Both the position numbers and the translations under genes were made by a program. From assembly GCA_038049695.1 (NCBI GenBank), contig CP142461.1:38613501-38677500 (forward strand): a stretch of DNA of 64,000 nucleotides, read 5' to 3'. The first letter of the stretch is position 1; every line of letters begins with the position of its first letter. Positions 1-64,000 of the stretch are shown piece after piece. This stretch comes from Cinnamomum chago. Its lineage: Eukaryota > Streptophyta > Magnoliopsida > Laurales > Lauraceae. Below the pieces are notes generated by a model. That model was not told the DNA's origin. It ran no database searches and was given only the letters and a program-made list of their open reading frames with translations.

Positions 1-272
1 TTGATCAATGCATGCATACAGATTACATGCACATGAAGATTCATGTGTCTCTGTTTACAGATGTAAACACATGCAACATTTTATTTGTTTGTAAATATTT
101 CTCCAAATAAAACATGGACACTAGAAAACTATACACCTCGTGCATAGAAATTATCTTGAAAGTAGATAAAACGTATGCATTTGGTTTATTGAAGATCATA
201 TCCTTGCTTTATCAATTTTCCTATGAATCATGCATTCTTTGTGCCATGCTTTCTATCCTACTGCCCTGCCGC
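1..272. other. Unassigned AT-rich flank, probably CACTA interior
   Basis: No coding region, RNA gene or repeat boundary is recognised here. The stretch is AT-rich and intron-like. It is continuous with 2034-2793 and 54324-55259 once the solo LTR and the copia element are removed. Since a CACTA right end lies at 56012, these pieces are most simply read as the interior of that DNA transposon. This is inference: the left CACTA terminus is not in the window. Confidence 0.35.
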
Positions 273-2033
273 TGTTGGAATATAGGTGGGCCTTCTAGAC
301 AGGTTTCAGAACTTTTGACCCACTTAATGTAGGGATCAATTGTCTAGAATGCAACAAACCCAATCCAGGATGCAATTTCCTCAATCTCATAGCCATGTAC
401 AGCAACAACTACTATCTAGAAGAAAGAAAACAGAACATAAACATGCTTCCACGAAATACACAACATACAAGGATGTAGATATACCTTTGGAGCTTTGTTG
501 TGCTCTAATGGAGGATTTGATTTCTTTACTTTGGTGATGAACAACTTCACAATCCAAATCAGAATCTTCAACTCCTTTTGATCTTCCAACGCTATGTCCC
601 GTATTAGATCTCTTTTCTCAAGAAGATGGTGGAATCCTCAAGAGAAAACCCTACTAGTAACTCTATGGAACCAAAGGTGAAAGGGAAGGGAACTTTGAGA
701 AGAAGATGACTTGTACAACTCTTGCACAGGGGGCTGAAAAGTGCTCTATCTATTATGCAAAAATTTGAGAGGAGTATTCCTCTATTTATAGCCCTCCATA
801 AATCCTCTTTTCCTATTTGAAATAGAAGTTTAACTCCCATTACAAATTAGCAAACATCTCCCTTACTAATTGCCATAGAAGTCTTACTTCCACAACTATT
901 AGTAACTTTCTCCTTTCTAATTAAAATAGAAGTCCTACTTCATTATTAATTAGTAGCTTACCATTACCACTATTAGAAGTCTCACTTCAAATAGAAATAG
1001 TAACCTTCCTTTTAGAGTTTAAGTAGAATTAGTATCTTTCTAATATATTGGGCTAGCGTGGGGACCACTAGGGATTCCTTAGAAAGCTGGCTCCAACTGG
1101 GACACGCGACCCCACATCTCATGTGCAATCCGGACCCACAATTAATTGCAAATAACTCTACTAAATAAATGCAATTGCACTCCAGTCTTAGGAATAAATA
1201 TCAATGAAGACCCTAAACTTCCACAGTACCACAAGTAGGCCACTCCATCTATATCCATGGATCAAATGGACCTGTCCACCAAATTAGATCCATATCTTAT
1301 TATCCTTGAGCCCCAATTAATTATAATGATCATATGGTACCGATCCAATTAACTCTTAATCGGAATGGGTGCGCACTTACCAATGATAAATCCATTAATT
1401 GGCACAAGGGGATATTAAAGACAGATTCCATCTTGACCATTGAATGTTCCCACAGCTCTACTATCAAGTACCCAAATCACCGAGGTGTTGACCTACAATT
1501 GGCCTCACACATTGGTAACTCAAAGCAAATGAATAGATAGAAACTTGAGTTCATTGATGTCTCAGGATTATGAGCCTATTGCTAGGGAATTATGAGAGCA
1601 GACCTTAAAATAAAGACAGTGTATATAAGGTGCTTCTCATGGTCCTTCAATACATCCAATGTACCAGCATTATGATCCAGAATCTTACATTCTGACGATC
1701 GAGATAATTCACACTATCTCATAGTGATCAAAATGCTGCAACCTTGTCAGATGAGGTGTCCAATCTCATCACTGGCTGTGAAGATATTTAAGTATAAGAT
1801 TTGTAATACATATCTCCTGTATGTGGATCTCATCCATACACATGTATTACATCTAGTATACTTGTGGACTCCGGTTCATCTCATGAACTATTATGTCATT
1901 TGTATTAGTTATGTGCAAGTATATAGAACACCATTCATCTCATGAAAGGAAAAGCATAAATTGTATTGTTAAATAAAGAACTTAATCAATTTATTACATC
2001 ATATACCCATGGTATTGAGACCATAAACTAACA
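273..2033 (-). mobile_element. Solo LTR, Ty1/copia family
   Basis: This 1,761-bp sequence is the reverse complement of the LTRs of the copia element at 2799-54318. Read on the minus strand it starts TGTTAGTTTATGG and ends ATTCCAACA. It is flanked by gccgc (268-272) and gccac (2034-2038), a 5-bp target duplication with one mismatch. No internal domain, primer site or second LTR is attached, so it is a solo LTR, presumably left by LTR-LTR recombination. Small reading frames inside it are chance or shared LTR sequence, not genes. Confidence 0.9.
783..791 (-). promoter_or_regulatory. TATA box of copia solo LTR
   Basis: The minus strand reads CTATAAATA in a conserved context (GGAGGG before, GAGGAAT after). 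The same position in the 3' LTR of the large copia element (53801) keeps TATAAATA, while the 5' LTR copy (about 4043) has decayed to TATACATA. Placement as the LTR core promoter is inferred from the motif and its conservation. Confidence 0.6.
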
Positions 2034-2793
2034 GCCACTTCATGAAAAACCCTTATTCTTTCTGGCTTGAACGTTATCGATTGGTGATTCTTCTTCCATT
2101 TTGCCTTTCTTGGCAAGTCTGAATTTGAGCTTTTTTTTATAAGTTCATGTTGGCGTGTGGGCCCCAAATGACCATGTCCAAGAGGGAGACAGTCCTCTTG
2201 AGAATCATATTATGAAACCTAATCTCTCTTGAATCTCTTCCGTGGAAGTCTTGTACACAGTGTTGATAAATGTCACCCACCATGTAGTCTCATTGAACCA
2301 TATAAAGGCTGTTTGTTTTGATCTTTTACTCTTTGTTAGTTTATAATGGGAATTAGCTCTCAGTTACTGAGGAAAGTATAAATGAAAATGGAAGGATTGT
2401 AAATTTTAATGAATAGCTTTGATGTTGCAAAAGAAATTCGAAGTGAGACTTTTACCCCTTGTGGTCCATGAGTCATCATCATTGCTGGAAAAGCCTAGTT
2501 TTACATTTCCATCCAAGCCTTGCTAATGGAAACTCAATAATCCATACTCCACAGTGTTACTGTTTTCCCATCAGTACCTCATTTATGTGATATATGTTGA
2601 ATTTGATGATTGAAGCTAATGCAATGTGAATGAATTGAATTTCTATGACATGACTCCATGATATAGTGAGGATTTACAAGTTAGGGAGCCAATATGAATA
2701 ATAATCTTTTAGAATGAGATAAAACATGATAGTAGGGGTTGATTGAACTGGTAGAACTCACAAAGCAGTGGGGTAAAGCTTTGATGATGGTTC
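2034..2793. other. Unassigned sequence between solo LTR and copia element
   Basis: About 760 bp with no recognisable gene, RNA or repeat. It would be contiguous with 54324 onward before the copia insertion, because the copia target duplication ataat occurs at 2794-2798 and 54319-54323. It is probably interior of the CACTA element or host intron sequence. Confidence 0.35.
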
Positions 2794-2798
2794 ATAAT

Positions 2799-4090
2799 TA
2801 TTATTTTTATGGTCTCAATACCAAGGGTATATGATGTAATAAATTGATTAATTTCTTTATTTATCAATACAATTCATGCTTTTCCTTTCATGAGATGAAT
2901 GGTGTTTTATATACTTGCACATAACCAATACAAAAGACATAATGGCTCATGAGATGAACCAGAGTCCATGAGTATACTAGATGTAATACATGTGTATAGA
3001 TGAGATCCACATACAGGAGACATGTATTGCAAATCTTATACTCAAATATCTTCACAACCAGTGATGAGATTGGACATCTCATCTGACAAGGTTGCAGCGC
3101 CTTGATCGCTATGAGATAGTGTGATTTGTCTCGATCATCGGAATGTAAGATTCCGGATCATGGTGCTAGTACATTGAATGTATTGAAGGACCATGAGAAG
3201 CACCTTATATACACTGTCTTTATTTTAAGGTCCGCTCTCATAATTCCCTAGCAATAGGCTCATAATCCTGAGACATTAATGAACTCAAGTTTCTATCTAT
3301 TCATTTGCTTTGAGTCACCAATGAGTGAGGCCAATTCTAGGTCAACACCTCGGTGATTTGGGTATGTTGTAGTAGAGCTGTGGGAACATTCAATGGTCAA
3401 GATGAAATCTATCTTTAATATCCCCTTGTGCCAATTAATGGTTTTATCATTGGTAAGTGCGCACCCATTCCAATTAAGAGTTAATTGGATCCGTACCAAA
3501 TGATCATTATAATTAATTGGGGCTCAAGGATAATAAGATATGGATCTAATTTGGTGGACAGGTCCATTTGATCCATGGATATAGATGGAGTGGCCTACTT
3601 GTGGTACTGTGGAAGTTTAGGGTCTTCATTGATATTTATTCCTAAGACTGGAGTGCAATTGCATTTATTTAGTAGAGTTATTTGCAATTAACTGTGGGCC
3701 CGGATTGCACATGAGATGTGGGGTCGCGTGTCCCAGTTGGAGCCAGTTTTCTAAGGAATCCCTAGTGGTCCCCACGCTAGCCCAAATTATTAGAAAGATA
3801 CTAATTCTACTTGAACTCTGAAAGGAAGGTTACTATTTCTATTTGAAGTGAGACTTCTAATAGTGGTAATGGTAAGCTACTAATTATTGTGGAAGTGAGA
3901 CTTCTATTTGAATTAGAAAGGAGAAAGCTACTAATTGTTGTGGAAGTGAGACTTCTATGGCAACTAGCAAGGGAGAAGTTTTCTATTTTGTAATGGGAGT
4001 TAAACTTCTATTTCAAATAGGAAAAGAGGAGGTGTGGAGGGCTATACATAGAGGAATCATACCCTCTTGGTCATGCATATTACATACAGC
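2799..4090 (+). repeat. Copia 5' LTR, left part
   Basis: It aligns to 45065-46102 and onward of the 3' LTR and to the reverse complement of the solo LTR at 273-2033. It is cut at 4090 by the gypsy element and resumes at 32009. Bases 4086-4090 (acagc) form the left target duplication of that insertion. Confidence 0.9.
3845..3955 (+). repeat. Mini-hairpin repeats GAAGT-nnn-ACTTC in copia LTR
   Basis: Three copies of a 13-bp hairpin (3845-3857, 3892-3904, 3943-3955) have 5-bp arms GAAGT/ACTTC. Other LTR copies hold the same arms with different central triplets: CTT at 878-890, CCT at 929-941, CTC at 976-988 and AGG at 53650-53662. The arms are constant while the loop varies. The array lies just upstream of the LTR TATA box. 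Confidence 0.7.
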
Positions 4091-4373
4091 CGTTGACACC
4101 AAAAATGTCACTTTGCCTCTTCACACCAAAAGCTACATGGAGCCACATCCTACCAAAAATAGGCAGGCGCCACTTCAAGCATCAGATCTTGTCAGAATCA
4201 AACAAAAACTGCAAGGCCATTCAAAACAACCAAAAGAGAGGTACACATGAAGTTTCAGGCCATTCCGACATTATTTGGCCTAGCTTCACTTCTCCAACAG
4301 CTAAGCAGCAGCTCCCGGCGGCGGACCACCCCGGGACCATGGCACCTAATTCGGAGCTTGCGGATCATCTCTA

Positions 4374-4745
4374 AATGACTCCAATAGGCTCCTCGTCGAA
4401 TTTCAGGTCAATCGGACATCGTTTGACCAGAAGTCAAAGCTCGGCATCTCTATTGCAGGAGAAACAAAGTCAAGCGTTTGCATGACTCCAAATGGCTTCA
4501 AAACTCAAACGAAAGCTTATGGTTGGTCTTATCTACTGATGAGGAAGCTACACGTCGAATTTCAGGTCAATCGGACATCGTTTGACCGAAAGTCAAAGTT
4601 CGGCATTTCCGTCGCGGTGAAATCAAAGGCAAGCATTTGCATGACCCCAAACGGCTTCAAAACTCAAACAAAAGCCCATGGTTGGTCTTATTTAATGCTC
4701 AAGAAGCTTCACCTCAAATTTCAGGTCATTCCGACATCGTTTGAC
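4374..4745 (+). repeat. Three tandem repeats in gypsy LTR
   Basis: Three imperfect units of about 107-158 bp start with ATGACTCCAA or ATGACCCCAA near 4374, 4482 and 4640. Each carries TTTCAGGTCAATCGGACATC or a variant, followed by GTTTGACC. The same array lies at 29813-30185. Function is unknown; the repetition explains the apparent protein repeat in the overlapping frame. Confidence 0.7.
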
Positions 4746-4997
4746 CCTGTTTCAGCTTCTGGCGGAAAATCAGCAGTTCTGCGCTCGGCTTTTCCCGGAA
4801 AATCGGAAACTTTGCAAACCAATTTGCAAGGATTCTCATCATGTTTTTCAGAGGGAAATCAAGCCAAAAATGTGGAGAAATGTCATAGAAAACAAACAAA
4901 AAAAATGGAAGCGAAAAACGGCCAGAAACGGGCCCCGAGAAGCAATTTTCCCCCCAGGGTCGCAGAGCCCCGCGACCCTGGGCCAGGCCTGCGACCC

Positions 4998-5027
4998 TGG
5001 GCCATGGTCGCCGGCGACCATGGCCCA
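4998..5027. repeat. 30-bp perfect palindrome in gypsy LTR
   Basis: A perfect inverted repeat centred on GTCGCCGGCGAC and flanked by ccatgg on both sides. It lies in a GC-rich block (about 4960-5100) rich in GCGACC/GGTCGC. The same palindrome is at 30428-30457 in the other LTR. Confidence 0.85.
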
Positions 5028-5744
5028 TGGTCGCCGGAGACCATGGGGCCGGCGACCCTGGGAGGTCCGGGGCGCCGATTTCGCCCCGGGACCCCCCGTT
5101 TCGTCCGTTTTCGCGAGACGAGTTGTTCTGTCCCTGTGATTTTTCCAGATTCAGACTTTTGAGGCTCTAAATTCGCCGATATTCGCCAAGATCACAGGAA
5201 TCCTTCCAAGAACTTCAAAAACTTCGTTGATCGCCAGCTGAACAACCAAAAAGTGCACTTTTTGCCCGCCCGATCGCGAAATCGACTGGACAGATGCTGC
5301 CGGCCCGCTAGTATCAACCAATGTCTGAAACTACATGATCATCTGATGTTGATTTACATAAGGATCCATCGATGATCATCGCAAAGGGAATTCCAAGAGA
5401 CGCAACATGGCCCGCGACTCTTCAGCTACCAAGGTGGCCACTTAGTGCAATCAATTGGCCCGTTTATGGCAAGTTAATGCGGTCATTAACCCATTATCTT
5501 GAACGGCCCAATCAGAAGCCTCCGTTCAGGAGTTACAAGTCCAAGCAATCATGGCATTCAAGCCATGAAACTCCTAACATAATGGAGATTAAAGGCGATT
5601 AAATGCCCATGACTCTCCTCCGGCCAATGAAATCCAAGGGTCAGGAGTTACAAAACAAAAAGCAATTAAACTTGTAACTCCTCCCTTAATGAGCTTTATT
5701 ACCATAAAGGCTCATAAATCACTCCTAAAGGTTACCAAAAGGCC

Positions 5745-5752
5745 TATAAATA
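5745..5752 (+). promoter_or_regulatory. TATA box of gypsy LTR
   Basis: TATAAATA in the context GGCC-TATAAATA-GGAGTCC, identical at 31175-31182 in the 3' LTR. It is the best core-promoter candidate, which would place transcription start near 5775. No experimental support is implied. Confidence 0.6.
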
Positions 5753-6576
5753 GGAGTCCTCTCCAAGCATTCCGGAGGAGGAACACACACAGAAGGATCC
5801 GGAAAAATCGCTAGAAAATCATTCAAAAATCCTTGGAGAAATCTCTACAACCCTGCTCCTTCAAGAAAACTCTGCTGCAACAAGTTCAACAAGGTGATTG
5901 AAGCCCCTTGGGGGGCCACCCCCCCCAAAGACCACCTCTCCTTCTATCCAACATGGCTAGATGCGGCTTTTCAGCCCGTCTACTCAGTTTTTTACCGGAT
6001 ATAGGACCTTATCTTGGTCCTTATCCTCTAAAAATCTGAGGTTGGAGCCAAGCCAAGAAATCAAGTACTATGTTCTCATCTGAAGGACGATGGCGGAGCC
6101 CATACATGACTCGCGACCATCGATCTGAACGAGCCCTCCCACAATCGCATGAGAAGTTAGATTCCTTTTTCTTACTTTTCTGTTGTAAATTGTATTTTTT
6201 CTAAAGAGACAAAAAAATCACATATCTTGTCTTTCATTATTGATAAGATTTGTAAATCGCCTTTCATGGCAAAATCGCCTCCAACGGCACCAAACCGCCT
6301 TCTACGGCACAAAAACGCCTTTCACGGCATTCAAACAAAACTGTCTCTTTTATTAAAATATGTATGCAATGGAAAACTAGAAAAAAGTTTCATTTCCATT
6401 TTTACTTGTGAAGGTGGATCTCCGGATCACCATTTCTAAATTCCAAGTATTAAAGAGAAATTGGCATACCCGTACAAAAAAACTGATGCCCGCTTTTCCT
6501 TTTTCCCTCCACCATACCCCGTCAGCCCCGGGGCGGAGGCAGCTTTGGAAAAAGACAAAAGCCGGGTCCATCAAGC

Positions 6577-6594
6577 TGGCACACCCGGTGGGAC
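6577..6594 (+). other. Gypsy primer binding site
   Basis: TGGCACACCCGGTGGGAC starts 3 bases after the 5' LTR. The TGG start matches the complement of a tRNA CCA end, as required for minus-strand priming. I do not assign the tRNA. The nested gag-only element begins only about 14 bp further on. Confidence 0.7.
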
Positions 6595-6865
6595 TCGTTC
6601 ATTTGATGTGAAAGTCCACGAGGATCCTAACCCTAGAGGGGGGGGGGTGAATAGGGTGAGCTACAACTATGACCAATTTAAACCAATTTTAATTTCTTAA
6701 TAAAAACTAGTCACATGTGATGATAAGACAATCAAAATGCGGAAGCTAACAATACAATCATCACAAAGCAATCACCACAACACCAAGGTTTATAGTGGTT
6801 CGGCCTCAATGCCTACATCCACTACCGGCTTGTGTATCCAACACCCCACCGGATTCCACTAATTA

Positions 6866-6988
6866 TGCTTTTTACTAGGCTAAGCAATAACCCTTACAAA
6901 GTTGTTTTTCTAGGCTAAACAACAACCTCTCAATGTGCTTTTATAGGCTAAGCAATAACCTTACAATATGCTTTTCTTAGGCTAAGCA
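6866..6988. repeat. Tandem hairpins with AGGCTAA loops in LTR
   Basis: Four units in a row share a loop containing aggcta. Arms are TGCTT/AAGCA (6866-6870 with 6882-6886), GTTGTTT/AAACAAC (6901-6907 with 6917-6923), TGCTT/AAGCA (6936-6940 with 6950-6954) and again (6969-6973 with 6984-6988). The related element has GATGTT/AACATC at 46425-46430 with 46442-46447. Both arms change together, a compensatory pattern. Confidence 0.75.
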
Positions 6989-7632
6989 ATAACCTTTACA
7001 AAGTTGATTTCTCAAAGAAGGTGTCTTTCCAAAAGATCACTCTAAGAGATTACAATTTAAGCTCATATGAAATTGCCTCTTGAATAGGCTAATATGAAAG
7101 TTTAATACAAATTACAAACATACACTTAAAACAAGCTAAAGTGTGTGCACAAGTGTATGAGTGTGTTCCTTCAATCAATCTTAACAAAGAAGCTCTTAAA
7201 TGAATGCATGATGCATTTTAAAATCAAAGCTTATAAAATGATGATTGAAGAGAAAACTAATCACATGTGAAATTCAAACAACTTTAATAAATGAACTAAA
7301 CAAGTTGTATGAGTGTAAAAGTCTAAGAAAGCATGTGATTTAGTTAAGAGAGTTTGCAAACTAATCTAATTTACCAAGGAAGATATTGAGTTTGCAAAAC
7401 AACTCTTTATAGGCTTGAAATCATGCATAAATGAAAATACCAAGGATTTGAACATGCATGAATTTCATTTGAATGGAAATCAAAATAACTTAGAAGATGT
7501 ACCTTTTAAAAACTCATGAGTTTGATTTCCAAATAGCCCTCTAGCCTTTCCAACTTCTTCCCCTTTCTCTGGCTCCAAAATGCTCTCAAAAGTTCATGGT
7601 TCAAGCCTTGAAAAAGGTTGGAAATGAATGGA

Positions 7633-7835
7633 CTTTATAGGCAAAAAACAGTCCACGGGCTAGTTGTCTCGGTCGACCTAGAGGTCTCGGTCGACCGGGA
7701 CAACACAACGGTCATATTTCTGACCGTTGGGAAATTTCTGCACAGAAACTTCCCAGGGCCCTGCAGTGTCCTCGGTCGACCGAGACACAGGGCTCGGTCG
7801 ACCGGCGACACTGCCGGGCGAGTCCCTGGGCCAAA
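7633..7835 (-). promoter_or_regulatory. Palindrome cluster and TATA box of gag-only element
   Basis: On the minus strand a GC-rich block (about 7835-7665) holds four CGGTCGACC-type palindromes, including the 14-bp perfect CTCGGTCGACCGAG at 7771-7784. It also has the hairpin AACGGTCA/TGACCGTT (7707-7714 with 7721-7728). A TATA-like CTATAAAG follows at 7640-7633. This layout, palindromes directly upstream of a TATA box, recurs in the related element at 46103-53588. Promoter function is inferred. Confidence 0.6.
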
Positions 7836-8320
7836 AATCCACTTTTTCCATTTTCAAAGTTTTTCTTTGGGGGATCTTTTTGGCCACTAAATCAAGCTTA
7901 AATACATGATTTAAGGTATTCTAAGAAGATTAAAACATGAGATACCTAAAGCCTAAGAAGATTCAAAGGTTTAAGACCTTAGGCAAGCTTGATTAGTAAA
8001 AACTCTTTTCAAAAGATATTGCATACAAAACTGATTCCAAAGGTGCTGAAAGTATGCAAACCTGAAACCTAAATACCTAACATGATTTTCCAAAAGTAGT
8101 GCACATGGAATTAGGTTTTCAAAAAGAGTTTGGGATTCAAAACCAATGCATCCAAGTTTAAAACCAAAACATGCATAAAACAAAAGCTTTTCCAAATCTT
8201 AAAAGCTATGCATGTATAAAACTAGATTTCAAGGTTTTCTAACACAATGCTAGTGTGTGAATTCAAATGGTGCTAAAGCGCAAATGCATCCATCAAATTG
8301 CAAAAACAAAAGACCTAACA

Positions 8321-8333
8321 ATCTCCCCCTTTG
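8321..8333 (-). other. Polypurine tract of gag-only element
   Basis: The minus strand reads GCAAAGGGGGAGAT immediately before the 3' LTR start TGTTAGG. This is the expected plus-strand primer position. The related element has AAAGGGGGAAAT at the same place. Confidence 0.8.
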
Positions 8334-8933
8334 CAATTTGATGGCAACTTACTCATCATTGAAATTACACACTTAGTCTTCAGCTCCCCCTTAGCTGGAC
8401 AAGTCTTGAAATCTTCTTGGATGCTCCTTCTCTTAGCTTGGGCTCTTGGGCTCTTTTCGTCAATCTTCTTGATGCTTGGTGCTTGATCATTCTTCAAGCT
8501 TTCTTATCATCTTCCTCTCTATGGCCAAGTATTTTCTTTAGCTCCAAGCTTTCTTTCTTCTATTTGCTCTCCCCCTTTGACCATGCCTCTCTCTCTTGAG
8601 AACTTGAAAGCTTTCTCCCCCTTAGATGGATAGGAGATCTTCGAGTACTTGAACTCTCGAACTCTCTCCCCCTTTGATGAGTAGGAGATCTTTGAGTCAC
8701 ACTTGAACTCTCTCTCCCCCTTTGACATTAAATTGCAAAGGTACCTACACACATGAGACAAGAAGAATACCTTTAGTAGCACCTGTTAACAAATGAAATC
8801 GAAAATGAAATTCATAACAGGCTATCATGTATGTAAGTTAACTCTAAGGGCTCAAAGGCAATCCAAGGGTCAATTTGATCAAAACTAACACTTCCTGTGA
8901 AGGTTTACTCTCCCCCTCAATCCATTCTCTCCT
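8334..8933. other. Internal non-coding segment with CTCCCCC-rich repeats
   Basis: No gene is seen. Repeated pyrimidine blocks of the type CTCTCCCCCTTTGA occur about every 50-60 bp (for example near 8570, 8665 and 8710), purine-rich in the element's sense. The segment is homologous to 48391-48960 in the related element. Small frames here are not conserved. Confidence 0.5.
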
Positions 8934-10710
8934 TTTGTCAAACTCTTGACAAAGATTTAACTATTAGGTGCAAGAAGTAGATGGTTTACCAATGAGGGTC
9001 AACTTCAAGGAAAGGATTAGATTCATTTAACTATAAAGCTCATATGATCAAATTGCCAAAAGAAAGCAAGGTCTAATGGGAGAAGCAATCATGGATATCA
9101 ATTGAAACAAACATATCAATTGAGATTAAAGGATGTGACTATTAACACAATCACTCTAAAATGGATTCAAGAATGTTACTTATTAGGAAAAATCCAAATT
9201 AGAGCTATCCATGATATGGGGTTTACTCAAACATAGCATCAATCAATATTACTTATGAAAATCATATGCTATGTAAGTTTTGAACTCATTTCATTCAATC
9301 AATAAATATGACTATTAAAGTGCATGAAAGAGTGAAATGAAATTCAATCATGAAGCCAACCTCAAATAATAACCAACCAATATTATTAACACATAAACAT
9401 GGTGGTCATGAGATTTACCTATGAGAGCAAAAAGAGGTGGCAATCATGAGCATTATGATGCTAATGGTGTGTGACGTGGAACAATTATATAACTATGAAG
9501 ATTAGTCCAAAGCACACAAGGTCTATCACATACACAAGATAAGATATCAATTGGATATGAAATCAATGGAACATTATACCAAATGAAACCAATTGAATAT
9601 GATAACATGAGTAAAAGCAAGGATGTGATACACTTCCATCAAGTATCATAAATGCATATTCATCACTTTTAATGATATTCCTAAAGAGCATAGTGATGAA
9701 CAAGGCAAATTGCAATGCAAAAGGATAAAGCTTTGTAATGCATGCAATTTCCAAAGTGTCTAGATCATATGAATTCAACACTAAGAAATCCATCAACCAA
9801 CCTAAATGCAAGGAATGGATTTCAAAGAGATTCATATGATTAAGAACACTACTTATGAAGTTGAAACATGTATAAGGATGACATCAAGAAAATCTACATG
9901 AATCAACATCATAACCATCCATAAAGAAATGACTAGGTAAAAAGGATGGATTTGGGTTCTAGTATGGTTTCTACAAATGTAACTAAGGTCACAACCATAC
10001 ATGGAACCAATTGTCATTTGCATATAAAAAGAATGTAAACACATAAGCTAAAGATGCAAACAACATACATTTCCATTTCTAAAGATAATGCAACCAAAAG
10101 AAAAGGAAATGAGAATCATGGAACATGCTTTGATGAATCTAACTAATGAAGTTATAGAGCATTTCCATTCAACCAATCTTCAAATCATTTTGATAAACAA
10201 AATCCAACAATGAGCATAAAAAGAATGAATTTGAAGATCAATTTTCAACATTGTATTTTAAAAGATATAACTTAAATGAAACACATACAAGTTGATTTTT
10301 CAAAACAATGTTCTCCATATAAAAGTATACCTTATAAATCCATGGAAAAACTTGAATTGATTCAAATCATTTGATTTACAAAAAAATGGATCTAACTAAG
10401 ACATCCATCAAATGATCTAACAACAATTGATCATGACAAATTAGCTATGAAAGCTTTTAACATCACAATCAATTAATCATGTAGAAATGCAATGCAAAAC
10501 ATATGAGTGCAACAAGCAAATCAAACATGATGAGATTATAATCAAAAGATTTTGAAAACCATGAAGTGTAACTTAGAATGGTGCATGAAAACAAAATCAA
10601 ATGATCATAAATAAGCAATGCATTTTATGAAATGTAACTAAGAAAGAACCAAAATGCAAAGCAACATGACCAACAAAAGGATTTAACTTAAAAAGCATAG
10701 GTTGGTCAAT
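8934..10710. repeat. Array of about 20 stem-loops with TAACT-type loops
   Basis: Successive inverted repeats with 7-14 bp arms and loops mostly 19-36 nt. Examples: 9231-9239/9266-9274 (9 bp perfect); 9659-9667/9692-9700 (9 bp); 9707-9719/9739-9750; 9764-9774/9830-9840 enclosing 9785-9793/9815-9823; 9962-9969/9993-10000; 10176-10189/10224-10238 (14 bp, one bulge); 10366-10375/10407-10416 (10 bp); 10620-10626/10651-10657; 10667-10674/10701-10708 (8 bp). Arm sequences differ between units. Many loops carry TAACT followed by A/T bases. The array lies between gag and the polypurine tract, in the untranslated 3' part of the element. Confidence 0.8.
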
Positions 10711-10723
10711 GAGGTCCAAGACC

Positions 10724-12283
10724 CTAAGGTTTGACTAGGTAAATGACTTTAGGAATCCACCTAAGGTCTTGGGAGGGTTGAACTTTGAGGTCTATTTTGG
10801 GCTTCTCACCAACTATAGGAGATTTAATTTGATAAATTTTCAATTTAAACTTATCACCATGATATTTAGATTTTACTAAATTTGGCTTAGAATGGTGATT
10901 AGTCTTTTGAAGTTGGTGAGTTTGATTCTTAGGGGATTGCTTCACTTTTCTTTTCTTCTTACTTTCTCCCTTTACTTGACTTTTGAAATTTAGATTTAAC
11001 TTTGTAAATTTCTTCAAAAGTTCTTTTATGTTTTGACTTAAGGGAGGTAGGTTGAGAAGCTTTTTGTTAATAGATTCTTTGATTTTTGGTTTAACTTGTT
11101 TAATCCTTTTAGAATCTATCTTGGGAGACTCCTTGTTAATTGGTTTCACTTGTTTAAGCTTTATGGAGTCTTCCTTGGTTTTTAGTGTCTTACCCTTCAA
11201 GTTTGATTTTCCATTTTTGAGTTCAAAGATGGGTTTAGACACATGGCTTCTCTTCCTTAGATTGCACTCAAACCTAAAGTGTCCTTCAATGCCACAATAA
11301 TTACATTTAGACATGGGCAAAGAAGTGTGAGTGCTAGAGAATGAGGACTCACCTTTCACAAAAGTGTTGGTGAATTTAGGGTCATAAGATATATTCCTAT
11401 TAAATCCAATACCCGTCCTATCTCCATGAGATTTACCCAATTTGAATAATTTTTCAAGTTTCTCTTCACTTTGGGTAAACTTGCACTCATACTTTTGTTT
11501 ATTGTTTTCAAGTTGAGTGACTTTGGTTATAAGGATTGAATTTTCATTTTTAACTTTTGAAAGTTCATATTCAATTTCCTTATATTTGCTTAGCTCTTCA
11601 TTGGCAAGTTTTAATTCATGTTTAAGTTCATTAACAATATTAGATCCAAGTTCTTGTGATTTTAACTTACTTTTAATCAACTTGGCTTCTAAGTTGTTAA
11701 AGTCTTTATCTTGTTTTTTAATTGTATCTCTTAGGTTCAAATTTTCATTTGTAAGCTCATCACAATTTATCTTAATCTCATTTAATTCGTTTTGAGTATT
11801 AGATAAATTTTCCTTAGAGATAGTCAATTTTGATTCAAGATTGTTAAAGTCTTTATCTTGCCTTTGTAATTGATCTCTTTGTTTTAGATTTTCCTTATTG
11901 ACATTATCATAATCCATCTTTAATTCTTTTAGTTCATCTTGAATGTTAGATAGATTATTTAAAGAGATCATGAACTTAGAGTCTAGACATTTTATTACTT
12001 CTTCTTTCTCTCTAAGTTCATCTTTTGAAGAGGCTAGCTCTTTGGTTAGATTCATAGATTCTTCTCTTAAGCTTTTGTTTCTTTTATCAAGCTTTGTAGA
12101 TAATGTATATAATTCATTATAGGCTTGTTGAAGATCATCTTCATCATACTCATTTTCTTCCTCTTTTGAGTCAAATTGATATTCATTTAATTGATGGTTT
12201 GAATCTCTAATAGAAGGAAGAGTGAGAGGTCTAGAAGAATCTACAAGATCTAGCATAGTGGAGTCCATTCTAATGATTTTCAA
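10724..12283 (-). CDS. Gag-like protein with coiled coil and CCHC knuckle
   Basis: 519 residues, the only long frame of the element. Residues about 50-290 are heptad-rich, charged coiled coil with an internal duplication: two similar blocks, each ending in KDFNNLE. A zinc knuckle of the C-x2-C-x4-H-x4-C form (CNYCGIEGHFRFEC) lies at residues 327-340 (11305-11264). A Lys-rich tail follows and ends WIPKVIYLVKP. CCHC knuckles bind retroelement RNA, so this is probably the particle protein. It stops before any protease. The usual copia-type N-terminal capsid segment is replaced by coiled coil, so assembly may differ. The first Met is used as start; Met6 is an alternative. Confidence 0.8.
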   Translation of the reverse strand: MKIIRMDSTMLDLVDSSRPLTLPSIRDSNHQLNEYQFDSKEEENEYDEDDLQQAYNELYTLSTKLDKRNKSLREESMNLTKELASSKDELREKEEVIKCLDSKFMISLNNLSNIQDELKELKMDYDNVNKENLKQRDQLQRQDKDFNNLESKLTISKENLSNTQNELNEIKINCDELTNENLNLRDTIKKQDKDFNNLEAKLIKSKLKSQELGSNIVNELKHELKLANEELSKYKEIEYELSKVKNENSILITKVTQLENNKQKYECKFTQSEEKLEKLFKLGKSHGDRTGIGFNRNISYDPKFTNTFVKGESSFSSTHTSLPMSKCNYCGIEGHFRFECNLRKRSHVSKPIFELKNGKSNLKGKTLKTKEDSIKLKQVKPINKESPKIDSKRIKQVKPKIKESINKKLLNLPPLSQNIKELLKKFTKLNLNFKSQVKGESKKKRKVKQSPKNQTHQLQKTNHHSKPNLVKSKYHGDKFKLKIYQIKSPIVGEKPKIDLKVQPSQDLRWIPKVIYLVKP

Positions 12284-12370
12284 GTAAGGACAACTCTAGG
12301 GTTTTAACTCTAGGTTTTTACACCTAATCAAGAGTTCCAAACACTTGATCCTAAGGGATTAGAGCACTTG

Positions 12371-12382
12371 GCTCTGATACCA
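12371..12382 (-). other. Primer binding site of gag-only element
   Basis: The minus strand reads TGGTATCAGAGC, complementary to the 3' end of plant initiator Met tRNA as used by many copia elements. It lies 2 bases inside the 5' LTR. Confidence 0.85.
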
Positions 12383-12384
12383 AT

Positions 12385-14099
12385 TGAAAGTCCACGAGGA
12401 TCCTAACCCTAGAGGGGGGGGGGGGGTGAATAGGGTGAGCTACAACTATGACCAATTTAAACCAATTTTAATTTCTTAATAAAAACTAGTCACATGTGAT
12501 GATAAGACAATCAAAATGCGGAAGCTAACAATACAATCATCACAAAGCAATCACCACAACACCAAGGTTTATAGTGGTTCGGCCTCAATGCCTACATCCA
12601 CTACCGGCTTGTGTATCCAACACCCCACCGGATTCCACTAATTATGCTTTTTACTAGGCTAAGCAATAACCCTTACAAAGTTGTTTTTCTAGGCTAAACA
12701 ACAACCTCTCAATGTGCTTTTATAGGCTAAGCAATAACCTTACAATATGCTTTTCTTAGGCTAAGCAATAACCTTTACAAAGTTGATTTCTCAAAGAAGG
12801 TGTCTTTCCAAAAGATCACTCTAAGAGATTACAATTTAAGCTCATATGAAATTGCCTCTTGAATAGGCTAATATGAAAGTTTAATACAAATTACAAACAT
12901 ACACTTAAAACAAGCTAAAGTGTGTGCACAAGTGTATGAGTGTGTTCCTTCAATCAATCTTAACAAAGAAGCTCTTAAATGAATGCATGATGCATTTTAA
13001 AATCAAAGCTTATAAAATGATGATTGAAGAGAAAACTAATCACATGTGAAATTCAAACAACTTTAATAAATGAACTAAACAAGTTGTATGAGTGTAAAAG
13101 TCTAAGAAAGCATGTGATTTAGTTAAGAGAGTTTGCAAACTAATCTAATTTACCAAGGAAGATATTGAGTTTGCAAAACAACTCTTTATAGGCTTGAAAT
13201 CATGCATAAATGAAAATACCAAGGATTTGAACATGCATGAATTTCATTTGAATGGAAATCAAAATAACTTAGAAGATGTACCTTTTAAAAACTCATGAGT
13301 TTGATTTCCAAATAGCCCTCTAGCCTTTCCAACTTCTTCCCCTTTCTTTGGCTCCAAAATGCTCTCAAAAGTTCATGGTTCAAGCCTTGAAAAAGGTTGG
13401 AAATGAATGGACTTTATAGGCAAAAAACAGTCCACGGGCTAGTTGTCTCGGTCGACCTAGAGGTCTCGGTCGACCGGGACAACACAACGGTCATATTTCT
13501 GACCGTTGGGAAATTTCTGCACAGAAACTTCCCAGGGCCCTGCAGTGTCCTCGGTCGACCGAGACACAGGGCTCGGTCGACCGGCGACACTGCCGGGCGA
13601 GTCCCTGGGCCAAAAATCCACTTTTTCCATTTTCAAAGTTTTTCTTTGGGGGATCTTTTTGGCCACTAAATCAAGCTTAAATACATGATTTAAGGTATTC
13701 TAAGAAGATTAAAACATGAGATACCTAAAGCCTAAGAAGATTCAAAGGTTTAAGACCTTAGGCAAGCTTGATTAGTAAAAACTCTTTTCAAAAGATATTG
13801 CATACAAAACTGATTCCAAAGGTGCTGAAAGTATGCAAACCTGAAACCTAAATACCTAACATGATTTTCCAAAAGTAGTGCACATGGAATTAGGTTTTCA
13901 AAAAGAGTTTGGGATTCAAAACCAATGCATCCAAGTTTAAAACCAAAACATGCATAAAACAAAAGCTTTTCCAAATCTTAAAAGCTATGCATGTATAAAA
14001 CTAGATTTCAAGGTTTTCTAACACAATGCTAGTGTGTGAATTCAAATGGTGCTAAAGCGCAAATGCATCCATCAAATTGCAAAAACAAAAGACCTAACA
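12385..14099 (-). repeat. 5' LTR of gag-only element
   Basis: 1,715 bp, a near-perfect copy of 6609-8320 with the same palindrome cluster (13450-13610), TATA-like site (near 13415) and hairpins. It is followed by the target duplication tgatg at 14100-14104. Confidence 0.93.
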
Positions 14100-14261
14100 T
14101 GATGAACATGTGCTTAGATTCCTTTTGGCTCCATTCTGGTTGGTGGCCTATGTTGGATCTTGCATCTAAAAAAAAACACATGAGATGGGATTCTTGGAAA
14201 TTTCTTCTTTTGAGTTTATTTCCAGTCTTTCTTGTTTCTAAAAAAATTTTCTCAAAAAAAA

Positions 14262-14755
14262 TCAAAAACAAAATCTGATTTACAAAAATTTTCAGATTTT
14301 CCTCTTTTGGGTTTAAGTTGAGAAACTTTGGTTTCTTCCTTTTCGGACTTCGGGATCGCAGAAATGTTGAACCCATTTTCGGAATGGAACACCATTCGCT
14401 CTCTTCTATGAATCCATAAAAAAAAATCAAAAACAAAATCTGATTTAAAAAAAAATTCAGATTTTTCTCTTTTGGGTTTAAGTTGAGAAACTTTGGTTTT
14501 TTCCTTTTCGGACTTCGGGATCGCAGAAATGTTGAACCCATTTTCGGAATGGAACACCATTCGCTCTCTTCTATGAATCCATAAAAAAAAAAAAACAAAA
14601 TCTGATTTACAAAAAAATTTCAGATTTTCCTCTTTTGGGTTTAAGTTGAGAAACTTTGGTTTCTTCCTTTTCGGACTTCGGGATCGCAGAAATGTTGAAC
14701 CCATTTTCGGAATGGAACACCATTCGCTCTCTTCTATGAATCCATCATAAAAAAA
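14262..14755 (+). repeat. Three tandem leader repeats, about 160 bp each
   Basis: Each unit contains the inverted repeat AAATCTGA...TCAGATTT, then TTTGGGTTTAAGTTGAGAAA, a GGACTTCGGGATCGCAGAAA block and CCATTCGCTCTCTTCTATGA. The three copies are nearly identical, differing mainly in A-run length, so the expansion is recent. Confidence 0.85.
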
Positions 14756-14967
14756 AATCTTTCAAAAAAAAAAAGGCCACTAAGGTTGCACCAATTGCGT
14801 TCTTTGACCAAAGTGGATCTAAGAAAAGCCTTGTCCAGAGTGTGGAGACAGCTAGACTGTTCTAGGCAAGGGTCCTCCAAACGGGTTCATTAAGAAATCC
14901 TACCCTTACCTGGGGGCTGATCTATCAACTGAGGTTTCATAAGATCGAATTGGAGATCTATGTGAAC

Positions 14968-15000
<33 letters not shown>

Positions 15001-15002
<2 letters not shown>

Positions 15003-15290
15003 TCTGTCATTTTTGGATTCATATTTGAGAAATCCTGGTTCCTTCCTTTTCGGACTTCGAGATCGCAGAAATGTTGAACTCATTTTCGGATTGGAATACC
15101 ATTTGCTCTCTTCTATAAAGTCCAATCTTGACACTTTCAAAAAAAAACTTCCGTCACTTTTGGATTCATATTTGAGAAATCCTGGTTCCTTCCTTTTCGG
15201 ACTTTCGAGCTCGCAGAAATGTTGAGCTCATTTTCGGATTGGAATACCATTTGCTCTCTCCTATGAATCCAATCTTGACCTTTCAAAAAT
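15001..15290 (+). repeat. Two diverged copies of the leader repeat
   Basis: Copies at about 15001-15145 and 15149-15290 share CCTTCCTTTTCGGACTT, TCGCAGAAATGTTGA and ATTTGCTCTC with the upstream trio but lack the AAATCTGA hairpin. They are about 130-145 bp and more diverged, so they represent an older duplication. Confidence 0.75.
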
Positions 15291-15640
15291 CCCATCTCGT
15301 GTCCTTTCCAAGGATGCGATTTGCAACATTTGTGCCTAGCGGTGCTAGTACGCCCTTTCGGGTCTACTGTATTCGCAACCGACACATTTGTATCTCAACC
15401 TTATATCATTTTACCTTGAGTGAGCTTTGCTTCTCGGTAATTTGAATTAAGGTTCACAATTGCTTCTAGCAGTCACTGGGACGCTCATTCTGAGCTGACC
15501 CTACCTGCGTTCAGAACAATTGTGCCCTCTATGGCTTTTCTGCCTTCCTCATATTGCTTGGGCTGGGCCATGTCCCCTCGGGCGACTTGAAAAGGCGAAA
15601 CCATAGTATTTTCCATTTATGATCACCATATTCTTGTGAT

Positions 15641-15666
15641 TACTAATGGATATGGTCTTGTTTCAG
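15641..15666 (+). promoter_or_regulatory. Probable leader-intron branch point and 3' splice site
   Basis: TACTAAT (15641-15647) is a consensus branch point, followed 18 bases later by a pyrimidine-rich TCTTGTTTCAG ending at 15666. The Gag-Pol ATG follows at 15687. This suggests that a 5' leader intron is removed before Gag-Pol translation. I did not identify the matching donor with confidence. Confidence 0.5.
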
Positions 15667-15686
15667 AAGTTTTCCAAAAACTAACA

Positions 15687-18600
15687 ATGGCAGCTTCATT
15701 AACCATCACCTTTGATGAGAACAAGTACCAGCTCATGCTCCAAGACAAACAAACCAAGCGCACTTACAAGCGCTCTGCCAGCTGCCGAAGCGTCATTTCC
15801 CTCGGCAACTCAGAAGACACCGGGTCAAACTCTACTCCCCGGACCATTGTCTTCGGGTCATTGGGACCATTCCCACTACCCGCAGAAGAAACCGCACCTG
15901 CCAAGAAGCAGAGAACCGCCCCTCAACGTATCACTACAGTGATACCAAGGGCGATCATCAAGAAGCCTGAGGCCCGTAGCGCTCCTGCAAAGCCTCAACC
16001 AGCAAGAAACCAGGTCTGCTCAAAGACTTGGTCTCCAAGGCCTTCACCCAAACAACGAAGGTCACAAACATCAGCAAAGCCAGCATACCTGGCCCCTCTC
16101 AAGGAGAACCGGTTCTACCCTCTTGCTTACATGAAAGAGAAGAAGCCTACCCTCCGCCAAACAGAACCAACTCAGCACGAGCCGGCTTGCTCATACAAGC
16201 CCAAAATCAAATCGTGCATCGTAAGGCCTCCGCAAGAACCTGTCAAGGCCTTCACACCTGCGAGTCGACCCTTCCTCTCAACGGGAGCCGAACTCGCAAA
16301 ATTCAAAGCTTCGCTGCGACAGGCAAAGGACCGCGTCCAGATCCTGTCCCTGCCCGTCTTCAAAGAAGACAAGCTTGGCTGCTGCGCACCAGAGACTACT
16401 TCCTTCATTGCTAGGGCACAGCCAGAGCTAACCAAAGTTCAAATCGCTCGTCGTATGCGTCGCCGAACGGCATATCGACAAAAGAGACTAGAGAAGCAAA
16501 GAACCCAGGATTCTGCACTTCAAGTCTCCCAAAAATGGGTCGAAAAAGAAAGACCCGACCAACTTGTTGCTGTTCATATGGTTGGAAAAACCAGAAAACG
16601 CCAGAAGTCAGCAACTAAAATCCATGTCAGACGACCGGTGACTCGCAGCGTCTCCCGGACACGAAGACATAAAGAAAACTCTCCCGCTCCTTCAAGCCAA
16701 GGACATCAGAGTGACCACTCTTCGAGCTCTTCATCTAAAAGAATGAGCTCCAGCTCAGTCACCAAGACTGTATCCTCTTTCGACTCTCGAAGAATGAACG
16801 TCTTGGTAACAAATGCTGAGCAACCTCCGCCGCATGATGACGTAACCGCACGCATCCAGCAGCTGGAGCAAGGGCAGCAAAGGATAGAGACTCTAATAGA
16901 GAACCTAATGCTCAATCTTCAGCGTCCACAAAACAATGAAGCTCCTCCGAGCCATCAAGGCGACGAGGAAAATGTGGAAAACAGTGAGTCACGCGCCCTT
17001 ACCAAAAAGGACGTTGACGATATCCTCGCCAAAGCAAAAAAAGAGGATACACTAAAGGAGCATGGGATCAAGCCACCATATCCCTTGTGGATGGACTCGG
17101 TCCCGTTCCCTACAAAATTCAAGCAACCTACTCTCCAAACATATACGGGGAAACGTTCAGCCAGACAACACGTCATCCATTTCAAGATCCTGACGGGAGC
17201 TATTGCGGATCAAGATGCCCTCAAAATCCGCCTCTTTGCAAGTACCCTAAAAGGTACGGCCTTTGATTGGTACGCCACTCTGCCTGAGGACTCCATTCAA
17301 AATTGGGCCATGATGGAGACACGCTTCCTAACCCACTTCAAAGGTGAGGATCATCCTGTTACTATGGCTCAGCTCTGCAGCCTAAAACAGGGAGAGAATG
17401 AGTCAACATATGACTTTATTCACAAGTGGAAGGCAATGGCATACAAATGCTCCGATGTACTGCCACAAGCATCACTGGTCGACATCTGCCGAAACAACAT
17501 GAGAGCAAGAATCCGCTCCATGATCATCGGCAACAAATCAAAGAACCTGGGAGAACTCCTGGAAGCATCTATGGAAGCTGAAACGGTGATCAAAGACCTC
17601 AACAGTCAGAAATCATTAAAGAAAGAGCCGACTACCATTGCAACCTCAAAACCAAAGAAAAAGGAGGTCCTCAATGTGCAAACCAAGTCAGCTCCTCAGC
17701 AGCCAAAGAAAGATGAAAACAAAGCTACAGGTAAAAAGCCTGAACTCTCTGATGCCTTCAGAGAACGGGTAGAAAAGAAATACCCGTTTGATGAAGATGT
17801 TGAAGAAATCTTTGGGGCACTCCTAGCAAGCAGCAAACTTACATTGCCTGACCCCAAAAGACCAGGAGATGTTGGCAAAACCAACTATCCTCGGTACTGC
17901 CCATACCATCAGATGGTCTCGCATCCTCTCAATCAATGTTTTGTTGTGAGAGAGAAGATAAATGAGATGTGGAAAAACGGAGTCATTACCTTCGACAAGA
18001 ACTATGGGTCTGCCTCCGTCAACATGGTGTCGTGTGGACAAAAACAAAAATCACCAAAAGAGAAGATCACTACTTCCTTCAAGGTGATAAAGATGACCCA
18101 AACGTCCCAAGAGTTGGTTCCATATCCAACATCAGACGGACAGCCCATATGGGTACACCCCGATCTCCTAGAAGATGAAAATTGGGAGGTCGTCAAAACA
18201 AAGCCAACCGCTCAACAGCGAAGGCAAGCCAGGAGACAACTCCGCAAGCTCAAACAGCAGGAGAAAGCTCCGAAAAAGCAAGAAGTCGCTGAAAAGGCAG
18301 AAACCTCCTCTACCGCTTCACTGGGGGCAACAGAAGAGTCCTCTCCTAAGGCTTCAAAGGCGGCAAGAAAATTCACTCTTGGTGATTTCATGCCACCACA
18401 TCTCAAAGATGAAACTACGCAGGGGGCATCATACTCTTGCAACTCAGTGGTCGGATTCTCCATGGATGGATATGAGTCCAGTGACACCGCCAGTGACATC
18501 GATGAGTGGGAAGAATCCCTCGAAACAGGAGAATATCTCTCCGATGAGGAATGGATCCCTGAATCTCATCTTATGCCAGTAATCTGGTATAACCCATTAC

Positions 18601-21600
18601 AGCCGCAAGGATCCTGGTCTGATGATGAAGAAGACCAAGAGGCTGTCCAAGAAAATACTCCAGTGGAACCCAACCATGTTGAACCACAAGGAGCAGACGA
18701 AGAAGAAGATTTGGCTCCCGTGCCTGATCTCGATGAATACGCAAGGATCTTGCAGCACCTTGCTATAGAGCAAGAACAAGGTCGCATCAATCAGCTTCGT
18801 CACAACCCAGCACCGGAAGTTCCTGAAAATCTACAGGAATCTACTTCGGTAACCCCGGAAAACGAAGAAAGCTGTTGGATCGACGATCCTCTTACATCTG
18901 AGGACGAATCTGATTCCCAACAGTTCATCTTGGAGGCATCTTCCGTCAAAGTTACTTGCAATGCAATAACTCAGGATGATAATTCCTCACTTTCTCAGGC
19001 TTCGTCTCCTGGAACAGTGACATCGGAACTCAAACCTCTTCCGACCGATCACCTTGAAGAAATTCCAGCCGGTGAAATCTTCTTCAGAGAAAATCCGGTC
19101 AATTGGTCCCAAATGCCCAATCTCATCGGTGATGTCTGGACCAACAAAATATTCGATAAAGAAGGAAAGTTGATGGATGCTGTTCAGGACTTGCTCCTGG
19201 AAAATGCTCCATGCAACACAATTACTGAAGATGGTAATGCTGACACAGAGAAATCTTCAGCAAATGAGAAGGAACAACCCCTCGATCTCGAGGGTGATCT
19301 TCTAAACAAAGACCCTTCTCCAGAAGCTCTTGAAGTTGGTAGAGGTACCCGTTCTGGCCAGGATTACCACAAAAACTACAACCAACCTTCTGCTTCTTAT
19401 GTAAATCCTTCGGGAAAACAAGTTGTAAACGCCCCTAGTGGCAAGAATAATGAAAATGCAGGCCCCAAGGAGGCTTTCAAGTATGACTTGATTCAGCACT
19501 TCAAACACATACCTGCACGTCTGCACATCCTAGACTTATTACGAATGTCACCACAGACTCGTGATAGTCTCATTTCAGAACTACAAATGCTGGATGCGGA
19601 TGTCGACAAACATGCCCCACAAGTCCTACAAATTGAAATGGACTATAGGGTCGAAAAATCAAAAACTCCCTCAAAAGGAGAAAAGAAGAAAACTGAGGGA
19701 TCCTGCATCGAATGCCTCTCGGTTCAAAAAGCAGCAAGTGCAACCATCGCCTTCACCAAGGAAGACCTCCTGCTAGGCGAGACAAAGCACAACCGACCCC
19801 TGTACTTCACCGGGTACATCAAAGAGGTGCCAGTACGCAAAATCCAGATCGATCCAGGTTCTGCACTCAACCTCATCTCCACTTCGGCACTCGAAAAACT
19901 GGGCATTCCGCCTAGCAAGCTGAGCCACACGTCTGTGTCCATCTTTGGATATGATGGCAGCGCTCAAAGGCCGATCGGCAAAATCAGGTTCAAGTTGCAA
20001 ATCGGTGATCTTATCTCCGAGGTCACTGTCTATGCGATAAAGACCCCTTCATGCTACAACATCCTTCTCGGACGTCCCTGGATACACGAGAATGGTGTTG
20101 TCCCTTCGACTTTACATCAGTGCATCAAGTTCGTTGGCAATGACGGCTTGATACATCGAGTGTTTGCAGACAAAAAGCCCTTCAAAGGCAAAGAAGTCTA
20201 TTTCGCAGATGCTCAGATGTACAAAGATGAAAAAGAAGAAAGGGAGGAAGAAACAACATCCTTTGCCGAAAATCTCCAGAAAGACAAAGGCAAGGCTCCT
20301 CAACAATCACCGGAAGAAAATAAACCCTCTATCAAAACCGAAGAGAATAATCAATCTCCCTTCATGGTCTCCCTCAAGTCTTCAAAGCCTCTGGTGATCA
20401 CCACCAAAGCAAAGAAGACAAAACAGAGGGCTGGGGGTAAGTTTGCTGTCTCCTTCGTGTCTATCTTGCAAGACACGGATTCGGACTCAGAGCCAGAAGA
20501 CGATACATCGTCAAGCCAAGTTGATGATCAACAAGTTCAGCCCGCTCTCACTCCGATGGAGACAACCGTTGACATAGAAGATCCAGCATCTGCTTCCTTC
20601 GTTGTTCCAGCAACATCAGCAGAAGAAAAGCCAATCTTCTTCCATAAATCAGAAGTTTCTTCATCAAATTCTTCGCTTGAACCTTTCCAAAATGAAGGTA
20701 TGCCTCAACTATCCCTGTATAGTCCAATGGCGCAAGCTATCATGAAGAAAATGGGCTACGATGCTCAGAACCCAATCGGTTTGGGAGATGGTCGTGGTAT
20801 TATCACGCCATTGGAACCAACCCTGACCAAAAGTCAACTGGAAGGTTGGAAACCCCACCGCCACATAGAAAAGTCTTCACATGGGCTGGGGTATGATCCT
20901 GACGCTCCCTTGAGACAGTTGACACAAAGGCTGCAAAGTCATCTTGCCGACCAAGCCTCAACATCTCATATTAATGAAGACATCGATCTCCCTGGATATC
21001 TCTTTGAAGAGTTGATCGTCAAGGATCCAGGAAGTTCATCCAATTGGTACGATTTCTTCGATGATGAAGAGGAATTGTCCGATGATACAGACACACGGTT
21101 CTCTGACCCAGAAGAACCACTGTCTCCAAAGGAAGTGCCCTACTTCGACCTAGTTTCAACAGGTGATTGGGACCATCTCATAGCAAATCTTGAGAAAAGT
21201 ACCAATCAAGAAGACCCATGGACAAAAGCAGAGCCGTGGTCTGTAGATACCTTGGGAACTCCAGAAGGCTTTGTTGGTTTGGAAGCCTCCGAAAATATTG
21301 TGGAGGAACCACCTTCAAATCTTCCAACAGAAGATTCTGTTCAAAAGATAGACTTGGGAAAACCTGATAACTCACGTCCTGTATTCATAAGCAAGAATAT
21401 AAAGGATGATGAGTTACCCGAGTATATCGCCTTTCTTCATGAGTTCGTTGATTGTTTTGCATGGTCTTACGCTGAGATGCCTGGCTTAGACCCCAAAATA
21501 GCAATCCATAAACTCAATCTTCAAAAAGATATCAAGCCTGTCAAACAAGGCCAAAGAAGGTTCCGTCCTGACGTGATGGACAAAATTGAACAAGAAGTTC

Positions 21601-24600
21601 AAAAACTCAAAAGCGTTGGCTTCATCCGTGAGGAACAGCATCCTGAATGGTTGGCCAACATCGTCCCCGTGACAAAGAAAAATGGGCAAATCAGGGTCTG
21701 CATTGATTACAGAGACCTGAACAATGCATGCCCAAAAGATGAATTCCCGCTCCCTATACCGGAGGTGATGATCGACAATACCTGTGGGTTCGAGCGAATG
21801 ACATTCATGGATGGCTTCTCTGGCTACAATCAGATAAAGATGCATCCTGAAGATGGAAAACACACAGCATTTCGGACCCCGTTTGGCGTGTATTGCTACA
21901 CTGTCATGCCATTCGGTCTGAAGAATGCCGGCGCTACATATCAGAGGGCTATGATGAAGATATTCCAAGATATGCAGCACAAGACGGTCGAATGTTATGT
22001 CGATGATCTCGCCGTCAAAAGCAAAAGAAAAGAAGACCATCTCAAAGATCTTCGAGAAGTCTTCCTCCGACTTCGCAAGCACAAACTGCGAATGAATCCC
22101 CTCAAATGCTTCTTCGGTGTTTCATCGGGTAAGTTTCTCGGATTCATAGTACGGAAAGCTGGCATAGAGCTTGACCCCACCAAAGTCAAGGCTATCCTAG
22201 AAATGCCATCTCCAAGAACCCTAAGACAATTAAAAGGGCTCCAAGGAAGATTGGCATACATTCGGCGGTTCATCTCCAACCTATCAGGAAAGTGCCGTCC
22301 ATTCTCTCGGTTAATGAAGAAAGGTGTCGATTTTGTCTGGGATGCTGAATATGAAGCCGCGTTCCAGGACATCAAGTCATACCTGACAAAACCTCCAGTG
22401 TTGGCTGCCCCCACAACTGGAAAACCATTCCTCTTGTACACAAGAGCCCTTGACTGTTCTTTAGGCGCTCTACTCGCACAAAAGAATGACCAGGGAAAAG
22501 AAGCTGCTCTATATTACCTTAGCCGCATGTTGGTAGGCGCAGAGCATCGCTACTCTCCAGTCGAAAAAGAATGCTTGGCAGTGATGTTCGTCGTACAAAA
22601 ACTGCGTCACTATCTGCTATCCAACACAGTGTACCTGATTTCGAGGATCAACCTCCTAAAGGTCCTTGTCACAAAAGCAGGTTCTCTCAATGCCCGACTG
22701 GCAAAATGGTCCATCCTCCTGTCACAATTTGACATTAGGTATGTACCACAAAAAGCAATCAAAGGCCAAGCTCTAGCAGACTTCCTCGCGGAGCATCCAT
22801 TGCCTAAAGATTCTCCACTCAGGGATGACCTCCCAGACGAATCAGTCTACAGTGTGGAGACTTCCTTATCAAACGCTTCCTGGCACATGTACTTCGATGG
22901 CGCAACCAGGACAAATGAAAAGGGAAATCAAATATCGGGAATTGGCATTCTCTTTGTTAATCCCAACAAATACATGATTCCACACGCATTCTCGCTACTG
23001 GAACCATGTTCAAACAATGCAGCTGAGTACCAAGCCCTGATCATAGGATTGGAACTCGCCCTTGAATCCGGCATCACTACGCTGGAAGCTTTTGGAGACT
23101 CTCAACTGATCGTCAACCAGATGAATCAGAAATTTGAAGTCAGGAAGCCCGATCTGTTGCCTTACTACAACAAGGCACAATCGCTTCGACAAAAGTTTGA
23201 CATCTGTCACATCACCCACATCCTCAGAGGTGGAAACATTCGTGCAGATGCCCTGGCTGGACTTGCTGCTTCTATGGCAATCCAAGAAGAGGAAAACATG
23301 CAAATTACAGTGTGTCAAAAAAGGACTCTCCCTCCTCTCAACACACATCAAGCAGTTGCTGAATGCCACCAAGTGGTTGGAAGTCGGATCTCCGTCCTTA
23401 AACCTCTGATCAGCGACTGGAGGGATCCGTTCATTGATTACATAATGTTCGGAATCCTACCTGAAGATCCAAAAGAACGGGTAAGCATCCAAAGACGAGC
23501 CCCAAACTTTCATTTGGATATTCCTTCAAAAATGCTGTATAGAAAATCCTACAATGGAGTACATCTACGCTGCTTGTCACAACAAGAGGCTGAGGAAACA
23601 CTCAAAGAAGTACATGCTGGTCTTTGTGGAGCCCATCAGACTGGGCCTAAGCTCTACGATCAGATAAAAAGGTTAGGTTATTATTGGCCTACCATGGTGG
23701 CTGATGCAATGCAATTTGCTAAGCGCTGCCAACAATGCCAAGTTCATGGAGATTATGTTCACAGGCCTCCGGAATGGCTACATCCTACAGCAATCTCATG
23801 GCCTTTTGAAGCCTGGGGTATGGACATCATAGGTCCTATCTCCCCTCCATCGAGCAAAGGTCATCGCTTCATCTTCGCCGCTACGGATTATTTCTCCAAG
23901 TGGTCAGAAGCATTCGCGCTTAGTGAAATGAAGACGTCATCAGTCCTTCACTTCTTGCGCACCAACATCATTTGTCACTTCGACATACCTAAAAGATTCG
24001 TCCATGATAACGGACCACAGTTCCGCGATCACCGATTCTACAGGTTCTGCGACAAATACAAAATCCAAAGTTGTCCTTCAACTCCGTACAATCCGGCAGC
24101 GAATGGACTAGCAGAGGCCTTCAACAAGACGCTCTGCAAAATCCTCAAGAAAATGGTCTCTAGTCACAAAAGAGAATGGGGCGACAAACTGCCTGAAGCT
24201 TTGTGGGCCTATCGAACCACCGTTCGAGGACCAACCCATAGCACACCATTCTCCTTGGTCTATGGATGCGAAGCTGTTGTCCCTTTGGAGGTTCAAATTC
24301 CTTCCTTAAGGGTATCTCTACAAAATGACATGACGCAAGAAAGCAATGTCAAATTGAGACTCCAAGAGCTGGATAACCTCGATGAGAGACGGCTCGAAGC
24401 TCTACAAAGCATTGAACTCTACCAAGCACGCATGGCAGGATCTTTTGACAAGAAGGTCAGGCAACGCGCCTACAAAAAGGGAGACTTGGTTCTTACAGTA
24501 AAAAGACCAATGGTTTTTGCCAACAAATCCAAAGGCAAATTTGAACCAAAATGGGAGGGACCTTTCGTCAACGACAAAGTCTTCTCCAACGGCGCATACG

Positions 24601-24674
24601 CTCTTCTAAACATGGAGGGTGACAGATGTATGCTGCCCATCAATGGGAAGTTCTTGAAGCGGTACTACCCTTGA
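15687..24674 (+). CDS. gag-pol: Gag-Pol polyprotein of Tat-type Ty3/gypsy element
   Basis: 2,995 residues from the ATG in the context aacaATGG. The frame is open 51 bases further upstream, but that part carries the likely splice site. Domains by rough residue: long basic N-terminal extension 1-450; gag core 521-590; knuckle variant C738-x2-H-x4-H-x4-C751; acidic spacer; aspartic protease at D1389 (IQIDPGSALNLIS); G-patch-like segment 1681-1711; reverse transcriptase about 1945-2200 with YVDD at 2104; RNase H about 2245-2335; second, archaeal-type RNase H about 2398-2535 with DEDD residues visible; integrase with HHCC then D2713, D2774, E2810 (D-35-E spacing). No stop or frameshift interrupts it. 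It is longer than most Ty3/gypsy polyproteins, mainly through its N-terminal and inter-domain spacers. The single frame implies processing by its own protease. Confidence 0.95.
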   Translation: MAASLTITFDENKYQLMLQDKQTKRTYKRSASCRSVISLGNSEDTGSNSTPRTIVFGSLGPFPLPAEETAPAKKQRTAPQRITTVIPRAIIKKPEARSAPAKPQPARNQVCSKTWSPRPSPKQRRSQTSAKPAYLAPLKENRFYPLAYMKEKKPTLRQTEPTQHEPACSYKPKIKSCIVRPPQEPVKAFTPASRPFLSTGAELAKFKASLRQAKDRVQILSLPVFKEDKLGCCAPETTSFIARAQPELTKVQIARRMRRRTAYRQKRLEKQRTQDSALQVSQKWVEKERPDQLVAVHMVGKTRKRQKSATKIHVRRPVTRSVSRTRRHKENSPAPSSQGHQSDHSSSSSSKRMSSSSVTKTVSSFDSRRMNVLVTNAEQPPPHDDVTARIQQLEQGQQRIETLIENLMLNLQRPQNNEAPPSHQGDEENVENSESRALTKKDVDDILAKAKKEDTLKEHGIKPPYPLWMDSVPFPTKFKQPTLQTYTGKRSARQHVIHFKILTGAIADQDALKIRLFASTLKGTAFDWYATLPEDSIQNWAMMETRFLTHFKGEDHPVTMAQLCSLKQGENESTYDFIHKWKAMAYKCSDVLPQASLVDICRNNMRARIRSMIIGNKSKNLGELLEASMEAETVIKDLNSQKSLKKEPTTIATSKPKKKEVLNVQTKSAPQQPKKDENKATGKKPELSDAFRERVEKKYPFDEDVEEIFGALLASSKLTLPDPKRPGDVGKTNYPRYCPYHQMVSHPLNQCFVVREKINEMWKNGVITFDKNYGSASVNMVSCGQKQKSPKEKITTSFKVIKMTQTSQELVPYPTSDGQPIWVHPDLLEDENWEVVKTKPTAQQRRQARRQLRKLKQQEKAPKKQEVAEKAETSSTASLGATEESSPKASKAARKFTLGDFMPPHLKDETTQGASYSCNSVVGFSMDGYESSDTASDIDEWEESLETGEYLSDEEWIPESHLMPVIWYNPLQPQGSWSDDEEDQEAVQENTPVEPNHVEPQGADEEEDLAPVPDLDEYARILQHLAIEQEQGRINQLRHNPAPEVPENLQESTSVTPENEESCWIDDPLTSEDESDSQQFILEASSVKVTCNAITQDDNSSLSQASSPGTVTSELKPLPTDHLEEIPAGEIFFRENPVNWSQMPNLIGDVWTNKIFDKEGKLMDAVQDLLLENAPCNTITEDGNADTEKSSANEKEQPLDLEGDLLNKDPSPEALEVGRGTRSGQDYHKNYNQPSASYVNPSGKQVVNAPSGKNNENAGPKEAFKYDLIQHFKHIPARLHILDLLRMSPQTRDSLISELQMLDADVDKHAPQVLQIEMDYRVEKSKTPSKGEKKKTEGSCIECLSVQKAASATIAFTKEDLLLGETKHNRPLYFTGYIKEVPVRKIQIDPGSALNLISTSALEKLGIPPSKLSHTSVSIFGYDGSAQRPIGKIRFKLQIGDLISEVTVYAIKTPSCYNILLGRPWIHENGVVPSTLHQCIKFVGNDGLIHRVFADKKPFKGKEVYFADAQMYKDEKEEREEETTSFAENLQKDKGKAPQQSPEENKPSIKTEENNQSPFMVSLKSSKPLVITTKAKKTKQRAGGKFAVSFVSILQDTDSDSEPEDDTSSSQVDDQQVQPALTPMETTVDIEDPASASFVVPATSAEEKPIFFHKSEVSSSNSSLEPFQNEGMPQLSLYSPMAQAIMKKMGYDAQNPIGLGDGRGIITPLEPTLTKSQLEGWKPHRHIEKSSHGLGYDPDAPLRQLTQRLQSHLADQASTSHINEDIDLPGYLFEELIVKDPGSSSNWYDFFDDEEELSDDTDTRFSDPEEPLSPKEVPYFDLVSTGDWDHLIANLEKSTNQEDPWTKAEPWSVDTLGTPEGFVGLEASENIVEEPPSNLPTEDSVQKIDLGKPDNSRPVFISKNIKDDELPEYIAFLHEFVDCFAWSYAEMPGLDPKIAIHKLNLQKDIKPVKQGQRRFRPDVMDKIEQEVQKLKSVGFIREEQHPEWLANIVPVTKKNGQIRVCIDYRDLNNACPKDEFPLPIPEVMIDNTCGFERMTFMDGFSGYNQIKMHPEDGKHTAFRTPFGVYCYTVMPFGLKNAGATYQRAMMKIFQDMQHKTVECYVDDLAVKSKRKEDHLKDLREVFLRLRKHKLRMNPLKCFFGVSSGKFLGFIVRKAGIELDPTKVKAILEMPSPRTLRQLKGLQGRLAYIRRFISNLSGKCRPFSRLMKKGVDFVWDAEYEAAFQDIKSYLTKPPVLAAPTTGKPFLLYTRALDCSLGALLAQKNDQGKEAALYYLSRMLVGAEHRYSPVEKECLAVMFVVQKLRHYLLSNTVYLISRINLLKVLVTKAGSLNARLAKWSILLSQFDIRYVPQKAIKGQALADFLAEHPLPKDSPLRDDLPDESVYSVETSLSNASWHMYFDGATRTNEKGNQISGIGILFVNPNKYMIPHAFSLLEPCSNNAAEYQALIIGLELALESGITTLEAFGDSQLIVNQMNQKFEVRKPDLLPYYNKAQSLRQKFDICHITHILRGGNIRADALAGLAASMAIQEEENMQITVCQKRTLPPLNTHQAVAECHQVVGSRISVLKPLISDWRDPFIDYIMFGILPEDPKERVSIQRRAPNFHLDIPSKMLYRKSYNGVHLRCLSQQEAEETLKEVHAGLCGAHQTGPKLYDQIKRLGYYWPTMVADAMQFAKRCQQCQVHGDYVHRPPEWLHPTAISWPFEAWGMDIIGPISPPSSKGHRFIFAATDYFSKWSEAFALSEMKTSSVLHFLRTNIICHFDIPKRFVHDNGPQFRDHRFYRFCDKYKIQSCPSTPYNPAANGLAEAFNKTLCKILKKMVSSHKREWGDKLPEALWAYRTTVRGPTHSTPFSLVYGCEAVVPLEVQIPSLRVSLQNDMTQESNVKLRLQELDNLDERRLEALQSIELYQARMAGSFDKKVRQRAYKKGDLVLTVKRPMVFANKSKGKFEPKWEGPFVNDKVFSNGAYALLNMEGDRCMLPINGKFLKRYYP

Positions 24675-25044
24675 AGGCTTCTTCCATCGGGTCAGAGCGA
24701 CGCCTGCACGGCCAAAGCCTATTCCTAGGTATCTGCTCGTCAAACCCACTCCTTTTGGAATTTTCATCCTCTTGTTGAAATTTCTAAAAAAAAAAACCCC
24801 TCAAAACAATGTTTCTTTCATCGTTTCATTGTTAAAAAAAAAAAGCAAATCCAAAAATCCAAGTTTAGGAGCTTCTTCCCAAACTTGACCAAAATTTTCG
24901 ATCCTTGAAACCAAAATTCATGGTTTGAAACAAAATCAGGACCTAGGGATTTCAGCCCTAGTCCACCTCGACTTTTACCACCAAAATGGTTTTGAGTCAA
25001 AATTTACGACCCTCGTGTCTTTAAGCAAAAAAATGGTTTTTCAA
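24675..25044 (+). other. Gypsy 3' untranslated segment
   Basis: A-rich sequence after the Gag-Pol stop, with no gene. It is homologous, in reverse, to 58990-59170 of the second gypsy element, which also starts with the CTGCACG/CAAAGCCTATTC block after pol. It confirms that the two elements are one family. Confidence 0.6.
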
Positions 25045-25455
25045 AAACCGCAAGGAAGCGACGTTCAGTCGATACTTGCAAAACCCAAAACCGGAAGGAT
25101 GCGAACCCCATTCGATACTTCCAAAACCCCGAAATTTCAAAAATCGTGGAGACGCAACGTTCCAGTTGATATCCACAACCCAAATTTTAAAACAAACAAA
25201 AAAAAAAAACAAAACAAAGGTTCGAGAAAACCTCAAACTTCAAAAATCATGGGAAAGCGACATTCCATCGATACCCACAAAACAAAATTTTTGAAGACAA
25301 AAGCAGGGAAGCGACGCTTAGTCGATACTTGCACCCAAATCCGCGAGGAGGCGACATTCCATCGATACTCGCAACCGAATGAGCAAGGAAGCGACATTCC
25401 ATCGATACTTGCAATACCATTCAGCAGGGAGGCGACTTTTAGTCGATACTTGCAT
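25045..25455. repeat. CGAC...GTCG mini-hairpin array
   Basis: About eight units of the type GCGACnTTnnnTCGATACTTGCA occur near 25055, 25140, 25257, 25311, 25349, 25390 and 25432. Several form CGAC/GTCG arms (CGACGTTCAGTCG, CGACGCTTAGTCG, CGACTTTTAGTCG). One diverged unit has CAAC/GTTG instead (CAACGTTCCAGTTG), a compensatory change. The second gypsy copy carries the same array in reverse at about 58665-58985. Confidence 0.65.
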
Positions 25456-25465
25456 TTTTGAAAAC

Positions 25466-26070
25466 CAAAAACCTGGCTTTCACGCCAAAAAACCCGGCTT
25501 CCATGCCAAAAATCCGGCTTTCACGCCAAAAAAATCAAAAATCCGGCTTTCATGCCAAAAATCAAAATTCGGCTTCCATGCCAACAAAACAAAACTCGGT
25601 TTTCAAAAAAAAAATCTGGCTTTCATGCCAAAAACAAAAAATCTGGCTTTCATGCCAAAAACAAAAAATCTGGCCTCCATGCCAAAAAAAAAAAAAAAGA
25701 AATTTCGGCTTTCATGCCAAAAACAAAATCTGGTTCTTACACCAAAAACAAAACCGGCTCTCATGCCACAAACCAAATCTTGGCTTTCATGCCATCTCAA
25801 AATTTTGGCTCTCATGCCATAAACCCAAATTTGGCTTTCATGCCACCTCAAAATTCGGCTTTCATGCTATAAAAAAAAACCTGGCTTTTACGCCAACCAA
25901 AACAGAAACCCGGCTTTCATGCCAACAAAACAAACTGGTTTTCAAAACAAACCGGCTATAGATGCCATCCAAATCCGGCTATAGATGCCACCCGAAACTT
26001 GGCTTTCATGCCGTGAACAAAATCTGGCTCCCATGCCAAAACATGTCTCAAAAACTGGCTCCCATGCCAA
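25466..26070. repeat. GGC-n6-GCC repeat array
   Basis: About 22 short units of the type TGGCTTTCATGCCA are separated by A-rich spacers. The GGC/GCC arms persist while the centre varies (TTTCAT, TTCCAT, TTTCAC, TCTCAT, TCCCAT, TATAGAT). One unit at 25732-25743 has GGT/ACC, a compensatory change. Long plus-strand frames here (CQKQ-type repeats) come from the tandem units and are not supported as proteins. Confidence 0.7.
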
Positions 26071-26400
26071 AACAATCATTTGTCAAAAGATTTCTCACAA
26101 AATGACAAACTTTTGATCACATCCCATTTAGCAATCACTTTAATCACAATATTTGAGTGAGCGTAGGGAAAACAAAAAAAAAACAAAAAAAAAGAAAGTA
26201 CCAAAAAAATACATGTGGTACCAAAAAAAAAGAAGAAAAGAAAAGTGTTCACAAGCACTACAAAAATGTATACCAAAAAAAAAATACATGTGGTATATAA
26301 AAAGAAAGAGTTTCTGTTAAAAAAAAAAAAAAAAAAAAGGGGGCCTCAGACAAAAATGCTCTCCAGCCAAGCTTTCAGCTCCTCAAGCAAACTCTTGGCT

Positions 26401-28449
26401 TCATCCGTTAGAGTCTCCAAGACACGCTTCTTCAAGAATCTGCCATGAGTAGCTGGAGAAGGCTCTATCCCAACTGCTACACCGGACTTTCAAGCCCTCC
26501 TTCTCCCTCAAAAAATTGTAGAAGGCGACGAGCTGAAAGTACAAAAGCCTGAACTCCTCAGACTGCTCCTCAAGGACGCTGTCGATTGGCATAAATTCCT
26601 CATAGAGTTTGCCGAGGATGGGTAACCCGGTAATGGCACTCAGCTCCTTCAAAGAAAAACCAATCTCATCATTCGTAACAATGAAGGTGTTGGTTTGTGG
26701 AAGGAAGGACTCCAGCATGGCCATAAAAGCCTCATCGGAGAAAAATACGGTTTGCCTAAAAGCGCGAACCGCATCAAAAATCTCGGCCTCCTTCAGAATG
26801 GCACCGCCGATCTGCAGGATGTGATCAGTCCACGACTCCCAGCCCGAGTCAACACTGAAACGGCCACGAAGTCGAAAAGGCTTCACCCAATTGCTGCCAT
26901 CGCCCCTGAAAATGCCAAGGCCCACCGGTCTCAAATCAACCGATGGATGATCAGATCCTTGGTAGCCGCTGGCCGGCATCAACATGTCCAGACGGACAGG
27001 CGACTTCTCTGCATAACCAGAAGGACCGCCAACAAAAACCCCGGTCTTGACCACATTGGTCCTCTTCACCCAGCTTGGAGGATCTTCTCTCTTAGAGCAA
27101 GTGGGAGAAAGACTCATGATCGAAATAGTACGATCAAAAGGCGACCGGGTAGAAATGGTTCTCTCCTCACCATCGGCTGTGTAAGAGAACTGAAAGCATC
27201 TCCTTTGATATGACGAGTCATCAGGAGCTGCATCACCAAAGAAAAAGGTAGGCTTGGGCACAACGCTCTGATCGTCCATGACCCAAGGACGATTGTTTGC
27301 CATAATCTTGTAAAAATCCTCATCCTTGAGAGCGATCAGTCGCTGTCTCATCTCATCTCGGTTGAGCGAGTCACACTCTTCCAAGTTTCTCTCCACATAC
27401 TGGACCTTCTCCCAGGCCTGCTGTATAGCCGCATTGGAAGATCTGGCAGATCGACGAGGTGCATCGGTAACGGGCTTCTTACCCTTGTTCGTTCTGGATG
27501 ATCTACCTGCAAAGATTGAAAAGAAAAAAAAATCAATCAACAGAATGACAGAATTTTGCTAAAAAAAAAAATCCTAGCGAAATTTTGGCATGACTCCGGG
27601 GCAATTCCGAAGAAAAGGGAATCACCCCGAAAAGAAAGGAAGCCTGAAGATGAGCTCAACATCGCTGCGAGCTCATGATCAATGAAGGATTCTCAAAGAA
27701 GACTCGAACTCAAACATTGCTGCGAGATCAAGACAGTCTTCTCAAATTTCCGCAAGAATCGGAAAAGAGCTCAACATTGCTGCGAGCTTCAAATCCCAAA
27801 ACTTGCAAAAAGCTCCTCGAAACCCCCGCAAGACTAAAGAAAGAGCTCAACATTGCTGCGAGCTTCAAATCTCAAGACTTGCAAAAGATTTCCAGGTGTG
27901 CATCATCATCATGCTCCCAATTCAATTTACCAAAAATCATGCATAAAAGAAAATCATCATGCACTAGATGCTAGGAAAACCTTGACAAAATTTGACCAAT
28001 TCCAACCCAACTTGGTCAAAATCAAACTTTGTCTAAGTCAAAATTCATGTTGACTTAACATAGAAACTCTAGCCTTCTATCTTGATGCATCAAACAAAAA
28101 AAAAATGCATAAACATCTTGAAATGCATGAAACCTCATTATCATGATGATACAAAAAGGGGAGAAAGGAAAGTTCTTTTTTTTAAAAAAAAAAGAAGAAA
28201 AAAAAAAAAAAAAAAAAGAAAAGAAAAAAATTATGGGCTGGCCCACAGGCCGTGGCCCATGGGCCACATGGCCGTACGGCCCAAAGCTGTACGGACATGT
28301 CCGTACAGCAGCAAAAAAAAAAAGAGAAAAAAAAAGGAAGAAGAAAAAAAAAAAACAAAAAAAAAAAAAAAAAGAGAAGAAAAAAATGATGAAACTTTCT
28401 TTACATGGAATTTCTTGTAAAAAGAAATAAAAAACTTACTTGAAGCCAT
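26401..28449 (-). CDS. Antisense gene with plant mobile domain, two exons, 3' truncated
   Basis: On the strand opposite Gag-Pol. Exon 1 is 28449-28440 (ATG GCT TCA A), followed by a perfect GTAAGT donor. The intron is 28439-27507 (933 nt), with a T-rich tract ending TTTGCAG. Exon 2, 27506-26401, continues in phase. The product is about 370 residues with a basic Arg/Lys-rich start. The segment around DEIGFSLKELSAITGLPILG resembles the first half of the plant mobile domain (PMD, transposase-like). The last dozen codons are out of frame with the family: on the same strand, 26450-26343 encodes, in another frame, a Leu-rich tail matching the second copy's C-terminus. This copy has therefore lost its middle and carries a frameshift. 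Extra antisense frames are known in Tat-type elements; cellular function is unknown. Confidence 0.75.
27655..27870. repeat. Four GAGCTC-AACATTGCTGC-GAGCT repeats in antisense intron
   Basis: Units near 27653, 27707, 27767 and 27844 at roughly 60-bp spacing share CAACATTGCTGCGAG. In three of them AGCTC/GAGCT arms form a hairpin around AACATTGCTGC. All lie inside the proposed antisense intron. No function is known. Confidence 0.6.
27871..28233. other. A-rich intronic sequence with purine runs
   Basis: No gene is seen. Low-complexity A and GA runs increase toward 28180-28230. All apparent Lys-rich or Phe-rich frames from here to 28450 are simple-sequence artefacts. Confidence 0.5.
28234..28310. 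repeat. GC-rich palindrome cluster in gypsy 3' region
   Basis: Within an otherwise A-rich tract lie GGCCCATGGGCC, GGCCGTACGGCC and a 24-bp perfect palindrome at 28286-28309 centred on GGACATGTCC. The cluster sits inside the proposed intron of the antisense gene, about 140 bp beyond its first exon. Confidence 0.8.
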
Positions 28450-28570
28450 GGATGGAGAAGAAAGAAGAACTTGAAGACTCTTGAAGAAGGAGGATTCTTG
28501 ATCTTTAGAGCAACTCTTGAAGACTTTTGCAAAAAGGAAGCAATAGGAGCAAGAGATCCCACCTCAATTG

Positions 28571-28579
28571 CTTTTATAG
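28571..28579 (-). promoter_or_regulatory. TATA box of antisense gene
   Basis: The minus strand reads CTATAAAAG about 120 bases upstream of the ATG at 28449, with no ATG between the predicted start site (near 28545) and that ATG. The strong TATA motif, first-ATG agreement, GTAAGT donor and phase-matched exon 2 together support a real antisense transcription unit. Two AAAATATCT (evening-element-like) sites lie upstream on the same strand at 28758-28750 and 28818-28810. Confidence 0.6.
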
Positions 28580-28649
28580 AAGAGAGCAAACCAAAAGAGG
28601 AAACAAGAGAAAAGTAAGGAGGTAAGTGCTAAAAATTAGCAACCTTCCC

Positions 28650-28860
28650 AAAAGAAAAGGAAACTTGGGATATTCTCTCCCAAAACAAAGATTCTTTGAG
28701 AAATTCTCTCCAAAAAGAAAGGGAATGAGAGATATTCTCTCCCAAAGAAAGATATTTTGAGAGAATCTTTCCCAAAATCAAGAAAACTTGAGAAAATCTC
28801 TCAAAGTAAAGATATTTTTGGATATTCTCCACCCAAAAGAGATATCTTTAGATATTCTTT
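28650..28860. repeat. GATATTCTCTCC repeats upstream of antisense promoter
   Basis: Five or six imperfect repeats of about 35-50 bp are built from GATATTCT/GAGAGAAT and CCCAAA blocks. They are directly upstream of the antisense TATA box, so they may be promoter elements. That role is inference; simple decay of a purine-rich tract is possible. Confidence 0.5.
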
Positions 28861-29139
28861 ACGAAAATGACACCATATGAAATCTAAGCCATCCTTCAAA
28901 GCTTAAGGTCCCATGGGTTAGCTCATATGAGCCAGGTTTGACCACCTACGCACTAAAAGTGGCTTTTAGTCAAAATTCCTCTTACCAAGAGCATAAAAAA
29001 AAATGGTTCCATGCCTCTCTTTTGAGTTGATTGGACCATACAAAATTCCAAGCCTCATGAGCTTCCAAAATCCAAAACCATCTCACCTCATGAGCCAAAT
29101 TGAGCCAAACCTTGAAATTGACATTTCACCAAAAATCAA
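28861..29139. other. Gypsy 3' internal sequence, no gene seen
   Basis: AT-rich and non-repetitive, upstream of the antisense promoter and downstream of pol. I see no frame, RNA gene or strong repeat here. Confidence 0.5.
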
Positions 29140-29310
29140 ACCGGTCCCCTAACATTCCACATACAGCTTGTTAGGTCACAAGACCAAAATCAAAAACCAA
29201 AACCTGACCCCCCAACATTACACATACAGTTTGTTGGGTCACACGGTCAAAACCAAAATCCGACCCCCTAACTTGCCACATACAGCCTGTTAGGACTCAA
29301 GGTCAAAACA
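29140..29310 (+). repeat. Three tandem repeats before gypsy polypurine tract
   Basis: Three units of about 60-65 bp contain CCCCTAACATTCCACATACA or a close variant, followed by a GCTTGTTAGG-like segment and GGTCAAAAC. They start near 29153, 29211 and 29267. They lie close to the 3' LTR; function is unknown. Confidence 0.65.
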
Positions 29311-29517
29311 AAAATCCAAATCCGCATCCCCGATGTCATCTTCAAAACTTTGCCTCAAGATGGTACATGATTCCTATCATTACCATAAAATCCCCTGGAA
29401 GCTCAAAAGGCTACCCAAAAAAAAAAATGCTCAAAGACTTTTGGTCAAGTCAGAAGCTCTTCTTCAAGATTCTCTTCGAGGCACATCGACTGCAAAAGCT
29501 ATATCGTCGCTGTACCT

Positions 29518-29529
29518 CGAGGGGGCATT
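29518..29529 (+). other. Gypsy polypurine tract
   Basis: CGAGGGGGCATT directly precedes the 3' LTR start TGTTGACACC. A G-rich run at this position is the expected primer for plus-strand synthesis. Confidence 0.75.
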
Positions 29530-32003
29530 TGTTGACACCAAAAATGTCACTTTGCCTCTTCACACCAAAAGCTACATGGAGCCACATCCTACCAAAAATA
29601 GGCAGGCGCCACTTCAAGCATCAGATCTTGTCAGAATCAAACAAAAACTGCAAGGTCATTCAAAACAACCAAAACAGAGGTACACATGAAGTTTCAGGCC
29701 ATTCCGACATTATTTGGCCTAGCTTCACTTCTCCAACAGCTAAGCAGCAGCTCCCGGCGGCGGACCACCCCGGGACCATGGCACCTAATTCGGAGCTTGC
29801 GGATCATCTCTAAATGACTCCAATAGGCTCCTCGTCGAATTTCAGGTCAATCGGACATCGTTTGACCAGAAGTCAAAGCTCGGCATCTCTATTGCAGGAG
29901 AAACAAAGTCAAGCGTTTGCATGACTCCAAATGGCTTCAAAACTCAAACGAAAGCTTATGGTTGGTCTTATCTACTGATGAGGAAGCTACACGTCGAATT
30001 TCAGGTCAATCGGACAACGTTTGACCGAAAGTCAAAGTTTGGCATTTCCGTCGTGGTGAAATCAAAGGCAAGCATTTGCATGACCCCAAACGGCTTCAAA
30101 ACTCAAACAAAAGCCAATGGTTGGTCTTATTTAATGCTCAAGAAGCTTCACCTCAAATTTCAGGTCATTCCGACATCGTTTGACCCTGTTTCAGCTTCTG
30201 GCGGAAAATCAGCAGTTCTACGCTCGGCTTTTCCCGGAAAATCAGAAACTTTGCAAACCAATTTGCAAGGATTCTCATCATGTTTTTCAGAGGGAAATCA
30301 AGCCAAAAATGTGGAGAAATTTCATAGAAAACAAACAAAAAAAACGGAAGCGAAAAGAGACGAAAAACGGCCAGAAACGGGCCCCAGGAAGCAATTTTCC
30401 CCCCAGGGTCGCAGAGCCCCGCGACCCTGGGCCATGGTCGCCGGCGACCATGGCCCATGGTCGCCGGAGACCATGGGGCCGGCGACCCTGGGAGGTCCGG
30501 GGCGCCGATTTCGCCCCGGGACCCCCCGTTTCGTCCGTTTTCGCGAGACGAGTTGTTCTGTCCCTGTGATTTTTCCAGATTCAGACTTTTGAGGCTCTAA
30601 ATTCGCCGATATTCGCCAAGATCACAGGAATCCTTCCAAGAACTTCAAAAACTTCGTTGATCGCCAGCTGAACAACCAAAAAGTGCACTTTCTGCCCGCC
30701 CGATCGCGAAATCGACTGGACAGATGCTGCCGGCCCGCTAGTATCAACCAATGTCTGAAACTACATGATCATCTGATGTTGATTTACATAAGGATCCATC
30801 GATGATCATCACAAAGGGAATTCCAAGAGACGCAACATGGCCCGCGACTCTTCAGCTACCAAGGTGGCTACTTAGTGCAATCAATTGGCCCGTTTATGGC
30901 AAGTTAATGCGGTCATTAACCCATTATCTTGAACGGCCCAATCAGAAGCCTCCGTTCAGGAGTTACAAGTCCAAGCAATCATGGCATTCAAGCCATGAAA
31001 CTCCTAACATAATGGAGATTAAAGGCGATTAAATGCCCATGACTCTCCTCCGGCCAATGAAATCCAAGGGTCAGGAGTTACAAAACAAAAAGCAATTAAA
31101 CTTGTAACTCCTCCCTTAATGAGCTTTATTACCATAAAGGCTCATAAATCACTCCTAAAGGCTACCAAAAGGCCTATAAATAGGAGTCCTCTCCAAGCAT
31201 TCCGGAGGAGGAACACACACAGAAGGATCCGGAAAAATCGCCAGAAAATCATTCAAAAATCCTTGGAGAAATCTCTACAACCCTGCTCCTTCAAGAAAAC
31301 TCTGCTGCAACAAGTTCAACAAGGTGATTGAAGCCCCTTGGGGGGCCACCCCCCCAAAGACCACCTCTCCTTCTATCCAACATGGCTAGATGCGGCTTTT
31401 CAGCCCGTCTACTCAGTTTTTTACCGGATATAGGACCTTATCTTGGTCCTTATCCTCTAAAAATCTGAGGTTGGAGCCAAGCCAAGAAATCAAGCACTAT
31501 GTTCTCATCTGAAGGACGATGGCGGAGCCCATACATGACTCGCGACCATCGATCTGAACGAGCCCTCCCACAATCGCATGAGAAGTTAGATTCCTTTTTC
31601 TTACTTTTCTGTTGTAAATTGTATTTTTTCTAAAGAGACAAAAAAAATCACATCTCTTGTCTTTCATTATTGATAAGATTTGTAAATCGCCTTTCATGGC
31701 AAAATCGCCTCCAACGGCACCAAACCGCCTTCTACGGCACAAAAACGCCTTTCACGGCATTCAAACAAAACTGTCTCTTTTATTAAAATATGTATGCAAT
31801 GGAAAACTAGAAAAAAGTTTCATTTCCCTTTTTACTTGTGAAGGTGGATCTCCGGATCACCATTTCTAAATTCCAAGTATTAAAGAGAAATTGGCATACC
31901 CGTACAAAAAAACTGATGCCCGCTTTTCCTTTTTCCCTCCACCATACCCCGTCAGCCCCGGGGCGGAGGCAGCTTTGGAAAAAGACAAAAGCCGGGTCCA
32001 TCA
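29530..32003 (+). repeat. Gypsy 3' LTR
   Basis: 2,474 bp, starting TGTTGACACC and ending GTCCATCA, followed by target duplication atagc. It holds the 30-bp palindrome (30428-30457) and TATA box (31175-31182). It lacks the 20-bp duplication of the 5' LTR and has a short extra AGAGACGAA segment near 30357. Confidence 0.92.
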
Positions 32004-32008
32004 ATAGC

Positions 32009-32476
32009 TACTTTAGCCCCTTTGTGCAAGAGTTGCACAAGTTCTCTTCCTCTCTAAGTTCCCCTCTCTTTCACCTTTAGTTCCTTAGAGTTACGTTGGG
32101 TTTTCTCTTGAAGATTCCACCATCTTCTTGAGAAAAGAGATCTAATACGGGTCATAGCGTGGAAGATCAAAAGGAGTTGGAGATTTTGAATTGGATAGTG
32201 AAGGTGTTCATCATCATAGTGAAGAACTCAAATTCTCCATTAGAGCACAACAAAGCTCCAAAGGTATATCTACATCCTTGTATGCTGTAAATTTTGTGGT
32301 TACATGTTTATGTGCTAATTTCTATCTTTTAGATAGTATATGTTGCTGTACATGGATATGAGTTTTGAGGAATTGCATCTTGGATTGGGTTTGTTGCATT
32401 CTAGACAATTGATCCCTGCATTAAGTGGGTCAAAAGTTTTTGAAACTTGTCTGGTAGGCCCACCTATATTCCAACA
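32009..32476 (+). repeat. Copia 5' LTR, right part
   Basis: It continues the LTR interrupted at 4090 and ends TTCCAACA. It matches 53850-54318 of the 3' LTR. Both end in the conserved CCCACCTATATTCCAACA. Confidence 0.9.
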
Positions 32477-32478
32477 AT

Positions 32479-32490
32479 TGGTATCAGAGT
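32479..32490 (+). other. Copia primer binding site
   Basis: TGGTATCAGAGT lies 2 bases after the 5' LTR and matches the complement of initiator Met tRNA except for the last base. Confidence 0.85.
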
Positions 32491-34236
32491 CATACCTCAT
32501 CTCTAATCATGTTAGATCAGCAAGCTTGCTCCAATCTTTGCATGAGATGTGAAGAAGATGAAGCAAGGGCTATGTAAGGATCAATTTTGATGAATTTACT
32601 TGGTTTGATAGTAGATTCATGTTTGGATAGTCACAAAAGGGTTTAATAATGATGGAAGGATCGTAGGAAGCCATTAGGACACTTTGGAAGTGATTTGGGG
32701 AAGAAAGGACACGAAACAGAAAACCCAAGTTGCAGAATTTCGTCAGTCCGGTCGACCTGGCCCGTGCTCAGTCGACCGGCTGACTTGCAGGCCGGTCGAC
32801 CGGGCCCCCTGGCAGGTCGACCGGGCCTTCTGTGCAGAATGATGCAGAAACTGATTTTTCCAGTTTCGGGTATTCTTTTACTTCCTGTTTTTCCAGCATT
32901 ATTTGGCAGCCTATTTTGTGATTTGTATGGGTGTATGAGATACTAACTTGCAGATGATCATGTCCTCTCCATATGGCCCACAAGTCTTTTGCTTTCTTTT
33001 ACGGTTATTGATTTATTTAAGGCTAAATGTAAAGGGCGTCACGGTGTCCTTGGCTTCCCGTGAAAGGGCAAGGCATGATGAATTTCCCTATAGCCCTTTT
33101 ATTTCCATGTTTAGATTACCATGTAAGTCTCATAATTGAGTTTTATGTAATTTTTCTAAATTTGTAAATTCTGGCGATGTCCGAGACAAAGAAGGAAAGC
33201 GATGTTGGACTCCTAATCAAAGAGTTTGAAGATTACCAAAAGAGTTTTGGAGTTGCCCAAAGAGTTTGATGAACTCCAGAAGTTTTGGAAAGTTTAGAAG
33301 TCCAAGAAGTCTATTCCGCTTGGGCCATGTGGAGGAGAAGACTAGTTTCTATTTTTTGCTATTTCTATTTATGGATGCATGCTTAATTTAGAATATTTCC
33401 AGATCTGATCCAAACATAGCAAGTTACTAAAATTGGTCAAATCAAATTAATTTTTTGGAAAGAGTTCTAATCAGTGTTGATGACCCATGAGATGGACACA
33501 TTGGAAACACTAATTTAGAAATTGGACTTTCCTTAAAATAACTTGACTTGGAACTAATTTTAGATCATATCATGAGATGATTTGATATTCATATGTATAC
33601 ATGTGGTCCCTAAGACCTTACAAGGAAATCCTCAATTCTAAAATATTAAGTGGGAGCAGGGCATTTATATTTAGAAATCCCCATGGTTTTCCACCATAGG
33701 TTCATTGTAAGGAAAGTATTAGCCTCGCGCCATCTTGAGAATGGCCGTTCCCCACGGAGGGCTTTTACTTGTCTGGTTACTAGATATGGATCTCCTATGG
33801 ATAGTGTTGGTGAGACGGGGGGGGGGGGGGCCCACTCCCCAAGGAGGAGCTGCTCGCAACGGTTGTCATGCAATGCTAGTTGGTGGGTCACACTTAACTA
33901 AAATAATGATGTAGTATCCCCAAGGATTTGCCTCATGTATTTTAGAAACCAAAGCTAATCGGGAGTCATTCATTATTTGGTATGAGATACCTAGATAATA
34001 ATGAATGAAGGGGATCATGGAAAGTTAGTCTTAATCCTAATTTTGACCAACTTTGATCCGCACCAATCTAGGAGGTATCCGCACTCCCCGAGGAGGCATA
34101 CCCCGGGATTAGGATTCCGATGTATTCTAAATTTAGTGGTTATGAGGATTCCATATAAATTTGGTAGAATACTAAACCCTAATGTCATTTAAATTCATTA
34201 ATTGAATGTATGGTTATGTGCTACAGTATTTCCAGC
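32491..34236 (+). other. Copia 5' leader with palindrome cluster
   Basis: About 1.75 kb without a gene. At 32747-32825 is a GC-rich cluster of GGTCGACC and CCGGTCGACCGG palindromes. A run of about 13 G lies near 33820-33832. The leader runs into the Gag start at 34237. Confidence 0.65.
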
Positions 34237-35880
34237 ATGAATTCAAATACTTTCAATCCACTTGCGACCATCCTCAACCAGAATAAGTTGGTGGGATCCA
34301 ATTATGTTGACTGGAAACGGAACCTGGATATAGTCCTGACAGCTTCAGGATATAAATATGTCCATACCAAACCCCACCTTGATGAGCCATTGCCGGAAGC
34401 ATCACAGGAAGAAAATGAACTTTACACCAAGTGGGCCAAAGACGTTGAGATGGACAGATGTTACATACATGCATCTATGTCTAGTGTTTTACAACACCAA
34501 CATCAATCCTTTAAGACTGCATATGATATTATATCAAACTTAAAGGAGATGTTTGCGGAACAGGGCAGGCCTGCTAGACAAGCTGCTATGAGGGTGCTTA
34601 TAAGCACCAAGATGGCTGAAGGCACACCAGTACAGGACCATATGTTGAAAATGATGGACTCATTGAATGAGTTAGATGTACTGGGGGCTGCGATTGATGT
34701 AGAATCGCAGATTGATATACTCCTTGAGTCACTACCAGAGTCAATCAACAATTTCAAGGTCAATTACAACATGAATAAGATGAATCTGACTCTGGCTGAG
34801 CTGTCTAGCCAGTTGGTGGTGACTGAAGGGATTATGAAGAAAAAACCAACTGCCCTGATGACAGAAAAGTCATTTGCCAAGTCCAAACCGAAAGGAAAAG
34901 GGAGGAAAGGCAAGAAGAAATCAGTTCCGAAGGCTCCTAAGGCTGAGAATGGTCCTAATGGTGGTGTTGGCAAGGCTAAGGGATCGGGGACAAAAGGAAA
35001 GTGTTTCCATTGTGGTATGACAGGACATTGGAAAAGGAATTGTCCAGATTATCTATCTAAGAAGAAGACCTCAGGTATGATTGAGTCACTTGTTACTGAA
35101 GTTAGTTTTGGAACTGGTACTTCAGAATCTTGGTGTGTGAACTCTGGGGCAACTAATCACATATGTAATTCGTTGCAGGGGTTCCGCGAAACCAGGAGAC
35201 TCAGTGACGGCGAAATCATTGTCCTAGGATTTGATGCTAAGGCGGAAGCGGTCTCAGTAGGAGTTATTACTTTATGTTTTCAAGATAATAAGTTGGTTTT
35301 GTCAGACACTCTATATGTACCGTCTTTAAGACGGAATTTAATTTCAGTTTCTAGTTTGGTAAATAAAAGTTATTCTATTACTTTTGGTACTGAAGTTGTC
35401 ATAAAGAGAAACGGTACTTTTATATGTTCTGGCAAGGTAACCAATGGGCTTTATCTATTAACTCCTACAATGTATGAGATACATGATATCGAAATAATAA
35501 ATAGGCCATCATTAAAGAGAAGGTCACCTTCATCTAATCCAACAAAACTTGGGCACTTGAGGCTAGGTCATATAAACCTAAATAGGATTGACAGGTTAGT
35601 GAAAGATGGTATCTTGCCTTCATTGGTGGTAGAACCAATGCCTGTCTGTGAGTCCTATCTGGAAGGAAAAATGACCAAAAGACCCTTTTCATCCAAGGGC
35701 AATAGGGCCAAAGATTTATTGGAATTAGTGCATACTGATGGGTGTGGGCCCATTAATATCAGGGCCAGAGGAGGATATGAATACTTCATCACTTTCACAG
35801 ATGATTATTCAAGATATGGATACATATACCTTATGCACCGCAAGTCCGAGGCTTTTGAAAAGTTCAAAGAGTTTCGAGCG
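34237..35880 (+). pseudogene. Copia gag, protease and integrase N-terminus (interrupted)
   Basis: Open frame starting MNSNTFNPLATILNQ (an in-frame ATG 27 bases upstream is less likely). It runs through a copia-type Gag, a Lys-rich linker, the knuckle CFHCGMTGHWKRNC (C-x2-C-x4-H-x4-C), protease, the pre-integrase HLRLGH motif and the first integrase Asp (HTDGCGP). The protease active site reads WCVNSGATNHI: the catalytic Asp is Asn (codon 35140-35142). The zinc-binding segment reads CESYLEGK, with Tyr for the second Cys (35656-35658). The frame is cut by a solo LTR after codon KEFRA and resumes at 39079. It cannot make an active enzyme. Confidence 0.9.
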
Positions 35881-38800
35881 TGTAAGATCCCGACCCGAGT
35901 GAACCCGATTAGTACTAATTAAGTTGCGTATTAGTGCTAAGCTTGATTAGTGTTCTTGGTTAAGTGGGGTTTGAATTAGCCTTTGTTATAGTTTTGAGGT
36001 TTTTGATTGGCTTAGTGTTAGTAGGGCCCTTTGGGGGTCCCTTTTCATGACATTGCTATTGTTTGAGGTTTTATCGGAGATGTTTGCATTCATGATTTTA
36101 ATCCCGTTTTACTCGTTTTGATGATCCCGAAAACTTTCATGTTGATCCCGTTTTCGTTTGAGATCCCGAAACCCGATTTCATAGCCTTGAGGGCAAAACA
36201 GTCATTGAACACAAATCTGTACCCAAAACTTAATATCCTCGAAAACCGCGAAACATACACTTTTTAGAATTTAGATATTTCGACGATCATTTCTTCCTTC
36301 TTCGTCGAATTCATCCGAGGTCTCGAGAGAGATGATTTCAGCCAATCTAGTTCCTTTAGTAGTGGGACCCAATTCATTGTTAACAAAGGGGAAGCCATTA
36401 ACCCATTCACTTCATTTCCATTTTTCCAGCACAAGAGGTGAGAGCTAGGGTTTTCTTCATCTTCTTCTTACTCTTGCCTTTTATCACTCAATCCACTCTC
36501 AAGCTTGCACCAAGAAAAGATTAGAGATCATCATCTTCTTCACCTCATTGAGAGCTTCCTCTTGATAGTTTTGTGGAGAAAACCCACATTCCAAGGATTT
36601 CCTTTGAGCTTACCTTGCCCATTAGAGGACCTTACAAGTAAGTATTTCCCTTTATCTTCTAGAATTGTATTCCTTGGACCTTAGAGAAGCTTCCCTAGCA
36701 TCCTTGAGAGATTTCCTTGTTATTTCATTGTTTGACCATTTTAGGGTTTTATTTGGGGTTTTGCCTTGTAGCTTGGATTCATTGTCTTGGAAGACTTGAT
36801 AGAGCTTGATTTCTTTGTTAGAAGACCTAAGGCAAGTGAATAAATGATTTTTCTAAGCTCTTATTGATTTTTGGACATTTTCCATTAATGTGCATTTATT
36901 GCTTTGTTTTGAAATGAATGCTCTTGATAAGTGTTAATGACCCATTTATAATCTTGGAGAAGTAGTGGTTTATGGCATTGAATGCCTTCTTGTTTTGTTG
37001 CAAAGGTATATATATATAGATTGTGAAATGGTTCCCTCCTCCTTTCTCCTTGTGTTGAATGTATGGTTGGTGAAGGAGAATATAGTTGATTTGATGGAGG
37101 ATTTGTTGTAGTTTGAATGGAGAAATAGACCCCTCTTATGATGCATATGAAGGGCTGGAGGAAGGTTGTAAAAAGGAAGAGAAGGAGGACAGCTGAACTG
37201 GTCCGGAACCCATTTCTGGACAGTTCGCTCGAGCGACCATGACAGTTCGCTCGAGCGACCTGTCCAGAAAAGGATACGGGTTTTCCAGTAGCTTGGTCGC
37301 TCGAACGCATTTTAATAACCGCTCGACCGATGAGTTCGCTCGAGCAAACCCTTAGATTCGCTCGAGCGATGCGGTCTGCCTGAACTGTTTTAATGCACTG
37401 GTACAAAAATTTGAGTCCAGTGGGTTTTGAGATTTATTTTTTTTGTGGACCTTGGCTACCCTCCTTGGACTCACTTGACCATATGTGAGAGCGTCTTGAG
37501 CCGATGCTCTTCACGGTTGGTTCGGAATGCATCGAAGTTCAATCTATTCAATCTTGAACGGGATGGAGCGACACGATATCCTCTTCTTACCTAAATGCAA
37601 AGTCTATTTCCTTGGGTATCGCGAATTCTATTCCTTTCGGTGACTGAGTAGGTTGCTCGATGGTTCCGGGTTGACATCATACTTAGGATGGACCGCTTAT
37701 AGTATTGATTTTCTATCATAACATCTAGTTATAACCATAAGCTCATTTTAAGTTTTGAAAATTGTAAAAGTGCATAAGGAGCCCGGGATGTCTTCAAACT
37801 CAAGGAGTACCAAGTCATATCTATGATCGACATACGGGACCCCTATTCACTCAAATAGATCTTAAAACATTTATCTTTCCCGAATTGGTATAGTTCATCA
37901 TATTTCTCTATTTCCAAGATTTACATGTCATGAGTTGTTTTCCCGAAAGCATGATAGTAGCATTGACTTGTCTCGAAATGTATTGCCCGACATGAAATGA
38001 CAGCGTGCCCTTGAGCACCCCCGTTTTACCCGTTTATTTACTGTACTTGATTTACTTGCATATGTCTCGATTGGTTTTGACCTATGAGTCGGCATCACTA
38101 AGCTTGGATACCTTGTCGGTTTGATCCACCGATTTGGAAATCCCTCTCCCGTCCCGCCAACTGCAGTTTGGATCCCGATGCCCGGTTTATTACCGTGGTC
38201 CCGTCCCGATACCCGGTTCGCTACCGTGGTCCCGTTCCCGTATAATTATATTGTATATATGTATACGTTGTTTCTCCTCACCTTGTGTGACTGAGATCAA
38301 CGTCCCGTGATACTGTTGTCACTTTAGTGACAGAGGACTTAGCTTTATGTGATTGCCACCTTGTTATTCCCGATTCCTTGGATACCTCATATATTTTATC
38401 TTGTTTACTTGTTTTATAGCAAATGATTTACCTGTTTTATGAGAGTTCTTGTTTAAACAGATTTCTATGCGTTTCAAGAGATTTCGTCTATTATATATTG
38501 TTGCATCTTTTCATTCTCTTGCCAGACCGTCGTGTCTGACCCATTTGCTTTGGTACTCAGGTCCCGTTGCCGGCTTCCTTGAGAAGGAGCCAGAGGAGGC
38601 GGTAGGTGAGCCGCAACCTCTAGTCGAGTGGCGTGCTGACGATGTCATGTAGACATCGGATTGCTATGAGAGGCGTTTCATTTTGGGAGATCTACTTAAC
38701 CATTCTTTTGGGTTATTATTTTGTGGTATTGGCCTTTGTTGGCCTCTATTTTTGGGGATGTAACTAAATGATGTTTTGTCTAACTTTAACAACTTTTGGG

Positions 38801-39073
38801 AAACTTGCTATATATATCATTGCTCATTCTGATACAGTATTTACACTTGATGTCATTGCTTTTATGACTAGAGATAGTCTACTATTTGATTTGCTACACG
38901 CTTCCGCACTCAAAAGAAATATTTCATGCAAGGTTGTGATATCCTCACCGCGGACACCTGTGGGAAATTAAATAAGTTATATAATTGGTGGATGTAGATA
39001 ATCATCATCAATCATCATCCGCTACTCTTAGTCCCGATCCCGGATTGGGATTTCCCGGTCCGGGGTCTCGACA
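35881..39073 (+). mobile_element. Solo LTR (copy 1) of a long-LTR family
   Basis: 3,193 bp, starting TGTAAGATCCCG and ending GGGGTCTCGACA, with TSD gagcg at 35876-35880 and 39074-39078. No coding frame, primer site or second LTR is attached. It shares many blocks with 39715-43725, such as GAGAGCGTCTTGAGCCGATG and GCCAGACCGTCGTGTCTGAC. LTRs this long are typical of Tekay/Del-type chromoviruses; that lineage assignment is inference. It carries TCGCTCGAGCGA palindromes at 37225-37236 and 37247-37258. Removing it restores the copia integrase frame exactly. Confidence 0.88.
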
Positions 39074-39078
39074 GAGCG

Positions 39079-39714
39079 GAAGCGGAAAAGCAAGTAGGTA
39101 AAAGTATTAAGACTTTTCGATCAGATCGAGGAGGGGAATATCTCTCTGGTGACTTTATGGCACACTTATCAGAAAATGGGATTCTATCCCAGTTATCTGC
39201 TCCTGGTATGCCTCAACAGAATGGAGTAGCGGAAAGAAGGAATCAGACTCTTTTAGATATGATCAGGTCTATGTTGAGTTTCTCAGGATTACCTATATCC
39301 TTTTGGGGATATGCCTTGAATACTGCGATGTACATACTAAACCTTGTACCATCTAAGTTTGTACCTAGTCTACAACATTTACACATTTGGGGTTGTCCGG
39401 CACACGTGCTGAAGGTAAAGACGGATAAGTTGGAAACGAAGTCGGAAGTATGCACGTTTGTAGGATATCCTAAAGGAACCAAAGGTTGGTTATTCTATAA
39501 TCCTAGAGAGCAGAAAGTGCTAGTAAGCACCAATGTGGTTTTTCTGGAGGAAGATTATATGATGGACCGAAAATCTTTAGAAAAGGTGATCTTGGAAGAG
39601 ATTCAAGAACAATCAATTCCAAATCCAAGTATGACCGAACTTGAGGAAGAACCTCCCTTACCAGACCCAGTAGTTACACCAGCGCCTCGTCGTAGTGGGA
39701 GAATAATCAGGCCC
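39079..39714 (+). pseudogene. Copia integrase core, middle fragment
   Basis: It continues the frame left at 35880 (EAEKQVGKSIKTFRSDRGGE). It carries the second catalytic Asp (FRSDRGGEY) and the Glu region (QQNGVAERRNQT), then the integrase C-terminus and the FVGYPKGTKGW connection segment. It ends at the second solo LTR in the RRSGRIIRP segment. The frame is open across the fragment, so the damage here is the insertion rather than point mutation. Confidence 0.9.
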
Positions 39715-42297
39715 TGTGAGAACCCGACCCCTAATCTCTTGGATTAGTGTTGTTTTATTTGAGGATTAGTTTCTTTTAGTGGGATTAGTATTTGTTGGGT
39801 TGAGTTTGTGAGCTAGAATGGTTTTTCTTCTAGTTTTGGGCTTTTGAGTGCTTTGGTAGCTTGTGGGGCCCTTTGGGGGTTCCTTTTTCGACTTTGCATT
39901 TACTTGTGAGATTTTCCCGATTTGTTTCGTATTGTGTTTTTGGCCCGTTGCATTCATCTTGAGGAATCCTACAACTTTCATGTTGACCCCGTATCCATTT
40001 GAGAACCCGAAACCCGATTTCTTAGCCTTGAGGGCAAAACAGTCTTTTCACACCAAATCTGTACCCAAAACTCGATATTCCCGAAACCCGCGAAACATAT
40101 ACTTTTTGGAAACTAGATATTTCGACGATCATTTCTTCCTTCTTCGTCGAATCCATCTGAGGTCCCGAATTAGATGATTTCAGCCACCCAAGTTCTTTAA
40201 GTTGTGGGACCCAAACCTCACTTGCTTATAAGAGGAACCCATCCTCTTCATTGCTCATTTCACTCTCCATTGCTCCAGCACACATTTGAGCCTAGGGTTT
40301 GCTCTTGTGTTTTCTTCTTCTTCTTGCTTCTTCATCTCCAAGCCACTCCAAGAGATCATCACTCAAGAAATGGAGATCACCATTCTCTTCTCCACCTTGC
40401 AAGCTTTACATGGATGCCATTAGAAGAGAAATCCACCAACATTGAGACCCTCCTTGAGCTAACTTTGTGCTTTTGAAGACCCCACAAGTAAGTTCCCTCC
40501 CCAATCTTCTAGATTTGTAATCTTCTAGCCTTAGAGAAGCTCCACCTTGAGTATTGAAAGGTTTCCTTGTCATTTCATGGTTTAACCCATTTTAGGGCTT
40601 TTTTTGGGGGTTTTGTAGAGATTGTGGATCTTGAGCTTGAGAGGTGATTAGGAGCTTGTTTTGCTAGATTGGAACCCAAGGCAAGTGGATGAATGGATGG
40701 TTTGAATGTTATCAAAGTTTTATGAGAAAATCCTAAGTTTATTACTTGTTCTTGATTATTGAATACATGGTTGCACATATGCTTCTTGTCACACATATAT
40801 TGATTTCGAATTTGCATATTAAGGGTTGTTTCTATCTTGTTAATCTCTTGGAAAGTTATGCATTGCATTTGGTCAAGTTTGCTCATATGGTTTTATAAGG
40901 AATAGGATTGGTTTGGCCATCCATGGTTATGTTTACTAGTTACATTCACTTGAAGTTAATACTCATTTAAGGAGTTTTGTTAAATCACCTATTGTAATGG
41001 AAAGGTGATCAATAGACTTTGTTTAGCCATAGATTTTTGGCTCAAATGGACTCTTGTGTATATTGGGGATTCTTCCCTTTGTTTATTGTGAAATGAGAAG
41101 AAAGGAGGTGTTTAAAGTTAATTTTTCATTGGAGTTTTAATGAGGATTTTTAAGTGAATATGGAAGAAAAATGTTAGTGGTTCAAGCGTTGGATAGAAGG
41201 TTGTAAAAAGGAAGAGAAAGAGAGGAACTGAATTGCCCGAATTTAGTTTCTGGACAGTTCGCTCGAGCGACCATGACAGTTCGCTCGAGCGACCTGTCCA
41301 GAAAGGGATACGGGCGTTCCAGTAGCCTGGTCGCTCGAACGCATTTAAATAACCGCTCGACCGATGAGTTCGCTCGAGCTAACTCCCAGATTCGCTCGAG
41401 CGATGCGGTCTGCCGGACATGATGCTTGGGTACAGAAATTTTTATTTTTTTCTTTGTGGACCTTGGCTAACCTCCTCGGACTCACTCGACCATATGTGAG
41501 AGCGTCTTGAGCCGATGCTCGTCACGGTTGGTTCGGATGCATCGAAGTTCAATTCATTTCAATCTTGAACGGGATGGAACGACGCGATATCTTCTTTATA
41601 TATCTAAACACAAGTCTTACCCTTGGTTATCGCAAATTCTATTCTTTTCGGTGACTGAATAGGTTGCTCGATGTTTCCGGATTAGTGTCATACCTAGGAT
41701 GGACCGATTGTAATCTTGATTCTTTTCTATTGTAACATCTAGTACTACCCATAAGCTCATTTTTAGTTTTGAAAATAGTAAAAGTGCATAAGGAGTCCGG
41801 AATGTCTTCTAACTCAAGGAGTACCAAGTAATTATTATAATCGACATACGGGACCCCTATTCACTTAAATAGATCTTGAAATTAATACTTTTCCCAAAAT
41901 TGTTATAGTTCATTGTTTCACCTCATTTTCCCGAGATTTGCATTATATGACTTGTTTTCCCCGAAAGCATTGAAGTTACTCTAGTAACAGTTACTTGTCC
42001 CGAAGTGCATTGCACCACATGATATGTTAGTGTGCCCTTGAGCACCCCCGTCTTGCCCGATTGATTATGTATTTATACTTGATTTACTTGCTTTGTCTCG
42101 ATTGTATTTTGACCTATGAGTCGGCACCACTAAGCTTGGATAACCCTGTTGGTCTGATCAACCAACTTGGAGATCCCCCTCTTGTCCCGCCAGCTGCAGC
42201 TTGGATCCCGCTACCCGGTTATTACCGTGGTCTTGTCCCGATACCGCAGATTGCTACTGTGGTCCCCAATGCCCGGCTCGCTACCGTGGTCCCGTAT

Positions 42298-42436
42298 AGT
42301 ATATGTATATGCATTCATGAGATCCCCTGTTTCTCCTCACCTCGAGTGACTGAGATCAGGGCCTAGTATATGTATATGTATTGATATGAGATCCTCTGTT
42401 TCTCCTCACCTCGAGTGACTGAGATCAGGGCCTAGT
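42298..42436 (+). repeat. 67-bp tandem duplication in solo LTR 2
   Basis: Two near-identical units, each with GTATATGTATATG, CTGTTTCTCCTCACCTCGAG and TGAGATCAGGGCCTAGT. Solo LTR 1 has only one version (around 38265-38300). Confidence 0.85.
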
Positions 42437-42539
42437 TATTGCTCTATCGCTTTAGTGATAGAGGACATAGCTTCTTGTGGTTGCCATCTTGCCAGTTCCC
42501 GATTCCTTGGATACCCGACATGTTTTATATTGCTTTTAT

Positions 42540-43120
42540 GTTTTCTGATAAATGATTCGTTTCCTTCATGAAAGTTGTTATTTAAACAAGTGTTAATATT
42601 CTCCAATGTAAATTCAGTTATTATTATATTGCCTTCTGTTCTTTGTACCCGCACATGTTTTAAATAAATGCCGGTTGGGCGAATACCCATGCTCTTACAT
42701 ATGTTTCACACGATCAATGATTTTACTTGATTTATACGATTGCCCATGTTTTAAATGGATACCCGTATTATTAAATATCCGTGCTTTGCTTTAAACGACA
42801 CGCGTTTTGCTAGATTCCTATGTTTATACCTGTTTCAAATGATTACCCGAGTTATTAAATATCCCTGCCTTGAAATATGTTTTAAATGAACCTTAGTTCG
42901 CCAGATTTCTTGGTTACACATTTGTTTTAAATGAACGTTTGTTTGTCAAACTTCTATATTTACACATGTTTTAGACGAACACCCGATTGTCAAATATCTA
43001 TGCTTTTATAGTTGATGTAAATGAACATATGCTTTATTAGATCTTCATGTTTTAACCATGTTTGAAAAGAATACATGTTTTGTCCGAGATTCATGAGTTT
43101 TCACCCGTTTAATTATATAC
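42540..43120 (+). repeat. Degenerate tandem repeats in solo LTR 2
   Basis: About nine imperfect units near 55-65 bp centre on ATGTTTTAAATGAAC or a variant, followed by an ACCCG and TTAAATATC-like segment. Solo LTR 1 has only about two comparable units (38400-38480). This expansion accounts for most of the length difference. Confidence 0.65.
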
Positions 43121-43730
43121 AGCATTTTGAGCAAATAGCATGATTTATCATTTGTATTATTATTCGCTATAGTGTGATCTTTTCATCCACCTGCCAGACC
43201 GTCGTGTCTGACCCACTACTTTTGGTACTCAGGTTCAGACTTCTTTGCCCCGAGTTGAGTGTTTTGTTGGCTGTGGAGCCATGCCTTGCAGGTTGGTTCG
43301 TCGGCTATGTCATGTAGACATTGAGCTTGACATCGGAGCTACGTCACATTTGGGTAGTAGTTAATAGCTAGTTGTTGTATGGCTTTTATTAGCCTTTTCT
43401 TGGGATTCTTAATTAATGTACATTGATAATTGTAACTTGAACATATATGGGAATGTAATATCCTGTTACTGTCAGCTCTGTAATTTATTGTGATGGTTTA
43501 CTCCAGTCTGATATGATTCTTGATATAATAGCTATATGCTAAAGGTTGAGTGCGACGCGGAATCCGATGGCCACGGACTCCGGGTCGCAGCGCCACGAAA
43601 GCTTCCGCAAAATATTCAGAACGTGTTGGAATGTGTTGTCTTCACACTCGCGGATCCTGGGAGAAAAATATAATTATACTTAATCCCATTCCCGCCCCCG
43701 AGGTTCTGGTTCGGGGGGCGTGACAGGCCC

Positions 43731-45049
43731 CCTGATAGGTTCTCGTTCTTGGGAGAGTCTTACGAGGCAATCCCGGAAGAACTGGAACAGGATCCCTGTA
43801 ACTATGATGAAGCAATTAATGACATAGATTCGGGACATTGACAAGATGCTATGAAAGCTGAGATGGAGTCTATGTACTCTAATCAGGTCTGGACACTTGT
43901 GGACTTTCCTGCCAATATCAAACCTATTGGGTGCAAGTGGGTCTACAAAAGAAAAAGAGGACCAGATGGAAGAGTTGAGACCTTTAAGGCCAGGCTTGTT
44001 GCGAAAGGGTATACTCAGAAATAGGGTATCGATTATGAGGAAACCTTTTCGCCGGTAGCCATGCTCAAGTCCATCCAGATACTATTATCCATTGCGGCTC
44101 ATCTCGATTACGAGATTTGGCAAATGGATCTCAAGATGGCGTTTCTCAATGGCCATATTGAGGAAGACATCTATATGATGCAGCCAGACGGTTTTATAGC
44201 AAGTAACCGAAAACAAAGAGTTTGCAAGTTGCTTACATAGATAAGGTACTGGTACGGTTTGCTATGCAGGACTCCAAGAAGGGTATCACACCTTTCAGGC
44301 ATGGAGTGCACCTTTCCAAGGATCAGGGTCCTAAAACCTCGGAGGAAAAGGAGCAGATGAGAGCAATTCCATACGTTTCGGCTGTTGGTAGCCTCATGTA
44401 TGCTATGCTATGTACTAGACCGGATATCTATCATGCAGTGGGCTTAGTCAGCAGATATCAGTCTAACCCAGGTCCTGATCATTGGACTGCTGTAAAATGT
44501 ATCCTCAAGTACTTGAGAAGAACTAGAGATTACATGTTGATTTATGGCAGTGATGAGCTGATTCCAGTCGGATACACAGATTCTGACTTTATGTCAAATA
44601 AGGATTCCAGGAAATCTACCTCTCGTTATGTGTTTATGCTTGGCGGAGGAGCTATAAGCTGGAGGAGTATTAAATAGGAATGTACCGCTGATTCCACTTC
44701 TGAAGCTGAATATGTAGCATCTCGTGAAGCAGCTAAGGAAGTAGTATGGCTCAAAAGGTTCCTTTTGGAACTTGGAGTGGTACCTTTGGCGCGACAGCCG
44801 CTCACAGTTTACTGTGACAGCAGTGGGGCAGTCGCTCAGTCCAAGGAACCCAGGAGCCATAAAAGCCAAAAGCACGTACAGAGGAAGTATCACTTGGTCA
44901 GAGAGATTGTGCAGAGAGGTGATATTACTATCACCAAGATAGCCTCTGCGGACAATCTGGCAGATCCCTTTACTAAGCCTTTGACCACCAAGGTTTTTGA
45001 GCAGCATGTAGACAGGATGGGCATGAGATGCAATCCTTATTGGTATTGA
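43731..45049 (+). pseudogene. Copia reverse transcriptase and RNase H remnant
   Basis: The segment begins with the RT N-terminal region (GCKWVYKRKRGPDGR, FKARLVAKGYTQ) and ends with copia RNase H (CDSSGAVAQ, ADPFTKPLT). Stops are visible at 43839 (TGA), 44022 (TAG) and 44675 (TAG). Near 44226-44233 the VCKL segment joins directly to YIDKVL, with a frame change. The whole RT palm, including the YVDD active site, is absent. The element could not reverse-transcribe itself. Confidence 0.9.
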
Positions 45050-45053
45050 GCCC

Positions 45054-45064
45054 AAGTGGGAGAT
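45054..45064 (+). other. Copia polypurine tract
   Basis: AAGTGGGAGAT directly before the 3' LTR start TGTTAG. This is the expected plus-strand primer in copia elements. Confidence 0.85.
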
Positions 45065-46102
45065 TGTTAGTTTTATGGTCTCAATACAAAGGGTATATGA
45101 TGTAATAAATTGTTTAATTTCTTTATTTATCAATAGAATTCATGCTTTTCCTTTCATGAGATGAATGGTGTTTTATATACTTGCACATAACCAATACAAA
45201 AGACATAATGGCTCATGAGATGAGCCGGAGTCCATGAGTATACTAGATGTAATACATGTGTATGGATGAGATCCACATACAGGAGACATGTATTGCAAAT
45301 CTTATACTCAAATATCTTCACAACCAGTGATGGGATTGGACATCTCATCTGACAAGGTTGCAGCGCCTTGATCACTATGAGATAGTGTGATTTGTCTCGA
45401 TCATCGGAATGTAAGATTCCGGATCATGGTGCTGGTACATTGAATGTATTGAAGGACCATGAGAAACACCTTATATACACTGTCTTTCTTTTAAGGTCTG
45501 CTCTCATAATTCCTTAGCAATAGGCTCATAATCCTGAGACATTAATGAACTCAAGTTTCTATCTATTCATTTGCATTGAGTCACCAATGAGTGAGGCCAA
45601 TTCTAGGTCAACACCTCGGTGATTTGGGTATGTTGTAGTAGAGCTGTGGGAACATTCAATGGTCAAGATGGAATCTATCTTTAATATCCCCTTGTGCTAA
45701 TTAATGGATTTATCCTTGGTAAGTGCGCACCCATTCCAATTAAGAGTTAATTGGATCGGTACCAAATGATCATTATAATTAATTTGGGCTCAAGGATAAT
45801 AAGATATGGATCTAATTTGGTGGACAGGTCCATTTGATCCATGGATATAGATGGAGGGGCCTACTTGTGGTACTGAGGAAGTTTAGGGTCTTCATTGTAA
45901 TTTATTCCGAAGACTGGAGTGCAATTGGATTTATATAGTGGAGTTATTTGCAATTAACTGTGGGCCCGGATTGCACATGAGATGTGGGGTTGCGTGTCCC
46001 AGTTGGAGCCAGCTTTCTAAGGAATCCCTAGTGGTCCCCACGCTAGCCCAAATTATTAGAAAGATATTAATACTACTTGAACTCTAAAAGGAAGGTTACT
46101 AT
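45065..46102 (+). repeat. Copia 3' LTR, left part
   Basis: It starts TGTTAGTTTTATGG and aligns to 2799-3837 of the 5' LTR with many substitutions. It is interrupted after actat (46098-46102) by the non-coding element and resumes at 53594. Confidence 0.92.
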
Positions 46103-48378
46103 TGTAAAGTCCTGGGATCCGAACCCTAGAGGGGGGGTGAATAGGGTGAGCTTCAATTATGACCAATTTTAATCAATTTAACTTCTTTAACTTAAACTAG
46201 TCACAAGTGGTGATTACAAATAAAATGCCGAAGCTTACTAAAAACAATCACCACAAAGCAAGCACCATCACACAAGGATTTACAGTGGTTCGGCCTCAAT
46301 GCCTACATCCACTATCGGCTTGTGATCCAACACCCCACCGGATTTCCACTATTTATGCTTTTTAATAGGCTAAGCAATAACCTTTACAATATGCTTTTCA
46401 AGGCTAAGCAATAACCTTTACAATGATGTTTTTCAAGGCTTAACATCAACCTATACATTATGCTTTTCTTAGGCTAAGCAATAACCTCTTCAACCAAGTT
46501 GGTTATCTCTCTAAGTAGTGTCTAAATTACACTTGATGGAGATTCAATTTAGCTCATTACAATGCCTCTTAATTAGGCAGATATGGAAGTGAAAAACTAA
46601 ACACTTGATGGAGATTCAATTTAGCTCATTACAATGCCTCTTAATTAGGCGGATATGGAAGTGAAAAACTAACTCACACAAACACTTAATGAATGCAAAG
46701 ATGTATGCTCATGACGTGTGTGTGTGTGTGTGCGATGTCCTCAATCATTTTGAAAATGAAAGCTCATAAATGTATGCCTAAGGCTTTTGAAAGTTTTAGC
46801 TCATAAAACATTTATGATTGAGGAAATGCTAATCACATGTTAAAACTAACTTGTAAAAGATATACATTTGTATCCTAAACAAGTTGTGAAAATTCAAAGA
46901 CCAAAACATGTGAAGCATAGGGATGTCAATCAAATCAACAATGTAGCTCATAAAATATAAAAATAGATTTGATTGAAATAAGGGGACAAACCATATGTAA
47001 TTATAAATACAACTTGAATATGATATACCAATCAATGCAAAGCAAGTTGTGAAACTTTAAAACAAATTTACATATGATTTGTAAAGATGTTGAATCCACA
47101 ACATAAGATATATTTTGAAAGAGATTTTCTTATGATGAAAAACAACACCCACCCAAAGATTCAACCAAGTAAATGAATCATGTTACATATAATTTCAAAG
47201 ATTCTTTCATTAACATGATCTACTTAGATTTACCAAATAAAGTACTACTTGGATTGAATCAAATGGTGATGCATCCAAAACAATAGATCAATTCAAAATA
47301 TAAAACATGTTAAGGACACAACAAATTAATCATAGTTTATCATGCTAGAAAGGATTTACCAATAATTAGAGCAAAACATGAAAACATATGATTTATAACA
47401 ATGTTGAATCCAAAACATAAGATATATTTGAAAGTGATTTTCTTGTGATGGAAAACAACAACCAAAGATTCAACCAAGTATATGGATCATGTTACATATA
47501 ATTTCAAAGATTTTTCCATTAACATGATCTACTTAGTTTTACCAATTCAAGTACTACTTGGATTGAATCAATGGTGATGCATCCAAAACAATGAATCAAT
47601 TCAAAACATAAACATGTTAAGGATACAACAAAACATAGTATATCATGCTACAAAAGATTTACCAAAAATAAAACAAAGCATGATAACATATGGTTAAGGA
47701 AAGTAGAGCTTACTTGGTGATTTAACTCATTAATCCAAGCTTTAGCTTTCCTAATGATCCCCTTCATCCCTTAGTTCATTTCCCTTTTATTTGCCTCAAA
47801 ACCCCTCAAGGAGGGCCTTAAAATTCCCAACTTTTGGCAAAGGAAAGAACTCATATTTATAGAAAAAAATGCCCAACGGCTAGTCCCCGGTCGACCGGGT
47901 ATGCACAACGGTCAGAAAAATGACCGTTGGAGCTTCAGGAACCCAGTCGGCCTGCAATGTGGCCGGTTGACCGGGTCCCCTGGGCCGGTCGACCGGCCAC
48001 ACTGCTGGTCGACCCCCTGGGACCAAAATTCCCATAATTGCATATTTTCAAAATATTTCTTGGGGGAACTTTTGGGCCACTAAACCAAGCTTGGAAACAT
48101 GTTTAAAATAAACCTAAGATGTTTAAAAATATGAAACACAAGGAGCCTAAAATGATTCGAAACTTTAAAACCAAAGGCTTGCTTGATTTCTAAAAACTCT
48201 TTTTAAAAAACAAATGCATCCAAGATTAAAAACAAAAATGCATAAATCAATACTTTTACAACTCTTAAAAACAATGCATGTATAAAACAAGATTTCTTAA
48301 ATCAATGCATATGTGTAAATCAAATGATGCTAGAATGAAAATGCATCCATCAAATTGCAATCTACAAAAACCCTAACA
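46103..48378 (-). repeat. 3' LTR of non-coding element
   Basis: 2,276 bp, about 90 bp longer than its partner at 51400-53588. A 70-bp segment (CACTTGATGGAGATTCAATT onward) is duplicated at about 46533-46670, and a GT run near 46716-46731 is longer. The LTRs differ at more sites than those of the gag-only element, so this insertion is older. A palindrome block lies at 47885-48020, then TATA-like TATAAATA (minus strand, near 47855). Confidence 0.9.
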
Positions 48379-48390
48379 ATTTCCCCCTTT
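48379..48390 (-). other. Polypurine tract of non-coding element
   Basis: The minus strand reads AAAGGGGGAAAT directly before the LTR start TGTTAGGG. Confidence 0.8.
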
Positions 48391-51240
48391 GCAATTTGAT
48401 GGCAACACACTCACCACTGAATTTACACACTAAGTCTTCAGCTCCCCCTCAGCTGGACAAGTCTTGAAATCTTCTTGGATGCTTCTTCTCTTAGCTTGGG
48501 CTCTTGGGCTTCAATCTTCTTGATGCTTGGTGCTTGATCAATCTTTAAGCTTTCTTTTCATCTTTCTTTCTTTAGCCAAGCATCTTCTTTAGCTCCCAAG
48601 CTTTCTTTCTTCTATTAGCTCTTCCCCTTTGACCATGCCTCTCTCTCCCTTTGGCAAGATATGCATTCTCTCCCCTTGTCGAAGATCATACAAAATCTCC
48701 CCTTAGGAAGCTTGGACATTCTCTTCCCCTTTAGAGAACTTGAATGCTCTCTCCCCCTTTGACATTAAATTGCAAAGGTACCTACACACATGAAATAAGG
48801 AAAATACCTTTTAGTAGCACCTGTTAACAAAAGAAATCGAAAATGAAATTCATAACAGGCTATCATGTATGGAAGTAATCTCTAAGGGTTCAAAGGCAAT
48901 CCAAGGGTGAATTTGATCAAAACTAATACTTCCTATGAAGGTTTACACCCCCCCCCTCAATCCATTCTCTCCTTTTGTCAACATATTGACAAAGATTTAA
49001 CTATTAGATGCAAGAAGAAGATGGTTTAACCAATTGAGGGCCAACTTCAAGGGAAGAATTAGATTCGTTTAACTATAAGGCTCAATATGATCAAATTACC
49101 AAAAGAAGGCAAGGTCTAATGAGAAAAGCAATCATGGATTCCAATTGGGATTCAAAGATAAGTCTATTAAAACAATCACTCTAAAATGGATTTAAAAATA
49201 TGACTATTAGGAAAAATCCAAATTAGAGCTATCCATGATGAAATGGGGTTTATTAATCATAACATCAAATAATTTAACTATGAAAAACATATGCTATGAA
49301 GGTTTTGAAATCATTTCATTCAATCAATAAATATGACTTATTAAAGTGCAAGTTGAGTGAAATGAAATTCAAACATGAAGCCTACCTCAACAATTAACCA
49401 ACCAATATTATGAACAGATAAACATGGTGGTCATGAGATTTACCTATATGAGCAAGGGAGGAGGCAATCATGAACATTATGATGCTAATTAATGGAGTGT
49501 GACATGGAATGAAAACATATAACTAGCAAGTTCAATCCAATGTACACAAGGTCTATCACATTCACAAGAAATCAAATCAATCGAAAATTTTACCAATTGA
49601 AACCAATTGAATTTGACAACATGATAAAGAGCAAGGATGTGACAAACACAAAATTCCATCAAGCATCATAAATGGATATTCATCACTTTTAAAGATATGA
49701 CTAATGAGCATAGTGATGAACAAGATAAATTGCAATGCAAAAGGATATAACTTTGTAATGCATGCAATTTCCAGAGTGTCAAAATCATATGAATTCAACA
49801 TCTAAGATATCCATCAAACATATAGAAATATGAGGAATAGATTTCAAAGAGTTTCATATGATCAAGAACACTACTATGAAGTTGAAACATGTATAAGGAT
49901 GATATCACTTAGAGAATGTACATGAATCAACATCATAATCATCCAAAAAGATATGACTAGAGAGCATAGAGGATGGGTTTTAGTTCTAGTATGGTTTCTA
50001 CAAGTATAATAAATATCACAACCATACATAGAACGATTTGACATTTGCATAGAGAGGATCAATCAACACTCAAGATCTAACTCATACCATATCATCAATA
50101 AAAAATATAACTATGTAATCACAAGAAGGTATGAAGTTAAAAGGATCAATCTATCATGTAACATCTCCACTCTTAGAAAATGTACTAAGCTTACAATGCA
50201 ATGGAAAAAGATATGGGGTTTAAACCAAATGAACTTAGCACATAAAATCACATATGTACTTATTAGGCTCAAATGATAATAAAACAAAAGATTTTACTAT
50301 AAAGCACATAAACAATCATCAATTTGCATTAATGAAAAAAAAAATATACCAAGTTAGGCACAAACATGCAAATCAACGAAACCATATCCAACCAAGCAAT
50401 GTAAGACATCAAAATCAATTTGCATAAAGAATGTAACTAAATGAGCAAAGATGCAAATTGTTTGTAAAAATTATTTCCTTCCAAATGATATAATCATAAT
50501 TAAGCACAAGGAAATAAATTCAAGGAAAATGCTTCTATAAATACAACCAATAAAGCTTAGAACATTTTCCAAAGTTTTTCAAATCACTTCAAAATTTAAA
50601 GTTCAAACAAAGAATCATTTATAGAATTAAGAGCAAGCGATTTTGAAAAACAAGAAGTGTACTATTGCAAATTTTCAATTTGTAAAACAATAGACACTCA
50701 CATATTTTCCATACCAAGAGATATAACTTGAAAATCAATGGAAAACATAAATTGCTTCAAATCATTTGATTTACAAAAAAGGTCTAACTATGACATTCAT
50801 CAAATGATTTTCCAACATCAATTGATCATGAAAAATCTAGCTATGAAAGCTTTTGTAATCACAATCAATTGATCATGAATATATATGCACTACAAGCGAT
50901 ATAACTATATGAACAAAATGCAAATCCATCATGAAAATATTGCAATCAAGGGATTTTGAAAACCATGAGATATAACATAAAAGTTCATGAAGACAAAATC
51001 AAATGATCACAAAGAACCATTGCATTTTAAGAGATGTGACTATAAAGAAACAAAATGCAAATGTAACATGACCAACAAATAGATATAACTAAAAAGTATA
51101 GGTTGGTCTAGAGAGGATCAAGGCCTTAAGGTTAGTCTAAAAGTGTACCAATGAAGATTCACCTAAGGTCTTGAAAAGGTTGTCCTTGAGAGATCACTAT
51201 GAGGACAAACCAACTCTTGAAGATATAACTTGAAAAAGTC
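48391..51240. repeat. Internal stem-loop array of non-coding element
   Basis: It has the same design as 8934-10710. Perfect arms include 50416-50425/50451-50460 (10 bp), 50471-50480/50508-50517 (10 bp), 50524-50531/50563-50570 (8 bp), 50705-50712/50738-50745 (8 bp), 50759-50770/50799-50810 (12 bp), 50952-50958/50994-51000 enclosing 50964-50968/50985-50989, 51022-51028/51052-51058 and 51070-51076/51102-51108. Loops near 25 nt repeatedly contain GATATAACT or GTAACTA. Positions correspond to stem-loops of the gag-only element, with paired changes in the arms. No protein is encoded. Confidence 0.8.
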
Positions 51241-51385
51241 TTAGAGTGGTGCAATGAAACTAGGGGAAAATATATTTTCAAACATAGTGGAAATCATTAC
51301 AAAGATATGCAATAAATCACAACACTAGGGTTCTAATCTAGCAAGGATCAACTCCGGGTTGTTAAGCCCTAAAATGGAGTAACCC

Positions 51386-51397
51386 ACTCTGATACCA
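51386..51397 (-). other. Primer binding site of non-coding element
   Basis: The minus strand reads TGGTATCAGAGT, 2 bases inside the 5' LTR, complementary to initiator Met tRNA with one end mismatch. It matches the primer-site type of the gag-only element. Confidence 0.85.
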
Positions 51398-51399
51398 AT

Positions 51400-53588
51400 T
51401 GTGAGTCCGGGGATCCGAACCCTAGACGGGGGGTGAATAGGGTGAGCTTCAATTATGACCAATTTTAATCAATTTAACTTCTTTAACTTAAACTAGTCAC
51501 AAGTGGTGATTACAAATAAAATGCAGAAGCTTAATAAAAACAATCACCACAAAGCAAGCATCATCACACAAGGATTTATAGTGGTTCGGCCTCAATGCCT
51601 ACATCCACTACCGGCTTGTGATGCAACACCCCACCGGATTTCCACTATTTATGCTTTTCAATAGGCTAAGCAATAACCTTTACAATGATGTTTTTCAAGG
51701 CTTAACATCAACCTATACATTATGCTTTTCTTAGGCTAAACAATAACCTCTTCAACCAAATGGTTGATTATCTCTCTAAGTAGTGTCTAAATTACACTTG
51801 ATGGAGATTCAATTTAGCTCATTACAATGCCTCTTAATTAGGCGGATATGGAAGTGAAAAACTAACTCACACAAACACTTAATGAATGCAAAGATGTATG
51901 CTCATGATGTGTGTGTGTGTGATGTCCTCAATCATTTTGAAAATGAAAGCTCATAAATGTATGCCTAAGGCTTTTGAAAGTTTTAGCTCATAAAACATTT
52001 ATGATTGAGGAAATGCTAATCACATGTTAAAACTAACTTGTAAAAGATATACATTTGTATCTTAAACAAGTTGTGAAAATTCAAAGACCAAAACATGTGA
52101 AGCATAGGGATGTCAATCAAATCAACAATGTAGCTCATAAAACATAAAAATAGATTTGATTGAAATAAGGGGACAAATCATATGTAATTATAAATACAAC
52201 TTGAATATGATATACCAATCAATGCAAAGCAAGTTGTGAAACTTTAAAACAAATTTACATATGATTTGTAAAGATGTTGAATCCACAACATAAGATATAT
52301 TTTGAAAGCGATTTTCTTATGATGAAAAACAACACCCAAAGATTCAACCAAGTATATGAATCATGTTACATATAATTTCAAAGATTCTTTCATTAACATG
52401 ATCTACTTAGATTTACCAAATAAAGTACTACTTGGATTTAATCAAATGGTGATGCATCCAAAACAATAGATCAATTCAAAATATAAAACATGTTAAGGAC
52501 ACAACAAATCATAGTTTATCATGCTAGAAAGGATTTACCAATAATTAGAGCAAAACATGAAAACATATGATTTGTGACAATGTTGAATCCAAAACATAAA
52601 ATATATTTGAAAGTGATTTTCTTATGATGGAAAACAACAACCAAAGATTCAACCAAGTATATGGATCATGTTACATATAATTTCAAAGATTTTTCCATTA
52701 ACATGATCTACTTAGTTTTACCAATTCAAGTACTACTTGGATTGAATCAATGGTGATGCATCCAAAACAATGAATCAATTCAAAACATAAACATGTTAGG
52801 GATACAACAAAACATATTATATCATGCTACAAAAGATTTACCAAAAATAAAACAAAGCATGATAACATATGGTTAAGGAAAGTAGAGCTTACTTGGTGAT
52901 TTAACTCATTAATCCAAGCTTTAGCTTTCCTAATGATCCCCTTCATCCCTTAGTTCATTTCCCTTTTATTTGCCTCAAAACCCCTCAAGGAGGGCCTTAA
53001 AATTTCCAACTTTTGGCAAAGGAAAGAACTCATATTTATAGAAAAAAATGCCCAACGGCTAGTCCCCGGTCGACCTGGAAACAGGTCTCGGTCGACCGGG
53101 TATGCACAACGGTCAGAAAAATGACCGTTGGAGCTTCTGGAACCCAGTCGGCCTGCAGTGTGGCCGGTCGACCGGGTCCCCTGGGCCGGTCTCCCGGCCA
53201 CACTGCTGGTCGACCCCCTGGGACCAAAATTCCTATAATTGCATATTTTCAAAGTATTTCTTGGGGGAACTTTTGGGCCACTAAACCAAGCTTGGAAACA
53301 TGTTTTAAATAAACCTAAGATGTTTAAAAACATGAAACACAAAAAGCCTAAAATGATTCGAAACTTTAAAACCAAAGGCTTGCTTGATTTCTAAAAACTC
53401 TTTTTAAAAAACAAATGCATCCAAGATTAAAAACAAAACATGCATAAATCAATACTTTTACAAATCTTAAAAACAAAGCATGTATAAAACAAGATTTCAA
53501 GATTTCTTAAATCAATGCATATGTGTAAATCAAATGATGCTAGAATGAAAATGCATCCATCAAATTGCAATCTACAAAAACCCTAACA
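51400..53588 (-). repeat. 5' LTR of non-coding element
   Basis: 2,189 bp, partner of 46103-48378. The palindrome block at 53065-53215 has one more GGTCGACC unit than the other LTR. Small frames within it overlap palindromes and are not conserved. Confidence 0.9.
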
Positions 53589-53593
53589 ACTAT

Positions 53594-54318
53594 TTCTATT
53601 TGAAGTGAGACTTCTAATAGTGGTAATGGTAAGCTACTAATTATTAATTGAAGTAGGACTTCTATTTTAATTAGAAAGGAGAAAGCTACTAATTGTTGTG
53701 GAAGTGAGACTTCTATGGAAACTAGCAAGGGAGAAGTTTACTATTTTGTAATGGGAGTTAAACTTCTATTTCAAATAGGAAAAGAGGAGGTGTGGAGGGC
53801 TATAAATAGAGGAATCATCCCCTCTTGGTCGTGCATATTACATACAGCCACTTCAGCCCCTTTGTGCAAGAGTTGCACAAGTTCTCTTCCTCTCTAAGTT
53901 CCCCTCTCTTTCACCTTTAGTTCCTTAGAGTTACTAGTTGGGTTTTCTCTTGAAGATTCCACCATCTTCTTGAGAAAAGAGATCTAATACGGGTCATAGC
54001 GTGGAAGATCAAAAGGAGTTGGAGATTCTTAATTGGATAGTGAAGGTGTTCATCATCAAAGTAAAGAACTCAAATTCTCCATTAGAGCACAACAAAGCTC
54101 CAAAGGTATATCTACATCCTTGTATGCTATAGATTTTGTGGTTGCATGTTTATGTGCTAATTTCTATCTTTTAGATAGTATTTGTTGTTGTACATGGATA
54201 TGAGTTTTGAGGAATTGCATCCTGGATTGGGTTTGTTGCATTCTAGACAATTGATCCTTGCATTAAGTGGGTCAAAAGTTTTTGAAACTTGTCTGGAAGG
54301 CCCACCTATATTCCAACA
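53594..54318 (+). repeat. Copia 3' LTR, right part
   Basis: It continues from 46102 and ends TTCCAACA, followed by the copia target duplication ataat (54319-54323). It keeps an intact TATA box, TATAAATA at 53801-53808, and three GAAGT-nnn-ACTTC hairpins (53602, 53650, 53701). Confidence 0.92.
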
Positions 54319-54323
54319 ATAAT

Positions 54324-55259
54324 TCCATGCTAAATGAATGCTAGGAACAATCAGAAAGCTTGAGAATGAAATTTTACTCCTAGTCCAGTCTTGTTTGCTT
54401 GGAAAATGTAGGTTTTTGCTGTTATCATTTTCAACGAAGTGGATCTTAAAAAGAAAGTAAGAACAGATGTAGGAATAAAATTGATGTGAACGAATCTAAT
54501 AATCATTGTCTCGTTCATAATGTTTATAGTCCTGGTTGGAGCATGTATCACAATTACAGCTTTTTAATGGTTGTGTTAATGTCACTTTACATCTTGATCA
54601 ATTTAACAGTGTACTCACTGACATTGTGTTAGAATGTATGGAGATTCATATTTGAAGTGAGTTGTTGTAGCATCATGTAACTTTTCAAATTGTCCACATA
54701 ATATACTTGGCTACCTATCACATATTAGCACAGGTAATTTTGTTCTTTAGTTCAAATTTGGAAATGGTCAATATCGCTTTATTTGGGAAAACAATGGCCA
54801 ACAACATTAACCATGCTCTTCTACCACTCCCACCATCATGTATCTTTTGAAAACCAATGAAGTAATTGCACAAGTCTGAATTGATTGTTTTATCCTCATA
54901 TCTATCATAATTCATAAGCAGCACACATCCAGGAAGGATGAATGCTTTCATTTATAATCTAATTTATTGAAAAGATTCTAATGTTGTTTTTGTTATTGCA
55001 GATTGATGGACGCTTTGGGGTCGGTTGCAGACTAGGTAAATGTGTTTTATTTTTTTAGTTTATTTGTATATGTATATTGGACATATATATGGGATTGAGA
55101 TTGTATCATTATTGATTGTAATATTTGTTTAATGAGATGAATGATTTGATGAAAAATGGACTTTTGTTTGCATGAAATTTTTATATTGAATAGGTTTGAC
55201 ACAGGTGTACAAAACAGGTTTAAAGGGAAAAAATATATATTGGAAAAAGCTATTATAAA
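54324..55259. other. Unassigned sequence with one possible exon
   Basis: It is continuous with 2034-2793 before the copia insertion. Near 55001-55036 a TTGTTATTGCAG acceptor-like site, a short open segment (IDGRFGVGCRL) and an AG-GTAAATG donor-like site suggest an internal exon of about 34 bases. It could belong to a CACTA transposase-associated gene or to host sequence. I recognise no family. Confidence 0.25.
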
Positions 55260-55261
55260 AA

Positions 55262-56012
55262 AAATTAAAATACTTTTACCGACGTTTTTTTCGTCGGTAA
55301 AAGGTTATTTTATTTTTCCCGATGAAAAAAACCGTCGGTAAACATCGTTTTTAATCTTTTGTTTACTTTTACCGACGAAAAATACCATCGGTAAAAATGC
55401 TTTTTATTTTTTCTTTACTTTTGCCGACGAAAACTAAACGTCGGTAAAAGTCTTTTCCTTTTTAATTTTTTATAAATTTTTTCTTTCCCGACGAAAAACA
55501 ACGTGTTTTTATTTTTTAAAAATTTTTGCGTTTTATTTTACCGATGGAAATAAACGTTGGTAAAAGTGTTTTTATTTTTTATAAATTTTTTCTTTTTATT
55601 TTACTGACGAAAATAAATATCGGTAAAAGTTTAATATTTTTTTATAAATTTTTTCTTTTTATTTTACCGACGAAAATAAACGTCGGTAAAAGTGTTTTTA
55701 TTTTTTATAAATTTTTGTGTTTTCTTTTATCGACGAAAATAAACGTCGGTAAAAGTGTTTTTATTTTTTTTATTTTTTTTACAGACGAAAAAAAAACCAT
55801 CGGTAAAAGTATTTATTAGATATTTACAAATGTAAATACAGTTTAACGACGTTTTTCTTCGTCGGTAAAGTGTAAATAATCGTCGATAAATATTCAAACT
55901 TTTGACTGACGAAAACGATTTTCGTCGGTAAAATCTTTTGTCCACCTTTTGTTACCGACGTCGGGCCAACGAAAATATTTTCGTCGGTAAAAAAGTGCAG
56001 TTTGTTGTAGTG
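55262..56012. mobile_element. CACTA (En/Spm-type) right end with subterminal hairpins
   Basis: The last bases, read on the minus strand from 56012, are CACTACAACAAACTGCAC, a CACTA terminal inverted repeat. Inside it, about twelve inverted repeats of the type TTTTACCGACG...CGTCGGTAAAA are spaced at roughly 60-75 bp. Arrays of this kind are the transposase-binding subterminal region of CACTA elements. The left terminus is outside the window, so the 3-bp target duplication cannot be checked. The right flank from 56013 lies inside the antisense gene of a gypsy element, which the CACTA has disrupted. Confidence 0.85.
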
Positions 56013-56015
56013 CGT

Positions 56016-57951
56016 GTTGGTACGATGGTGTACCGGAGATATCTTTTTGTTGATATCCAGCCGTATGTTCCCTCGTGTTTCGAGTTGCAAATGGGCTTCT
56101 CTCAAGGCGTTGTTGGAGCACCTTCGAGCATGGTGAAGCGTTTTGGAGGTTGCAGGACAGGAGGAATGCATGGGCCTTTTATAATGCGGAGGACACTACC
56201 GCCATGATTTCCTATCCTGAGTTGCCCACTTTCCGGACTGCTGGCTTCAAGAAATGGTTTGCGGAAAGCTTTTCAGTGTACTGGGGGCTTTCCAAGAAAG
56301 AGCTCAATGTCAAGCAGTTTCCGGGGAAGGGTCTTGGCAGATCGGATGGAGTCCGTCGAGAGGAAGTCTTGTCTTTCCTTTCCGGAGAGAAGCACAAGAT
56401 CGACTTTCTCAATGAGCAGGACATCATTAGACCAGGAGCTATACAAGAGATACCTAGTGAGGTCTTGGATCAGCTCGAAGAGGAGGAAGCCGAGATCGAC
56501 GCTTGGATGCAAGCGGAACTGACGAAGGCTTCCATGGAGTCCACTGGGAAGAGCAAACTATCGAGTGAGGAATCAAGCGAAGTTCCTGACTTTGACAGTG
56601 GGGCGGGTGCTTCAAGTAAACCATCCCATAGAAGCAAGAGGAAGAGAGGGCAGCGCCGCAATAAGAGACGACACGATGACTCTCCTGATTTGGAAGTCCC
56701 TCTTGCCACCGCTGAAGAGATGTCAGGGGATACTGATGAGACTCCAGAAAAGAGGAGCCGAGAGGAAGAAACCGTTGATGAAGGTATGATTCCTCTTTCT
56801 TTCCTTTTTGTTTCTTTCTTCGAGAGTTTCTTGTTTTGATCTGCCTTTTCTCCCTTTTTCAGTGAAGGATGAGGACTTGATGATGCCTGAGGTTCCAGCC
56901 GATGAGGCAGTGACGGATCCGGTTACGGCATCTAAAGAAGAACCGAGGGACTCTGGAGTGATTCCAGAATCTTCACCTGGTATGACTTCTTTGTATTTTC
57001 TTTCTTTTTGTGTCTGTGCTGTCATCTGCTAACATATTGTGAGGTGACAGAAGAAGTTCCTCCATTTTTCTCAGTGCCAGAGCAGGGGATGCTGCAGTTG
57101 AACCAGAAGCAGGGACTTCTTATTCCAGTTTTAATGCGGCAGAGACGAAATCTTTTGAACAGATTCCTTCGCCAGTGTGTTTGGTTAGAAAGATCTTAAT
57201 GATCACTCCTCCAGCAGGACATGACACGGGCAATCGACCAATGGAGAGGGGCGAGCCTTTGTCCGGGCCATCTCTTGATTATGCAAAGAAAGTGTTGAAG
57301 AGCGTTTTGTGCTCATGGATTGAAACTCTTTCTTCTGGCCATTTAGAAGCTGGCTTTGGTATGATTAAGCATGTACAGGACATCCTTGCTGATAACGAAG
57401 AGGTCGGCCTGGACGTTGCAGAGGGGAAGGCTTTCGTTGATGAAGGCATAGCTCAAGGGAACAAGTGGAATGAAACCAAGAGCTTCTCAAGTGGTGACTT
57501 CTTCAATTAGATGCTTTTGAAGCCTTCTGGCGAGGTCAAGTCTGAGCTGGATGAAATCTCGTGGACTCGGAAGCAATTCGTTTGGGAGAGGAACGTTACC
57601 GAGTTGGCTATCATCGGGCTAACAGAGGATCTGCGCCGTATTGATAGGGAGGTCGTTGAGACCAGGCAACGTCTTGAGCTATTGGAGGAACAAGTTGCCG
57701 CGAAATGGGATGCCATTGTGGAAGCTCGTGCCAGAGAAGGGACTCTGATTCGCGAAGTCGAGGAGACTGAAAGCAATCTCCGAAGGAAGACTCAAGAATA
57801 TGAGCAATGGCAGATTCTTTGGGAAGAGCTTCCTCGTGCTGCAGACGGATCGCGGCGTTCTGCCGCATTCTATGGGAAGATCTTGAAGAAGCGTGGTCTG
57901 GAAGCGTTAGAGGCTAAGGCCAAGAGTCTGTTTGAGGAGTTGAGTCTTTAG
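56016..57951 (+). pseudogene. Antisense mobile-domain gene, C-terminal part, three exons
   Basis: On the strand opposite pol of the second gypsy copy. The start is cut off by the CACTA. Exon a encodes the second half of a plant mobile domain (VYRRYLFVDIQPYVPS, then AFWRLQDRRNAWAFYN after a frameshift near 56130) and a Lys/Arg-rich, Glu-rich linker. Intron 56784-56862 (79 nt, GT-AG) and intron 56980-57050 (CTAAC branch site near 57028) keep the frame when removed. A further frameshift lies near 57080-57100. A TAG at 57508-57510 interrupts the last exon, a coiled coil of about 140 residues ending FEELSL. It complements the N-terminal half seen at 26401-28449. Confidence 0.75.
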
Positions 57952-57954
57952 TTG

Positions 57955-58189
57955 AAGACCATGTGAGATTGAGCTCCTGACTTTTGTAACAAACTTTTTT
58001 TCTTCTTTTCTTTTTTGTACCCGTGTATACACACATATATTTTTGGTACTCTTTCTTTTGTAGTGCTTATGGACATTTTTTTTTAGCTCCTCTTTTTGTA
58101 TTGCCCCTTTTCACTCAAATTCTTTTGTGATAAATTCAAGCAATGTGAATGTTTATTTGGGAATTTGATCAAAAGTTTGTCATTTTGTG
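57955..58189. other. Sequence between antisense gene and repeat array
   Basis: T-rich, no gene; it would be the 3' untranslated region of the antisense gene. The stretch around 58150-58200 is homologous, in reverse, to 26076-26130 of the first element. Confidence 0.5.
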
Positions 58190-58985
58190 AAAAACTTTTT
58201 TGTCAAATGGTTGTTTTGGCGTGAAAGCCAATTTTTGAGATGGAATAGAAGCCAAAACTTGGGTCGGCATGGAAGCCAGAATTTTGAGGCCAAATTTTGG
58301 GATGGCATGAATGCCGGTTTTGTTTGTGGCTTGGGAGCCAACTTTTGAAATGGCATAAGAGCCAGGTTTTGTGGCGTAGGAGCCGAAGTTTTTTTTTTTT
58401 TTTTTTTGAGATGGCATGAAAGCCGGTTTTGTTTGTGGCAAGGGAGCCAAAATTTTGTTTGTGGCATTGATAGCCGGGATCTGTTTTTTGTTAGCATAGA
58501 AGCCGAAATGTTGTGGCGTTTATAGCCAATTTTTTTTATGGCGTTTATAGCCTATTTTGTGGCGTTTATAGCCGATGTTTTTTTTTTTTTGAACACCAAG
58601 TTTTGTTTTGTTGGCGTGAAAGCCAGGTTTTGTGGCATTTATAGCCCATTGGTGGTTTTCAAAAATGCAAGTATCGACTAAAAGTCGCCTCCCTGCTGAA
58701 TGGTCTTGCAAGTATCGATGGAATGTCGCCTCCTTACTCATTCGGTTGCGAGTATCGATGGAATGTCGTCTCCTCGCGGATTTGGATGCAAGTATCGACT
58801 AAGCGTCGCTTCCTTGCTTTTTCAAAATTTTGGTTTTGTGGGTATCAATGGAATGTCGCTTCCCCACGGATTTGGGTGCAAGCATCGACTAAACGTCGCT
58901 TCCTTGCTTTTTCAAAATTTTGGTTTTGTGGGTATCGATGGAACGTCGCTTCCCCACGGATTTGGGCGCAAGTCCGGGAAGAGGC
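58190..58985. repeat. Mini-hairpin arrays of second gypsy copy
   Basis: Reverse-orientation counterpart of 25045-26070. At 58210-58645 lie GGC...GCC units whose centres have diverged widely (GTTTATA, ATAAGA, TTGGGA, ATGGAA) while the arms persist. At 58660-58985 lie CGACTAAAAGTCG, CGACTAAGCGTCG and CGACTAAACGTCG hairpins alternating with CGATGGAATGTCG. Apparent proteins over this stretch are repeat artefacts. Confidence 0.65.
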
Positions 58986-59170
58986 ACCTAAATTGAGATT
59001 TTTGAATTTTCTTTTTTTGAACAATGAAACTATGAAAGTAAGCATTGTTTTGAATTTTTAGAAATCTCAACATAAGGATAAAAAATCTAAAAGGGGCGGG
59101 TTTGACGAGCGAGTACCTGAGAATAGGCTTTGGTCGTGCAGGCACTGCTCTGGCCCAGTGACGGAAGTCT

Positions 59171-62100
59171 TCAAGGGTAGTACCGCTTCAAGAACTTGTC
59201 GTTGATGGGTAGCATACATATGCCGCCCTCCATGTTTAGAAGTGCGTATGCGCCGTTGGAGAAGACTTTGTCAATGACGAAGGGTCCCTCCCATTTTGGT
59301 TCGAGTTTGCCTTTGGATTTGTGGGCGAAAACCATTGGCCTTTTTACTGCAAGAACCAAGTCACCCTTTTTGTAGGCGCGTTGCCGGAGTCGAAAGATTC
59401 TGCCATGCGTGCTTGGTACAGCTCAATGCTTTGTAAGGCTTCGAGCCGTCTTTCGTCGAGATTGTCCAGTTCTTGGAGTCTCAATTTGACATTGCTTTCT
59501 TGCGTCATATCATTTTGCAAAGATACCCTTAAGGAAGGAATTTGTACTTCCAAAGGGACAACAGCTTCGCAACCACAGACCAAAGAGAATGGTCCTCGAA
59601 CGGTGGTTCGATAAGCCCACAAAGCTTCAGGTAGTTTGTCGCCCCAGTCTCTTTTGTGGCTAGAGACCATCTTCTTGAGGATTTTGCAAAGTGTCTTGTT
59701 GAAGGCTTTTGCTAGTCCGTTTGCTGCCGGATTGTATGGAGTCGAATGACAACTTTGGATTTTGTACTTATCGCAAAACCTATAGAATCGGTGATCCCAG
59801 AATTGTGGTCCGTTATCATGAACGAGTCTTTTAGGTATACCGAAGCGACAAATAATGTTGATGTGCAAGAATTGAAGGACTGATGAGGTCTTCACTTCGT
59901 TGAGCGCAAATGCTTCTGACCACTTGGAGAAATAATCCGTGACGGCGAAGATAAAGCGATGGCCTTTGCTTGACGGGGGAGAGATAGGACCTATGATGTC
60001 CATACCCCAAGCTTTGAACGGCCATGAGATTGCTGTGAGATGTAGCCATTCTGGAGGCATATGAACATAGTCTCCATGAACTTGGCATTGGCGGCAGCGT
60101 TTAGCAAATTGCATCGCGTCAACTACCATGGTAGGCCAATAATATCCTAGCCTTTTTATCTGATCGTAGAGCTTAGGACCGGCCTGTTGGGCTCCACAAA
60201 GACAAGCATGAACTTCTTTGAGGGTTTCCTCAGCCTCTTATTGTGACAAGCAGCATAGAAGTACTCCATCGAAGGATTTTCCATAAAGCATTTTTGAAGG
60301 TATATTTAAATGAAAGTTTGGGGGCTCCTCTTTGGACTCTTACCCATTCTTTTGGATCTTCAGGGAGGATTCCGAACATGGTGTAATCAATGAACGGATC
60401 TCTCCAGTCGCCGATTAGAGGTTTAAGGATGGAAATCCGACTTCCGGCCAATTGGTGGCATTCAGCAACTGCTTGGTGTGTGTTAAGAGGAGGGAGAATC
60501 TTTCTTTGACACACTATAATTTGCATGTTCTCTCCTTTCTGGATCGCCATGGATGTGGCAAGTCCGGCTAGGGCATCTGCACGAATGTTCTCACCTCTGA
60601 GAATATGGGTGATGCGACAGATGTCGAACCTTTGGTGAAGTGATTGTGCCTTGTTGTAGTAAGGCAACAAATCAGGTTTTCTGACTTCAAATTTCTGATT
60701 CATCTGGTTGACGATCAGTTGAGAATCTCCAAAGACTTCCAGCATGGTGAGGCCAGATTCGAGGGCTAGTTCCAATCCTACAATCAGGGCTTGGTACTCA
60801 GCTGCATTGTTTGAGCATGGTTCCAGTAGTGAGAAAGCATGTGGAATCATGTTCTTGTCGGGGCTAACAAAGAGGATGCCAACTCCCCAGATTAGGTTTC
60901 TTTTTTCATTTGTCCTGGTTGCACCATCAAAGTACATGTCCCAGGAGGCATTTGGTGAGAAAGTCTCCACGTTGTAGACAGGTTCGTCTGGGAGATCATC
61001 TCTGAGTGGGGAATCTTTAGGCAACGGATGCTCTGCGAGGAAATCTGCTAGGGCTTGACCTTTGATTACCTTTTGTGGCACATACCTAATATCAAATTGT
61101 GATATGAGGATGGACCATTTTGCCAGTCGGGCATTGAGAGAACCTGCTTTTGTGACAAGGACCTTTAAGAGGTTGATCCTCGAAATCAGGTAGACTGTGT
61201 TGGACAACATATAGTGACGCAACTTTTGTACGGCAAACACCACTGCAAGGCATTCTTTCTCGACTGGAGAGTAGCGATGCTCCGCACCTACCAGCATACA
61301 ACTGAGGTAGTATAGCGCAACTTCTTTTCCTTCGCCATTCTCTTGTGCAAGAAGAGCGCCCAGAGAGTGGTCGAAAGCTCTTGTGTACAAGGTGAATGGT
61401 TTTCCAGTGGTAAGGGCAGGCAGTACTGGAGGTTTAGTTTGGTATGTCTTGATGTCTTGAAATGCTGCTTGACATTCAGCATCCCAAAAAAAGTTCACAC
61501 CTTTCTTCATTAGGCGAGAGAAGGGACGACATTTTCCTGACAGGTTGGAGATGAACCGTCTGATGTATGCCAATCTTACTTGAAGTCCTTTCAGTTCTCT
61601 TAAGGTTCTTGGAGAAGGCATTTCTAGAATAACTTTGATTTTGATGGGGTCAAGTTCTATTCCAGTTTTCCAGACTATGAATCCGAGAAACTTACCCGAT
61701 GAGACGCCAAAGAAGCATTTCAGGGATTCATTCGCAGTTTGTGTTTGCGAAGTCGGAGGAAGACTTCCCGAAGGTCTTTCAGATGGTCTTCTTTTCTTCT
61801 ACTTTTGACGGCGAGGTCATCAACGTAACATGCAACCGTCTTGTACTACATATCTTGGAATATCTTCATCATAGCCCTCTGATATGTGGCATCAGTATTT
61901 TTCAGACCAAATGGCATGACAGTGTAGCAATACACGCCAAATGGGGTCCGAAATAATGTTTGTTTTTCATCTTCAAGATGCATCTTTATCTGATTGTAGC
62001 CAGAGAATCCATCCATCAACGTCATTCGCTCAAACCCACAGGTATTGCCAATCATCACCTCTAGCATGGGGAGTGGGAACTCATCTTTGGGACAAGCGCC

Positions 62101-64000
62101 ATTTAGATCTCTATAATCAATACAGACCCTGATCTGCCCATTTTTCTTTGTCACGGGGACGATGTTGGCCAACCATTCAGGAAGCTGTTCTTCACGGATG
62201 AAGCCGATGTTTTTGAGTTTTTGAACTTCTTGTTCAGTTTTGTCCATCACATCCGGACGGAATCTCCTTTGGCCTTGTTTAACAGGCTTGATATCTTTTT
62301 GTAAATTGAGTTTGTGGACTGCTATCTTGGGGTCTAAGCCAGGCATTTCAGCATAAGACCATGCAAAACAATCAACGAACTCACGAAGAAAAGAGATATA
62401 CTCGGGTAACTCATCATCATTTATATTCTTGCTTATGCATACAGGACATGGGTCATCTGGTGTTCCCAAGTCAATCTTTTGAACATGATCTTCTATTGGA
62501 AGGTTCGAGGGTGGTTCCTCCACAATATTTTCGGAGGCTTCCAACTCAACGAAACCTTCTGGAGTTTCAAGGGTATGTTAAGACCAAGGCTTTGTTTCTG
62601 GCCATGAGTCTTCAGGATCGGTGATCTTCTCAAGGCTTGCTATGAGGTGATCCCAATCGTCTGTTGAAACCGGGTTGAAGTAGAGTACTTCTTTTGGAGA
62701 CACTGGTTCTTTTGGGCCAGAACGCCACATGTCTGTATCGCCTGGTAATTCCTCTTCATCATCAGAGAAATCATACCGATTGGTAGAGCTTCCTGGATCC
62801 TTGACAGGCGACTCTTCAAAGAGATATCCAGGGAGATCGATGTCTTCAAGGACATGAGATGTTGAGGCTTGGTCGACAAATCGACTGCTCAGCATTTGTG
62901 TCAACTGTCTCATGGGAGTGTCAAGATCGAACCCCAACCCGTTTGAAGATCTTTCTACATGACCGTAGAGTCTCCAATCTTTCAGTTGACTTTTGGTCAA
63001 GGCGGGCTCCAATGGTGTGAGAATACCGCGACCTTGTCCCAGACCGACTGGGTTATGAGTGTCATAACCCATTTTCTTCATAACAACTTGTGCCATAGGA
63101 CTATATAGAAATAGTTGAGGCATACCTTCGTTTTGGAAAGGTTCAAGCATGGAATTTGATGAGGAAGCTTCTGATCTATGGAAGAAGAATGGTTTCTCTC
63201 CTGCTGAAGTTGCCGGAACAATAAAGGAAGCAGAAGTAGGATCTTCTACGTCGGCAGGTGTCTCTATTGCAGGTAGAGCATGCTGAACTTGTTGAGTGTC
63301 AGCTTGGCATGACGGTGTGTCGTCTTCTAGCTCTGACTCTGAATCCATGTCTTGCATGATTGACACGAAAGAGACAACAAACTTGCCCCCAGACTTTTGC
63401 TTTGTTTTCTTTGCTTTGATTGTAATGACCAAAGGCTTGGAAGATTTGAGAGAGACAACGAAGGGAGATGAATTGTTCTCTTCGGATTTACCGGAAGGTT
63501 TGTTCTCTTCCGACGATTCCCGAGGAGCCTTGCCTTTATCTTTCTGAAGATTTTCAGCAAGGGGTGTTATTTCTTCCTCATTTTCTTCTTTTTCATCTTT
63601 GTACATCTGAGCATCTGCAAAGTGGACTTCTTTGCCTTTGAAGGGCTTTTTGTCTGCAAACACTAGATGTATCGAGCCGTCATTGCCGACGAACTTGATA
63701 CATTGATGTAGAGTTGAAGGGACGACACCATTCTTGTGTATCCAGGCGCGTCCGAGGAGGATGTTGTGGCATGAGGGGGTTCTTATTGCAAACACAGTGA
63801 CTTCAGAGATAAGATCACCGATTTGCAACTTGAACTTGATTTTGCCGATAGGCCTTTGAGCTCTCCCATCGTACCCAAAAATGGATACAGATGTGTGACT
63901 CAGCTTGCTAGGTGGGATGCCCAGTTCTTCAAGCGCCAAAGTAGAGATGAGGTTGAGTGTAGACCCTGGGTTTATCTGGACTCTGTATATCGGCATTTCT
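59171..64000 (-). pseudogene. Gypsy pol pseudogene, protease to integrase
   Basis: It aligns to residues about 1385-2995 of the intact polyprotein. The protease Asp is Asn (INPGSTLNL; codon 63972-63970). An in-frame TAA lies at 62580-62578 and a TAG at 61845-61843, just before an otherwise intact YVDD. Frameshifts follow near 61770-61625, 60310 and 59380, plus a stop near 60240. In integrase the catalytic Glu is Lys (NGLAKAFNK; codon 59709-59707), and about five residues are deleted after TTVRGP. The G-patch-like segment and second RNase H are still recognisable. It cannot produce an active enzyme. Confidence 0.92.

Follow-up and report, generated by a model that had tools for sequence, protein, structure and literature searches.

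Retrotransposon biology has yet to explain how elements that carry no genes can attain high copy numbers, and one locus of Cinnamomum chago gives this question a concrete form. A preliminary description of the window analysed here, a stretch of 64,000 nucleotides of this genome, had proposed that the internal domain of a retroelement is built, between gag and the polypurine tract, from about 20 consecutive stem-loops whose arms change from unit to unit around a recurrent TAACT loop core. What kind of element carries such an array, does the array exceed what AT-rich sequence supplies by chance, and what might it do for its carrier? About 20 hairpins that are alike and have the same defined motif in their loops make up a concrete candidate signal that can be mutated, and the genomic copies provide natural variants of it.

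Two related non-autonomous LTR retrotransposons

Element A (6609..14099, minus strand) is a young LTR retrotransposon in which a gag-like open reading frame (ORF) stands alone. Its sense strand is the minus strand, and its ends and 5-bp target duplication (TGATG, at 6604-6608 and 14100-14104) were read by eye. The 5' LTR (12385..14099, minus strand) and the 3' LTR (6609..8320, minus strand), the latter with motif-centred hairpins at 7368 and 7434, are 99.8% identical over 1715 nt. A primer binding site (PBS; 12370..12382, minus strand; sense TGGTATCAGAGCC) lies 2 nt away from the LTR, and a polypurine tract (PPT; 8321..8336, minus strand) adjoins the 3' LTR, both identified by eye; we take the PBS to match the initiator Met tRNA. 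The gag-like ORF (10724..12283, minus strand) spans 519 aa and includes a CX2CX4HX4C zinc knuckle, which scored 15.6 bits against Pfam zf-CCHC, where the cut-off is 20.8, and the Pfam Gag models gave no match to this ORF. Two homologues were found in the protein database, P0001 (69%) and P0002 (60%), while a search of the genome-contig and viral-contig collections with the Gag alignment returned no relatives; the ORF presumably resembles the C-terminal half of a SIRE-type Gag. No other ORF inside element A exceeds 92 aa, the absence of pol being judged on ORFs alone.

Element B (46103..53588, minus strand; 5-bp duplication ACTAT) is a related LTR retrotransposon without gag, with LTRs of about 2.2 kb and 83% identity to element A over 8139-10024. 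Between its LTRs, the ORFs of at least 60 aa are two in number, of 74 aa and 62 aa. Paired LTRs, a 5-bp duplication, a PBS and a PPT are present in both elements and mark them as non-autonomous LTR retrotransposons. In its LTRs, PBS, PPT and gag-like ORF, with no pol seen among its ORFs, element A is like the TR-GAG elements, whose definition, to our knowledge, does not extend to an array of hairpins that share a loop motif. Element B, with long LTRs and a long internal domain without coding capacity (ORFs of at most 74 aa), is like the LARDs, for which the portions of the literature consulted do not report a series of hairpins displaying a single oriented motif in their loops. Conserved internal RNA structure is a LARD trait; what bears on it here, at the level of sequence, is that stems vary less than loops, with modest covariation.

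In the genome of 1.06 Gb, first-look candidates for family copies numbered 4717 and 3664. From the 40 best-scored of each, 30 were fetched, which biases both copy sets towards young copies; the sets include the window's own copies (L001 and L031), and the A copies comprise 26 unique sequences. Matches to gag numbered 130, and the neighbourhoods of 7 of these were fetched, among them a diverged gag-bearing class (L082-L085 and L087) whose arrays blastn did not match to either element. Some family copies are evenly spaced, five at about 5.8 kb (G000:C12:47815997-47840099) and four at about 6.4 kb (G000:C9:32407325-32428123); these runs are probably tandem LTR-internal arrays.

Unit-specific hairpins around an oriented loop motif

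Perfect inverted repeats with arms of at least 7 bp and loops of 5-60 nt were counted in 8934-10710, a region with a GC content of 0.30, and in 200 dinucleotide shuffles. The region holds 26 such repeats, as compared with 10.5±3.1 in shuffles (maximum 23); 16 have arms of at least 8 bp (shuffles 3.3±1.8, maximum 9), and 12 combine arms of at least 7 bp with loops of 19-36 nt (shuffles 3.3±1.8, maximum 9), so that no shuffle reached 26, 16 or 12. Arms of at least 10 bp number 3, which the shuffle maximum equalled, and perfect arms reach 11 bp at most, with none of 12 bp or more. When non-overlapping hairpins were scored instead (match +1, mismatch -2, score of at least 7, loop of 14-44), the array of element A (8934..10720, minus strand) yielded 19, against 6.3±2.2 in shuffles (maximum 12 in 60), covering 52% of 8934-10720 as opposed to 16% in shuffles, and the array of element B (48960..51290, minus strand) yielded 22, against 7.5±2.3 (maximum 15). 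In five stretches taken from the window as controls, the observed/shuffled counts were 6/2.7, 7/3.5, 9/4.8, 6/4.2 and 3/4.2. Since the arrays thus hold about 3 times the hairpins of their own shuffles, versus about 1.6 times for ordinary window DNA, their excess goes beyond the surplus found in natural DNA. Hairpins are also frequent in the LTRs (14 against 4.8 shuffled in element A, 18 against 8.1 in element B), and the stretches adjoining the PPT hold 2 (1.2 shuffled) in A and 2 (1.4 shuffled) in B. The gag frame of element A (10724-12283) has 11 hairpins, against 4.7 in shuffles (maximum 10 in 40).

These counts bear out the core of the preliminary description, namely some 20 consecutive stem-loops, in excess of shuffled sequence, and they narrow it in three respects. 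Hairpins had been said to occupy almost the whole 1.8 kb, and for all their strong excess they cover about half of it when strictly defined. The array had been placed between gag and the PPT, which is right for the gag side, but about 600 nt towards the PPT (8321-8934) contain just 2 hairpins. The arms had been given as 7-14 bp, many of them perfect; the perfect arms of at least 7 bp are indeed numerous, but arms of 14 bp need mismatches, because the longest perfect arm falls short of that length. The pattern also reaches further than had been described, extending to the LTRs and recurring in the second element.

On the plus strand, a unit consists of an arm, a spacer usually of 4-6 nt, GATATAACTA, a second spacer usually of 8-11 nt and the paired arm, which gives a stem of 7-14 bp and a loop of about 24 nt. 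In the sense RNA the motif reads approximately UAGUNANAU in the internal array, and LTR units, whose loops are GATATACCAA-like, present a variant similar to UUGGUAUAUC. The TAACT core held up well: at 8 or more matches out of 10, the A array contains 15 GATATAACTA sites on the plus strand and 0 on the minus strand (shuffles 2.0±1.5, maximum 8), and the B array contains 22 on the plus strand and 1 on the minus strand (shuffles 3.1), an enrichment of about 7 times in the arrays. Per stretch of about 1.9 kb, there are 15 sites in A, L081 and L086 and 2-4 in the five loci of the diverged class, all of them gag-bearing, while the gag-less element B is the richest in sites, with its 22; array size is therefore not tied to coding capacity alone.

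Individual units illustrate this layout. The unit adjoining the gag stop (10667..10708, minus strand) has the stem TGACCAAC/GTTGGTCA, whose core, GACCAAC/GTTGGTC, is kept in the diverged class, where the loop has changed. A typical unit (10619..10658, minus strand) is made up of TGCATTTT, a loop with AATGTAACTA, and AAAATGCA, and the unit at 10366..10416 (minus strand) has the arms ATCATTTGAT and ATCAAATGAT with GATCTAACTA in its loop. At 10176..10238 (minus strand), a unit with the arms ATCTTCAAAT and ATTTGAAGAT carries two pairs that are compensated between the A-group and the B-group (alignment columns 1849/1924 and 1851/1922).

Pairing within and between units was compared by picking motif sites by sequence alone and setting each left flank against every right flank. 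Arms of at least 7 bp were found in 10 of 21 own pairs versus 8 of 420 cross pairs in the B array (p 2e-10) and in 4 of 13 versus 5 of 156 in the A array (p 0.002), and the pairing rate across all array positions is 171/2251 (7.6%) in B and 123/1697 (7.2%) in A. A looser version of the comparison in the arrays gave 11/16 versus 42/240 and 7/11 versus 27/110, and in the B LTR the difference did not reach significance (2/6 versus 1/30, p 0.07). It follows from this comparison and from the strand counts that the stems are specific to their unit and paired within it, and that the units are co-oriented. Across the whole window, 28 hairpins on the plus strand and 1 on the minus strand have one or the other loop motif at their centre, with 0.06 per 2 kb in shuffled pieces. 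Of the 28, 24 belong to A and B and lie in their arrays or LTRs, although 8 of those 24 represent four LTR units that each occur in both LTRs; the remainder comprises two in the gag of A (10869 and 10993) and two elsewhere (478 and 33984).

The LTRs have further features of their own. Loops at 47022, 47656 and 7368 carry a GATWTACCAA-like sequence, in which we take ATACCA to be the 3' end of the primer tRNA, a match that could be coincidental; the LTR loop might mimic a tRNA end, and the internal loop might be a Musashi-type UAG site. By eye, tandem repeats of 33 nt in the LTR of element A (6871..7010, minus strand) look like small hairpins that share their loop and differ in their arms; in most copies the hairpin is incomplete, and partial pairing seems to be kept despite the arm differences. 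A GC-rich CGGTCGACCG palindrome cluster in the same LTR (7663..7819) is found also at 47946-48013 and 53138-53225 (LTRs), beside a TATA-like site recognized by eye. Among the B copies this cluster has compensated variation at 47949/48010 (GC in 5, AT in 4) and 47964/47995 (CG in 10, AT in 5), and it gives sub-threshold mir-341 matches in Rfam.

Variation, covariation and folding of the stems

Stem conservation in a plain comparison of A with B was discarded as proof of selection, since a stem found intact in one element cannot have changed on the branch of that element, and neutral decay alone would leave such stems looking as well kept. Stem sites were instead taken from one subfamily, and their variants were counted in copies of the other. 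From the 30 B copies, L034, L037, L038, L045 and L058 were dropped for their non-homologous stretches. In the remaining 25, shared variants per site came to 0.083 in A-defined stems, 0.186 in loops and 0.157 in the rest, with 0 of 865 rotations as low as the stems, and singletons per site to 0.180, 0.273 and 0.224, respectively, with 1.6% of rotations as low. In the 26 unique A copies, B-defined stems had 18 variants at 277 sites, as compared with 96 at 447 loop sites and 228 at 1012 sites in the rest; rotations as low as the stems made up 3.0% for shared variants and 0 of 865 for singletons. Stems are the least variable part in both subfamilies. A first pass over all 30 B copies had given 0.166 shared variants per stem site versus 0.411 elsewhere, below every rotation, and, for A-defined stems, 0.310 versus 0.427 in loops and 0.466 in the rest, with 1.85% of rotations as low. 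Singletons were unreduced in that set, which had pointed to selection during replication followed by free decay, a reading given up because singletons are reduced once the five bad copies are removed. In the LTRs, stems had no drop in variability among 15 copies (20 stretches, minus 4 unmatched and 2 too short, plus the other LTR of B).

The array had been characterized beforehand as variable in its stems and conserved in its loops, and this is true between units, as the comparison of own and cross pairing demonstrates, but between copies it is the stems that vary less than the loops. Diversity is 0.114 in the loop core, 0.128 at other loop sites and 0.094 in the rest, and 7 of the 10 loop-core positions have values of 0.05-0.10 versus 0.18-0.22 just outside, figures that are biased low for the core, as the sites were picked for their motif match in four of the copies. 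The low variability of the stems likely reflects selection. A lower mutation rate in stems would account for it as well, since singletons are reduced too and the shared-to-singleton ratio of stems is not significantly lower in B (OR 0.67, p 0.14); in A it is higher (OR 5.8, p 0.003).

Where stems differ between A and B, the change is mostly without compensation: among 163 ungapped A-defined pairs, 134 are the same, 1 is a double difference, 3 are GT and 25 other, and the corresponding numbers for 123 ungapped B-defined pairs are 105, 0, 3 and 15. Fixed differences between groups were scored in an alignment of 18 sequences picked by hand, namely A, B and 16 loci, from which L038, L045 and L058 were dropped to leave 7 A-group and 8 B-group sequences. 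The union of stem pairs, 383 in total, comprises 215 that are the same, 8 double Watson-Crick differences, 9 A.C, 3 G.T and 25 other, the rest being 13 unpaired in both groups and 110 unscored. Arm covariation among copies was thus found in part, with 8 double differences for the true partners versus 0-3 for slid partners, set against 37 one-sided differences. Since the doubles fall in four or five stems, they represent fewer than 8 independent events, and one of them sits where A and B align poorly. By defining element, 3 lie in stems of A, 0 in stems of B and 7 in stems of L086. In the diverged class, an inner pair of one orthologous hairpin occurs as G-C, as A.C and as T-A; it could be scored in 4 of the 5 sequences, since the L085 piece stops before the 3' arm. 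Covariation is present and modest.

Folding supported the predicted structure locally and not in bulk. Mean folding z for the arrays ranges from -0.95 to -1.42 over both strands (sense A -1.25, sense B -1.42), no lower than in a Gypsy coding region (-1.98/-1.41), and thermodynamic z-scores were accordingly rejected as proof of structure, the arrays not being distinctive versus the Gypsy ORF. Mean stem pair probabilities from a local partition function of the sense RNA, however, are 0.83 in A and 0.75 in B, as compared with 0.40 and 0.45 for shuffle hairpins, and 17 of 19 stems (A) and 20 of 22 (B) lie above 0.5. For the antisense strand the means are 0.74 in A and 0.78 in B (shuffle hairpins 0.47 and 0.36). 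A.C, which is G.U in the sense RNA, outnumbers G.T among the fixed differences by just 9 to 3, and the antisense strand folds about equally well, so that the array may act in either strand. Rfam 15 returned 8 matches at E <= 1 and 0 at the gathering score for 6500-14200 and 46000-53700; the sub-threshold miRNA-like matches all fall on the GC palindrome of the LTR and none on the array, and a SNORD51 match (E 0.72) lies in the B array.

Candidate roles of the array

Many similar hairpins, one oriented loop motif and stems that vary little, pair within their unit and are in some cases compensated lead us to read the array as a multivalent RNA docking array, probably a set of packaging or Gag-binding sites dispersed along a non-autonomous element, at a probability of roughly 0.4. 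The family would comprise non-autonomous LTR retrotransposons with a gag-like ORF alone or with no gene, whose noncoding internal domain would line up about 20 small hairpins head to tail, further ones lying in the LTRs. The genomic RNA would use these hairpins, each displaying one oriented motif, as a multivalent docking array, most likely as dispersed packaging or assembly signals for Gag, either its own or a relative's, and an element without pol could thereby still enter particles. We infer that selection acts on the RNA of the sense strand and that what binds to it is Gag. Of the roles suggested for the array in the preliminary description, RNA packaging or Gag binding appears to fit best. 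A bolder version, in which pol-less and even gag-less elements keep and extend their hairpin arrays as a 'packaging code', capture Gag multivalently and outcompete their helper, strikes us as doubtful.

Known systems offer partial parallels. According to the sections of a review used here, the dispersed packaging signals of MS2, picornaviruses and HBV consist of many stem-loops with a common recognition motif, and similar assembly has been suggested for Gag-like proteins (PMC6281560). The arrays described here share with these signals the many stem-loops and the common loop motif, but they differ from them in that their loops are of about 24 nt, their carrier is an LTR retrotransposon and their binding to Gag is putative. 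BARE2, a parasitic Copia element of barley, has no Gag of its own, is packaged in trans and keeps its dimerization and packaging signals; unlike A and B, it is not described as having a hairpin array in the portion of the source that we drew on (PMC3735527). Retand elements, in the part of the account concerned, carry noncoding repeat arrays between pol and the 3' LTR, a location shared with the arrays of A and B, but their repeats are tandem and were found by sequence likeness, whereas the stem sequence of A and B changes from unit to unit, and the words 'hairpin' and 'stem-loop' are absent from its text on repeat arrays (PMC11963269). No array of this kind is described in the portions of the literature searched (PMC7215508, PMC10578108, PMC6281560, PMC11963269, PMC12786077, PMC3735527 and PMC5454406), a search whose scope excluded most subscription journals and that does not show absence from print.

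The structural evidence fits equally well with a selected RNA structure that serves another ligand, be it as a binding site for an RNA-binding protein of the host, as an element for nuclear export or RNA stability, or as a shield against silencing. Such a role would need no contact with Gag, in keeping with the gag-less element B having the most motif sites, and structured export elements exist in retroelements, as stated in the part of the literature consulted (PMC12786077); it leaves the number and the likeness of the units unexplained, however, and we consider it rather unlikely. A mutational origin, in which template switching by reverse transcriptase or tandem duplication made the palindromes and pairing keeps stem mutation low, all without function, would accommodate the mostly uncompensated stem differences between A and B, the scarcity in stems of singletons as well as shared variants, and the frequency of repeat arrays near the 3' LTR in plant elements reported in the sections seen of PMC11963269. 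Mutation alone does not predict a single oriented loop motif, though, nor that the gag-proximal stem should persist in the diverged class, where blastn matches the array to neither element; compensated stem changes speak against it too, although template-driven correction could also give them. Overall we hold a purely mutational origin to be unlikely, while a palindrome-making copying mechanism may be where the arms came from.

A cluster of MYB or similar sites acting at the DNA level, with the TAACTA/TACCAA repeats as promoter or enhancer sites, would explain why the motif, which we take to resemble MYB sites, is repeated and oriented. It does not predict unit-specific complementary arms (10/21 versus 8/420) and gives no reason for the location of most sites 3' of gag, and we judge it to be quite improbable. 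Even less credible is a small-RNA precursor whose hairpins are diced to siRNA or miRNA, for although a hairpin array within a retroelement would suit it, Dicer substrates are longer than arms of 7-14 bp. Chance inverted repeats of AT-rich DNA, which would supply about 6 hairpins, can be dismissed, being ruled out by the shuffles, none of which reached the main counts, as well as by the oriented motif and the cross-pairing comparison.

Outside the two elements, tandem arrays at 55309-55814 are composed of units of 52-63 nt with ACCGACG...CGTCGGT inverted repeats and presumably resemble CACTA subterminal repeats. A single open frame of 3012 aa extends from 15636 to 24674 and, judged by eye, resembles a Gypsy-type polyprotein in which a long stretch separates gag from RT.
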